Assembly (NCBI GenBank): GCA_001825665.1
Contig: MHXZ01000033.1
Coordinates: 1 to 42,721, forward strand
Source of the DNA: Planctomycetes bacterium GWF2_41_51
GTDB taxonomy: Bacteria; Planctomycetota; Phycisphaerae; Sedimentisphaerales; UBA12454
DNA length: 42,721 nucleotides
Direction: 5' to 3'
Every line of letters starts with the position of its first letter. Position 1 is the first letter of the stretch. Below the pieces are notes generated by a model. It was not told the DNA's origin. It searched no databases and saw only the letters and a list, made by a program, of their open reading frames with translations. Positions 1 to 42,721 of this stretch are shown in pieces. The translations under genes and the position numbers were made by a program.

Positions 1-996
1 AATAGGCAATCCAAACCCCCTACTTTGTTTTTTGGACGCATTGCTTCGACCAGGCATAAAGGTTGATATTAATTGAATATCCTTTGGTGAAATGCCTATT
101 CCGTTATCTGATATTTCAATGACAACGCTTTTTCCATCTATATTAAAGTTGATGTTAATTTCAGGTACAACATTTTGACTGGCATACGTAAAGGATTCAT
201 AAGCATTCTTAATGATATTGACCAGTGCCATTAAAAACGATTCCCGATTAATTTTTAATTTGCTGCCATTATCTTGTTGTAACTTTACTTTAATTTCTGA
301 AATATTAATATTCAGTAACTCCAAATTATCACGTGCCAATTCATTTGCAGTGGATACAATTTCATGTACACTTTCCACAGTTCTTCTTTCAGGAATCTGG
401 CTGGTGTAATCATTTAAATCTTGAATCGTATTTTTTAGCAACTGCATATTTTGTTCAATGCTGAGAATCTCATTCGTATTGTTTTCAGACAGATACTGCT
501 TTAAAATCATTTTTGTATTCTTAATAAGAGGAAAACAGATGTTTGCTAAATTATGAGCTACTGAACCTATAACTATACTGCATAAATTATTACTTAGAGC
601 CATTGCTTCATTATAAGCGTCATTCCCATATCTTTGTTCAAATATTTTTAACTCTGCAGCAAATATATTTCGTTCATCTACAAAAAGGTCATATTCTTTT
701 ATGGCTTTTTCGAATGCTGCAATATCTTTTTCAAGTTTTCCTTTAGAATCATTCGAATTCTGTAGAAAATATGATTGTAAAGCTTCATCGCTGAGTATTT
801 GGAAACACGCCGGTTTGCGATTATCGTATTTCTCATTTATAATATGAAATACAGTTTTTAATACTGTAGCCATTCCCCCTCTTTGATTAGTTATAACGCA
901 GTTATGGCATTTTATATTTTTACCATTTGCCCCACTACAATCATTTGTCACCGACCTTAATTTTATGCAATGAGAACGCACTATCCTTGTGCTCAT
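1..996 (-). CDS. Sensor histidine kinase, C-terminus cut by the window edge
   Basis: This is a signal-transducing kinase that would autophosphorylate on a histidine and pass the phosphate to a response regulator. 332 residues are visible. A cysteine cluster lies at the N-terminus (C10, C20, C30, C33). A helical region follows, with the likely phospho-acceptor H148 in SVAHNLANICFPL. The ATPase domain shows an N box (NIIKNAYESF, N264), a G1 box (DNGIGISP, D297) and a G2 box (GFGLPI) right at the edge. There is no transmembrane segment, so it is probably cytoplasmic. The start at 996 has AAGGA upstream. A second in-frame ATG at 873 also has a good ribosome site (GAGGGGG) and would drop the cysteine cluster. 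The ligand is unknown and no response regulator is visible. The family call is firm; the start is less so. Confidence 0.88.
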   Translation of the reverse strand, partial: MSTRIVRSHCIKLRSVTNDCSGANGKNIKCHNCVITNQRGGMATVLKTVFHIINEKYDNRKPACFQILSDEALQSYFLQNSNDSKGKLEKDIAAFEKAIKEYDLFVDERNIFAAELKIFEQRYGNDAYNEAMALSNNLCSIVIGSVAHNLANICFPLIKNTKMILKQYLSENNTNEILSIEQNMQLLKNTIQDLNDYTSQIPERRTVESVHEIVSTANELARDNLELLNINISEIKVKLQQDNGSKLKINRESFLMALVNIIKNAYESFTYASQNVVPEININFNIDGKSVVIEISDNGIGISPKDIQLISTFMPGRSNASKKQSRGFGLPI

Positions 997-1054
997 AAAA
1001 ATTCCTTGTGTACTAGATAAAAAACTAATTTACACTAAAACTATCTGTGAAAAA

Positions 1055-1276
1055 CTAAAGATCTATACTGACTTGTCCATTACTATTCTTCCATCCACTT
1101 GATGATTTTACCTTTCCCACGATTTCACCGGTATTTTTTCCATGACAGGTAATATGGATAATATATCTTTGCGGAAGGTAGTATGCAATAGGTTTTATGA
1201 AAAGTTTTTAAATTTTTTTATTGTACAAATGTAAAATTGAAGTTCTTGAATTTTGTCTATTATAAAATTTATAAAT
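1055..1276 (-). pseudogene. Possible C-terminal remnant of an unknown gene
   Basis: The minus strand stays open for about 74 codons up to a TAG at 1055 and has no ATG, GTG or TTG. The last ~50 residues look protein-like: KPIAYYLPQRYIIHITCHGK, then a hydrophilic end GQVSIDL. It ends 58 bases before the kinase start and points the same way, so it could be the tail of a decayed gene. I do not recognise the family. Chance cannot be ruled out at this length. Confidence 0.3.
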
Positions 1277-1291
1277 TTACATTGATACAAT

Positions 1292-1327
1292 GGGCGGAGT
1301 GACAGAGGAGGTGAAATCATTCCGCCC
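1292..1327. repeat. Hairpin, 11-bp stem in an intergenic region
   Basis: The arm GGGCGGAGTGA pairs with TCATTCCGCCC across a 14-base loop, with one G-T wobble. Its high GC content stands out from the AT-rich surroundings. There is no T-run on either side, so it is not a standard intrinsic terminator. It could be an RNA structure or the remains of a small mobile element. Confidence 0.55.
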
Positions 1328-1527
1328 TGATGCAAAAATCGAGATGTATATTAAAAGTAAATTAACTTTTTTCTGAATTTTTTATGGAAGCACTCCCACT
1401 GACATCAATTAATAAATTATATTACGTATTTTGTATTATTTTAAGAGCGTCTAAAATCTATCACATGTTTCACTCTAATCTTAACGGATTTGCGTACATA
1501 CAATCCGAGTCCCTGATCTGGGGCCTG

Positions 1528-1686
1528 TTATTGACAATTTAATATCATCTCGCTTACTCTCGCAGCAGTATGCTGCAGTGTCTGGTGCAGCTCGCATTTT
1601 TTGGCCCTGCACAGTTGGGACAAGATTGGTCGGATATTATTTATAGATTCTTCATTGCGAAAATCAGTAACAGCCGTATTAAAAAA
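1528..1686 (-). pseudogene. Possible coding remnant downstream of the CBM9-like gene
   Basis: A minus-strand frame of about 52 codons is open between stops, with no usable start near its beginning. It reads like protein, for example NNIRPILSQLCRAKKCELHQ and AARVSEMILNCQ. It begins just after the stop of the CBM9-like gene. The family is not recognised and confidence is low because of its length. Confidence 0.22.
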
Positions 1687-1707
1687 TTAAAAATATCAAC
1701 ATTCCTT

Positions 1708-2487
1708 TTAACGTACCAATTCCAAATCTTCATATTCATCAGGCAAATGAAAATTAGTTTCTGAAAGCTGCGGAGTCATACTTAGTTCCGTCTCAGGCAG
1801 GTAACGTGTATAATTATATCGACCAATCAGAATTTTCCAATTTGCCCCCTGCCCAAATTTATATCCATACGACTCCAAATCTTTAATCGGCATTGCCATT
1901 TCTGCTGTCCAGCTTTTGTCTTTATCCTGTGAATCATTTAAAGTGCCAAGACAATTTGCCGCCACTTTTAATCCAGAGCTATAATTTTCAAAGTCTAACG
2001 CACATTTTTGTTTAAAGAAAAAAGTTGTCTTCTTGCCTGCCGGCGTTGCATAAAGCTCCCAATAATAACTTTCATTGGCAGGCTTTAAAAACAATTCGCA
2101 AAGGTCGCCATATCGATAATGATGCATCTGATCTTCTTTGCCCTGTGCAACTATGTCAGAATCCTGAAAAGACGCAGCAACGTAAAAGAAATTTTTATCC
2201 CATGCAAAACGAACTTCGCCTGCTTCATTTAACTTCTGTCCGGCGGCAGTTTTATCTTTGGAAAGATACAGCGGATATGCCGTCGCCTTTTTCCAGACTG
2301 GCTCATCAAGAACGCCATCTATATTAATTGGTTCTTTGGTATAAAATGTTTTCATTGTTTGTTTCATTGGAATATTCTTTTCAAAATGACTCAACGCACA
2401 GCCAGATACAAATAAACACAAGATATAAAAAATAGTTGCCAATCTCATAAAATTTTGATCGCTATGCTTTTTTCTCATAAATTTCAT
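1708..2487 (-). CDS. CBM9-like domain lipoprotein
   Basis: This 259-residue protein is probably exported and lipid-anchored. A basic N-terminus and a hydrophobic stretch end in the lipobox LFVSGC (Cys around residue 30). The rest resembles the carbohydrate-binding family 9-like fold of planctomycete and Bacteroidetes proteins: INIDGVLDEPVWKKA near residue 55, then VRFAWDKNFFYVAASFQDSD and GDLCELFLKP. Its likely role is binding sugar at the cell surface; no catalytic site is visible. It is the last gene of the minus-strand cluster and starts 10 bases after the URO-D-fold gene stops. No terminator was recognised after it. Confidence 0.8.
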   Translation of the reverse strand: MKFMRKKHSDQNFMRLATIFYILCLFVSGCALSHFEKNIPMKQTMKTFYTKEPINIDGVLDEPVWKKATAYPLYLSKDKTAAGQKLNEAGEVRFAWDKNFFYVAASFQDSDIVAQGKEDQMHHYRYGDLCELFLKPANESYYWELYATPAGKKTTFFFKQKCALDFENYSSGLKVAANCLGTLNDSQDKDKSWTAEMAMPIKDLESYGYKFGQGANWKILIGRYNYTRYLPETELSMTPQLSETNFHLPDEYEDLELVR

Positions 2488-2497
2488 TTAAATTTAT

Positions 2498-3727
2498 TTA
2501 ACTTCTGACAATTCCAAACTTTTTAATACGTTCATTTAGCTTGATAATTCTTTCCCATGACGCTGTAGGCGGTGTCGTGTCTGAAATACCAAGTATTAGC
2601 CGTTCTCCTGTTCCAATCTGCCTGAAAAATTCGTTAATGAATCCATCAAATTCGTTTCCCGTCATCGATGATGCAAGTAATGTAACAGATGGAATCCCCC
2701 CCATAATTGTAATTTTATTATTAAATGTTTCTCTGATGTGTTCAAAAGTTAATGAAGTCATCGGCGAAGGACAAATTGAATCTGCGATATCAATCTGAGC
2801 TTCAAGGTAATGCTCAAGCAAACCCCTGTTTTCGCCATCAGTATGTGTAAGCAGATATTTTCCTTTACCGTGCAGTAATTGAGAATATTTTATTAGGCTC
2901 GGTAATATGTATCTTTTGAAAAATGGAGGATATGTTACTGTTGAATCATAATTAGCACCTATAAATATTACTTCTGCAGCAGAATCAGCAGCAACTACAA
3001 TTACTTTATCAAGATAAGAATCTATTTTTTTTGCCAACTCAAACAATTCATTATAGTGGTCATTCATTTCATAGAAAAAAGTATTCAGAGGCATAAGTTC
3101 CCTTTGTATGAAAAACATACCAGATGGAGATGAATTAACAAAACCAGCTGCAATTCCTCTGTCCCCAATCGCATTTGCAAAATTTTGATATCCCTCATAA
3201 TTAGGCACTATTTCTGCATTTTCAAAAATATAACCCAACGCTTTATAATCTTTATAACTTTTGAAAGCATATTCTTCCACATGCGTAATTGTAACACCCG
3301 CTTTACGCATCTGATCATTATAAATGACCTTTGTGTTTATATCCCCAAAAGGTGTTCCATAGCTGACCATAGTTTGATACTCTTCTTTTTTTACTCTGCG
3401 TTTAACATTCTTCAATGTGGTACTACAAGGCATTGTATGAATATTATAGATTCCAATAGCGCGATCCGCCTCATCCTCCTGATTGCGGATATCCTGAAAA
3501 TTGGGAACTATTGCATGATAGCCGACGTCTAAATCATCTATGATTTCCATAAGCGTTGAGTTTTTATATTTAGAGGGCAAAGTGCCAGCTAATTTATTTG
3601 CTCTATACCACAAATCAAGGCGAGGAGCCCAAGGCAATTCATAATCTGATTCGCCTCTGATCGCAGCCAGCATTCTAGCTTTATGTGTCATGTTTGCTAC
3701 TTTACATTTCATTACTTTTTTATTCAT
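2498..3727 (-). CDS. Uroporphyrinogen decarboxylase-fold protein (URO-D superfamily)
   Basis: This 409-residue cytoplasmic protein resembles the URO-D/MtaA superfamily that recurs in sugar-utilisation loci; it is not expected to be the haem enzyme HemE. The N-terminal MTHKARMLAAIRGE resembles the usual family opening. LLTHTDGENRGLLEHYLE aligns with the region where corrinoid methyltransferases carry a zinc-binding HxC; here it reads HTD. The C-terminal ILGISDTTPPTASWERI lacks the second zinc cysteine. The chosen start makes a TAATG overlap with the upstream stop, suggesting translational coupling, and has AAAGGG upstream. A longer form starting at 3784 would overlap the upstream gene by 58 bases and is less likely. 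Substrate unknown. Confidence 0.8.
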   Translation of the reverse strand: MNKKVMKCKVANMTHKARMLAAIRGESDYELPWAPRLDLWYRANKLAGTLPSKYKNSTLMEIIDDLDVGYHAIVPNFQDIRNQEDEADRAIGIYNIHTMPCSTTLKNVKRRVKKEEYQTMVSYGTPFGDINTKVIYNDQMRKAGVTITHVEEYAFKSYKDYKALGYIFENAEIVPNYEGYQNFANAIGDRGIAAGFVNSSPSGMFFIQRELMPLNTFFYEMNDHYNELFELAKKIDSYLDKVIVVAADSAAEVIFIGANYDSTVTYPPFFKRYILPSLIKYSQLLHGKGKYLLTHTDGENRGLLEHYLEAQIDIADSICPSPMTSLTFEHIRETFNNKITIMGGIPSVTLLASSMTGNEFDGFINEFFRQIGTGERLILGISDTTPPTASWERIIKLNERIKKFGIVRS

Positions 3728-4656
3728 TAATACCCTTTGTCCCAGTCTGGTTCGATATTTTGAGCTAAAGATTCTGATACCCATACATTAACCGGCTGCA
3801 ACTGAACTATCGAATCGGGAACAAGAGGCGTCACAGGACCAAACAGCGAAAGACGCGTTATAAGCCTCTGCCATGACGTAGATGTTCCATTGACTCCAAT
3901 ACAGTAAATTCCTAACCGATTTTTTGACGTCAAATACTGCGCAGGCCCTATTGTAGCCGCTTTAGGTGGTACCGCAGCAATATCTCCACTTGCACCGAAG
4001 CTTCCATGAAGTGAGTTTTGTGCTAATGTAAATGGGCTCAACGTTACTATACTTGGCCCCATCTTTACAAATTCATCAAGGTTTTTTGATACTTCCGGGG
4101 CATCTGGTTCAACAAATGCAAAATGTCCCGTCCATCCGGGGCCATTGTAACAAATATCAGCACCGCCTAGATCTGTTATCATTTTGCCGTAATCCTTGAA
4201 ATTTTCATTTGTAAAACCAATCATTTGTTTCTCAAGAGGTCTTAACTCTGGGTCAATTTCATTATAGAAATATTTTTTAAGTGCATGGGTAAAGCCAAAT
4301 GGCCAGCTTTCAGGAGCGATCACACCATCCTCATTGGCATATTCATCCATGTTGAATGTATAAAGATTTTTGCAATTTATCCTGCTCTTATTGATCATAT
4401 AAGCAACATTGCGGTATAACGGCCATGGTTGAGGCAATATCATCACAAGTTTTTTGCCACTTTCCATCGCATCCTTTATTCTGAAAAAGATATCCATCAT
4501 AAACATGAACCATACATCGAAGTCTTTCATGACCTGTATCTTGACATCTGGATTGGGATGTTTCATAATTTGTTCACGCGTTATTTTTCGTACTTTTTCA
4601 AGAACCGCTGTATCTCTAAAAGGTACATGTTTCGATGGACTGAATTTAAATTCCAT
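3727..4656 (-). CDS. Glucosamine-6-phosphate deaminase-like (NagB/RpiA fold) protein
   Basis: NagB-type enzymes isomerise or deaminate sugar phosphates in the cytoplasm. The 309-residue protein keeps the family landmarks: FNMDEY (101-106), the active-site segment GPGWTGHFAFVEP (H178, E183) and VPPKAATIGPAQYLTSKN near 230-247. True NagB is about 265 residues and reads GGIGPDGHIAFNEP; here the Asp before Gly-His is Thr (GWTGH), and there are extra residues at both ends, so the reaction may differ from glucosamine-6-phosphate deamination. AAGGAT lies just upstream of the start. It follows the ceramidase-like gene after 54 bases and is coupled to the URO-D-fold gene. Confidence 0.82.
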   Translation of the reverse strand: MEFKFSPSKHVPFRDTAVLEKVRKITREQIMKHPNPDVKIQVMKDFDVWFMFMMDIFFRIKDAMESGKKLVMILPQPWPLYRNVAYMINKSRINCKNLYTFNMDEYANEDGVIAPESWPFGFTHALKKYFYNEIDPELRPLEKQMIGFTNENFKDYGKMITDLGGADICYNGPGWTGHFAFVEPDAPEVSKNLDEFVKMGPSIVTLSPFTLAQNSLHGSFGASGDIAAVPPKAATIGPAQYLTSKNRLGIYCIGVNGTSTSWQRLITRLSLFGPVTPLVPDSIVQLQPVNVWVSESLAQNIEPDWDKGY

Positions 4657-4710
4657 ATTTGATCCTTATCTAATCTGATTATGTAAACTGTTATTGCTGA
4701 ATAGACTTAA

Positions 4711-6198
4711 TCAAAGCGTTTCGATTATTTCAACAACCTTTTTCTCATAAATCTTCTGCCATTCGGGAGCAAGAAGACATTCAGTAACCTCGTATCCTTC
4801 TTTGCCGTAATATGACGCTGGTGCGCCATAGTGCATATAGCCATTGGAATAGGCAGCCATAAAAGTATGTTCGTAAGGTGATGCCTTCTTGACGTTCAAG
4901 CCGACTTCCGCTAGCACTTCCGCTGATGAAGTTATTATGACGCAATCACCGATTTTAATGCCTTGCACTTCGGCTGATATTGTCGGTTCCCCTGCTTCAT
5001 CATTTATGTTCTTGTGTTTTTCCAAGGTAGCAATATCATCCTGAATCCTTGTTAGTTTTTCCATTGCATAGATGTTCTTGAGATATTTATCAATGTTTTT
5101 TTTATTAATCAAATCCATAGAGGCAAAATCATCGACTCCATTTTTTCCATTTTGCAGATATCGATATGAATAATCCAGCGGGTATTCTGAATTAAGAACA
5201 TATTTAACATACAAAGGCAGGAAACCTTTGAAGTTTAAACTTGTAAACCTTAAAGATTGCAATAACCGATCTTGTTCTATTTGAAGTGATTTAATTGATG
5301 CAGGAATATCGGCTCTTCTTGGAAGCTGTATTGTTGCAGAATTAACACTTATTTTTGCATCTTTGGTTTGGATATCCCGGAAAACTTTCAGAGTGCTTAG
5401 ACCAAGTTTCATGCCAAGCGGTTCAACGTCTCTTGGCGTATTGAAGTCTTTAAATGTTACATCGATAATGTCTCCGGCCGCACCTTGTAAGAATAACGCC
5501 ATTACACCATTGCCGAGATTATCTTCTATTACTTTTGAAGCAACACCTGGAAAATTGGCAGTGACAGCCCCTTTAGTATCGCCAAAAAGCGGATGACATG
5601 CGAAATTATAAACAAGGGCTAAGGGCGTACCATCAAGCCTATCTATTCGAATAACACCTATCTGGGGATCAATTGGTCCTACTCCCACAACTTCTTCATC
5701 TGGCGGACAAGGATTGCTGTGACGAATAGTCCAATGTTTACCATTTTTCAGCCGAAGCGTACGGTTCATTGTTATTTTGTCTTCATAACCAATTCCAGAA
5801 CCAATTTTCACATCTGTCATATTCTTTATAGCACGACTGACAGCATCAAACGTTCTTTCTATTTGCTGTTTATCATCACACAACAATCTTCCCGGAGGAT
5901 GGGTGTGCGAGGCATTAACCAAAACATTGCAGGCTGGGATTTTTAATTCATTTTGAATTCTATCGCGAAGTCTTGGCAAAAACTCTTCGCCAACATCATC
6001 TAACATTCTCTGTGAAATTCGTCTGCCGCCAATTGCTGTAACATCCATCGTAATGATGACCATCTTTGTCTTACCATCGTCTAAAACAAGTGCTTTAGCA
6101 TATAAAGGATCTTTGATTAGCGTACCTTCTATGTCAGTGGTAATATCGCTTTTGGCTGCACCTGCACGCAAAGTACTATTGCTGTTTATGTCGTTCAT
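4711..6198 (-). CDS. Neutral/alkaline ceramidase-like hydrolase, apparently cytoplasmic
   Basis: The 495-residue protein matches the N-terminal zinc hydrolase domain of neutral ceramidases: RAGAAKSDIT near the N-terminus, ASHTHPPG (zinc-type histidines), NFACHPLFGD, FPGVASKVIE and FLQGAAGDI. Ceramidases cleave an amide bond (fatty acyl-sphingosine). The many bacterial relatives in sugar loci are uncharacterised and could cleave other N-acyl compounds. With the start chosen here (AGGAC upstream, 10 bases after the previous stop) there is no signal peptide, unlike true secreted ceramidases. A longer reading from 6264 would overlap the enolase-family gene and adds no convincing leader. An acylated amino sugar would fit the NagB-like neighbour, but that is inference. 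Confidence 0.78.
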   Translation of the reverse strand: MNDINSNSTLRAGAAKSDITTDIEGTLIKDPLYAKALVLDDGKTKMVIITMDVTAIGGRRISQRMLDDVGEEFLPRLRDRIQNELKIPACNVLVNASHTHPPGRLLCDDKQQIERTFDAVSRAIKNMTDVKIGSGIGYEDKITMNRTLRLKNGKHWTIRHSNPCPPDEEVVGVGPIDPQIGVIRIDRLDGTPLALVYNFACHPLFGDTKGAVTANFPGVASKVIEDNLGNGVMALFLQGAAGDIIDVTFKDFNTPRDVEPLGMKLGLSTLKVFRDIQTKDAKISVNSATIQLPRRADIPASIKSLQIEQDRLLQSLRFTSLNFKGFLPLYVKYVLNSEYPLDYSYRYLQNGKNGVDDFASMDLINKKNIDKYLKNIYAMEKLTRIQDDIATLEKHKNINDEAGEPTISAEVQGIKIGDCVIITSSAEVLAEVGLNVKKASPYEHTFMAAYSNGYMHYGAPASYYGKEGYEVTECLLAPEWQKIYEKKVVEIIETL

Positions 6199-6208
6199 TT
6201 TATTTGTC

Positions 6209-7483
6209 CTAAACATTTTTCGCAATATCCTTGAAGATACCGCCACTTTGATTGTAAAAGTCATGGTCTAATATAAACATTCCGTCTTTCGGCTCTATCC
6301 AGTTGGCTCCAGCCATTGGATGATTGTTTTTCATCTGCTCCCAGTTTATGTAATTCTGATGCCCATTCGATTCCAAAATTCCAACTTTCATGCCTGGTAA
6401 AGCTGGTAATCTCGAGGCAAAGTTTTTATTCCAATCCACCAATATTGGATTGACAGTTAAGTCCGCACAAAAACATGGCACATTTTGTTCATGGGCAAGT
6501 TTTGCAATCTTTAAGCTCATACTCATCGTCTTGGCTATCGGCTTTAAGGCTATCGCAGTAAAACCTTGTTGTATTTTCGCTAACGCATCTTTATCGGAAT
6601 GAGCACTTTCATCTGCTACTAACCTTGCCGGAATATCAGAAACATCTTCCTGAAACTCTTCCGAAAACGGCTCTTCCATAAGGATTATTCTGTCAAGTGC
6701 TCCTATTGTTTTTGCATAATCAAGAAATCGCATTAACCTGTCTTTGCTGTCGTATCTACCATTCGCGTCAAAATAATACGGAATATGGCCATTGTCCGTA
6801 TATGGTGTTTCAATATTTTTAACTGCTTCATGGATTTCTTGTAACCTGTTTTTATCCCATTCGAGCATCTTATCAAGATTACCATCTTTGTCAGGATCTG
6901 AACCAATTTTAATCTTCAAAAAGAAATATCCCTGACTTACAGCTTCAACAATTTTATCCAAAGGAACGTTATAGCTCATCAAAGGAATGTTAGCTAATTT
7001 GTCATGCTTACATTTAAGGGCAGGTTTAATGTCTTGTGGTATCATTTCATCAAAACTGGCGATGCCTATGTCTTTGCAATATATAAGCCACGCTGCATTA
7101 TCAACAGCAACGAGTGAATTTAACGCAAAGGTCAAACGCAGATTTTTATTACCGGTAATTTTTTTGCCATATTCATAAACATCAAGCAATAAATTATCAA
7201 GCAAATCGAAAGGTGTGTCCCAGTCTATTTGTTTTGTTCTTTCAAGGGCATAAGATGTCATTAAAAACATCATATTGTTGCCGGCTGATTCAGTATTCGA
7301 TGTGAACACACTTGCATCTGACCATAATGTACTTTGTGTGCCAAAGCCGATAGCTTCATTGCCGGATTGAGATTGCATATATGCTGAAGTTTGCCAAAGC
7401 TCAGAAAGATACCCACCCTTAAAGCCAAAAGGTGATTTTAATGGCTCTCTTTCAAAATTACAGTTTGTTTTAATTATTTTCAT
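6209..7483 (-). CDS. Enolase-superfamily enzyme (mandelate racemase/muconate lactonizing type)
   Basis: Enzymes of this superfamily abstract the proton next to a carboxylate to dehydrate or epimerise acid sugars and related compounds. In the 424-residue form started here the catalytic set is visible: KIK (K190, K192), three metal ligands in DANGRY (D239), LMEEPF (E270 or E271) and VADES (D291/E292), and the opposite base IALKP (K314). The KxK plus Lys arrangement fits the muconate lactonizing/dipeptide epimerase side more than classical sugar-acid dehydratases. The ATG at 7483 follows the preceding stop by one base; a start at 7513 would overlap the upstream gene. Substrate unknown; a carboxylate made by the neighbouring dehydrogenases is a reasonable guess. 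Confidence 0.83.
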   Translation of the reverse strand: MKIIKTNCNFEREPLKSPFGFKGGYLSELWQTSAYMQSQSGNEAIGFGTQSTLWSDASVFTSNTESAGNNMMFLMTSYALERTKQIDWDTPFDLLDNLLLDVYEYGKKITGNKNLRLTFALNSLVAVDNAAWLIYCKDIGIASFDEMIPQDIKPALKCKHDKLANIPLMSYNVPLDKIVEAVSQGYFFLKIKIGSDPDKDGNLDKMLEWDKNRLQEIHEAVKNIETPYTDNGHIPYYFDANGRYDSKDRLMRFLDYAKTIGALDRIILMEEPFSEEFQEDVSDIPARLVADESAHSDKDALAKIQQGFTAIALKPIAKTMSMSLKIAKLAHEQNVPCFCADLTVNPILVDWNKNFASRLPALPGMKVGILESNGHQNYINWEQMKNNHPMAGANWIEPKDGMFILDHDFYNQSGGIFKDIAKNV

Positions 7484-7484
7484 T

Positions 7485-8603
7485 TTAGTCGTTAAAGAAT
7501 TTTTTTGCCTCATCCCAATTTAATGGCAATGCTATTTCCTCATTTAATTCTGCACTCATCTGGGCAGCCCAGCCTATTTCGGCTATAGTTTGAGAATTAA
7601 CAAAGCTAAGCGGTGATTTCGTATCATGCTTAATGCAATCAATAAAGTGATTTACACAACTGCCTGTCTGATGCTCAACAACGTTGCCGCTATCGGGAGT
7701 AGTCGTATCATCGGGCCAGGCTAAATCACCGGCGTTTTGTTTATCCAGGGGTCTTATCCATTTGCCGGCTGTTGTTTTATTTGACCAGTACCTTACTTTA
7801 TAAGGCCTATCGATTTGTGACTCAAAGATAAAACCCCCATCTGTACCATAGAGATTATGATAAGCATCATAGCCGTTGCCGCTGTCAATATTGCCGAAAC
7901 AAAAACCAGTTGCACCGTTATCAAATTTTATCATAATATTATAAATTGGTTCTGCTTCAAAGTCTCTGACTTGCGACTTAAGTTTAGTAGCATATACCGC
8001 AACCGGCTTCGCCTGGCTTTGCATTGCATAAATCATTACAGATATTGCATGATTAATGCCCATCCCGATTGCATCGCCCATTGTTTCTTTGCTCAATTTC
8101 CAGACTTTGTCACCAGCGATGTTTACAGGGTGGCGGTAATTAACCTGAATTTGTGTAATTTTTCCGAAAGCGCCGTCTGCAAACATTTTCCGCAAACGCT
8201 CTTCGAGACTATCGAAATATAATATGTAATCCACATATGTCTTAAGATTCGGATTTGATTTTTCAATCTCAATTTGTTTGCAAAAATCGCTAAATTTAGT
8301 TGCACACGGTTTTTCACAGAAAACATGCTTTCCTGCCTGCATAGCAGCTATAGACTGCGGACCATGAAAACTGTTTGGACTTACAAGCCAAACTGCGTCA
8401 ATGTCTTTATTTTTAATAATATCATTATAATCGGATACCAGCAAATTCTCTGATAATCCTAAATTTCTTAATACTTCTTTTCCGCGTTCGGTATTCTTTT
8501 CAAACAAAGCATTAATTTCTATATCATCGCGTTCAGTAAGTCTCTTAAGCTGAACGCTGCCCATCCAGCCGGCACCAACAAACCCTATTTTAATTTTTTT
8601 CAT
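7485..8603 (-). CDS. Gfo/Idh/MocA family NAD(P)-dependent oxidoreductase (first)
   Basis: This 372-residue cytoplasmic dehydrogenase oxidises or reduces a sugar or inositol. The Rossmann start is textbook: KKIKIGFVGAGWMGSVQLKR. The nucleotide-binding domain ends with HVFCEKPCATK, whose EKP Lys is the usual catalytic residue, and the C-terminal domain has GDAIGMGINHAISVMIYAM. A ribosome site (AGAAAGA) precedes the start. It sits 8 bases after the second family member and one base before the enolase-family gene, so all three are surely co-transcribed. It differs too much from its neighbour to be a recent duplicate. Sugar specificity is not readable. Confidence 0.88.
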   Translation of the reverse strand: MKKIKIGFVGAGWMGSVQLKRLTERDDIEINALFEKNTERGKEVLRNLGLSENLLVSDYNDIIKNKDIDAVWLVSPNSFHGPQSIAAMQAGKHVFCEKPCATKFSDFCKQIEIEKSNPNLKTYVDYILYFDSLEERLRKMFADGAFGKITQIQVNYRHPVNIAGDKVWKLSKETMGDAIGMGINHAISVMIYAMQSQAKPVAVYATKLKSQVRDFEAEPIYNIMIKFDNGATGFCFGNIDSGNGYDAYHNLYGTDGGFIFESQIDRPYKVRYWSNKTTAGKWIRPLDKQNAGDLAWPDDTTTPDSGNVVEHQTGSCVNHFIDCIKHDTKSPLSFVNSQTIAEIGWAAQMSAELNEEIALPLNWDEAKKFFND

Positions 8604-8611
8604 AGTTCTTT

Positions 8612-9778
8612 CTATATTTCTGATAATTTAACTACTCTATGTTCAGCGGCGGACTTTATCGCTGCAAACGCTACTCGTGTTGCCATGACAGCATCATCAA
8701 CGCCGCAAACAACAGGCCCTTTGCCAAGTATCTCATCAACAAAGAATTCCAATGCGTGTGCGTGGCCCTTATCCGGTTCGGCTGTAAAAATACGCATTGG
8801 GTCATTTGCTGCGGTGGCTTCTTTGCAGGCTTGTTGTTTTTTTTCGAGCCAGCCTGATAAGCCGCCTTCTTTTCCTATATTCTGATGGCGATCCGCAAGC
8901 ATTGGATATATTTTACGATTTGGAGCACTTTCAATTCCAGCCGTGCGAATCTCAAGCATGTGGTCAACTACAATAGCACCACCATTGCCAAAAACTTCGT
9001 AAAGCTCCTTTGGATAGCCGAAAGTCCCATTCGCACACATAATCAGTGATGCCAATTCTCCTGTTTTATATCGTACAATTACTGCATGATTGAGCATTCC
9101 CTGTTCCATTGCTACAACTTCAACAGGCTCGGCGGCAAGGAACCAATTGCAAATATCAGTAAAATGTGTCATCTCAAATAGCATCGGTCCGAAAGGAGCC
9201 TGCTGTTTGTCGAATACCCACGCTTTCCAACTATACCAGTCATCATTTATGCGAACCGACATGGCAGCCTTACCATCATCAGGAAGTTTTGGTCTATTTG
9301 AGCCTTCACGATCAAAACGCCATTTGCATGGTTTTGAATTTTCCATGTGCGACCTAAAAACAGCATGTGCTTGTCGCATAGCTGGTGAACTGCGGCGATT
9401 ATGGCCTACACAAAACGGTATATTGGCCTCATGAACTATTTTTTGAATTTCATACATTTCATTTAGAGTACGAGCCAATGGTTTTTCGCAATAAACCGGC
9501 TTGTTCGCTTTTGCTGCTGCTTTAATGATGGGCAAACGGAGTTTCTCGGTAGTCGCAACACAAATAGCATCTACTTCGGAATCATTTATTGTAGCGTTAA
9601 AATCTTTGCTTGTTTTCAAAGCACCAAATTTATCCTTGCATTCCTGCAATGCTTCATCAGAAAGATCGCAGCAGGTATGCAAGACCATTTTTTGTGAACG
9701 CGCTACATTCGGTATATGCTGCGATTGAGCAAGCATGCCACAACCAATTACCGCAAAATTTAATCTTTTATCTGTCAT
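8612..9778 (-). CDS. Gfo/Idh/MocA family NAD(P)-dependent oxidoreductase (second)
   Basis: This 388-residue dehydrogenase opens with a Rossmann motif, NFAVIGCGMLAQSQHIP, and carries PVYCEKPLARTLNEM with the catalytic EKP Lys. GPMLFEMTHFTDICNWFLA marks the C-terminal substrate domain. Its start lies inside the end of the symporter gene (11-base overlap, 9768-9778), indicating tight translational coupling between uptake and the first oxidation step. Two such dehydrogenases in one operon are typical of pathways that oxidise and later reduce a sugar, or convert an inositol; which one cannot be said. Confidence 0.88.
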   Translation of the reverse strand: MTDKRLNFAVIGCGMLAQSQHIPNVARSQKMVLHTCCDLSDEALQECKDKFGALKTSKDFNATINDSEVDAICVATTEKLRLPIIKAAAKANKPVYCEKPLARTLNEMYEIQKIVHEANIPFCVGHNRRSSPAMRQAHAVFRSHMENSKPCKWRFDREGSNRPKLPDDGKAAMSVRINDDWYSWKAWVFDKQQAPFGPMLFEMTHFTDICNWFLAAEPVEVVAMEQGMLNHAVIVRYKTGELASLIMCANGTFGYPKELYEVFGNGGAIVVDHMLEIRTAGIESAPNRKIYPMLADRHQNIGKEGGLSGWLEKKQQACKEATAANDPMRIFTAEPDKGHAHALEFFVDEILGKGPVVCGVDDAVMATRVAFAAIKSAAEHRVVKLSEI

Positions 9779-11834
9779 GGCTTAATTCCTCAGATGCTAT
9801 CAACTTTTTCTCTTCCTTGTCCTCGATATCAGATAATCGTTTATGCCCGATCACATAGCCGTCATCAAGATTATCTTTACGTTTATGTGTAAGAGAATGA
9901 ATTAATTCTTTGAAGTCGCGCAGCCCACCCCAAAAAAACCAAACAGCAACGAAAGCTGCAATTATAAAATTGACTATAAAATAAATTGCCCACCACTTAC
10001 CCCATATTTCTATTGGAATCTTATACCTACTGTTAATAACACAGCCAATAATAAACATAATAACCCAGAAAAATGTAAGAAAAATAGAAGCAAAACAAAT
10101 TATCTTGTCTGTCAGGGTAAATTCCTTACTGATTCCAAACTTATCAAAGATTTTTAACTTGATAGAACTAATTATTTCCGGTCTCTCCTCCGCCACTGCA
10201 TACTTGCCTCGATGGAACAGTTTATCAAAATCCAGATTCTTATCTGGCTTGGAAAAAAGCGATACCACGATATAAGTTAAGAACGCAAGCAGAGCAAAGG
10301 CAAAAGCCATTGTCATTCCTGAAATCGGAAATTCATTAGGCAATCGCCCAAAAATTTCATAATACTTTTCTTTCAAAGACGGCAAAATATGTGGCCAGAA
10401 AATATTCTGCAGGAGGACACCTATTAAAGATAATATGGAACCTGATACCATAGCTGTCCATGCACCTGCGACCGTCCCTCTTTTCCAGTAAAGCCCTCCA
10501 AGTATTACCGCACCCGCTCCTCCAAGATAGATAGCACCTGTTATCGCAAAGTACATAAAAATATAATCTTTTAAAGTAAAAAATAAACTAAATAAAAACG
10601 CAAAAATCGCTACACCCGCAATAGAAAAACGCAAGAGTTTTAGGTGAGCTTTAGGCTGGAATGGTTTTCCCCTGAGAGGCATTAGTATATCTTGAATTAA
10701 GATTGAACCCCATGAATGTAAATACGTGTTATCTGTCGCAATTGTACCACCAATAAATGCTGCACACAGAAGTCCAACTACTCCAACCGGTAATAATTGG
10801 ACAAGACCGAGCGGAACGGTCATTTGTTCTCTAATTTGCAAATTCACAATATTCGACAGATTCTCACCTATAATACCGGAATTCTGTCCCTTCCCATTTA
10901 ACACGACAAATATACAGACAGGAATAAAAACAACAAAAATTTGAACTATATACTCACGCCAGCCAACAAGAACGCCGGCCATACGAGCCTCATGAGGACT
11001 TTTTGCAGAACAACTATATCCCTGACTACCCTGCCATGCCCTAAAGCCGTAAATAATTAGCGATACCTGAAATATAAAATACCATATATTAAAACCATGA
11101 AAATCTTTGATGTCAAAAGGATTCAACTTTGACTGCCCAGCTGGAGCTACGCTAAGTATGCTTATAATATGACTCCAATCAACCTTAAACATGAGTATAA
11201 AAATAACTATAAATATAACAATATTTACAACCTGTGCCTGGACAAAATCTGTGACCATAATAGTAACCTGACCACCGACAATCGCAATTAAAACCGCAGC
11301 AGTAAGTAAACAAGCCATTACAACAGCTAACGTCAAATCAATTTCAAGACCAAATAACTGTACTGTATAAATTGGCAGCCCCATTATATAAATCAACGCA
11401 CGAGCAGCAACAGATGGAAATATCGCATAATTCAATACTCCGGAACCACATGCGACCATTCCGGCGAAAATTCGAAATTTGCGACTATAACGTAATTCAA
11501 AAAATTCCGCCATTGTCATTGCACGTGTTTCTCTAAAACGGTATGTTACAAAACCTGAAACTGAAAGTATCATCCCAACCGCCGGTATCAGCATTGCCTG
11601 CCACCAGATTGCGCTAAACCCAAGCTTATAATATAGTTCCCAGGAAGCAACTATCGAAATAACACCTAATCCTGTCGCCCCGCTGGCAACTGTTAGCAAA
11701 TATCTTCCAGCGCATCTATTGGCCGCAAGAAAATCTACAACACTGTTTGACCTTTTTTGTGTCCAGTAAACAATCCATACCAAAATAAAAAATAAGACTG
11801 CAACAATACTGCCATCCCAAAAAGTGAAATTCAT
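9768..11834 (-). CDS. Sodium:solute symporter (SSS family)
   Basis: This 688-residue inner-membrane carrier would take up a small solute, probably a sugar or sugar derivative, with sodium. It has about 14 hydrophobic segments. The first starts near residue 8 (GSIVAVLFFILVWIVYW), and family-like stretches include GATGLGVISIVASWELYYKL, AEFFELRYSRKFR and GGTIATDNTYLHSWGSILIQ. It is longer than many family members because of a linker of roughly 50 residues before the last membrane segments and a charged C-terminal tail. GAGGT precedes the start. It follows the GH106-like gene by 34 bases and overlaps the dehydrogenase gene. It is the only transporter in the window. Confidence 0.9.
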   Translation of the reverse strand: MNFTFWDGSIVAVLFFILVWIVYWTQKRSNSVVDFLAANRCAGRYLLTVASGATGLGVISIVASWELYYKLGFSAIWWQAMLIPAVGMILSVSGFVTYRFRETRAMTMAEFFELRYSRKFRIFAGMVACGSGVLNYAIFPSVAARALIYIMGLPIYTVQLFGLEIDLTLAVVMACLLTAAVLIAIVGGQVTIMVTDFVQAQVVNIVIFIVIFILMFKVDWSHIISILSVAPAGQSKLNPFDIKDFHGFNIWYFIFQVSLIIYGFRAWQGSQGYSCSAKSPHEARMAGVLVGWREYIVQIFVVFIPVCIFVVLNGKGQNSGIIGENLSNIVNLQIREQMTVPLGLVQLLPVGVVGLLCAAFIGGTIATDNTYLHSWGSILIQDILMPLRGKPFQPKAHLKLLRFSIAGVAIFAFLFSLFFTLKDYIFMYFAITGAIYLGGAGAVILGGLYWKRGTVAGAWTAMVSGSILSLIGVLLQNIFWPHILPSLKEKYYEIFGRLPNEFPISGMTMAFAFALLAFLTYIVVSLFSKPDKNLDFDKLFHRGKYAVAEERPEIISSIKLKIFDKFGISKEFTLTDKIICFASIFLTFFWVIMFIIGCVINSRYKIPIEIWGKWWAIYFIVNFIIAAFVAVWFFWGGLRDFKELIHSLTHKRKDNLDDGYVIGHKRLSDIEDKEEKKLIASEELSHDR

Positions 11835-11868
11835 AAATTACCTCACATTTGTTTTTTTTAATTAGACA

Positions 11869-14800
11869 TCAGGATTCATATTCATAAATGACCGGAAATT
11901 GATACATGCCATATTCAACAAGCTTATATTTTTCCTGCCATTTATAATATTCATTCTGCCGAAAAGATGCTGCACTTACATATACAGGCTTTTCATCTGC
12001 CATGTGGAGAGGGCCGAAAGAATTACGTCTCGAACCAAGTAAGTTAATACATATCTCATTGAAACCCTTTTTAAGCACATCAGTGATTTCTATGCTATTT
12101 TTAGAATCGCTGCAAAGAACACTCTGGTTTCCGTTTATAGAAATTTCTATCGCAGACGCATTGAAATCCTTAACACCGAGCCAGTATCGCGAACAAAGCT
12201 TCGGATCAAAGTAGAAACTTGATTTATATAAAATGTTACCCCCGTAAAACGGTAACCCCTGATTTGTCACGCTGCCAAGCTTAAATTTTGTCGGCATTTT
12301 CTGTATCATAGATTTGATTCCATCTGTCGCAACTGCAAAATTACCTAATAGATAGATAACTTCTAAATCAGTATCTTCATTAAACGTCCCTTCAATAGTA
12401 AGCATGTTTCTGCCTTCGCATAAAAATGATGCGTGAATCGGTAAAGTTTTAATTGCAGGATCAACCCACCAGTCTTTTAGCTCAGAAAGCATATCTATTA
12501 AGTGCTCATTCAACCTGATCTTCCAATTTGCAGGCTGTTCTATTGCTAATTTAACAAAAGATTGCGGCAGATCATCTATGAAAAACTCGTATTTTAATTT
12601 TATACTTATACCATCAATGTTCTGCGTTCTTTCTTTTGCCCAAGGTTGTATTTCAGTCCCGGTACGCAAACTATAGTTTAACTTTTCTCTCACTAAATCA
12701 TCTATTCGCAAAATCTCCTGAGAATCCAAACTCATAATTTCCTGATTATTTTGCATCACAGTGCAATCTGCACGATCAAGCACAAGAACATTGTCATCGT
12801 CCAGTAAATAGTCCCATTGATCACATTTGATTTGACAACCTTCTGTTTTGGAAACCGTAACATATTCAGATAAATTTTCATGGACTTTTGAAATCAGAAA
12901 AAGCCTTGACTGGCCGGCAGAAATATCAATTTTAAATTTTAATTCAAATTCAGAACGCCGAACCTGCGTTACAGAATATCTTTTGTTATTTACGGCATCC
13001 CACAATTGAACTTGCGATTGGCTAATCGCAGGATAGCAGATACGTATAAATGTTTTATTATAATCCTTGTTACGGTCTATATTGACTATAAAAAGAACAA
13101 GATCATTATCAACCTTTCGCAATTGATAAAAAATCTTTTCAATTTCCTCTCCCATATCATTTTCTATATAAATATTCCCCCCAGAAGATTTCAGGAATTT
13201 TATAAAAACATCTCTCTCGGGTTTAATACACTTATTTTGACTAAAAATCTTGGCCTCTTCTGAAAGACTACCATCAACAAAATCGGGAGCATCTCCAACA
13301 AAAATTACTATGCCTCCCTGCTCTGAAAACTCTTTCAGAATTTGCAGCGTTGATTTGCGTATTGTTAGTATCGGAGGAATAACAATAACTCTATATTCCA
13401 TTTTCCCAATTTTTAAGATAACATCTTCTTCTTTAACTATTTTAATTTCCTGGTCTGGAAGAAGTGCTTCATCTACATAATCGAAATCGATATGAGAATT
13501 AAGCAGCCAACATGCCATGTTCCGACATACTTTGTCAAATTTTGAAGTTTCTTCACCAGACTCATAACGTTGAGCATCTGCCCGTAAAAGAAAATAAAAA
13601 CTCTCAATGGGGTTAACCATGGCCACATTGCATACGGCTTGGCCTTGTGATAAGATTGAATTGATTCGTGCAAAATAGTCTTCTATTTTTTTAAATTGTT
13701 TCCACCATGGTGAATGAAAGTGAATAGATGCCGGGTAATCACGTTTTGCTTCACCTGCCATGGAATACCAGGAAAGATGAGGACATCGCATGGTAACGCC
13801 CAGAGCTGCCTGCCAATCGCCGATGTACTTATATGTTTCGAATGTTGTGTCCCATCCTGTGCAGCCATATAATTCAGATAAAACCCATTTACGGCCAAAT
13901 TGCCTGGCAACAGATGAACATTGCTTGGGCGTAATATATTCACTACGATAATCTGTAAGCATATCAATGCCAGGAATCTGCATATAAGCATAAAACTGCA
14001 TAAGCGAACCGGTTGATGATGCCTGCTCACTCAATGGAGATTCCTCTATTCCGTGTCCCGTGAAGAACAAATTATTATTTCTGCACCACTGGCCAATTTG
14101 CTTGGCAAAAGCCTCGGTAAATAATTGTGACCTGCATGCATAATAATCATACCTTGCTTTGCTGAATAACGGGCTGGCCATATCAAAAAACAATTCAGGA
14201 AGTTTCCGTGTAATGTCATATCCAAAATGTTTTTGGAAATATTCAGGAAACTTATCTGTCCATGATGCCTCAGCTTTTTTATCATTTCCATCACGGCAGT
14301 TTGGTTCGTCAGTAAATATTCCGAGCACTGTTGAACCAAAACTGTTCCCTATCTCACGCAAATACGCTTCATGAGTAATTTCAATAAACTTGCGTACCGC
14401 TTCCGGATTCAGAGTATCTGTGTATGCTTGTCCGTTATAACGGGTAAGTGAAGCGACTGTTTCTATTCTAAATACAAGAAAATAATCCACTTCTTCGATT
14501 TTTTCTATATCGACTTCTCGCGAAACTGGAATATATTTGATGAGTTTGGTATCTCTAAATAATGCAGTAAAAACAAATGAACATGAGCCGTATTTCTCCC
14601 ACGAAAAATCAGTAGCCGCTATTTTCTCAAATTTTAAACATTTCATTCTGTATTGCGGATCCTTGGTCACCAACCCGCCAGCCGTCCCGGAAGGCCATCT
14701 GTCCTCATCATAAAGCCAAGCCTCTAATCCGATTTTATTAGCTTCATCTACACACACTTTGACAGCATTAAACCATTCTTTGCTTAGGTATTTTGTTTTC

Positions 14801-15018
14801 AACCCTGTACGAGCGTGCATAAAAAAACCGCCAAAACCCATTTCTTTGAATATGCGAATTTGTCTTCGTAATTCCTTTTCTTCACATAAATCGTTCCATG
14901 CCCAAAATGGTTTTCCTCTGCATATTGTTGACGGATTTGCAAAATCTTCTTTTAACTGCCTTTTTTTCAGACATTTTTGTTTAGGTGTAGAATCAAGCTG
15001 TATATTAGAAATAGACAT
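11869..15018 (-). CDS. GH106-like glycoside hydrolase, cytoplasmic
   Basis: The 1049-residue protein resembles the GH106/alpha-L-rhamnosidase-like group in sugar loci. The N-terminal barrel begins KPFWAWNDLCEEKELRRQI (36-54), then GFGGFFMHARTGLKTKYLS and LEAWLYDEDRWPSGTAGG. Candidate catalytic acids are E238 in IFTDEPNC and E382 in WVLSELYGCTGWD. A middle domain (about 500-640) and a C-terminal galactose-binding-like sandwich ending LLGSRRNSFGPLHMAD complete the family layout. There is no signal peptide, so it should act on imported oligosaccharides. GGAGGT lies 12 bases before the start. Rhamnose is the characterised substrate of GH106; this branch may cleave something else. Confidence 0.75.
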   Translation of the reverse strand: MSISNIQLDSTPKQKCLKKRQLKEDFANPSTICRGKPFWAWNDLCEEKELRRQIRIFKEMGFGGFFMHARTGLKTKYLSKEWFNAVKVCVDEANKIGLEAWLYDEDRWPSGTAGGLVTKDPQYRMKCLKFEKIAATDFSWEKYGSCSFVFTALFRDTKLIKYIPVSREVDIEKIEEVDYFLVFRIETVASLTRYNGQAYTDTLNPEAVRKFIEITHEAYLREIGNSFGSTVLGIFTDEPNCRDGNDKKAEASWTDKFPEYFQKHFGYDITRKLPELFFDMASPLFSKARYDYYACRSQLFTEAFAKQIGQWCRNNNLFFTGHGIEESPLSEQASSTGSLMQFYAYMQIPGIDMLTDYRSEYITPKQCSSVARQFGRKWVLSELYGCTGWDTTFETYKYIGDWQAALGVTMRCPHLSWYSMAGEAKRDYPASIHFHSPWWKQFKKIEDYFARINSILSQGQAVCNVAMVNPIESFYFLLRADAQRYESGEETSKFDKVCRNMACWLLNSHIDFDYVDEALLPDQEIKIVKEEDVILKIGKMEYRVIVIPPILTIRKSTLQILKEFSEQGGIVIFVGDAPDFVDGSLSEEAKIFSQNKCIKPERDVFIKFLKSSGGNIYIENDMGEEIEKIFYQLRKVDNDLVLFIVNIDRNKDYNKTFIRICYPAISQSQVQLWDAVNNKRYSVTQVRRSEFELKFKIDISAGQSRLFLISKVHENLSEYVTVSKTEGCQIKCDQWDYLLDDDNVLVLDRADCTVMQNNQEIMSLDSQEILRIDDLVREKLNYSLRTGTEIQPWAKERTQNIDGISIKLKYEFFIDDLPQSFVKLAIEQPANWKIRLNEHLIDMLSELKDWWVDPAIKTLPIHASFLCEGRNMLTIEGTFNEDTDLEVIYLLGNFAVATDGIKSMIQKMPTKFKLGSVTNQGLPFYGGNILYKSSFYFDPKLCSRYWLGVKDFNASAIEISINGNQSVLCSDSKNSIEITDVLKKGFNEICINLLGSRRNSFGPLHMADEKPVYVSAASFRQNEYYKWQEKYKLVEYGMYQFPVIYEYES

Positions 15019-15043
15019 AACGTTTAAAACACCTCCATTGCTA

Positions 15044-18000
15044 TTAATTTATATTTTCGTTTTCAACAAGCCAATTTTCAAAAATAATTGTGCCATCTCG
15101 TAAATCTACGATGCAATCTTTATTTATATCTGCCTTAAACCCCATATCATATTTCCATACATCATCACATGTTTGGGGGGATTTATTTATTCTATATTTA
15201 AACACATTTGAATTGGTTATAATTTCAAGATTGCCATTGTTAATTGTATGGCTTATAGCTATCGGAAGTAATTTGTCGTCTTTATCATACCCTCTCACTA
15301 TGACATTGTTATAACTACCTTTTAAAGTCACTCTTTCAGCCGAAATATAAGGCGTTGGAATCAACCATGAGTCGTTGGCATCACCCGAAAGAACGTAACT
15401 TCGTTTGCCAACAATGTTACCAAAATCAGTCAATGCTCCTCGAGCGTTGCAATAAGTATAAGACAACCCTTTGCTATAATCGACTCTAACATCATTTATC
15501 AAAGCTGAATATTCAACTAATTCAGCATCTTTCTGTGCAATATATCCATTCGGAGGAAGCACATAAGTTTTACCGTCAAGAGAAATAATCCAATTTGTAG
15601 CTTGATTACGGTTAACATAAACATTTAAGCCATTAGGATAACCAATATACACCTTGTTATTAAGATGATAATCATTTCTAATTGCCCATTCAGTACTTAC
15701 GAGTGTGCCGCTATCGTCTGCATAAAGGATTTGATCCGGCATAGTCATGGCATAATATGCCTGAAGTTGTCGCATCATATAATATGACTTGAGAATTGAT
15801 TCATAATCCGCAACATATTTTGCCTGACCAATTGTTAATGGTCCTTCTGCACCTCTATCAGACAAATACCCCATATCTCCATAAAGAATCTGTGTTGCCA
15901 GTCTCCAATCCAAACTTCTATCTGCGGGTACAAATAAATCTACACCGTTATCATTTTCCAGTGGCTGAATTTTCAGAAGTTTGAAATCCACAAGTAGATT
16001 AGGATCATCGGGATGATTGGTTTGAGAATATGCTGTATCACAAAGACCTGCCCACATGTATTGAACTGTTCCTTCTGACCAAACCAAACCCAATGCATCA
16101 CGTTCTGTAAGTAATAGTTTGCCATTGGCTTCAAACGACGACCGCAACATTCCGGCCCTGGTTATACGTGCATCGTAATCAACTAAGCCACCCCATGGCG
16201 CCGTATTAGTCGTTTCATCACTATATACTGCATTGAATCCAAATTTAGTTTTTAGCTGGTTGTCCCAATACAATGCCTTTTCACATTGAATACTTGGTTT
16301 AAGCATAAACGCCGAACCACAAGCCTGCGACCATTTAGAATCCTGCCAGAGAGCAACCAATTCATTCGAAAAACTGTTATTAAGGGGATGAATAATTCGG
16401 TAATCTGTATATGGAGCCACATAATAACCAAGCGATCGTAATTCAGAAACTAATTTCTTAACTGCTAAATCTCCTCCTATTTCTAAACCCACATTTGTTG
16501 TCAAAGTCATGTTTTGGCTTGCCAAGGGAGTTTTGAACATATTGCCATGGAATCTTATAAATAAATTATTTATTCCATATGCTTTGAACAATTTCCACAT
16601 ATTGATTTCATAATCTATATCAAGCGGATCATAAAAATTAAAATCACGAGCAATATATAACAGGTTCTTTGTAATATCTCCGTTCGGGGAAGGCGGATTA
16701 GGAATATTAGGCAAAACTTCAGAAATCTTATTTGATACAGTTAAAAATAACCGTTCATTGAGCCAGTTCAGATTTCCATCTGTCTTGGGATAATAATAAG
16801 CATTGTAGCTGACTCTGGCTGTACCATCGCTATTGCGAGGTTCACTTTCAAACATAAAGCGGGACGCATTGGTATTGTACCAATCCAGTATGGCTGTATA
16901 AAACAAGCCTCCGGTAACCATTAAAATCTGTGGTCGTTCCGTCTGACGATTTTCCCAAAACGGTATTGGAAATAACTTATATTCTGATGATGATTCCGTA
17001 CGGCCTATCCTGAACTCTGTTACCTTGTTCTTGTCTGCATCCTTTGCTTCAATTATCAAGCTTTTCCCTTTTATTTGAAACGTTAAATCAAATGTCAACG
17101 TCTGGCCATTTTTACTCCATCGCCAGGATGTTGAAAGATAATTGTTGGCGGGCTGGAATGTAGATGATTGCAGAGATGCCACTCCGTATGATGCTGGAGT
17201 AAAACTTACACCACTAACATTAGCGTAAATACCACCATCTTGTGTAGTCGGAAAAAAGCTGAATACACCATTATAATCTAAATCTAAATCGCTTAATGTA
17301 CCAGTTAAAGGTTGATAAATATAAGTGGTATTGCAATCGCTGCCGTTGTAAGAGAAATAATATTTGCCTCCTAAATATGTTACAGAATTTGTATATGTTG
17401 TGCCAGCATTTATAGACGGCAGAATTGTGTCCGGAGTGGTAGGAAATGGCAGCGTATCCAAGGATGGATTTGCAGGCGTGGTTGTATCCTGATAAAACCT
17501 GATTGCATCCCAATAAAGGACATCAGTGCCTGCAGCAATATTAGAAAATTGGATTGATACCAATCGCACTGGAAATGTTGTTGCTGATGCGGGGGTTCCA
17601 TGTGCCATGGACCACCATGCACCACCATCATAGCTTGTGCCACCACCAATCATATTTATCGTAAAATTATTGTTGTTATTATCCCGCAAATTAAGTGTTA
17701 TTGATACTGGTGACGAATACGTCGATACAGGCCCATGAACCCACATATCGATGCCGTCCCATGTGCCACTAATAGATATGGGTGATGGAGGAGTCAAAGT
17801 CAAATAACTGCCTGCCGACGGCGATGATATAGCAACCTTTGCTACAGTATCACGCCAGAGTTTTACATCCGAACTATTTGCCACAGTACCGGTTGCCGTA
17901 CCAGAAACAGTCCAAGCCCCGAGATTCTGATTTTCAGCGGTAATATGAGGAACATGCCGCTCAATTTTCCCTGTAATAATCTCAATCGGCTTGACTAACC

Positions 18001-18697
18001 ATGGTGCTGTATAGGTTATCTTCAGCTTTGGAGCACTCCCTGTATACGCCGAATCATAAAATTCAGCATATCCGGTAGGATCACTGCCAAGATATGTCAG
18101 CAGCAAGCCACCATTAGTATTAGGTTCGTCAACCCAACCTGCGATAACAGAAGCTGGAATTGTTATGTCAACATAATCACCATATCCATACGAGGGTCTG
18201 TGTGCTATAGTTGCTAATAACTGGTCATTGTAATCCACATTAGCAGTGCTCAACCCGGGACTGCCCGCCCATGGGATAGACTCGGTCTGAACTTTTTTAT
18301 TCCAGGTTGCTGTGTTTTCCAGCCAATCAGCATTTGCAGGTAAAACTTTATAAAGACCTATATTGATATTTGTGGGACTTGAAGTACGATTACCGCCGCT
18401 GTAATACAATGTCAAAACAGCAGAGGTTACATTAACATCCTGCAGACTCTTAATTGCTTCAATATTGAACCGCAATAACTGCCTCAACTCGCTACCAGAG
18501 GTTGTGCCTATACGCATATAAGAAGAAGCTGAATAATTAATTGTCTGGGAAGAAGCATTGATATATACATCATCAATACCGCTAAAATAATTAAGCGTAA
18601 TCTCATTAGTTGGTTGCGCAATAATCTGCGCAGTCATCAATATTGTTATTATGCATAAAGATACAAAATAATTTTCCCTTAATTTAAAAATATGCAT
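15044..18697 (-). CDS. Secreted multidomain putative glycosidase with dockerin-like tail
   Basis: The 1217-residue protein is exported (hydrophobic leader to about residue 28, ending AQIIAQP). Order of parts: DNRLRE-type beta domain (29-232, with PWAGSPGLSTANVDY); a jelly-roll-like region (240-405); a beta-sandwich-like part (415-660); a presumed barrel (about 675-1000); a C-terminal beta region; and one dockerin-like repeat (1176-1212, ADINKDCIVDL). The presumed barrel has YSDETTNTAPWGG (D827, E828) and WSEGTVQY (E875), both conserved in the paralogue at 24704-29812, so they are candidate catalytic acids. I cannot place this catalytic region in a named glycosidase family. It is the first gene of the long minus-strand cluster. 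Confidence 0.7.
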   Translation of the reverse strand: MHIFKLRENYFVSLCIITILMTAQIIAQPTNEITLNYFSGIDDVYINASSQTINYSASSYMRIGTTSGSELRQLLRFNIEAIKSLQDVNVTSAVLTLYYSGGNRTSSPTNINIGLYKVLPANADWLENTATWNKKVQTESIPWAGSPGLSTANVDYNDQLLATIAHRPSYGYGDYVDITIPASVIAGWVDEPNTNGGLLLTYLGSDPTGYAEFYDSAYTGSAPKLKITYTAPWLVKPIEIITGKIERHVPHITAENQNLGAWTVSGTATGTVANSSDVKLWRDTVAKVAISSPSAGSYLTLTPPSPISISGTWDGIDMWVHGPVSTYSSPVSITLNLRDNNNNNFTINMIGGGTSYDGGAWWSMAHGTPASATTFPVRLVSIQFSNIAAGTDVLYWDAIRFYQDTTTPANPSLDTLPFPTTPDTILPSINAGTTYTNSVTYLGGKYYFSYNGSDCNTTYIYQPLTGTLSDLDLDYNGVFSFFPTTQDGGIYANVSGVSFTPASYGVASLQSSTFQPANNYLSTSWRWSKNGQTLTFDLTFQIKGKSLIIEAKDADKNKVTEFRIGRTESSSEYKLFPIPFWENRQTERPQILMVTGGLFYTAILDWYNTNASRFMFESEPRNSDGTARVSYNAYYYPKTDGNLNWLNERLFLTVSNKISEVLPNIPNPPSPNGDITKNLLYIARDFNFYDPLDIDYEINMWKLFKAYGINNLFIRFHGNMFKTPLASQNMTLTTNVGLEIGGDLAVKKLVSELRSLGYYVAPYTDYRIIHPLNNSFSNELVALWQDSKWSQACGSAFMLKPSIQCEKALYWDNQLKTKFGFNAVYSDETTNTAPWGGLVDYDARITRAGMLRSSFEANGKLLLTERDALGLVWSEGTVQYMWAGLCDTAYSQTNHPDDPNLLVDFKLLKIQPLENDNGVDLFVPADRSLDWRLATQILYGDMGYLSDRGAEGPLTIGQAKYVADYESILKSYYMMRQLQAYYAMTMPDQILYADDSGTLVSTEWAIRNDYHLNNKVYIGYPNGLNVYVNRNQATNWIISLDGKTYVLPPNGYIAQKDAELVEYSALINDVRVDYSKGLSYTYCNARGALTDFGNIVGKRSYVLSGDANDSWLIPTPYISAERVTLKGSYNNVIVRGYDKDDKLLPIAISHTINNGNLEIITNSNVFKYRINKSPQTCDDVWKYDMGFKADINKDCIVDLRDGTIIFENWLVENENIN

Positions 18698-18719
18698 AAA
18701 TTAAATCTTTCATTTAGCA

Positions 18720-18748
18720 ATCTTACATAAAATACAAAAAACTGTTAA
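18720..18748 (-). promoter_or_regulatory. Candidate promoter of the long minus-strand cluster
   Basis: On the minus strand, TTAACA (18743-18748) and TAAGAT (18720-18725) are separated by exactly 17 bases and lie just upstream of the first gene (start 18697). The -35 box overlaps the inner arm of the terminator-like hairpin of the preceding gene, so transcription ends and restarts within about 60 bases. This is a consensus match only. Confidence 0.5.
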
Positions 18749-18772
18749 GAGTAGTAAACCCAAAACAGTTTT
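18738..18772 (-). terminator. Intrinsic terminator-like hairpin after the pseudopilin gene
   Basis: AAAACTGTT and AACAGTTTT form a perfect 9-bp stem with a 17-base loop. Read on the minus strand, the stem runs into a tract of T residues. It lies between the stop of the pseudopilin gene and the promoter of the next gene, where termination is expected. The stem is AT-rich and so only moderately stable. Confidence 0.5.
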
Positions 18773-18842
18773 AATAACAACATAAATGCAAATTCATCAT
18801 AGAAGTTATCCAGCAATTCACTAACTGCTTCACACCCTTTCC

Positions 18843-19604
18843 TTAATTATTTGTTATTATATGAATTGCACTATCTACAACATGATGTTTATTAAGAAGA
18901 CTAGTTCTGTCTTTATTAGCTACGCTCCCATCAGCCATTAGAAATTGTCCTGTTTTTAAGTGCCTAAGAGCAAGCTTATCATAAGAATTTTCCGTAAAAG
19001 GTGAAAAATAGTAAAACTGCATTTCTGGCCCGTATGGCCTGATATACGGAGGATATAGATTTACCGAATCACCCCCTAATATAAATTCAGATGTCTTCAT
19101 GCTTTTGAGATCCTTACCATCGAAACCATGTCCGTCTTTTCGAACCAAACGGCCGGTATCAATTCTCCATGGATCCCAGGTACTTAGACCTCGACAAAGG
19201 GCATATGTAAACATAGTTTGATGGTTTAAAGGAATTTTCTTGTTTTCAATGGTCCTTTGATTAGGATTACCAATTGGGCATCTGAAGAAATTCATATCCA
19301 TTGCATATTTACCTTTTATCAACATCTCTGTCCAGAGAAGACCTGTATCGCTTCCTGGTGCACCTCCACCGATATAATTTTCCCACTTCTCGAAAAGGGG
19401 CGTAGCATAGCCGCCATGATCCATACTCCAGGCAATCTGCGAAATGCCGGTTTGCTTCATACGTGTCCCACAAACAATTTTCTGGCTTTGTTTGCGAGCC
19501 CTATTTAATGATGGTATAAGAATAGACAACAATAAAGCAATGATAGATATAACAACTAAAAGCTCAACCAGTGTAAATCCTTTATCCTTCGTTCTATTTT
19601 TCAT
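18843..19604 (-). CDS. Type II/IV pseudopilin-like protein with H-X9-DG end
   Basis: The 253-residue protein begins with a classic prepilin signal: a short basic leader, then GFTLVELLVVISIIALLLSI with Gly before the methylated Phe and Glu at +5. The exported part ends with RHLKTGQFLMADGSV, matching the H-X9-DG C-terminal signature of planctomycete and Lentisphaerota pseudopilins. The prepilin peptidase would cut after the Gly, leaving a membrane-anchored protein. These occur in dozens of copies near sugar-degrading genes with no proven job; a surface scaffold or export role is possible. It is flanked by strong hairpins and has its own promoter-like sequence, so it may be a separate unit. Confidence 0.87.
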   Translation of the reverse strand: MKNRTKDKGFTLVELLVVISIIALLLSILIPSLNRARKQSQKIVCGTRMKQTGISQIAWSMDHGGYATPLFEKWENYIGGGAPGSDTGLLWTEMLIKGKYAMDMNFFRCPIGNPNQRTIENKKIPLNHQTMFTYALCRGLSTWDPWRIDTGRLVRKDGHGFDGKDLKSMKTSEFILGGDSVNLYPPYIRPYGPEMQFYYFSPFTENSYDKLALRHLKTGQFLMADGSVANKDRTSLLNKHHVVDSAIHIITNN

Positions 19605-19622
19605 ATTTTATCCCAAAATAAA

Positions 19623-19631
19623 ATTATATCA
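19623..19631 (-). promoter_or_regulatory. Extended -10 promoter of the pseudopilin gene
   Basis: Read on the minus strand the sequence is TGATATAAT, a perfect extended -10 element (TGnTATAAT), about 19 bases before the pseudopilin start. No good -35 is seen at the right distance, which is common for extended -10 promoters. It implies a leader of roughly 12 bases. Confidence 0.45.
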
Positions 19632-19648
19632 TCTCAACTTCATAAGAG

Positions 19649-19683
19649 TTATGCGGGCAGTTTAAAGATGTCTGCCCGCATAA
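19649..19683. terminator. Strong 12-bp hairpin between two surface-protein genes
   Basis: TTATGCGGGCAG and CTGCCCGCATAA pair perfectly across an 11-base loop. The hairpin lies 16 bases after the stop of the DNRLRE/dockerin/CBM9 gene and before the pseudopilin promoter, the place of a terminator, but no clear T-run follows on the minus strand. It may terminate, or protect the 3' end of the messenger. Confidence 0.6.
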
Positions 19684-19698
19684 CATGCTACAATTTAT

Positions 19699-21285
19699 TT
19701 ATTCACAAATTAATTGAGAATATCGAACTACATTTTCAGCCTTGCCTATCTGTGCATTTGGGCATATCATTCCAAATGAACCACTGCTCTTGACGCTTAA
19801 AGTTATATCAAATCCTATTTTTGAACCTTGTTGCAGATTAGTTCTTACTGTGGTAGTTCCGTTAATACCGCCATAGTTATCGTATGGAATAAGTTTCATC
19901 TCATAGATTAGATGATCGTGGCCACTAATTACAGTACGATTAATTTTAGCTTCAATACCTGGATTACCTGTTTCCATAGGATAACCACCGAAAGGAACAC
20001 CTGTAGGCCATATAGCCCAAGTAGTGGCTAGATCGTTTCCCAAACCAACAGACACATGTTGAGCATTACTCCAAGTAAACAAAGGATTTGTTGGTATACG
20101 ATTGTAATAATCACCCTGAATAAACACTTCGATATTATCTTGAGCGTCCCAGTCGTAAGGAGAGCTTGTGTTCCAATACACAGGATCACTATCATCAACA
20201 ATAACGGCTGCATAAATTACATCATCTGTCGCACTGTACATCAAGCACATATAAGCATTGCTATAGTTCATTGGAAAGTCATAATATTCCTTATCTATTT
20301 TAATCCATTTAGAACCACACCAATTTGTTGGACTGTAATCAAATACAGGCCATTCGCTTAAATCACCATTTATTGTGACAGTTGCAGGAGCTGCTGATGC
20401 AAAATACATACTTACTCCTTCTGACGGCAGATCAGGACAAGGACCGCATTCCCTTGGATCATTGCAGTTTAACCATGTATCAGAAAGAACATCAAGATCT
20501 TTCAGGTTCACAGAACAATCTTTATTGATATCTCCTTTCATACCCAGTCCAGCCTGCCATATATCATCACAATCTTCTAATGTTACATAATCCACAACCA
20601 ATGTAGGAAAATCTGCCCCCCATTCATTGCTTTTGAATAGTCCTAAATCTAAATCAGGAACAGGATCACACTTGAGAAGAACCCCGGCGTTTGTTTGAGT
20701 TATCCATTCTTCAATAACCGAAGGTGGGAGAGTTATGTCTATATATCCCGTATCAGAACCTGTATTATATTCGAATGTAGTCAAAGGTTCTGCCGCATAA
20801 TCAACACCAGGCGTGCTCAAACCTGCACTTCCAGCCCAAGGGAGTGAACCCGTCCAATCTGGTTCTTCACCTGATTGACTTTTGTAAGCCCAGCATACGT
20901 CCCATTCTACCCACCCAGCATTTGCGGCAAGTATTTTATGTACACCAACATTAATAGTACCGCCTGAATATACGCTAGTATATGTACCGGCTCTGAATAA
21001 ACGTAACTTCGCTGAAGTAATCACTCTATTTTGAATACCTGCCAGACTTGAAACATCAAAATAAAGAATACTTCTTTGCTCATCTGAATATTCACTATTT
21101 CCGCCTACCTGAATATACATCCAAAAGCAATCTTCTCCAGTATTGTGATTAGTCTGACTTGAAATAAGTGTATCATACATGGGATTGAATGAGGCTGTGC
21201 CTGTACCAGCAAAACCTAATTGTGCTATTGCCGAAAAAATAATCATGCCAATTATAAGCAATGCATTTATGTATTTAAGTTTCAT
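19699..21285 (-). CDS. Secreted DNRLRE / dockerin-like / CBM9-like protein
   Basis: The 528-residue secreted protein has a leader ending near residue 26 (AQLGFAG). Parts in order: a DNRLRE-type domain (about 30-232, with LPWAGSAGLSTPGVDY, the motif shared with the two large putative glycosidases); a dockerin-like repeat in the middle (about 238-275, GDINKDCSVNLKDLDVLSD); a Cys-rich linker (CNDPRECGPCPD); and a CBM9-like domain (about 290-528, with INGDLSEWPVFD and WDAQDNIEVFIQGDYYN). There is no catalytic domain, so it is probably a binding or structural surface protein. A dockerin-like repeat placed internally is unusual. GGAAGGG precedes the start. A strong hairpin follows the stop. Confidence 0.82.
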   Translation of the reverse strand: MKLKYINALLIIGMIIFSAIAQLGFAGTGTASFNPMYDTLISSQTNHNTGEDCFWMYIQVGGNSEYSDEQRSILYFDVSSLAGIQNRVITSAKLRLFRAGTYTSVYSGGTINVGVHKILAANAGWVEWDVCWAYKSQSGEEPDWTGSLPWAGSAGLSTPGVDYAAEPLTTFEYNTGSDTGYIDITLPPSVIEEWITQTNAGVLLKCDPVPDLDLGLFKSNEWGADFPTLVVDYVTLEDCDDIWQAGLGMKGDINKDCSVNLKDLDVLSDTWLNCNDPRECGPCPDLPSEGVSMYFASAAPATVTINGDLSEWPVFDYSPTNWCGSKWIKIDKEYYDFPMNYSNAYMCLMYSATDDVIYAAVIVDDSDPVYWNTSSPYDWDAQDNIEVFIQGDYYNRIPTNPLFTWSNAQHVSVGLGNDLATTWAIWPTGVPFGGYPMETGNPGIEAKINRTVISGHDHLIYEMKLIPYDNYGGINGTTTVRTNLQQGSKIGFDITLSVKSSGSFGMICPNAQIGKAENVVRYSQLICE

Positions 21286-21344
21286 AATTTACCCTTCCAA
21301 AGAAAACATGCATCTCTATAAATTTTTATAACAACTCATCCTTA

Positions 21345-22136
21345 TTACGGATTATTGCTCATCATATATTGTTCGGCAAACTCCGCAAAATCAAGAAAAT
21401 CAATAATACAATCTTTGTTAAGATCACCAGGCATTCCCTGCCCCGCCTCCCAGATTTGTTCACAAGTCAATATAAAAGGTGCGGGTTCGGCATCAGTAGT
21501 TACTTTTATATTTTCAATTGCACAAAAAATTTCATCTGGAATATTGTCACCTGGATAAGCATCCCAGCAACGAATCTCAATGCATTTCAAATTATTATTT
21601 GGGCTAAACTCGTATGCAAATGGCGTAACATCATAAGAAGCATAACTTAGAGAGGACATATAATACAATGTATCTGGGACATCCACTGTTCCTGCAAATA
21701 TACTGAATTGAGGCATATCACCATAACCAATATAACCCTCATAACCAAATTCAATTTTTGTAATTACCTCGCCTTCCGGCGCAAACCATCTGGCTCCGGT
21801 ATAATAATGCTCGCCTTCAGGAATAAAATAATCGGGGCTATTTACATTTGGATCAGCATAACCACCTGGTTGTCTAAGAGGTGAAACAACCCAAAGCATT
21901 GCATCGTGTCCCAACATCCGCATGAGTTTAGGATTTGTTGAGTGATATTCTATAGGCTGCCATTCATAATGACCAGGTTCATAATACCCCGGCCAAGAAC
22001 CACCTAAATCTCCCGACCATACTCCCAAGCCAGGAGAGCCACCGACGTAATCATACACGGCAGCACCGGCATATGTCATAGCTAAAAAAATAATGAAATG
22101 ACCCATGTATATTTTAATCTTTAGATGTTTTTCCAT
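21345..22136 (-). CDS. Secreted surface protein ending in a dockerin-like repeat
   Basis: The 263-residue protein has a signal peptide (HFIIFLAMTYAGA) and then a domain starting AVYDYVGGSPGLGVWSGD. Distinct motifs follow: RMLGHDAMLWVVSP, YFIPEGEHYYTGARWFAPEG, EVITKIEFGYEG and FSIFAGT. The C-terminus is a single dockerin-like repeat (CEQIWEAGQGMPGDLNKDC, then IIDFLDFAEFAEQYM). The central domain is clearly related to the next gene (22269-22973), which carries a PEP-CTERM tail instead. Function unknown; a surface-displayed binding domain is likely. The ATG at 22136 has GGAG upstream; a TTG 15 bases earlier is possible but has no spacing for a ribosome site. Confidence 0.8.
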   Translation of the reverse strand: MEKHLKIKIYMGHFIIFLAMTYAGAAVYDYVGGSPGLGVWSGDLGGSWPGYYEPGHYEWQPIEYHSTNPKLMRMLGHDAMLWVVSPLRQPGGYADPNVNSPDYFIPEGEHYYTGARWFAPEGEVITKIEFGYEGYIGYGDMPQFSIFAGTVDVPDTLYYMSSLSYASYDVTPFAYEFSPNNNLKCIEIRCWDAYPGDNIPDEIFCAIENIKVTTDAEPAPFILTCEQIWEAGQGMPGDLNKDCIIDFLDFAEFAEQYMMSNNP

Positions 22137-22228
22137 TTTGCAATTCTCCAAATAATTAAGAAGAAATATAAAAACTACAATAAAACCATACCCTTACACC
22201 AGTCGTAAATCGAGATACTTTACAAATA

Positions 22229-22250
22229 GCTGGGCTCATAAGAGCCCAGC
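22229..22250 (-). terminator. Hairpin after the PEP-CTERM gene
   Basis: GCTGGGCTC and GAGCCCAGC form a perfect 9-bp GC-rich stem with a 4-base loop (ATAA), 18 bases beyond the PEP-CTERM gene stop. On the minus strand it is followed by TATTTGT, a weak T-rich tract. It fits a terminator separating the two paralogous surface-protein genes. Confidence 0.6.
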
Positions 22251-22268
22251 CTAATTACATATTAAATC

Positions 22269-22973
22269 TTATACTTTTCGTCTTGAAATAAAGCTAAAGA
22301 GGCTAATAGCCAAAAGTGTCATTGTAGTCGGTTCTGGAATAGCTGTTGTTACTTTTATGTTCTCAAATGCTGCACCCAAACAATCATCCATACGATCCCC
22401 AGCAAATAATTCCCAAACATTTACTTGAATTGACTTTATGCCTTCGGCCACATCAAACGTAAGTTCAAATGGAACCAATGTCCATGATGAGTATTCCAGA
22501 TTGGACATATATGAAAGCGTATTTGGCGATGTAGCACCGGCATAGATACTAAATTGTGGAAAAGAATGTCCCTCGTGACCACCTCCACCAAAAGTACCGG
22601 AATATGCAAATTCGATTTTAGTGATTACTTCGCCTTCTGGGGCTGTCCACATCGCACCCACAACCTCATGCTGTCCTTCGGGAAGATAATAGTAATAATT
22701 ATCTGGATCCGGGTCTGCATAACCCCATGTAGTATTGAAGATTGGACCAACTGACCAAAACATCTTATCGTGCCCCAGCATCCTTGTTAATTGGCTACCA
22801 CCGCCAGTATGAGATTCAACTTTTTCCCACATATAATGACCATTGTTGTCTCCCGACCATACCCCCAGCGCCCCTGCGCCAGAATAGTCATAAACGCCAG
22901 CATTAGCAAACATTGCCATGACCAGCAAAGAGACAATAAAAACACAAACACTCAAACCATTAACTTTCTTCAT
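22269..22973 (-). CDS. PEP-CTERM surface protein
   Basis: The 234-residue protein has a signal peptide (VCVFIVSLLVMAMFANA), a beta-rich domain (AGVYDYSGAGALGVWSGD, LTRMLGHDKMFWSVGP, YYYYLPEGQHEVVGAMWTAP, GEVITKIEFAYSG) and a PEP-CTERM sorting signal at the end: IPEPTTMTLLAISLFSFI followed by RRKV. Such tails are recognised by an exosortase, which is not in this window. Its domain is homologous to that of the neighbouring dockerin-tailed protein. GGAGG precedes the start. It may be an extracellular matrix or glycan-binding protein; nothing indicates an enzyme. Confidence 0.87.
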   Translation of the reverse strand: MKKVNGLSVCVFIVSLLVMAMFANAGVYDYSGAGALGVWSGDNNGHYMWEKVESHTGGGSQLTRMLGHDKMFWSVGPIFNTTWGYADPDPDNYYYYLPEGQHEVVGAMWTAPEGEVITKIEFAYSGTFGGGGHEGHSFPQFSIYAGATSPNTLSYMSNLEYSSWTLVPFELTFDVAEGIKSIQVNVWELFAGDRMDDCLGAAFENIKVTTAIPEPTTMTLLAISLFSFISRRKV

Positions 22974-23074
22974 TTTACTTCCTCCAGAAAAAAAACTTCA
23001 AACATATATAATCCTTAAACAACAAGTTTATGGATTCAAGCTTTCTATCATTAAATATAAAACTATCAGAAAAT

Positions 23075-23104
23075 ATCACAGTTGTTATTTATTTAAACTG
23101 TGAT
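23075..23104 (-). terminator. Hairpin overlapping the stop of the regulator gene
   Basis: ATCACAGTT and AACTGTGAT make a perfect 9-bp stem; the regulator stop codon lies in the loop. On the minus strand it is followed by ATTTTCTG, a weak tract; on the plus strand by six T residues. It could end the regulator transcript, but no plus-strand gene needs it. Confidence 0.35.
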
Positions 23105-24248
23105 TGTTTTTTATTCCAGTCGGATTATAACTGACTGCCTTATCAATAACCGCACGAACATCAGAGTGAAATTCGCTAATACTAGGCGCATACAGTACAG
23201 GAACAGGCAATACAATTTCTATAGAGCCTTCCGATTTGCCATCCAGCCTGTCAAATATCAATTCGGCGGCTCGTTCTCCCATAAATTTAAAATCTGGATT
23301 TGTTGTGGGCCAGTCCTCAGTTCGACCATTTGCAGCATTATCAAAGCCTATCAGTATTACATCTTCAGGGACTTTATAGCCTTTTGCCCGCAAAAATCTT
23401 ATAGCTAACGGGACATAATTATCATAAGGTAATATGATCGCATCAGCATTAATTTCAGAAGAAACAAGCTTCGTAAGAGCATTAAAGAAATTCTGCATAC
23501 CAGTATCATTGATATCATCGAAAGACAAAACATACTCTAAATCGCTTTTTCCTGCTTCGGCAAATGCTTTTTTATACCCTATCACCCTGTCTTGTACAGA
23601 TCTGCTGATATAATTCGTTCCGGCCTTAAGCATCGCGATTTTCTTTCGACCAGATTGTATTAAACTTTTGGTCAATTGGTATGTAGCTGTTACATTATCA
23701 AAAATAATGTGCGGACGTTTCATATCTGGCTTATATAAATCGACTACCACTATATTAAAATCCAACAACTCCCTTGCAAGATAATCCTCTGCTCCTTGTG
23801 GCCGCTGGGTATTTGGGAAAAGTACCACACCCTCACAGCCTCTGTTTTTCATTGATAAAATCTGCGATTTTTCTTCTTCAATATTCCATTCACTTTTGGC
23901 TAACTCTAAAATAGCACCTTTTTCCCTGACCACTTTTTCAATGCCCTCAAGGAGTTGAAAAGAAATGTGATCATGAAGAACACTTGCAACAAAACCAATT
24001 CTCTTCTCTTTAATGCCCTTTATTTGAGTATTCACAGGTGGGAGTTCCTCAACATATATGCCACTACCACGTCTTTTAGTAACCGCCCCCTCAGCAGCAA
24101 GAATTTCTATTGCCTTGCCGACTGTCGGCGAACTAACATTATAACGAGAAGCCAGTTCCTTAACTGTTGGCAACTTTTGCCCTTTCTTTACGCCAACTAC
24201 GTAGTCGGTTCTAATTTTTTTCTGCAATACTGCTGTTACGTTCGTCAT
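23085..24248 (-). CDS. GntR-LacI hybrid transcriptional regulator
   Basis: The 387-residue regulator has an N-terminal GntR-type winged helix (about 10-68: GQKLPTVKELASRYNVSSPT, then VGKAIEILAAEGAV and RRGSGIYVEE) joined to a LacI/periplasmic-binding-like sensor domain (about 82-370: RIGFVASVLHDHISFQLLEG, CEGVVLFPNTQ, VPEDVILIGFDNAANGR). The layout is that of Bacillus AraR, so it probably represses until a sugar binds. It diverges from the plus-strand cluster and has its own promoter with TTGACA and TAAAAT 17 bases apart. GAGGT precedes the start. It is the likely switch for both sugar clusters; the ligand is unknown. Confidence 0.88.
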   Translation of the reverse strand: MTNVTAVLQKKIRTDYVVGVKKGQKLPTVKELASRYNVSSPTVGKAIEILAAEGAVTKRRGSGIYVEELPPVNTQIKGIKEKRIGFVASVLHDHISFQLLEGIEKVVREKGAILELAKSEWNIEEEKSQILSMKNRGCEGVVLFPNTQRPQGAEDYLARELLDFNIVVVDLYKPDMKRPHIIFDNVTATYQLTKSLIQSGRKKIAMLKAGTNYISRSVQDRVIGYKKAFAEAGKSDLEYVLSFDDINDTGMQNFFNALTKLVSSEINADAIILPYDNYVPLAIRFLRAKGYKVPEDVILIGFDNAANGRTEDWPTTNPDFKFMGERAAELIFDRLDGKSEGSIEIVLPVPVLYAPSISEFHSDVRAVIDKAVSYNPTGIKNNHSLNK

Positions 24249-24266
24249 TATTTACCTCATAAAAGA

Positions 24267-24295
24267 ATTTTATTTAATTCACACAAAAATGTCAA
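24267..24295 (-). promoter_or_regulatory. Promoter of the regulator gene
   Basis: Read on the minus strand, TTGACA (24290-24295) and TAAAAT (24267-24272) are 17 bases apart, a near-perfect housekeeping promoter. It would start transcription about 12 bases before the regulator ATG. Confidence 0.65.
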
Positions 24296-24327
24296 GCAAA
24301 TAATTTAATGCTAAACAATTTTTTCTT

Positions 24328-24356
24328 TTGACAACACCTTTCCTACTTGATATATT
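24328..24356 (+). promoter_or_regulatory. Promoter of the plus-strand sugar cluster
   Basis: TTGACA (24328-24333), a 17-base spacer and TATATT (24351-24356) form a near-consensus housekeeping promoter facing the 1702-residue gene. Its -35 box faces that of the regulator promoter, with 32 bases between them, so one bound repressor could block both. Confidence 0.65.
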
Positions 24357-24444
24357 TACTTCCTATACTAAGCATAGAAATAAATTGCTTATTAAATAAT
24401 AAAGACCTATTAATTACCAATACTATGTTTACTACTTTCTTTGA

Positions 24445-24456
24445 TTGTATACACAA
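24445..24456. promoter_or_regulatory. Possible operator palindrome
   Basis: TTGTATACACAA has inverted TTGT/ACAA arms around four bases, similar in style to AraR operators. It lies about 90 bases downstream of the plus-strand -10 box, a position from which a repressor could block elongation. No second clear copy was found in the window, so this is tentative. Confidence 0.25.
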
Positions 24457-24690
24457 CCAAGAATCTTAAACGATGTGTATTTTGTTATTATAGGACAAGT
24501 AAATTTAATAATCTTACATACTGATTATAATAATAATATCAAATCATTCTAATGTTTTAAATGAAGTAAATATGTTTTCTTTAAACTTTTACTTTGTTTC
24601 AATAATAATTTAAAAAAATGAATTAAATTTACAACTTTTTGGATTAGGATTCGCATTTTTAAACCAATAAGAGACTATATTCTATCTTTT

Positions 24691-24698
24691 AAGGAGGT
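24691..24698 (+). promoter_or_regulatory. Full-consensus ribosome binding site
   Basis: AAGGAGGT lies five bases before the ATG at 24704, the strongest ribosome site in the window. It fixes the start of the 1702-residue protein and suggests high expression when induced. Confidence 0.85.
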
Positions 24699-24703
24699 AA
24701 AAC

Positions 24704-27700
24704 ATGAAAAACTCAAAAATCTTAAATGCCTCTTGCCTGCTCATCTTTGTTTTTGTTTGCTCGTCGTTAGCTGAAATCGCCACTTTTAATGCCAATACTG
24801 GAATTGAGGATACCTTTATAGATGGTTATGTTGGTGGCCAACACGACATCTGGGGAGATTACAGATACCTGCAATGCGGCAACTTATCAGGTTATGGCGA
24901 ACAAAAAATTATCCTTCACTTCAATGTTTCAGGTTTGATTGGTAAATACAAGAGCGTTGATTCACTTCAATTAAGGTTATACGTGGCAGGTGGTAATCCA
25001 GCTTATGATCAAGGAATAGTAAATATAGGCATTTACGAAATCTGCACCGCAGATACCGATTGGCTTGAAACTACCGCAACTTGGGCATATAAAGAACAAC
25101 TTGGAAATTCTGGTAATGATTATGCAGGCTCTTACTCTTGGGTTGGTAGTGCAGGGTTGGGTACATCCGCAACAGATTATGTCACCGATCCTCTTTACGC
25201 ATTTGATTGTAATCTTATAACTGATGTTGGCTTTATTGACATCGACTTACCTGTTTCATTAATTGAAACTTGGACAAAAAGTACAAATGCAGGATTACTT
25301 ATTAAATGCACAATCCTGCCCGATAGGGATATTGCACATTTCAATAGCTCGGAATGTGGAAGCAGCTACTATGGCCCAAACCTGCTCGTTACTTATACGC
25401 CACTTATTAATACCGAAACTATTACCTTCGATTCTCAAAGTGGCATGGAAGATGTATACATACATGAAATGTATCCGACAGTAAACTGCAATGACTCCAC
25501 TCGGCTATGGATAGGTTCATATAATGATTATGACATCAAATCATTGATAAAGTTCGATGTTCGCTCTCTCAGTGATATAAATGACATCAATATAAGTTCT
25601 GCTAAATTAACCCTCTTTTATAATGATACTCCTACTATTGATGTAAATTTCCCTATTGGCATTTATAAAGTTTTAGCCGCAAATGCAGATTGGGATCAAT
25701 CCACGGCAACATGGAGAAACAAAAATCAGACAACATCTACGCCTTGGGCTGGCAGCTATGGATTAAACACTCCTGTTACAGATTATAATATACAAAGCCT
25801 TGGAATATTCTTCTATGACCATAATAAAGTATATCCATCCACTGTTGATGTAAACATTCCTGCCCATGTAATTAAAGATTGGATTAATAATCCTAATTCC
25901 AATGGCGGCTTTCTGCTGAAATACCTTGGCAATGATCCAAATGCTTATGCTCAATTCTACGACTCACTTTATGCCAGCAACATAGGACCAAAACTAAGCA
26001 TAACATATACAGCACCGTGGCAGACAAAACCGATTGAGCTGCTGACCGGCAAAGCAGAAGCTCATACGCCTCAAGTAACTGCCGCAAACCAGAGTAATTT
26101 CACGGGATGGACAGTTTCCGGTACGAAAAGTGCAACCGGCACTTTAACAAACAGTTCAGATTTGCAATTATGGCGAAGCACTGTTGCCAAGCTTGCTATA
26201 ACAGTGCCTACTTCGGATAGCAATATAACCTTGACTCCACCATCACCGGGAATATCTATTTCGTCCGGTGATAATATAGACATCTGGGTTTACGGCCCCA
26301 GTTATGGGTCGCCCACAATATCGATGAACCTTACAAGTGGAGGCAGCCCATTTACAGTAACCATGGTTGGTAATGTTTCAAATTATCTCGGTAATCCATG
26401 GTGGACGATGTTCCATGGTAAAATACCTGCAGGTAAAACATTTCCTGTAAAGCTGGTGTCCATAGCTTTTGATAATCTAACAAACGGTAGTGACGTTCTG
26501 TATTGGGATGCGATAAGTTTTTATACAGATACAACCTCGCCTGCCAATCCATCCTTGGGTACACTTTCGTTCCCGACCACGACGGATACCATATTGCCGT
26601 CTATAAACGCGGGCACCTCATATACCAATTCGGTACAAGTGGTTGACAGCAACACATGGAATTTCAAGTATGTCGGCAGTGACTGTAATGTTACCTACAC
26701 TTACCATGCAGCGACAGGTACGCTAAACGATATAACTGGAAACTATAATGACGTGTACACTTTTTATCCTACAATCAACGGCGGTATTGTTGCGAACGTC
26801 GGTGGTGAAAGTTTTACTCCCGATTCCCCCGGAACTCCACAATTACTTTCTTCTACACTTGTATCAGGAGATAATTATCTTTACACATGGTGGCAATTGA
26901 CCAAAAACGGCCAAACTATACAATACGACCTTACGTTCCAGATAAAAGGCAAAACTCTAGTCATAAGAGCAAGAAATCCTGACAAAAATGTTATAACCGA
27001 ATTTAGAATAGGCCGTACGTCTACATCAGCGGATTATAAGCTATTCCCAATGCCGTTTTGGGAAAATCGTCAGGCAGAACGCCCACAGATTTTAATGATG
27101 ACTGGCGGTCTGTTCTTTACTGCTATGCTAGATTGGTACGAGACTCTCGCGTCTCGCTTTATGTTCGATAGCAGCCCTCGCGATGGCACTGGTACGGTGA
27201 TGGTAAGCAATAAGGCGTACTACGGATATCCCAAAACAGACGGCACCTTAAACCCGATCAGAGAGCGATTACTCATAACCGTATCAGACAAGATTGCTGA
27301 AGTACTGCCGAATATACCAAATCCGCCTTCGCCAAATGGCAGCACGACATCTAATCTTCTTTATGTCTGCCGCGATTTCTGCTTATTGGACCCGCTGGAT
27401 ATTGACTATGAAATTGCTTTATGGCAACTTCTCAAGGCTTATGGAGTAAATGACATGCTTATTCATTTTACTCCAGATATGTTTAAAACCCCAGTGGCAA
27501 ACATGAATGGTTTTTCTCTTACAACTGATGCGGGATTGCCATTTGGCGGAGACGATGCCGTGATACGGCTGGTGGATGAACTTCAAACATTAGGCTACAA
27601 GTTCGGAGTATATACAGATTATAGAATTATTCATCCGCTTAGCAAAGAGTTTTCAAATGACCTTGTCGCTCTTGATCGAGGTGATCACAATTCTGACTGG

Positions 27701-29812
27701 CTTACCGCATGTGGTTCTACATTTATGCTCAAACCAAGCATAGCGTCTACAAAGGCCGCAAATTGGGACGATGGGCTCGTAACTAAATTCGGGTTCGATG
27801 CCGTTTATAGCGATGAGATGACCAACACAGCCCCATGGGGGGGATTGATTGACTACGACGCAAGGGTCTCCGGAGCCGGACAAATATCGGCAACATTTAA
27901 TGCTATCGGCAAAGTACTGCTTAATCAGCGAGATTCTTACGGCTTAACATGGTCGGAAGGCACGGTTCAGTATTTGTGGGCCGGACTTTGCGACACCGCA
28001 TATTCCCAGAACAATCATCCCTTTGATGACCCGAATTTGTTGGTCGATTTTAAGCTATTGAAAATGCAGCCGCTGGAAAATGATAATGGAGTAGATCTAA
28101 TTCAGCCATATGACAAAGGTTTGGATTGGCGGCTCGCGACACAGATCGTTTTTGGCAACATGGGATACTTATCCAGCACCGGCATCGAAGGCGATCTGAC
28201 AATGAAGCAGGCTAAAAAAATTAGTTCCAGTCTTTATGAGCCTATTCTCAAATCATATTATATGATGCGCCAGTTACAGACATACTATTGGATGTCGTTA
28301 CCGACTCTCATTCAGTATCCCGATAATACTGAAACACTGGTGAGCACCGAATGGGCAGTCAGAAACAACTGGATCTGCGGCAAAGTATATACTCAATACC
28401 AAAGTGGTCTTGAGGTTTATGTAAATCGTAATAGCACTTCCAACTGGAATGTCTCACTCGGCGGAACATCTTACACATTAGACCCGAACGGATATGTCGC
28501 GTATAGACCGGCAGATATGCTCGAATATTCCTCTCTTGTAAGCGGCCACAGAGTCGATTACAGCGAAGGACCGATGTATATTTATTGCAATGGCCGCGGG
28601 ACAAGTACAAGCTTCCCAAAGATAACCGCGGCAAGAAGCTATGCCGTCACCAATGATGCCACTTATACTTGGTTAACACCGACTCCATTTATCGCTACCG
28701 AACAAGTAACTCTAAAGGGATATACGAGCATTACAGGCGTTACAGGCTTCGATCAGTTTGGAAATTCACTGCCGAACAGTATTACCTACTCAATAAACAG
28801 CAACAACCTCCTGCTGACAACCCAGTCGGATGTCTTTAAATACAGGATACAGGCTTCAGATCCCGGACTGGCTATTAGTCCAAATCCTTCTAACAGCGCA
28901 ACAGGAGTTGCCTTAACGCCAACTCTAACTTGGGCATCTGGAAACAACACCGTTTCACATGATGTTTATTTTGGAACAAATCAGACAAGTGTTACCAATG
29001 CCGCCCGTTACTCTGCTGAGTTCAAGGGCAACCAGGCCGGCACAAGCTATGCCTCCGGCACACTTAATGCAAATACAATCTATTATTGGCGTATTGATGA
29101 GGTTGGCAATGGCAAAACTACAACAGGCGCAGTCTGGAGTTTTACTACAATTCCTCCAAATCCACCAACATTTGTCGCCGCGGGAGCAGCCGCACACAAC
29201 ACGGTAGGAATCACGCCTGCACTTCCGGCTGGCATTGCAACAAATGATATTTTGCTACTTTTCGTTGAAACGTATAATCAGGCTATTTCGATAGCCAATC
29301 AAAATGGTGGAACGTGGACTCAAGTTACAAATTCGCCGCAGGGAACTACCGGCACAAGGCTTACGGCTTTCTGGTCAAGATATAATGGCACTCAAGGTGC
29401 ACCAACAACATCTGATTCAGGCGATCATCAGATTGGAAGGATTATAGCTATTCAAGGCGCTACAACATCTGGTAATCCATGCGATGTTACAGCCGGTGTT
29501 GTTGAATCCACATCGGATACAAGCGGCTCAATTCCTGGAACGACTACGACGGTTGCCAATACTCTTGTGGTATTGGCCGTAGCTACAAGTCTGCCTGATT
29601 CCAACTATGATAATAACAGGTTCTCGAGTTGGACAAATGCAAACCTGACAAGTCTTACGGAGCGTGTCGATTGTAGTCGGAACTCAGGCAATGGCGGGGG
29701 TCTTGGCATAGCGACGGGTATTAAGGTAACATCTGGTGCTTACGGCAACACTGCTGTTACGCTTGCGACATCAGCGACTAAAGGTATGATGAGCATTGCG
29801 ATTAAGCCTTAA
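24704..29812 (+). CDS. Secreted 1702-residue multidomain putative glycosidase
   Basis: Exported (leader to about residue 23, VCSSLAEI). Parts: two tandem DNRLRE-type domains (25-232 and 236-437, with WVGSAGLGTSATDY and WAGSYGLNTPVTDY); a jelly-roll-like region (445-608); a beta-sandwich-like part (615-865); a presumed barrel (about 880-1200) with YSDEMTNTAPWGG (D1037, E1038) and WSEGTVQY (E1085); a C-terminal beta region; a fibronectin III-like domain (about 1390-1484, LTPTLTWASGNNTVSHDVYF); and a beta-rich end (1485-1702). By eye it is well over half identical to the protein at 15044-18697 from the second DNRLRE domain to about residue 1380, but it lacks the dockerin-like tail. The catalytic region was not recognised as a known family. 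GC content is somewhat higher here than in the following genes. Confidence 0.72.
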   Translation: MKNSKILNASCLLIFVFVCSSLAEIATFNANTGIEDTFIDGYVGGQHDIWGDYRYLQCGNLSGYGEQKIILHFNVSGLIGKYKSVDSLQLRLYVAGGNPAYDQGIVNIGIYEICTADTDWLETTATWAYKEQLGNSGNDYAGSYSWVGSAGLGTSATDYVTDPLYAFDCNLITDVGFIDIDLPVSLIETWTKSTNAGLLIKCTILPDRDIAHFNSSECGSSYYGPNLLVTYTPLINTETITFDSQSGMEDVYIHEMYPTVNCNDSTRLWIGSYNDYDIKSLIKFDVRSLSDINDINISSAKLTLFYNDTPTIDVNFPIGIYKVLAANADWDQSTATWRNKNQTTSTPWAGSYGLNTPVTDYNIQSLGIFFYDHNKVYPSTVDVNIPAHVIKDWINNPNSNGGFLLKYLGNDPNAYAQFYDSLYASNIGPKLSITYTAPWQTKPIELLTGKAEAHTPQVTAANQSNFTGWTVSGTKSATGTLTNSSDLQLWRSTVAKLAITVPTSDSNITLTPPSPGISISSGDNIDIWVYGPSYGSPTISMNLTSGGSPFTVTMVGNVSNYLGNPWWTMFHGKIPAGKTFPVKLVSIAFDNLTNGSDVLYWDAISFYTDTTSPANPSLGTLSFPTTTDTILPSINAGTSYTNSVQVVDSNTWNFKYVGSDCNVTYTYHAATGTLNDITGNYNDVYTFYPTINGGIVANVGGESFTPDSPGTPQLLSSTLVSGDNYLYTWWQLTKNGQTIQYDLTFQIKGKTLVIRARNPDKNVITEFRIGRTSTSADYKLFPMPFWENRQAERPQILMMTGGLFFTAMLDWYETLASRFMFDSSPRDGTGTVMVSNKAYYGYPKTDGTLNPIRERLLITVSDKIAEVLPNIPNPPSPNGSTTSNLLYVCRDFCLLDPLDIDYEIALWQLLKAYGVNDMLIHFTPDMFKTPVANMNGFSLTTDAGLPFGGDDAVIRLVDELQTLGYKFGVYTDYRIIHPLSKEFSNDLVALDRGDHNSDWLTACGSTFMLKPSIASTKAANWDDGLVTKFGFDAVYSDEMTNTAPWGGLIDYDARVSGAGQISATFNAIGKVLLNQRDSYGLTWSEGTVQYLWAGLCDTAYSQNNHPFDDPNLLVDFKLLKMQPLENDNGVDLIQPYDKGLDWRLATQIVFGNMGYLSSTGIEGDLTMKQAKKISSSLYEPILKSYYMMRQLQTYYWMSLPTLIQYPDNTETLVSTEWAVRNNWICGKVYTQYQSGLEVYVNRNSTSNWNVSLGGTSYTLDPNGYVAYRPADMLEYSSLVSGHRVDYSEGPMYIYCNGRGTSTSFPKITAARSYAVTNDATYTWLTPTPFIATEQVTLKGYTSITGVTGFDQFGNSLPNSITYSINSNNLLLTTQSDVFKYRIQASDPGLAISPNPSNSATGVALTPTLTWASGNNTVSHDVYFGTNQTSVTNAARYSAEFKGNQAGTSYASGTLNANTIYYWRIDEVGNGKTTTGAVWSFTTIPPNPPTFVAAGAAAHNTVGITPALPAGIATNDILLLFVETYNQAISIANQNGGTWTQVTNSPQGTTGTRLTAFWSRYNGTQGAPTTSDSGDHQIGRIIAIQGATTSGNPCDVTAGVVESTSDTSGSIPGTTTTVANTLVVLAVATSLPDSNYDNNRFSSWTNANLTSLTERVDCSRNSGNGGGLGIATGIKVTSGAYGNTAVTLATSATKGMMSIAIKP

Positions 29813-29853
29813 TATAAAACCTGTTGATTGTTTTTTATGAAAGTGTTTAACTT

Positions 29854-29889
29854 AGGCATAGCGGCAGCAAATTATAAGTCGCTATGCCT
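29854..29889 (+). terminator. Hairpin between the first and second plus-strand cluster genes
   Basis: AGGCATAGCG and CGCTATGCCT pair perfectly (10 bp) over a 16-base loop, followed by TTGATATTTG. The tract is too weak for a classic terminator. It may cause partial termination or protect the 3' end, giving more of the secreted enzyme than of the intracellular ones. Confidence 0.5.
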
Positions 29890-29912
29890 TTGATATTTGC
29901 CTGATTTATGTA

Positions 29913-32777
29913 ATGATAAAGGATTTAACTTTGTACGAAAAAAAACTAAACCCACATAATATTCACTTAATACTTGGCACTCACTGGGATCGCGAGTGGC
30001 TTTATTCATTTGAATACTCACAATCTTTGCTAATAGAAATGATGGATAACTTACTTGAATATATGGATGCCAATCCTGATTTTCGCTTTTTTCATCTTGA
30101 TAGCCAAGTCGTTATTGTTGAGGATTATTTACGTGCGAAACCACACAATAGTGACAGACTTATTTCCCTGATCAAACAAGGGCGAATACTGATTGGCCCT
30201 TATTACTCACTCTTAGAAGAAAATCATATTCTTGGTGAATCTATCATCAGAAACTTGTTGATTGGTAACAAACTTGCCAATGAGTATGGCCGAAGAATGA
30301 ATGTAGGATATTCGCCTACAGGCTATGGACGCATTTCACAATTACCTCAAATTTTTAAAAGTGTCGGAATTGATAATATTATTTTTTATAGAGGGTTGCA
30401 GCAAGATAAATCGAACTTTGAATTTTTATGGGAAGGCCCTGATAAAAGTCAAATTTTAGGAATGCGTCTAACCGGCCCTATAGGAAGAGGAACGTTTTTA
30501 GTAAATCTCATCACTCCCAGCTTCTTCCCCAAAGGGGTTAATGTAGATGAAATCATGATTATTCAAAATGACTTAAATAATCCTCATAGCATTGAACGTG
30601 GATTTATGGATTTTGTAGACGAATATAAAAAAGAGTTTAATCAGAAACTTTTAATCGAGAAATTCAAAGAAATTGAAGAATTACTAGCAAATGATACTTC
30701 CAGTGATTCATTAATACTAATACACGCCGAAGATTATGGTGCAGCTAAAGACTTCATTGCGGAGACGGTGGAAACTATCAATAATGACGCTGGTTACGAA
30801 AAACTGAAAATCTCATCATTACCGATGTTTGTGGAAGATTTTTGTCAATCACTGGATACAAATAAATTGGCTTTATTGCATGGAGAATTCAAACAAAGCC
30901 GTAAAACATTTAAAGATTTCCCTATTTACATGTCCACCATTTCTTCGATAAATAATATTAAAGTGGCTAATAGAAAAGCCGAATTGGCATTAGCAAGATA
31001 TGCTGAGCCATGGGACACAATATGTGCCTTTATTGCCAAAGATACAGGAAAAAAATTGTTAGAAAATACGTGGAAAGATCTATTAGCTTCTCATGCACAT
31101 GATAGCATAGCTGGCCAGGGAACAGACGAAGTCATAGACAATGTTTACAATAGACTATTGCGAGTTAAGCAAACGTCAGATGGCATTAATGAAATGTCTA
31201 TGAAAAAACTCGTTAGCCAGATTAAAATGCCAAAAGCAGATAATGGAACAGTTTTTCTTACGATATATAATTCATCAGCAACAGAACGCAATGACGTTAT
31301 AAATCTTTATATTGATATGCCTTTTAATCTGTCAGATGAACATGGAGATGTCTTTTTATCTGAATTATGGTCAAAAGAAGAAGCTGATCCAAAATATTTT
31401 GTTGATTTGAACAATATAACACTCCAAATTAAAGATGCTTCAGGTAACGAGATAGCTTTTGCTATCAATAAGATCGAACCATTAAAACCTATCGGTATAA
31501 AACATTCCGAATGGGGCAAAAGGCGTTTATGTTCTAATAGATTTAAATGCTCGCTTGCGGTAAATAATATTCCTCCTTTAGGCTATAAAGTTCTTGCTAT
31601 AAATCATGCACAAGCAGAACAAAAAGAAAAACCGAAGCCCAAGAATATATCATCGATCAAAAATCAGCTTGAAAATGACTATTTACGAATTTTCATAAAT
31701 GAAAACGGAACATTAGATGTGGTGGATAAAAGGACTGGCTTGCAATGTAATGGACTTTTACTGTTTGAAGACAGCATGGAAATTGGTACTATGACACAAG
31801 CTAAAACATCCCAAAGCATAGTATTCGACAACGTGAGGGCGGATATCCTATTGCTTGAAAATAATCATCTTTGTGCGACTTACCAAATCAGAACTGTATT
31901 GAATATTTCTGTTTCTGCAGCGGAAGACAGAATGCAAAGAAATAATAAAACAGTAGGAATTGAAGTCTGCTCAAAGGTTACTTTGAAATACAACAGCTCA
32001 GTGATTGATGTTTCTACTAAAGTAATCAATTTAGCGAAAGATCATAGATTCAGAGTATTGTTCCCTACCACGTTATCGACTCAAAAAGTATTTGTAGACC
32101 AACCCTTTGATATTGTGGAAAGAGATGTCAAACCAAAAGATTTCGAAGATGAATACCTAGAAAAACCTTATACGACTTTACCAATGCAATCATTTATCGA
32201 TGTTAATGATGGCACTAAAGGAATAGCAGTAATGACTTTGGGACTATTGGAGTATGAAATACTTCACAATCCCACAAATACGATAGCAATTACACTGCTA
32301 AGATGTTTCCAAAACATAAATAAATTCTGCGGCAATGTCGATTATAATTCTATACGATCACAGCAAATTGGCGAGCATGAGTTTAAGTATGCTGTCTATT
32401 TCCATCAAGGCGATGTTTGGCAGGGAAAAGTGCATCAAAAATCCGAAGAACATCTATTGCCATTAAAAGCAGTACAAAGCTACAGGAAACATATCAATGG
32501 TTTACCCCCAGAGTTTAGTTTCATTAAGTTCAACCATGAAGATATTTCCCTTAGCGCTTTGAAAATGAGCGAAACAGATGATGCCGTAATATTGAGATTT
32601 TATAATAATACAAAGAAGGATATAAATACATCTATTAAAGTATGGCAGAAAGTAAAATCAGCCAATGAAGTAAATTCTCTTGAACAAACTATATCTGTTT
32701 TAAACCACAAAGATGATTCAATTAACATAAACATTAAAGCAAAAAAAATAATGTCTTTAGGAATAAAATTCGAATGA
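29913..32777 (+). CDS. GH38-like alpha-mannosidase family protein with altered active site
   Basis: The 954-residue protein has GH38 landmarks: GTHWDREW (zinc ligands H24, D26), FHLDSQ (58-65 region), LGESIIRNLLIGN, SQLPQIFKSVGID and SHAHDSIAGQGTDEV (H396). GH38 enzymes cleave alpha-mannosides with a zinc ion. The nucleophile segment, usually P-D-(S/T)-F-G, reads SPTGYGR, so T136 stands where the nucleophile and zinc-ligand Asp is expected. It is either inactive or from a divergent subgroup. No signal peptide, so cytoplasmic. The ATG at 29913 has a poor ribosome site; a TTG at 29931 has AAAGGAT at good distance and may be the real start. It overlaps the next gene (ATGA). Confidence 0.8.
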   Translation: MIKDLTLYEKKLNPHNIHLILGTHWDREWLYSFEYSQSLLIEMMDNLLEYMDANPDFRFFHLDSQVVIVEDYLRAKPHNSDRLISLIKQGRILIGPYYSLLEENHILGESIIRNLLIGNKLANEYGRRMNVGYSPTGYGRISQLPQIFKSVGIDNIIFYRGLQQDKSNFEFLWEGPDKSQILGMRLTGPIGRGTFLVNLITPSFFPKGVNVDEIMIIQNDLNNPHSIERGFMDFVDEYKKEFNQKLLIEKFKEIEELLANDTSSDSLILIHAEDYGAAKDFIAETVETINNDAGYEKLKISSLPMFVEDFCQSLDTNKLALLHGEFKQSRKTFKDFPIYMSTISSINNIKVANRKAELALARYAEPWDTICAFIAKDTGKKLLENTWKDLLASHAHDSIAGQGTDEVIDNVYNRLLRVKQTSDGINEMSMKKLVSQIKMPKADNGTVFLTIYNSSATERNDVINLYIDMPFNLSDEHGDVFLSELWSKEEADPKYFVDLNNITLQIKDASGNEIAFAINKIEPLKPIGIKHSEWGKRRLCSNRFKCSLAVNNIPPLGYKVLAINHAQAEQKEKPKPKNISSIKNQLENDYLRIFINENGTLDVVDKRTGLQCNGLLLFEDSMEIGTMTQAKTSQSIVFDNVRADILLLENNHLCATYQIRTVLNISVSAAEDRMQRNNKTVGIEVCSKVTLKYNSSVIDVSTKVINLAKDHRFRVLFPTTLSTQKVFVDQPFDIVERDVKPKDFEDEYLEKPYTTLPMQSFIDVNDGTKGIAVMTLGLLEYEILHNPTNTIAITLLRCFQNINKFCGNVDYNSIRSQQIGEHEFKYAVYFHQGDVWQGKVHQKSEEHLLPLKAVQSYRKHINGLPPEFSFIKFNHEDISLSALKMSETDDAVILRFYNNTKKDINTSIKVWQKVKSANEVNSLEQTISVLNHKDDSININIKAKKIMSLGIKFE

Positions 32778-33757
32778 AAACCCAATGTCCAATGAATGAA
32801 TTAATTTTTGACGAACACTCATTGACCAGATTAGATACTGCCGCAGATGGCAGATTTAAGGCTGGTATGAATGGGATAAAAAATATATATGCTACAAATG
32901 ACAAAAAAGTTCAATTCATTCAATATGATGATGCAAATATAATAGCATATGTTCAATCACAAATGGGCTATCCGGCAATGTACCCGTTACTACCTGTAAA
33001 AATTGAAAAGCCAATTAAAGCCATTCTAATGGATTTGGACGGCACAAGCGTAAAAAGTGAAGAATTCTGGATTTGGATTATAGAAAGAACGATAGCCAAA
33101 TTACTTAGTAATCCACATTTTCAGCTTGAACAAAGTGATTTACCCCATGTGTCTGGACATAGTGTATCAGAGCATTTAAAATATTGTACCCAGAAGTATT
33201 GTCCTGAAAAAAACGTTGAACAAGCAAGAGAATATTACTTCGACATTACCAGACATGAAATGCGGGCCATTCTTGATGGTACTGGAAAAACTAATGCGTT
33301 CAAACCTGTTGATGGGCTAAAAGATTTTCTTTACACGTTAAAAAACCATAAAATTAAGATTGGTCTGGTAACAAGCGGTCTTTATGAGAAAGCATGGCCG
33401 GAAATCGTTGCTGCATTTAAAGAACTAAAAATGGACGATCCTAACGAATTTTATGATGCCATTATCACGGCAGGTTTTGCTATCCGCAAAGGACAAGTTG
33501 GTACACTTGGAGAATTGGAACCCAAGCCCCATCCATGGTTATATGCTGAAACAGCACGTGTTGGACTCGGTATAGATTTTTCGCAAAGGTCGCATATAAT
33601 AGGAATAGAAGACAGTGGCGCAGGCGTAGTTTCTATCCGCCTTGCAGGATTTGCAGCTTTAGGAATTTCCGATGGCAATATTGAACAAAGCGGAACTTTG
33701 GGGCTTTGTTCAGGATTTTGTACGAATCTTGAGGAAGTATTAGACATTGTTTTATGA
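32774..33757 (+). CDS. HAD-superfamily phosphatase/phosphomutase with N-terminal extension
   Basis: This 327-residue cytoplasmic hydrolase acts on phosphate esters. All four HAD motifs are present: ILMDLDGTSV (near 85-94), LVTSG, KPHPWLYAET and IIGIEDSGAGV. The cap type and general look are of the beta-phosphoglucomutase/sugar-phosphatase group, so a sugar phosphate is the likely substrate. About 80 residues before the first motif (KAGMNGIKNIYATNDKKVQF region) are not part of the usual family and were not recognised. The start overlaps the stop of the GH38-like gene (ATGA), indicating coupled translation. Confidence 0.83.
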   Translation: MKTQCPMNELIFDEHSLTRLDTAADGRFKAGMNGIKNIYATNDKKVQFIQYDDANIIAYVQSQMGYPAMYPLLPVKIEKPIKAILMDLDGTSVKSEEFWIWIIERTIAKLLSNPHFQLEQSDLPHVSGHSVSEHLKYCTQKYCPEKNVEQAREYYFDITRHEMRAILDGTGKTNAFKPVDGLKDFLYTLKNHKIKIGLVTSGLYEKAWPEIVAAFKELKMDDPNEFYDAIITAGFAIRKGQVGTLGELEPKPHPWLYAETARVGLGIDFSQRSHIIGIEDSGAGVVSIRLAGFAALGISDGNIEQSGTLGLCSGFCTNLEEVLDIVL

Positions 33758-33807
33758 AATCTGATTGAACCTGGCGGAAAGTATCGATACTTTGGGAGAA
33801 TTATCAA

Positions 33808-35979
33808 ATGTTATCAGATCAAAAACTCAACCATATATGGCGGCCATTCTCATCACATGCTTATGCAGCAAATGCACTATATATACCAAAATTTGGAGAT
33901 AGCAAAGCTTATGAATTGATGGTTGGACTAACCCAAAATTATCCGGTATGGGCCAATCATCCGCTCTTAGACTATTGGCAGGGTTACCACCGTTTCGGCG
34001 CGGAACGGTTTGAACATGAATGGCAGAAAATGAAAGTCCTGGGTTGGGAAATCCGTCTTGATAAAAATTATTGGAGCTTTTTGTATCTGCCTGATGGAAA
34101 AGCTTGCAGAATATTTGTAAGGTTTTTGTCTGGAATTAAAGGCCGGCTTAAAATAAATATTCTTATAGATAATGATTCTGATGTTCAAAGAGAGTTGGAG
34201 TTACGCCTTTTTTTCTCACCCATCTGGACTTTAGCATTTCCCAAACATAAAATTAACAACATCACACAATCAACTGTCCGACTGTATCAAGATGATTTTG
34301 ATTTCGAATTTAAAACTAAACAGCTAAAATTTAAGAACATAGAAGTTATTTCATCACTGAACTATATCTGGTTCCCCAATAATATTGAACTTTCAAGTAA
34401 TCCTGAAAATCCCATTTCGAAAGAAAAAATGAGATTAATGATAGAAACAAAACCGTTCATTATTGGGCCACATGAAAAGAAAGAATTAGAAATCAATGTA
34501 TTTCCTACAAAAGATGCCAAAAATGAAAAGCTTGGAAAATGGCCTAAACTTGTTATGCCGGATTCTAAAAATTTAGCCTACGAACATCTCTGGTGGGAGA
34601 TTCAGCACAATCAGCAATATGCAAAACCGAAAAATCAAACCCGCGCTATGTTGACATCAATATTGATTCCAGCTCGGCAGTTTGGAAAATACTATTTGTG
34701 GGATTCCGGAATGACCATGCTTGGTGCCTCGGAAAAAGACACAACATTTGTGGAAGATCATCTTTCAAAATTACCTAATCCACAACTACTTGGATCAGAT
34801 GCCTATACGGTTGTTGGCTCTTTCATACCAACACCAATTTTTGCTTGGTGGGAACTTTATTCCAAAAACCGGGATAAAACGTTACTTCAAAAATATTATG
34901 ATAAGTTAAAGCAGTTATCTGATGCATTTTATTTTTGGCCGGAATCGATGTATTCTGCTGAACATGATGGTTTAATTAGTACACCTCGAAACACAAATGG
35001 CATGGACGACCATCCTGCGATAATCTGGTGCGAAGGACAAGTATGGACATGGGATTATGACAAACCATTACCAACCAACCCAGATAGAGTTCGCCGTATC
35101 GGAAAACAGCCTGGAATGACTGCTGTGGCTGTGCGGCTGGCAAAAATCTTGCGATTAGCAGCGTATCAGCTCGCCAAAAAAGATGATATTCAATATTTTT
35201 CGAAACTTATTCAAAAATCTGAAAACGCTCTTAATGAAAGATGCTGGAATGAAAAATTAGGTATGTATTTATGGCTTACAAGAGACGATGGACAGTTACC
35301 GATGTACGGTATTGATAGTTGTTATCCATTGATGTCCAATTCTGTCTCTCAAATCCAGCGATCTCGTATTTTGGAAAAACTCTTCAGCCGGGACGATGGT
35401 TTTTGGACAAAATATGGCATGACTACGATTCCTCCACGAAGCGAATACTTCCGTCACGGCTATTGGAATGGTTCTATTTGGATGGCGGCTCAATGGTTTA
35501 TTTGGAAAGCGCTTATTAACAATGGCGAAATGAAATTCGCCAACGCTCTTGCTGACAAATTAATGCATCTTTGGGAGCGAAATCACAATAAAACATTGTG
35601 CTGCTGGGAAGCCTTTCCATTACCTGATGGTGAAGGTAAATCCAACTCAAGATTCACCGGACTAACATCCACCATGCTTTCATTTTCACACGCTCGAAGA
35701 TCTCCTGGAAGAGTGCAATTTTCACAGGATGTGCTTGCTAAAGTCAATATTGATAAGAAATTTACGAATCTTAGTGCAAAACTTATCTCGCCATTTGACA
35801 AAGTTAAATCAGGGTTCAGTGCCGTTTTAAAGCCAAATGCTTTATATGAGATATTTATAGATAAAAATCTTAAATTTAAGAAACATACAGATACATATGG
35901 GTATTTAGATTTCGCCATGACAATTCCACTTAATAAAATTGTAACTGTTTACATAACAAAAAGTAGTCAAAAGGATTAA
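33808..35979 (+). CDS. GH63/trehalase-like (alpha/alpha)6-barrel glycosidase
   Basis: The 723-residue protein has an N-terminal beta domain (about 1-230) and a C-terminal (alpha/alpha)6 barrel (about 240-640) like GH63 and related clans that hydrolyse alpha-glucosides and mannosylglycerate. Signature pieces are GKYYLWDSGMTMLGA, STPRNTNGMDDHPAI (acidic pair in GMDD), GYWNGSIWMAAQWF and CCWEAFPLPDGEGK. There is no signal peptide, so it should act on imported oligosaccharides. GGGAG precedes the start. It begins 50 bases after the HAD gene and ends 5 bases before the next. Family assignment within the clan is uncertain. Confidence 0.72.
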   Translation: MLSDQKLNHIWRPFSSHAYAANALYIPKFGDSKAYELMVGLTQNYPVWANHPLLDYWQGYHRFGAERFEHEWQKMKVLGWEIRLDKNYWSFLYLPDGKACRIFVRFLSGIKGRLKINILIDNDSDVQRELELRLFFSPIWTLAFPKHKINNITQSTVRLYQDDFDFEFKTKQLKFKNIEVISSLNYIWFPNNIELSSNPENPISKEKMRLMIETKPFIIGPHEKKELEINVFPTKDAKNEKLGKWPKLVMPDSKNLAYEHLWWEIQHNQQYAKPKNQTRAMLTSILIPARQFGKYYLWDSGMTMLGASEKDTTFVEDHLSKLPNPQLLGSDAYTVVGSFIPTPIFAWWELYSKNRDKTLLQKYYDKLKQLSDAFYFWPESMYSAEHDGLISTPRNTNGMDDHPAIIWCEGQVWTWDYDKPLPTNPDRVRRIGKQPGMTAVAVRLAKILRLAAYQLAKKDDIQYFSKLIQKSENALNERCWNEKLGMYLWLTRDDGQLPMYGIDSCYPLMSNSVSQIQRSRILEKLFSRDDGFWTKYGMTTIPPRSEYFRHGYWNGSIWMAAQWFIWKALINNGEMKFANALADKLMHLWERNHNKTLCCWEAFPLPDGEGKSNSRFTGLTSTMLSFSHARRSPGRVQFSQDVLAKVNIDKKFTNLSAKLISPFDKVKSGFSAVLKPNALYEIFIDKNLKFKKHTDTYGYLDFAMTIPLNKIVTVYITKSSQKD

Positions 35980-35984
35980 ATAGC

Positions 35985-38900
35985 ATGAATAACAAAATTA
36001 AATTCTGTTTGGTATCTATCTCTTTAATGGTTTTAAGCAACTGTGTTTGGGCACAAGAAACTATAAATGCTTCAAACATTTCTACACAAACTGCTTTCGA
36101 TTTTAAAAACACCATTACTCCCAACCCAACATGGAATTGGAATGGCTGGCAAACTGTTGAATTGAAAAATGGATATTTCCAAGGCAAGGCCAATGGGAAA
36201 ACAAATAATACTATCACTTCCCCTGAACTCAATATTAACGCTGACAAATTCCGTTATCTGGAATTATATGTTTCTAATGAAGGAGTAGTACTGCAAACAA
36301 GCCTGTACTTCTTTACAGATAACACTACCATTTCCAGCGACAAACACATCTTTACAGAAATCGAGAATCCTCGGCTGTCATTCCCGCAAAAATTAATCAT
36401 AGACCTTGGTGCCTGCCCTAATTGGAAAGGAACCGTAAAAAAGATTATGCTTTCTTTCCCGCCTCGGTCAGTAGGGTCACTTTTTATAATATATGGACTT
36501 CAGTTTGTCGAAAAGCCAAACTATCTCTACAATGGGAACCTGCTCCTGAATGGAGATAACACACTGCCAATGGATTGGACAATTCGACAATCCGATAATG
36601 TTGCGATAACCCATATAAGTCCTGATAAAACTAAATCAGGTCAGGCAGAACTGGCATTGACCGCATCATCTGACAATGCTGGTAAAGCAGTAGTTTCGAC
36701 TGAACTTAAACACATGCACAATGAGCATTACTACCGCCTTACACTGAACTATCTTTTAGAGGGCGGAGCATCTTGTGTTGGTAAGGTCGTACTCCTGAAC
36801 CCTGATGGCAGTGTATTGCAAGATATTCCAGCCGCAATTGAAAAAGAAACACAAAATGTTACCTCACGTTTTCAAGTGCCCAAACTGGCATATATCGGAA
36901 AGGTAATATTTGATGCAAACCTGCCTGCCGGCAGCCAATTAATAATTAAAAATGCACAACTTGACTATCTTGAAAGCGGCATTGGAAATTGGAGTTCATC
37001 GTGGATTTGGCTGCCACAGACTTTGGAGCAACAGTCGGCTTATTTTTTTAAAAAAATCATCGTTGATAAGAGTAATCTCAAAAACGCCATACTTCAGGCA
37101 ACATGCGATGATAGGTTTAGGCTATTTTTGAATGGCGAGCAAATACTTCAAGGCGAACACTGGGCAAAAGTTGAAGTTTTCGATATTCTGTCGCAATTGG
37201 AAGATGGCGAGAACATCCTCACCGTCCATGGATTTAACACACAGAGCTACAACGCAGGCCTGCTTGCTGAAATTCGTCTAACTGATTCCAAAAACAATCT
37301 CCAGCTAATTACAACTGATGATTCATGGAAAGTCACTGAGAACAAACCGGCAGATTGGCCATCTACTAAATCTGAACAATGGCAAAATGCAAAAGTGATT
37401 GGGCAACCTCCCTGCAATCCATGGTCAACAATTAAATATTATACGGAGGTACCGTCTCCAAAACCCGCCAGAAACGTAGCCGCATTTAAGGACATCGCAA
37501 AAAAACATACCAAATATTCCGTAGATACCTCGCTGGGCTATCCTCGCATTTGCTCTGACGGCAAAATTCTTACCCCACTCATATTTGGCGGACCATGTGA
37601 GTATCCATCCGCTAATTTTGCAGCTTACGAAAACGCTGTACGTAGCGGCTTTCATATTTATCGCATCTGGCTTGAGTTTGGCAGAGCTTGGCATCAGAAT
37701 AGCTATAATGTCGATCTATCACAATTTGATAGTCAAATCGAGGAACTTGTAACAGCTGATCCAAATGCGAGATTCTTCTTTTTGTTTAGGATTAGCGCGC
37801 CAAGTTGGTGGCTGGAAAAGTATCCTGACGATGTTTGCCGTTTCAGCGACAATATGATTAACGGGGCTTATGGAATACTGCCTTCGACCAGTTCAAAACG
37901 ATGGCGAAACGATGTCACACAGTACCTAAACACACTCATAAAACACACAGAATCAGCATGGTATTCAGATCGAATAATCGCATATATGCCAAGCAGCCAC
38001 TGTGGCCCAGAGTGGGTTTTGACAACCAAAACGAACCAATATCCTGATTACAGTCCAGCAATGATATCTTTCTTCCGCAACTGGCTGAAAGAAAAATATA
38101 AGGATGTTGAACAGTTGCAAAAAGCATGGAAAAATGAAACTATAACTTTCGATACAGCACAAGTTCCTCCTAGAGAATTACGTGATGGAGAGCAATATTT
38201 CATTGATCCCGCTATCTCACAACAGGTTATTGATTACAATCGTTGCTTAAATGAGTCCGTCTCCACCGCTATACTTGAATTTCAGGAACATATCAATAAA
38301 CTATGTAGTAATCGCTGTCTGAATTTTGCTTACTACGGTTACAATTTCGAACTCGCTCAATTAGCTATTTATCCTCAGGTTACCGGCCACTACGATCTTA
38401 CAAGAGTTATGAATTCCCAATATATCAATGGTTTAGCATCCCCTACCAGTTATACATACAGACAAGGTGGTTCTGTAAGTGGTGCTGTTACAGCAGTTTC
38501 TAGCCTTGCGATACATAATCAACTCTGGATACAAGAGGCGGATATCCGAACGAATCTAACAATAGATAGTTTCGGACATAAAACCGCTTTCAATATGGAA
38601 GATGCAGTTGCTCAAAACATTCGTGAATTCGCCTATGCAATTACTCGCAGATTTGGTATCTGGTATTTTGACATGAGCGGCGGCTGGTTCGACAACCCTT
38701 TATTCGAGAAAGACTTTCGTACTATGCATAAAGCCTATGACTGGGCTATCCAGCGGCCAATTTCATGGCACAGCCCGATAGCGGTTTTCTTCGATGAAAA
38801 AGTGCTCGACCGCACAAGTCTTCTCAGAGAACACTGGGGAGCAGACAATATCAAAGAAATGCTTGGCTCATTCCGGTATGGCCTTGGACGATGCGGTATA

Positions 38901-39650
38901 CCATATGACAGCTATGTAATAGATGACATTTATAAGATCAATCCCAAACAATATAAGTGCATCGTTTTGCTTAATGCATGGCAAAAAGACAAAAAACTTA
39001 AACAATATCTTGATGAAAACTTCTGCCGTGATGGACATATGATAATTTGGATGTATGCTCCTGGCTATTCCGGAGATATCCTCAGTACCGACAATATGAA
39101 CTATATGACTGGTTTGAAATTTGGCTCAATGCCAAATGTGAATCTCGGCTATAACCTTAATCGCAAGCACACGTTTTTTACTGGTCCTGAATTCACAGGA
39201 ATCGACGGCGGAGACGAAAAACTGAGCCCTCCGATTTCCTTCTATGTTGTCGATCCCAATGTTGAAGTATTAGGGACATCTATTGAGAATGGAAAGCCAA
39301 TCTTTGTGATGTGCCAAAAAAAAGATTACTCCACTACTTTCATGGCCTCTCCTGATCATTCCGGACTGGTTTGGAGAAAATTATTTGAGCAGGTTGGCAT
39401 TAAATCTTTTGTTGATAAGACCGATTGCGTGTATTACGATGGTGATTTTTTTGGAATTCACTTTATTGATGGTTCAGGCCGTCGAAAAATCATGCTAGAA
39501 AATGACGTGTCTGCTGTATGGGATGTATTCTCAGGACAAAAGATATGTGAAGGAAAACATGAATTTACTATCGAAGCTAAACATGGTCAGAGCCGTATGT
39601 TTTTCTTAGGCAATGATGACAAAATGCCTTTTGGGGCAAACATTAAATAG
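35985..39650 (+). CDS. Secreted GH42-like beta-galactosidase family protein
   Basis: The 1221-residue protein is exported (leader ends VWA-Q, residue 23). It holds two jelly-roll-like regions (about 30-175 and 180-330); a domain like the N-terminal one of GH78 rhamnosidases (about 335-435: SSSWIWLPQ, FRLFLNGEQIL); a GH42/GH14-like barrel (about 530-900) with candidate acids E676 (SSHCGPEWVL) and E851 (LWIQEADIRT); and a trimerisation/glutamine-amidotransferase-like domain (about 930-1110) followed by a short beta end. It probably removes terminal sugars from glycans outside the cytoplasm. AAAGGA precedes the start, 5 bases after the GH63-like gene. It lacks dockerin and PEP-CTERM tails. Confidence 0.74.
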   Translation: MNNKIKFCLVSISLMVLSNCVWAQETINASNISTQTAFDFKNTITPNPTWNWNGWQTVELKNGYFQGKANGKTNNTITSPELNINADKFRYLELYVSNEGVVLQTSLYFFTDNTTISSDKHIFTEIENPRLSFPQKLIIDLGACPNWKGTVKKIMLSFPPRSVGSLFIIYGLQFVEKPNYLYNGNLLLNGDNTLPMDWTIRQSDNVAITHISPDKTKSGQAELALTASSDNAGKAVVSTELKHMHNEHYYRLTLNYLLEGGASCVGKVVLLNPDGSVLQDIPAAIEKETQNVTSRFQVPKLAYIGKVIFDANLPAGSQLIIKNAQLDYLESGIGNWSSSWIWLPQTLEQQSAYFFKKIIVDKSNLKNAILQATCDDRFRLFLNGEQILQGEHWAKVEVFDILSQLEDGENILTVHGFNTQSYNAGLLAEIRLTDSKNNLQLITTDDSWKVTENKPADWPSTKSEQWQNAKVIGQPPCNPWSTIKYYTEVPSPKPARNVAAFKDIAKKHTKYSVDTSLGYPRICSDGKILTPLIFGGPCEYPSANFAAYENAVRSGFHIYRIWLEFGRAWHQNSYNVDLSQFDSQIEELVTADPNARFFFLFRISAPSWWLEKYPDDVCRFSDNMINGAYGILPSTSSKRWRNDVTQYLNTLIKHTESAWYSDRIIAYMPSSHCGPEWVLTTKTNQYPDYSPAMISFFRNWLKEKYKDVEQLQKAWKNETITFDTAQVPPRELRDGEQYFIDPAISQQVIDYNRCLNESVSTAILEFQEHINKLCSNRCLNFAYYGYNFELAQLAIYPQVTGHYDLTRVMNSQYINGLASPTSYTYRQGGSVSGAVTAVSSLAIHNQLWIQEADIRTNLTIDSFGHKTAFNMEDAVAQNIREFAYAITRRFGIWYFDMSGGWFDNPLFEKDFRTMHKAYDWAIQRPISWHSPIAVFFDEKVLDRTSLLREHWGADNIKEMLGSFRYGLGRCGIPYDSYVIDDIYKINPKQYKCIVLLNAWQKDKKLKQYLDENFCRDGHMIIWMYAPGYSGDILSTDNMNYMTGLKFGSMPNVNLGYNLNRKHTFFTGPEFTGIDGGDEKLSPPISFYVVDPNVEVLGTSIENGKPIFVMCQKKDYSTTFMASPDHSGLVWRKLFEQVGIKSFVDKTDCVYYDGDFFGIHFIDGSGRRKIMLENDVSAVWDVFSGQKICEGKHEFTIEAKHGQSRMFFLGNDDKMPFGANIK

Positions 39651-39704
39651 CAAGTAGCTATATCCATTTAGCCAATACGATATTGTATTAAGGGTTACAG
39701 AAAA

Positions 39705-40673
39705 ATGAAAACACCAAAAGAAAATTTCATAAAAGCTTTAGAAGGTGGACAGCCTTCTGGACGAGTTCCTCACTTTGAACTGGTATTCTTTTTAACAATG
39801 GAAGCCTTTGGCAAAGTGCACCCAAGGCATCGCATCTTTTGTCAATGGGACCAAATGTCTGACAAGGAAAAACAACTGCATCGTCAAGACATAGCGAAAA
39901 CATACATAGATACTGCCAAAAAATATGAGCATTCGGCTATTTTTTTTCATCCAGCTGGAGGATGGAATGATAACAATTTAATCCCTGAAATCATAAAGTG
40001 TCTGGAGATAATACGAGAAATTGCAGGAAATAATTACTTCACAATGATCCATGGCGATGCAACACATGGAGTTCCCGATGGCGAACAAATGCTGCAATTC
40101 GCAAATGATTTAGTCGATAATCCACAAAAGCTTAAGGACGAAGCCGAACTAATGATCGAAGAAGCCTTAAAGAAAGCCCAGATTTACAAAAAAGCTGGAG
40201 TTCTCGATGGTTTCGCTTTATGTACTGATTATTGTCTGAATCAGAGCCCTTTTCTTTCACCAGCGATGTTTGATGAATTCGTGACACCCTTTCTAAAACA
40301 ACTCATTGCTGGTTATCGAGAAATGGGATTTTACACAATTAAGCATACCGATGGCAACATAATGCCAATACTTGATAGTCTTGTTGAATGCAACCCACAC
40401 GCTTTGCACAGTCTCGATCCACAAGGCGGAGTAGATATTGCAGAAGTAAAAAAACTTGTTGGCAACAAGGTCTGCCTAATTGGGAATGTAAACTGTGGTC
40501 TGCTGGATACTGGCACTGATGACGAAGTAATCGAGTCCGCTCGCTATGCTCTCAAGCATGGAATGCAGGGCGGAGGGTATATTTTCTCTACAAGTAACTG
40601 TATTTATACAGGCATGAAACTACAACGCTACGAATTGATACATAATATTTGGAAAAATGAAGGGAGTTATTGA
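39705..40673 (+). CDS. Uroporphyrinogen decarboxylase-fold protein (second)
   Basis: The 322-residue cytoplasmic protein opens with MKTPKENFIKALEGGQPSGR, the usual start of this superfamily, and includes ALCTDYCLNQSPFLSPAMFD, FYTIKHTDGNIMPILDSLVE, HSLDPQGGVDI and VCLIGNVNCG. The HTDGN segment aligns with the zinc HxC of MtaA-type methyltransferases, with Asp for Cys; a Cys in STSNCIYTG may match the second one. No corrinoid protein is nearby, so methyl transfer is unproven. It closes the plus-strand cluster, 54 bases after the GH42-like gene. The other cluster also ends with a member of this superfamily as its next-to-last gene. Confidence 0.82.
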   Translation: MKTPKENFIKALEGGQPSGRVPHFELVFFLTMEAFGKVHPRHRIFCQWDQMSDKEKQLHRQDIAKTYIDTAKKYEHSAIFFHPAGGWNDNNLIPEIIKCLEIIREIAGNNYFTMIHGDATHGVPDGEQMLQFANDLVDNPQKLKDEAELMIEEALKKAQIYKKAGVLDGFALCTDYCLNQSPFLSPAMFDEFVTPFLKQLIAGYREMGFYTIKHTDGNIMPILDSLVECNPHALHSLDPQGGVDIAEVKKLVGNKVCLIGNVNCGLLDTGTDDEVIESARYALKHGMQGGGYIFSTSNCIYTGMKLQRYELIHNIWKNEGSY

Positions 40674-40833
40674 CTCGTACCAATTTCCGATTCTTTATTC
40701 GAATTTGATTCAGAACTTGCGACCTATTTCATGTCAACAATTACCACTTTCTTACAAGAAATATTTTATGATGAATGACCGGATGTGTGGTTAAACAAAA
40801 AATCTGTGCAAAACTATACATCGTAATAACAAT

Positions 40834-40961
40834 CTATGAATCTGACGGCTCTATTTTTATAAATCTGCCGATATCCGTTACATTATCCGGCACACCCTGA
40901 ACATCATTAGCAAAATCTCTGCCTTGCCATGCTGTGTATGAGCAATTTCTATTATCACCAT
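40834..40961 (-). pseudogene. Small gene with apparently frameshifted start
   Basis: The minus-strand frame reads RNCSYTAWQGRDFANDVQG, then PDNVTDIGRFIKIEPSDS and TAG at 40834, which looks like real protein. GGAGGAG followed by ATG lies at the right distance, but that ATG is one base out of frame: one extra G after ATGG would give a protein of about 43 residues. Either the start was lost by a one-base deletion or the assembly has a homopolymer error. It overlaps the end of the gene before it, as tightly packed phage-type genes do. Function unknown. Confidence 0.45.
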
Positions 40962-41329
40962 TTCTCCTCCGTACACTTTTCCTCTTTGCTATGTATTTTT
41001 GCCATAATATTACATTTACATTTTAAGCAATACTTCCGCGTCAAAGCTCTATGCGGCTTAATTGGTAAATCGCTCAATGTTTCCAAAGACTCCAAATTTT
41101 TTAAAACTTCAATCTTATTTTCATTTAGCCAAGTAGCAAACTCAACATCTTTGAGCCAGGTTATATTTTCACATGATTGACATACTGCAAACCTCTCTTT
41201 TGCATACTTAAAATCGATACCTGCCCTACTTGCGGCAAGTTTGGCAAAACCTTCTGCAATATTTTTAATCTTTCTTACTTTTGGAATTATTCCAAGCTCT
41301 TGTTTGATTTTACCACCACAACAACTCAT
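40955..41329 (-). CDS. Small cysteine-rich, phage-associated type protein
   Basis: The 124-residue protein has two cysteine clusters that could hold zinc: AVCQSCENITWL (about 65-76) and KYCLKCKCNIMAKIHSKEEK (then C), plus SCCGG at the start. It ends in EKW. Similar small proteins occur in tail or packaging regions of planctomycete prophages, from memory and not checked. The ATG at 41329 overlaps the TGA of the upstream gene (ATGA); a GTG at 41338 is also possible. Function unknown. Confidence 0.65.
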   Translation of the reverse strand: MSCCGGKIKQELGIIPKVRKIKNIAEGFAKLAASRAGIDFKYAKERFAVCQSCENITWLKDVEFATWLNENKIEVLKNLESLETLSDLPIKPHRALTRKYCLKCKCNIMAKIHSKEEKCTEEKW

Positions 41330-42717
41330 TGTGAACACTCTGCCTTAATCCAATAATCGTCCCAATTCTTACCCGTTATCGGCGCATTATCAAATTCTGA
41401 AGTGTGCGATATTTCGCACGCATATACAAGTCCATCAGTGCCTCGAACCATATCTCCTACATTGTATCCACGACCTTCTTCCCAATATTGCACTTCAGGC
41501 AAGTTTGATGAAACAACAACCCTGCCCCATACGCCTACATTGAATTCTGCATCGTGATTAGTAAAAAACACGCCTTCTTGAACCGGCAAACTACATTTTA
41601 TTTTTGCCCAATACTCTTTCCAGTTTGCATCAACTTCAGGAACATTAGGCGTGCTTTCAAGTTCCCAATATTCTGCCCAATTCTCACCCGTAACAGGCCG
41701 ATTGTTTGAAAATGGAGCGTGGACTTTGATACATTTATACCCATTGCCATCAGTACCTAATACTCTGCTTGTGCCTGCCGTTGCAAAAAGCGTATTACTG
41801 CTCCAATTCTTAAAAGTGTGATTATCTAATACTTCCCACCAATAATCGTAATGGCATTGCGAATTATGTACATCCGGTGTGTGTCCAACATTAGCGCCGG
41901 TGTAAATATATCGTGAACGCACAATATAGCCATCGTAATGCACCGATGTTCCGTTGGGATAAGTCGTACTGCTGCTGTAGTCATTAACTAAACCCCATTT
42001 TCCTGCCCACGAACCACCCGAAACAGGTCTATTAACTGTATCACTTGTATGAAGTGTTCTGCAATAATATTTTTTCCCATCCGTACCTTCAACAATATCA
42101 CGGCCATGCGAGTAACTCAAGCTCGGACTACCCCAATAATCATCCCAAAACTCACCAGTTACAGGCTTATTGTTTTCGCATGAAGTTACTGTTTGAATCT
42201 CTGTTTTGGCAATGTAAACTTTTCCATCTGTACCCCATACTTTAGCTCCGCCGTAATATTGGAAATCGCTTTGCCACTCTGCCACATTATCAAGATTTAT
42301 GCCGTTCCATGTTCCGTAATCTGTCCACGCTCGCCTATCCTTTATACACAAATAGTCACCTTTACTACCCTCACCAATATTGCCGACAATAAAAGAAGCG
42401 TTGGCTACTATAGGGTTGTAACTATCTGACCTCCAACTAAGAAAAAGACTTTCCCACCCGCACATAAATATCGGGCAATGACAATATCCTCCTTCATGCA
42501 AGTATCTGCGGTATAAATGAATATAAAAATATCTGGCATCACCGATGTATCTCATCGCAAGCATTGTCATAAAACTTGCATCATTACATTCATATGCAGC
42601 TAAACCCATTACATCCGAGATTTTGCTTAATGTGAAAGTTCTGTTTGGATTTACCCAAGGAAGTGAAAAACTGCAAGATTCCTCAGCCGCGTATGCGCAT
42701 GGAAATTCGCTTTCCAT
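41326..42717 (-). CDS. Phage-tail-like protein with four glycan-binding-like repeats
   Basis: 463 residues are visible; the frame is still open at the right edge, so the ATG at 42717 may be internal. After an N-terminal part (about 1-145) come imperfect repeats built around GTDG, an aromatic-Cys strand, NxPxTGxxW and YW: GTDGKVYIAK and NNKPVTGEFWDDYW (162-195), GTDGKKYYCR (about 211), GTDGNGYKCI and NNRPVTGENWAEYW (321-351), GTDGLVYACE and DNAPITGKNWDDYW (426-456). Such repeats resemble small carbohydrate-binding modules in phage tail fibres. No signal peptide is visible. A tail fibre or host-recognition role is inferred. Confidence 0.6.
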   Translation of the reverse strand: MESEFPCAYAAEESCSFSLPWVNPNRTFTLSKISDVMGLAAYECNDASFMTMLAMRYIGDARYFYIHLYRRYLHEGGYCHCPIFMCGWESLFLSWRSDSYNPIVANASFIVGNIGEGSKGDYLCIKDRRAWTDYGTWNGINLDNVAEWQSDFQYYGGAKVWGTDGKVYIAKTEIQTVTSCENNKPVTGEFWDDYWGSPSLSYSHGRDIVEGTDGKKYYCRTLHTSDTVNRPVSGGSWAGKWGLVNDYSSSTTYPNGTSVHYDGYIVRSRYIYTGANVGHTPDVHNSQCHYDYWWEVLDNHTFKNWSSNTLFATAGTSRVLGTDGNGYKCIKVHAPFSNNRPVTGENWAEYWELESTPNVPEVDANWKEYWAKIKCSLPVQEGVFFTNHDAEFNVGVWGRVVVSSNLPEVQYWEEGRGYNVGDMVRGTDGLVYACEISHTSEFDNAPITGKNWDDYWIKAECSQ

Positions 42718-42721
42718 TATA

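Follow-up and report, generated by a model that had tools for sequence, protein, structure and literature searches.

The window analysed here, a stretch of 42,721 nucleotides from Planctomycetes bacterium GWF2_41_51, encodes two large, apparently secreted proteins, P0001 and P0002, that are built on a common core. The question raised by this locus is to which group of proteins the core belongs and what it would do. The two genes and their recognisable parts are as follows.

15044..18697, (-): gene of P0001, a secreted protein of 1217 aa
18014..18574, (-): CBM96/DNRLRE module of P0001, residues 42-228
15173..17995, (-): conserved core of P0001, residues 235-1175
15047..15169, (-): dockerin-like C-terminal tail of P0001
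24704..29812, (+): gene of P0002, a secreted paralogue of P0001 of 1702 aa
about 24842-25102, (+): first DNRLRE/CBM96 module of P0002, the weaker match
25448..26005, (+): second DNRLRE/CBM96 module of P0002
26027..28858, (+): conserved core of P0002, 62% identical to that of P0001

Both open reading frames lie where the original prediction had placed them, and in both the N-terminus is signal-peptide-like, as judged by eye. In P0001, the signal peptide is followed by the CBM96/DNRLRE module, a jelly-roll, a β-sandwich, a TIM barrel, a C-terminal sandwich and the dockerin-like tail; in P0002, it is followed by two DNRLRE modules, the core common to P0001 and extra C-terminal modules. The common core is about 940 residues long, and the proteins are 58% identical over 1161 aligned residues (BLASTP, E = 0). 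The likeness of the cores is far above chance level. The long shared core that had been proposed is therefore present, and the motifs YSDE(T/M)TNTAPWGG and WSEGTVQY are found in both proteins as had been described.

The only Pfam or NCBIfam models matched in the two proteins are those of the N-terminal CBM96/DNRLRE modules, one in P0001 and two in P0002. Comparison of the core with Pfam profiles, which had been suggested as a check, gave no family match even at E ≤ 10, and NCBIfam gave none at that level either. Neither P0001 nor P0002 matches Glyco_hydro_101 (PF12905) at E ≤ 10, and neither these two nor the further sequences L003, L004 and L006 match DUF5696 (PF18952) or DUF6259 (PF19773). 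Only some distant relatives reach the DUF5696 cut-off: L019 and L020 exceed it over the first part of the barrel. They belong to a sister group of the family (L019, L020, L112, L113) with members above that cut-off, and these matches provide a link between the named, uncharacterised DUF5696 and the GH129 superfamily. Among the papers covered by our literature search, none names DUF5696 or DUF6259. The jelly-roll (core residues 1-170; 17485-17995, (-)) resembles the spirochaete flagellar sheath protein FlaA with a profile E of 3.9e-5, a likeness that points to a common β-fold with such sheath proteins rather than to a function.

The connection to a known superfamily appears when profiles or structures are compared. 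No single sequence of the window matched GH129 or GH101 directly, and a search of the PDB with a single sequence gave no match. A profile of 15 relatives, however, matched the GH129 enzyme NagBb in the PDB with an E of 1.7e-5 and, more weakly, DagB/ZgGH129; with a profile of 57 sequences, which is dominated by a large clade, the E for NagBb was only 0.019. By hhalign, the family aligned with a NagBb-containing profile at E 4e-14 over 318 columns, and another such comparison gave 7e-9, all hhalign E-values being those of single comparisons. The GH106, GH42-like and GH38 proteins of the same window, used as controls, gave E-values of 0.17-0.31. Because these controls were single sequences, the fair contrast is with L124, a single GH129-like protein, to which the family profile aligned at E 3.9e-10, with WSEG opposite GSEC.

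An AlphaFold2 model of the core, built from 15 sequences (pLDDT 83.6, pTM 0.83), consists in order of a jelly-roll, a β-sandwich (core 200-421), a TIM barrel (about 434-750) and a C-terminal sandwich. The jelly-roll, sandwich and barrel originally proposed are thus reproduced, with a further β-sandwich after the barrel, and the succession of β-sandwich and GH101/GH129-type TIM barrel that we sought as a mark of the superfamily is present. In a Foldseek search with this model, GH101, DagB and NagBb rank first. VIA-align, whose targets were Foldseek's own list and which hardly covered the N-terminal jelly-roll, gave its best structural match with DagB/ZgGH129 (5opq; Z 23.1, 548 aligned residues, 5.1 Å), followed by NagBb (5wzp; Z 20.3, 522 aligned, 3.8 Å), and a Z of 14.6 for GH101. 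Profile comparison and fold together place the core clearly in the GH101/GH129 superfamily, as a separate branch. The original view that it could be assigned to no known glycosidase family is correct for the family and incorrect for the superfamily; likewise, a clear match to a characterised glycosidase, the finding that had been named as contrary to that view, was obtained at the superfamily level and not at the family level.

The position of the core in this superfamily draws attention to two acidic residues of each protein.

16217..16219, (-): D827 of P0001, predicted nucleophile, end of barrel strand 4
16073..16075, (-): E875 of P0001, predicted acid/base, end of barrel strand 5
27812..27814, (+): D1037 of P0002, predicted nucleophile
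27956..27958, (+): E1085 of P0002, predicted acid/base

In core numbering, D827 and E875 are D593 and E641. Both residues, and the 48-residue spacing between them, are kept in 57/57 aligned sequences, and in the AlphaFold2 model they stand at the ends of consecutive strands (589-592 and 637-641), giving the aspartate after strand 4 and the glutamate after strand 5 sought for the superfamily. By hhalign, D827 aligns with D435 of NagBb and E875 with E478, the latter alignment adjoining a gap. Through L124, the same pair is aligned with D486/E517 of DagB, and E478 of NagBb falls on E517 of DagB. Mutants of DagB at D486 and E517 are inactive (PMC5698469). Since the same paper states that Asp435 alone of NagBb is conserved in DagB, the match of E478 to E517 is a reading of our own alignment. 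Of the three residues first put forward as catalytic, D827 and E875 are retained, being invariant and lying on the NagBb/DagB pair, and E828 is rejected, the position being V in 53 of the 57 sequences. The catalytic mechanism predicted for the family is well supported by homology. D827 would attack the anomeric carbon, and E875 would serve as the acid/base in a double-displacement reaction, with the N-terminal DNRLRE/CBM96 modules and the jelly-roll probably binding polysaccharide.

We propose, with a probability of about 0.78, that P0001 and P0002 are secreted, probably retaining, α-glycosidase-like enzymes of a separate, unnamed branch of the GH101/GH129 superfamily, in which D827 is the nucleophile and E875 the acid/base. 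For the pair, we infer enzyme activity, retention of configuration and a role in glycan breakdown. As catalysis by the core is a prediction and several binding modules are attached to it, one might suppose that the core is a relative that binds glycans and has no catalytic activity. Neither acid varies among the 57 sequences, which come from several phyla; a degenerate binding protein would not be expected to keep both, and we consider this supposition quite improbable. Even less credence is given to the idea that the core is nearer to the α-glycosidases of GH13, GH31, GH36 or GH97 and resembles GH129 through the shared barrel only. Foldseek and VIA-align do list these families too, and because the GH13 and GH36 barrels also reach Z 13-16, the fold alone is not specific. 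However, the GH129-type structures reach Z 19-23 over 520-550 residues, with the N-terminal sandwich aligned as well, and the families matched by the sequence profiles are GH129 and, in the case of some members, DUF5696/DUF6259/GH101, with none of GH13, GH31 and GH36 among them.

P0001 and P0002 might also be regarded as true GH129 enzymes, removing α-GalNAc or a close analogue with a NagBb-type metal site. The fold is the same, the catalytic pair is aligned, and there are MocA-type and nagB-like genes nearby; GalNAc-active enzymes exist in the MocA fold (GH109). This proposal is nevertheless unlikely in view of the sugar pocket. H320, D322 and H366 of NagBb, which we take to be pocket/metal-site positions, are three of the positions at which comparison with the wild type shows a change in the quadruple mutant 5wzq, in each case to Ala. 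In the profile alignment they correspond to R715, H717 and Y763 of P0001, so the NagBb residues are not retained, and the region of NagBb W398 aligns near C793, with W398 apparently not retained either. Almost every family member keeps H717, P0002 having T at this position. In addition, the tree puts the family apart from the GH129-like rows on a long branch, though long branches weaken this separation. Since the NagBb pocket positions are replaced, the family should not be filed as GH129, and it probably does not act on GalNAc in the manner of NagBb. The residues W487, D489, E494, W559 and H595 (core numbering), conserved in the family, are mostly replaced in the clade of P0001, P0002 and L004, which may act on something different again from the rest of the family.

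Comparison with the characterised systems, glycosidases that degrade mucin or carrageenan, places the proposed branch at some distance from each. NagBb, the GH129 α-N-acetylgalactosaminidase of Bifidobacterium bifidum (5wzn), has the same sandwich and TIM-barrel fold, with about 10% identity to the core; it has no signal peptide (PMC7232152), whereas P0001 and P0002 appear to have one. DagB (ZgGH129), the α-1,3-(3,6-anhydro)-D-galactosidase of Zobellia galactanivorans, is 12% identical to the core, its D-to-E spacing is 31 rather than 48, and it is reported to take a catalytic contribution (Asp202) from the second monomer (PMC5698469). The GH101 endo-α-N-acetylgalactosaminidases (SpGH101, EngBF) have the same barrel class, but are only 8-10% identical with an rmsd of about 7 Å. 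We found no characterised member of the family itself. We incline, with some reserve, to the view that the core founds a new GH family within the GH101/GH129 superfamily, one that has hundreds of members across several bacterial phyla and a sugar specificity new to that superfamily, the pocket of P0001, P0002 and L004 being further altered. The family is nameless with respect to Pfam and NCBIfam and may already carry a CAZy number. With its placement and a defined catalytic pair, the mechanism can be tested directly, and the search for the substrate has a point of departure.

A contig scan of genomes with P0001 alone found no relative. Relatives were found in 15 of 392 genomes spread over the phylum (the window's own genome counted) and in 16 of 397 genomes of the class, and when representative genomes were scanned with aligned relatives as the query, at least 391 loci were confirmed. 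The 80 loci listed, of the 391, are from Planctomycetota, Verrucomicrobiota, Lentisphaerota, Kiritimatiellota, Armatimonadota (including Zipacnadia), one Poribacterium and a few unclassified records; the first three of these phyla and Armatimonadota account for most of the matches listed. With that number of loci and several phyla among the matches listed, the family is widespread. Since neither Pfam nor NCBIfam names its core, a family of at least 391 loci is likely to escape notice when carbohydrate degradation is annotated routinely. P0001 and P0002 are each other's nearest relatives; together with L004, to which they are 34-37% identical, they form a well supported clade, and their identity to the large clade is only about 25-30%. 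Another contig of the same genome carries a third, distant copy (29%), clustered with genes for GH2-, GH39- and GH10-like proteins and for an SSF transporter. A conserved gene neighbourhood was considered as a clue to the substrate and dropped: the neighbourhoods of 86 loci contain only scattered matches to the window's other genes, the exception being the SSF transporter beside the third paralogue, which is 40% identical.

Within the window, the minus-strand block after P0001 encodes a GH106, an SSF transporter, two MocA-type oxidoreductases and enolase-type, ceramidase-like, nagB-like and CBM9 proteins; the plus-strand block after P0002 encodes GH38, HAD, GH63-like, GH42-like and URO-D-like proteins, and a LacI/GntR-type regulator lies between the blocks. 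These neighbours, which speak for the proposed glycosidase reading, give the locus the look of one for glycan utilisation; rhamnose and mannose are plausible components of the glycan. Two features bear on its transcription.

24267..24356, no strand assigned: back-to-back promoter-like sites between the regulator gene and P0002, by consensus match only, the overall count of such matches not clearly above shuffles
18738..18772, (-): terminator-like hairpin between the prepilin-like gene and P0001 (-12.9 kcal/mol, z -3.0)

P0001 and P0002 had been described as the first genes of two divergent clusters. This holds for P0002, which is the first gene after the divergent region and has a promoter-like match upstream at 24328-24356. 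It does not hold for P0001, which is preceded by five same-strand genes (the regulator, two small secreted proteins, a DNRLRE protein and the prepilin-like gene). The hairpin suggests that P0001 may start its own transcript. Because those five genes separate P0001 from the divergent promoter region, the argument from first gene to first cut is weak, and that the pair makes the first cut on the substrate does not follow from gene order. A shared operator of the two upstream regions was unconvincing, as they have one common, AT-rich 11-mer. By eye, the GH42-like protein has a signal-peptide-like start and the GH106, GH38 and GH63-like proteins no obvious one. Cutting outside by P0001 and P0002, followed by trimming inside, would fit this pattern, although gene order does not show it.

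Some other features of the window were noted. The protein at 35985-39650, (+), combines a rhamnosidase-N-like region with a weak GH42 barrel. Two uroporphyrinogen-decarboxylase/MtaA-like proteins flank the sugar clusters, at 2498-3784, (-), and 39705-40673, (+); the former has no Pfam match and is so assigned by eye only, and two other family members have homologues of it nearby. Three neighbouring secreted proteins carry, internally or at the C-terminus, a dockerin-like segment (C..IW......DINKDC.V...D), at these places.

15047-15169, 20461-20571 and 21354-21464, (-): dockerin-like segments

The segment is found at 23 places in the genome in all, 22 of them besides the tail of P0001, and another neighbour of the proteins that bear it has a PEP-CTERM motif at its end. 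The dockerin-like segment may serve as a tag for surface sorting or assembly.
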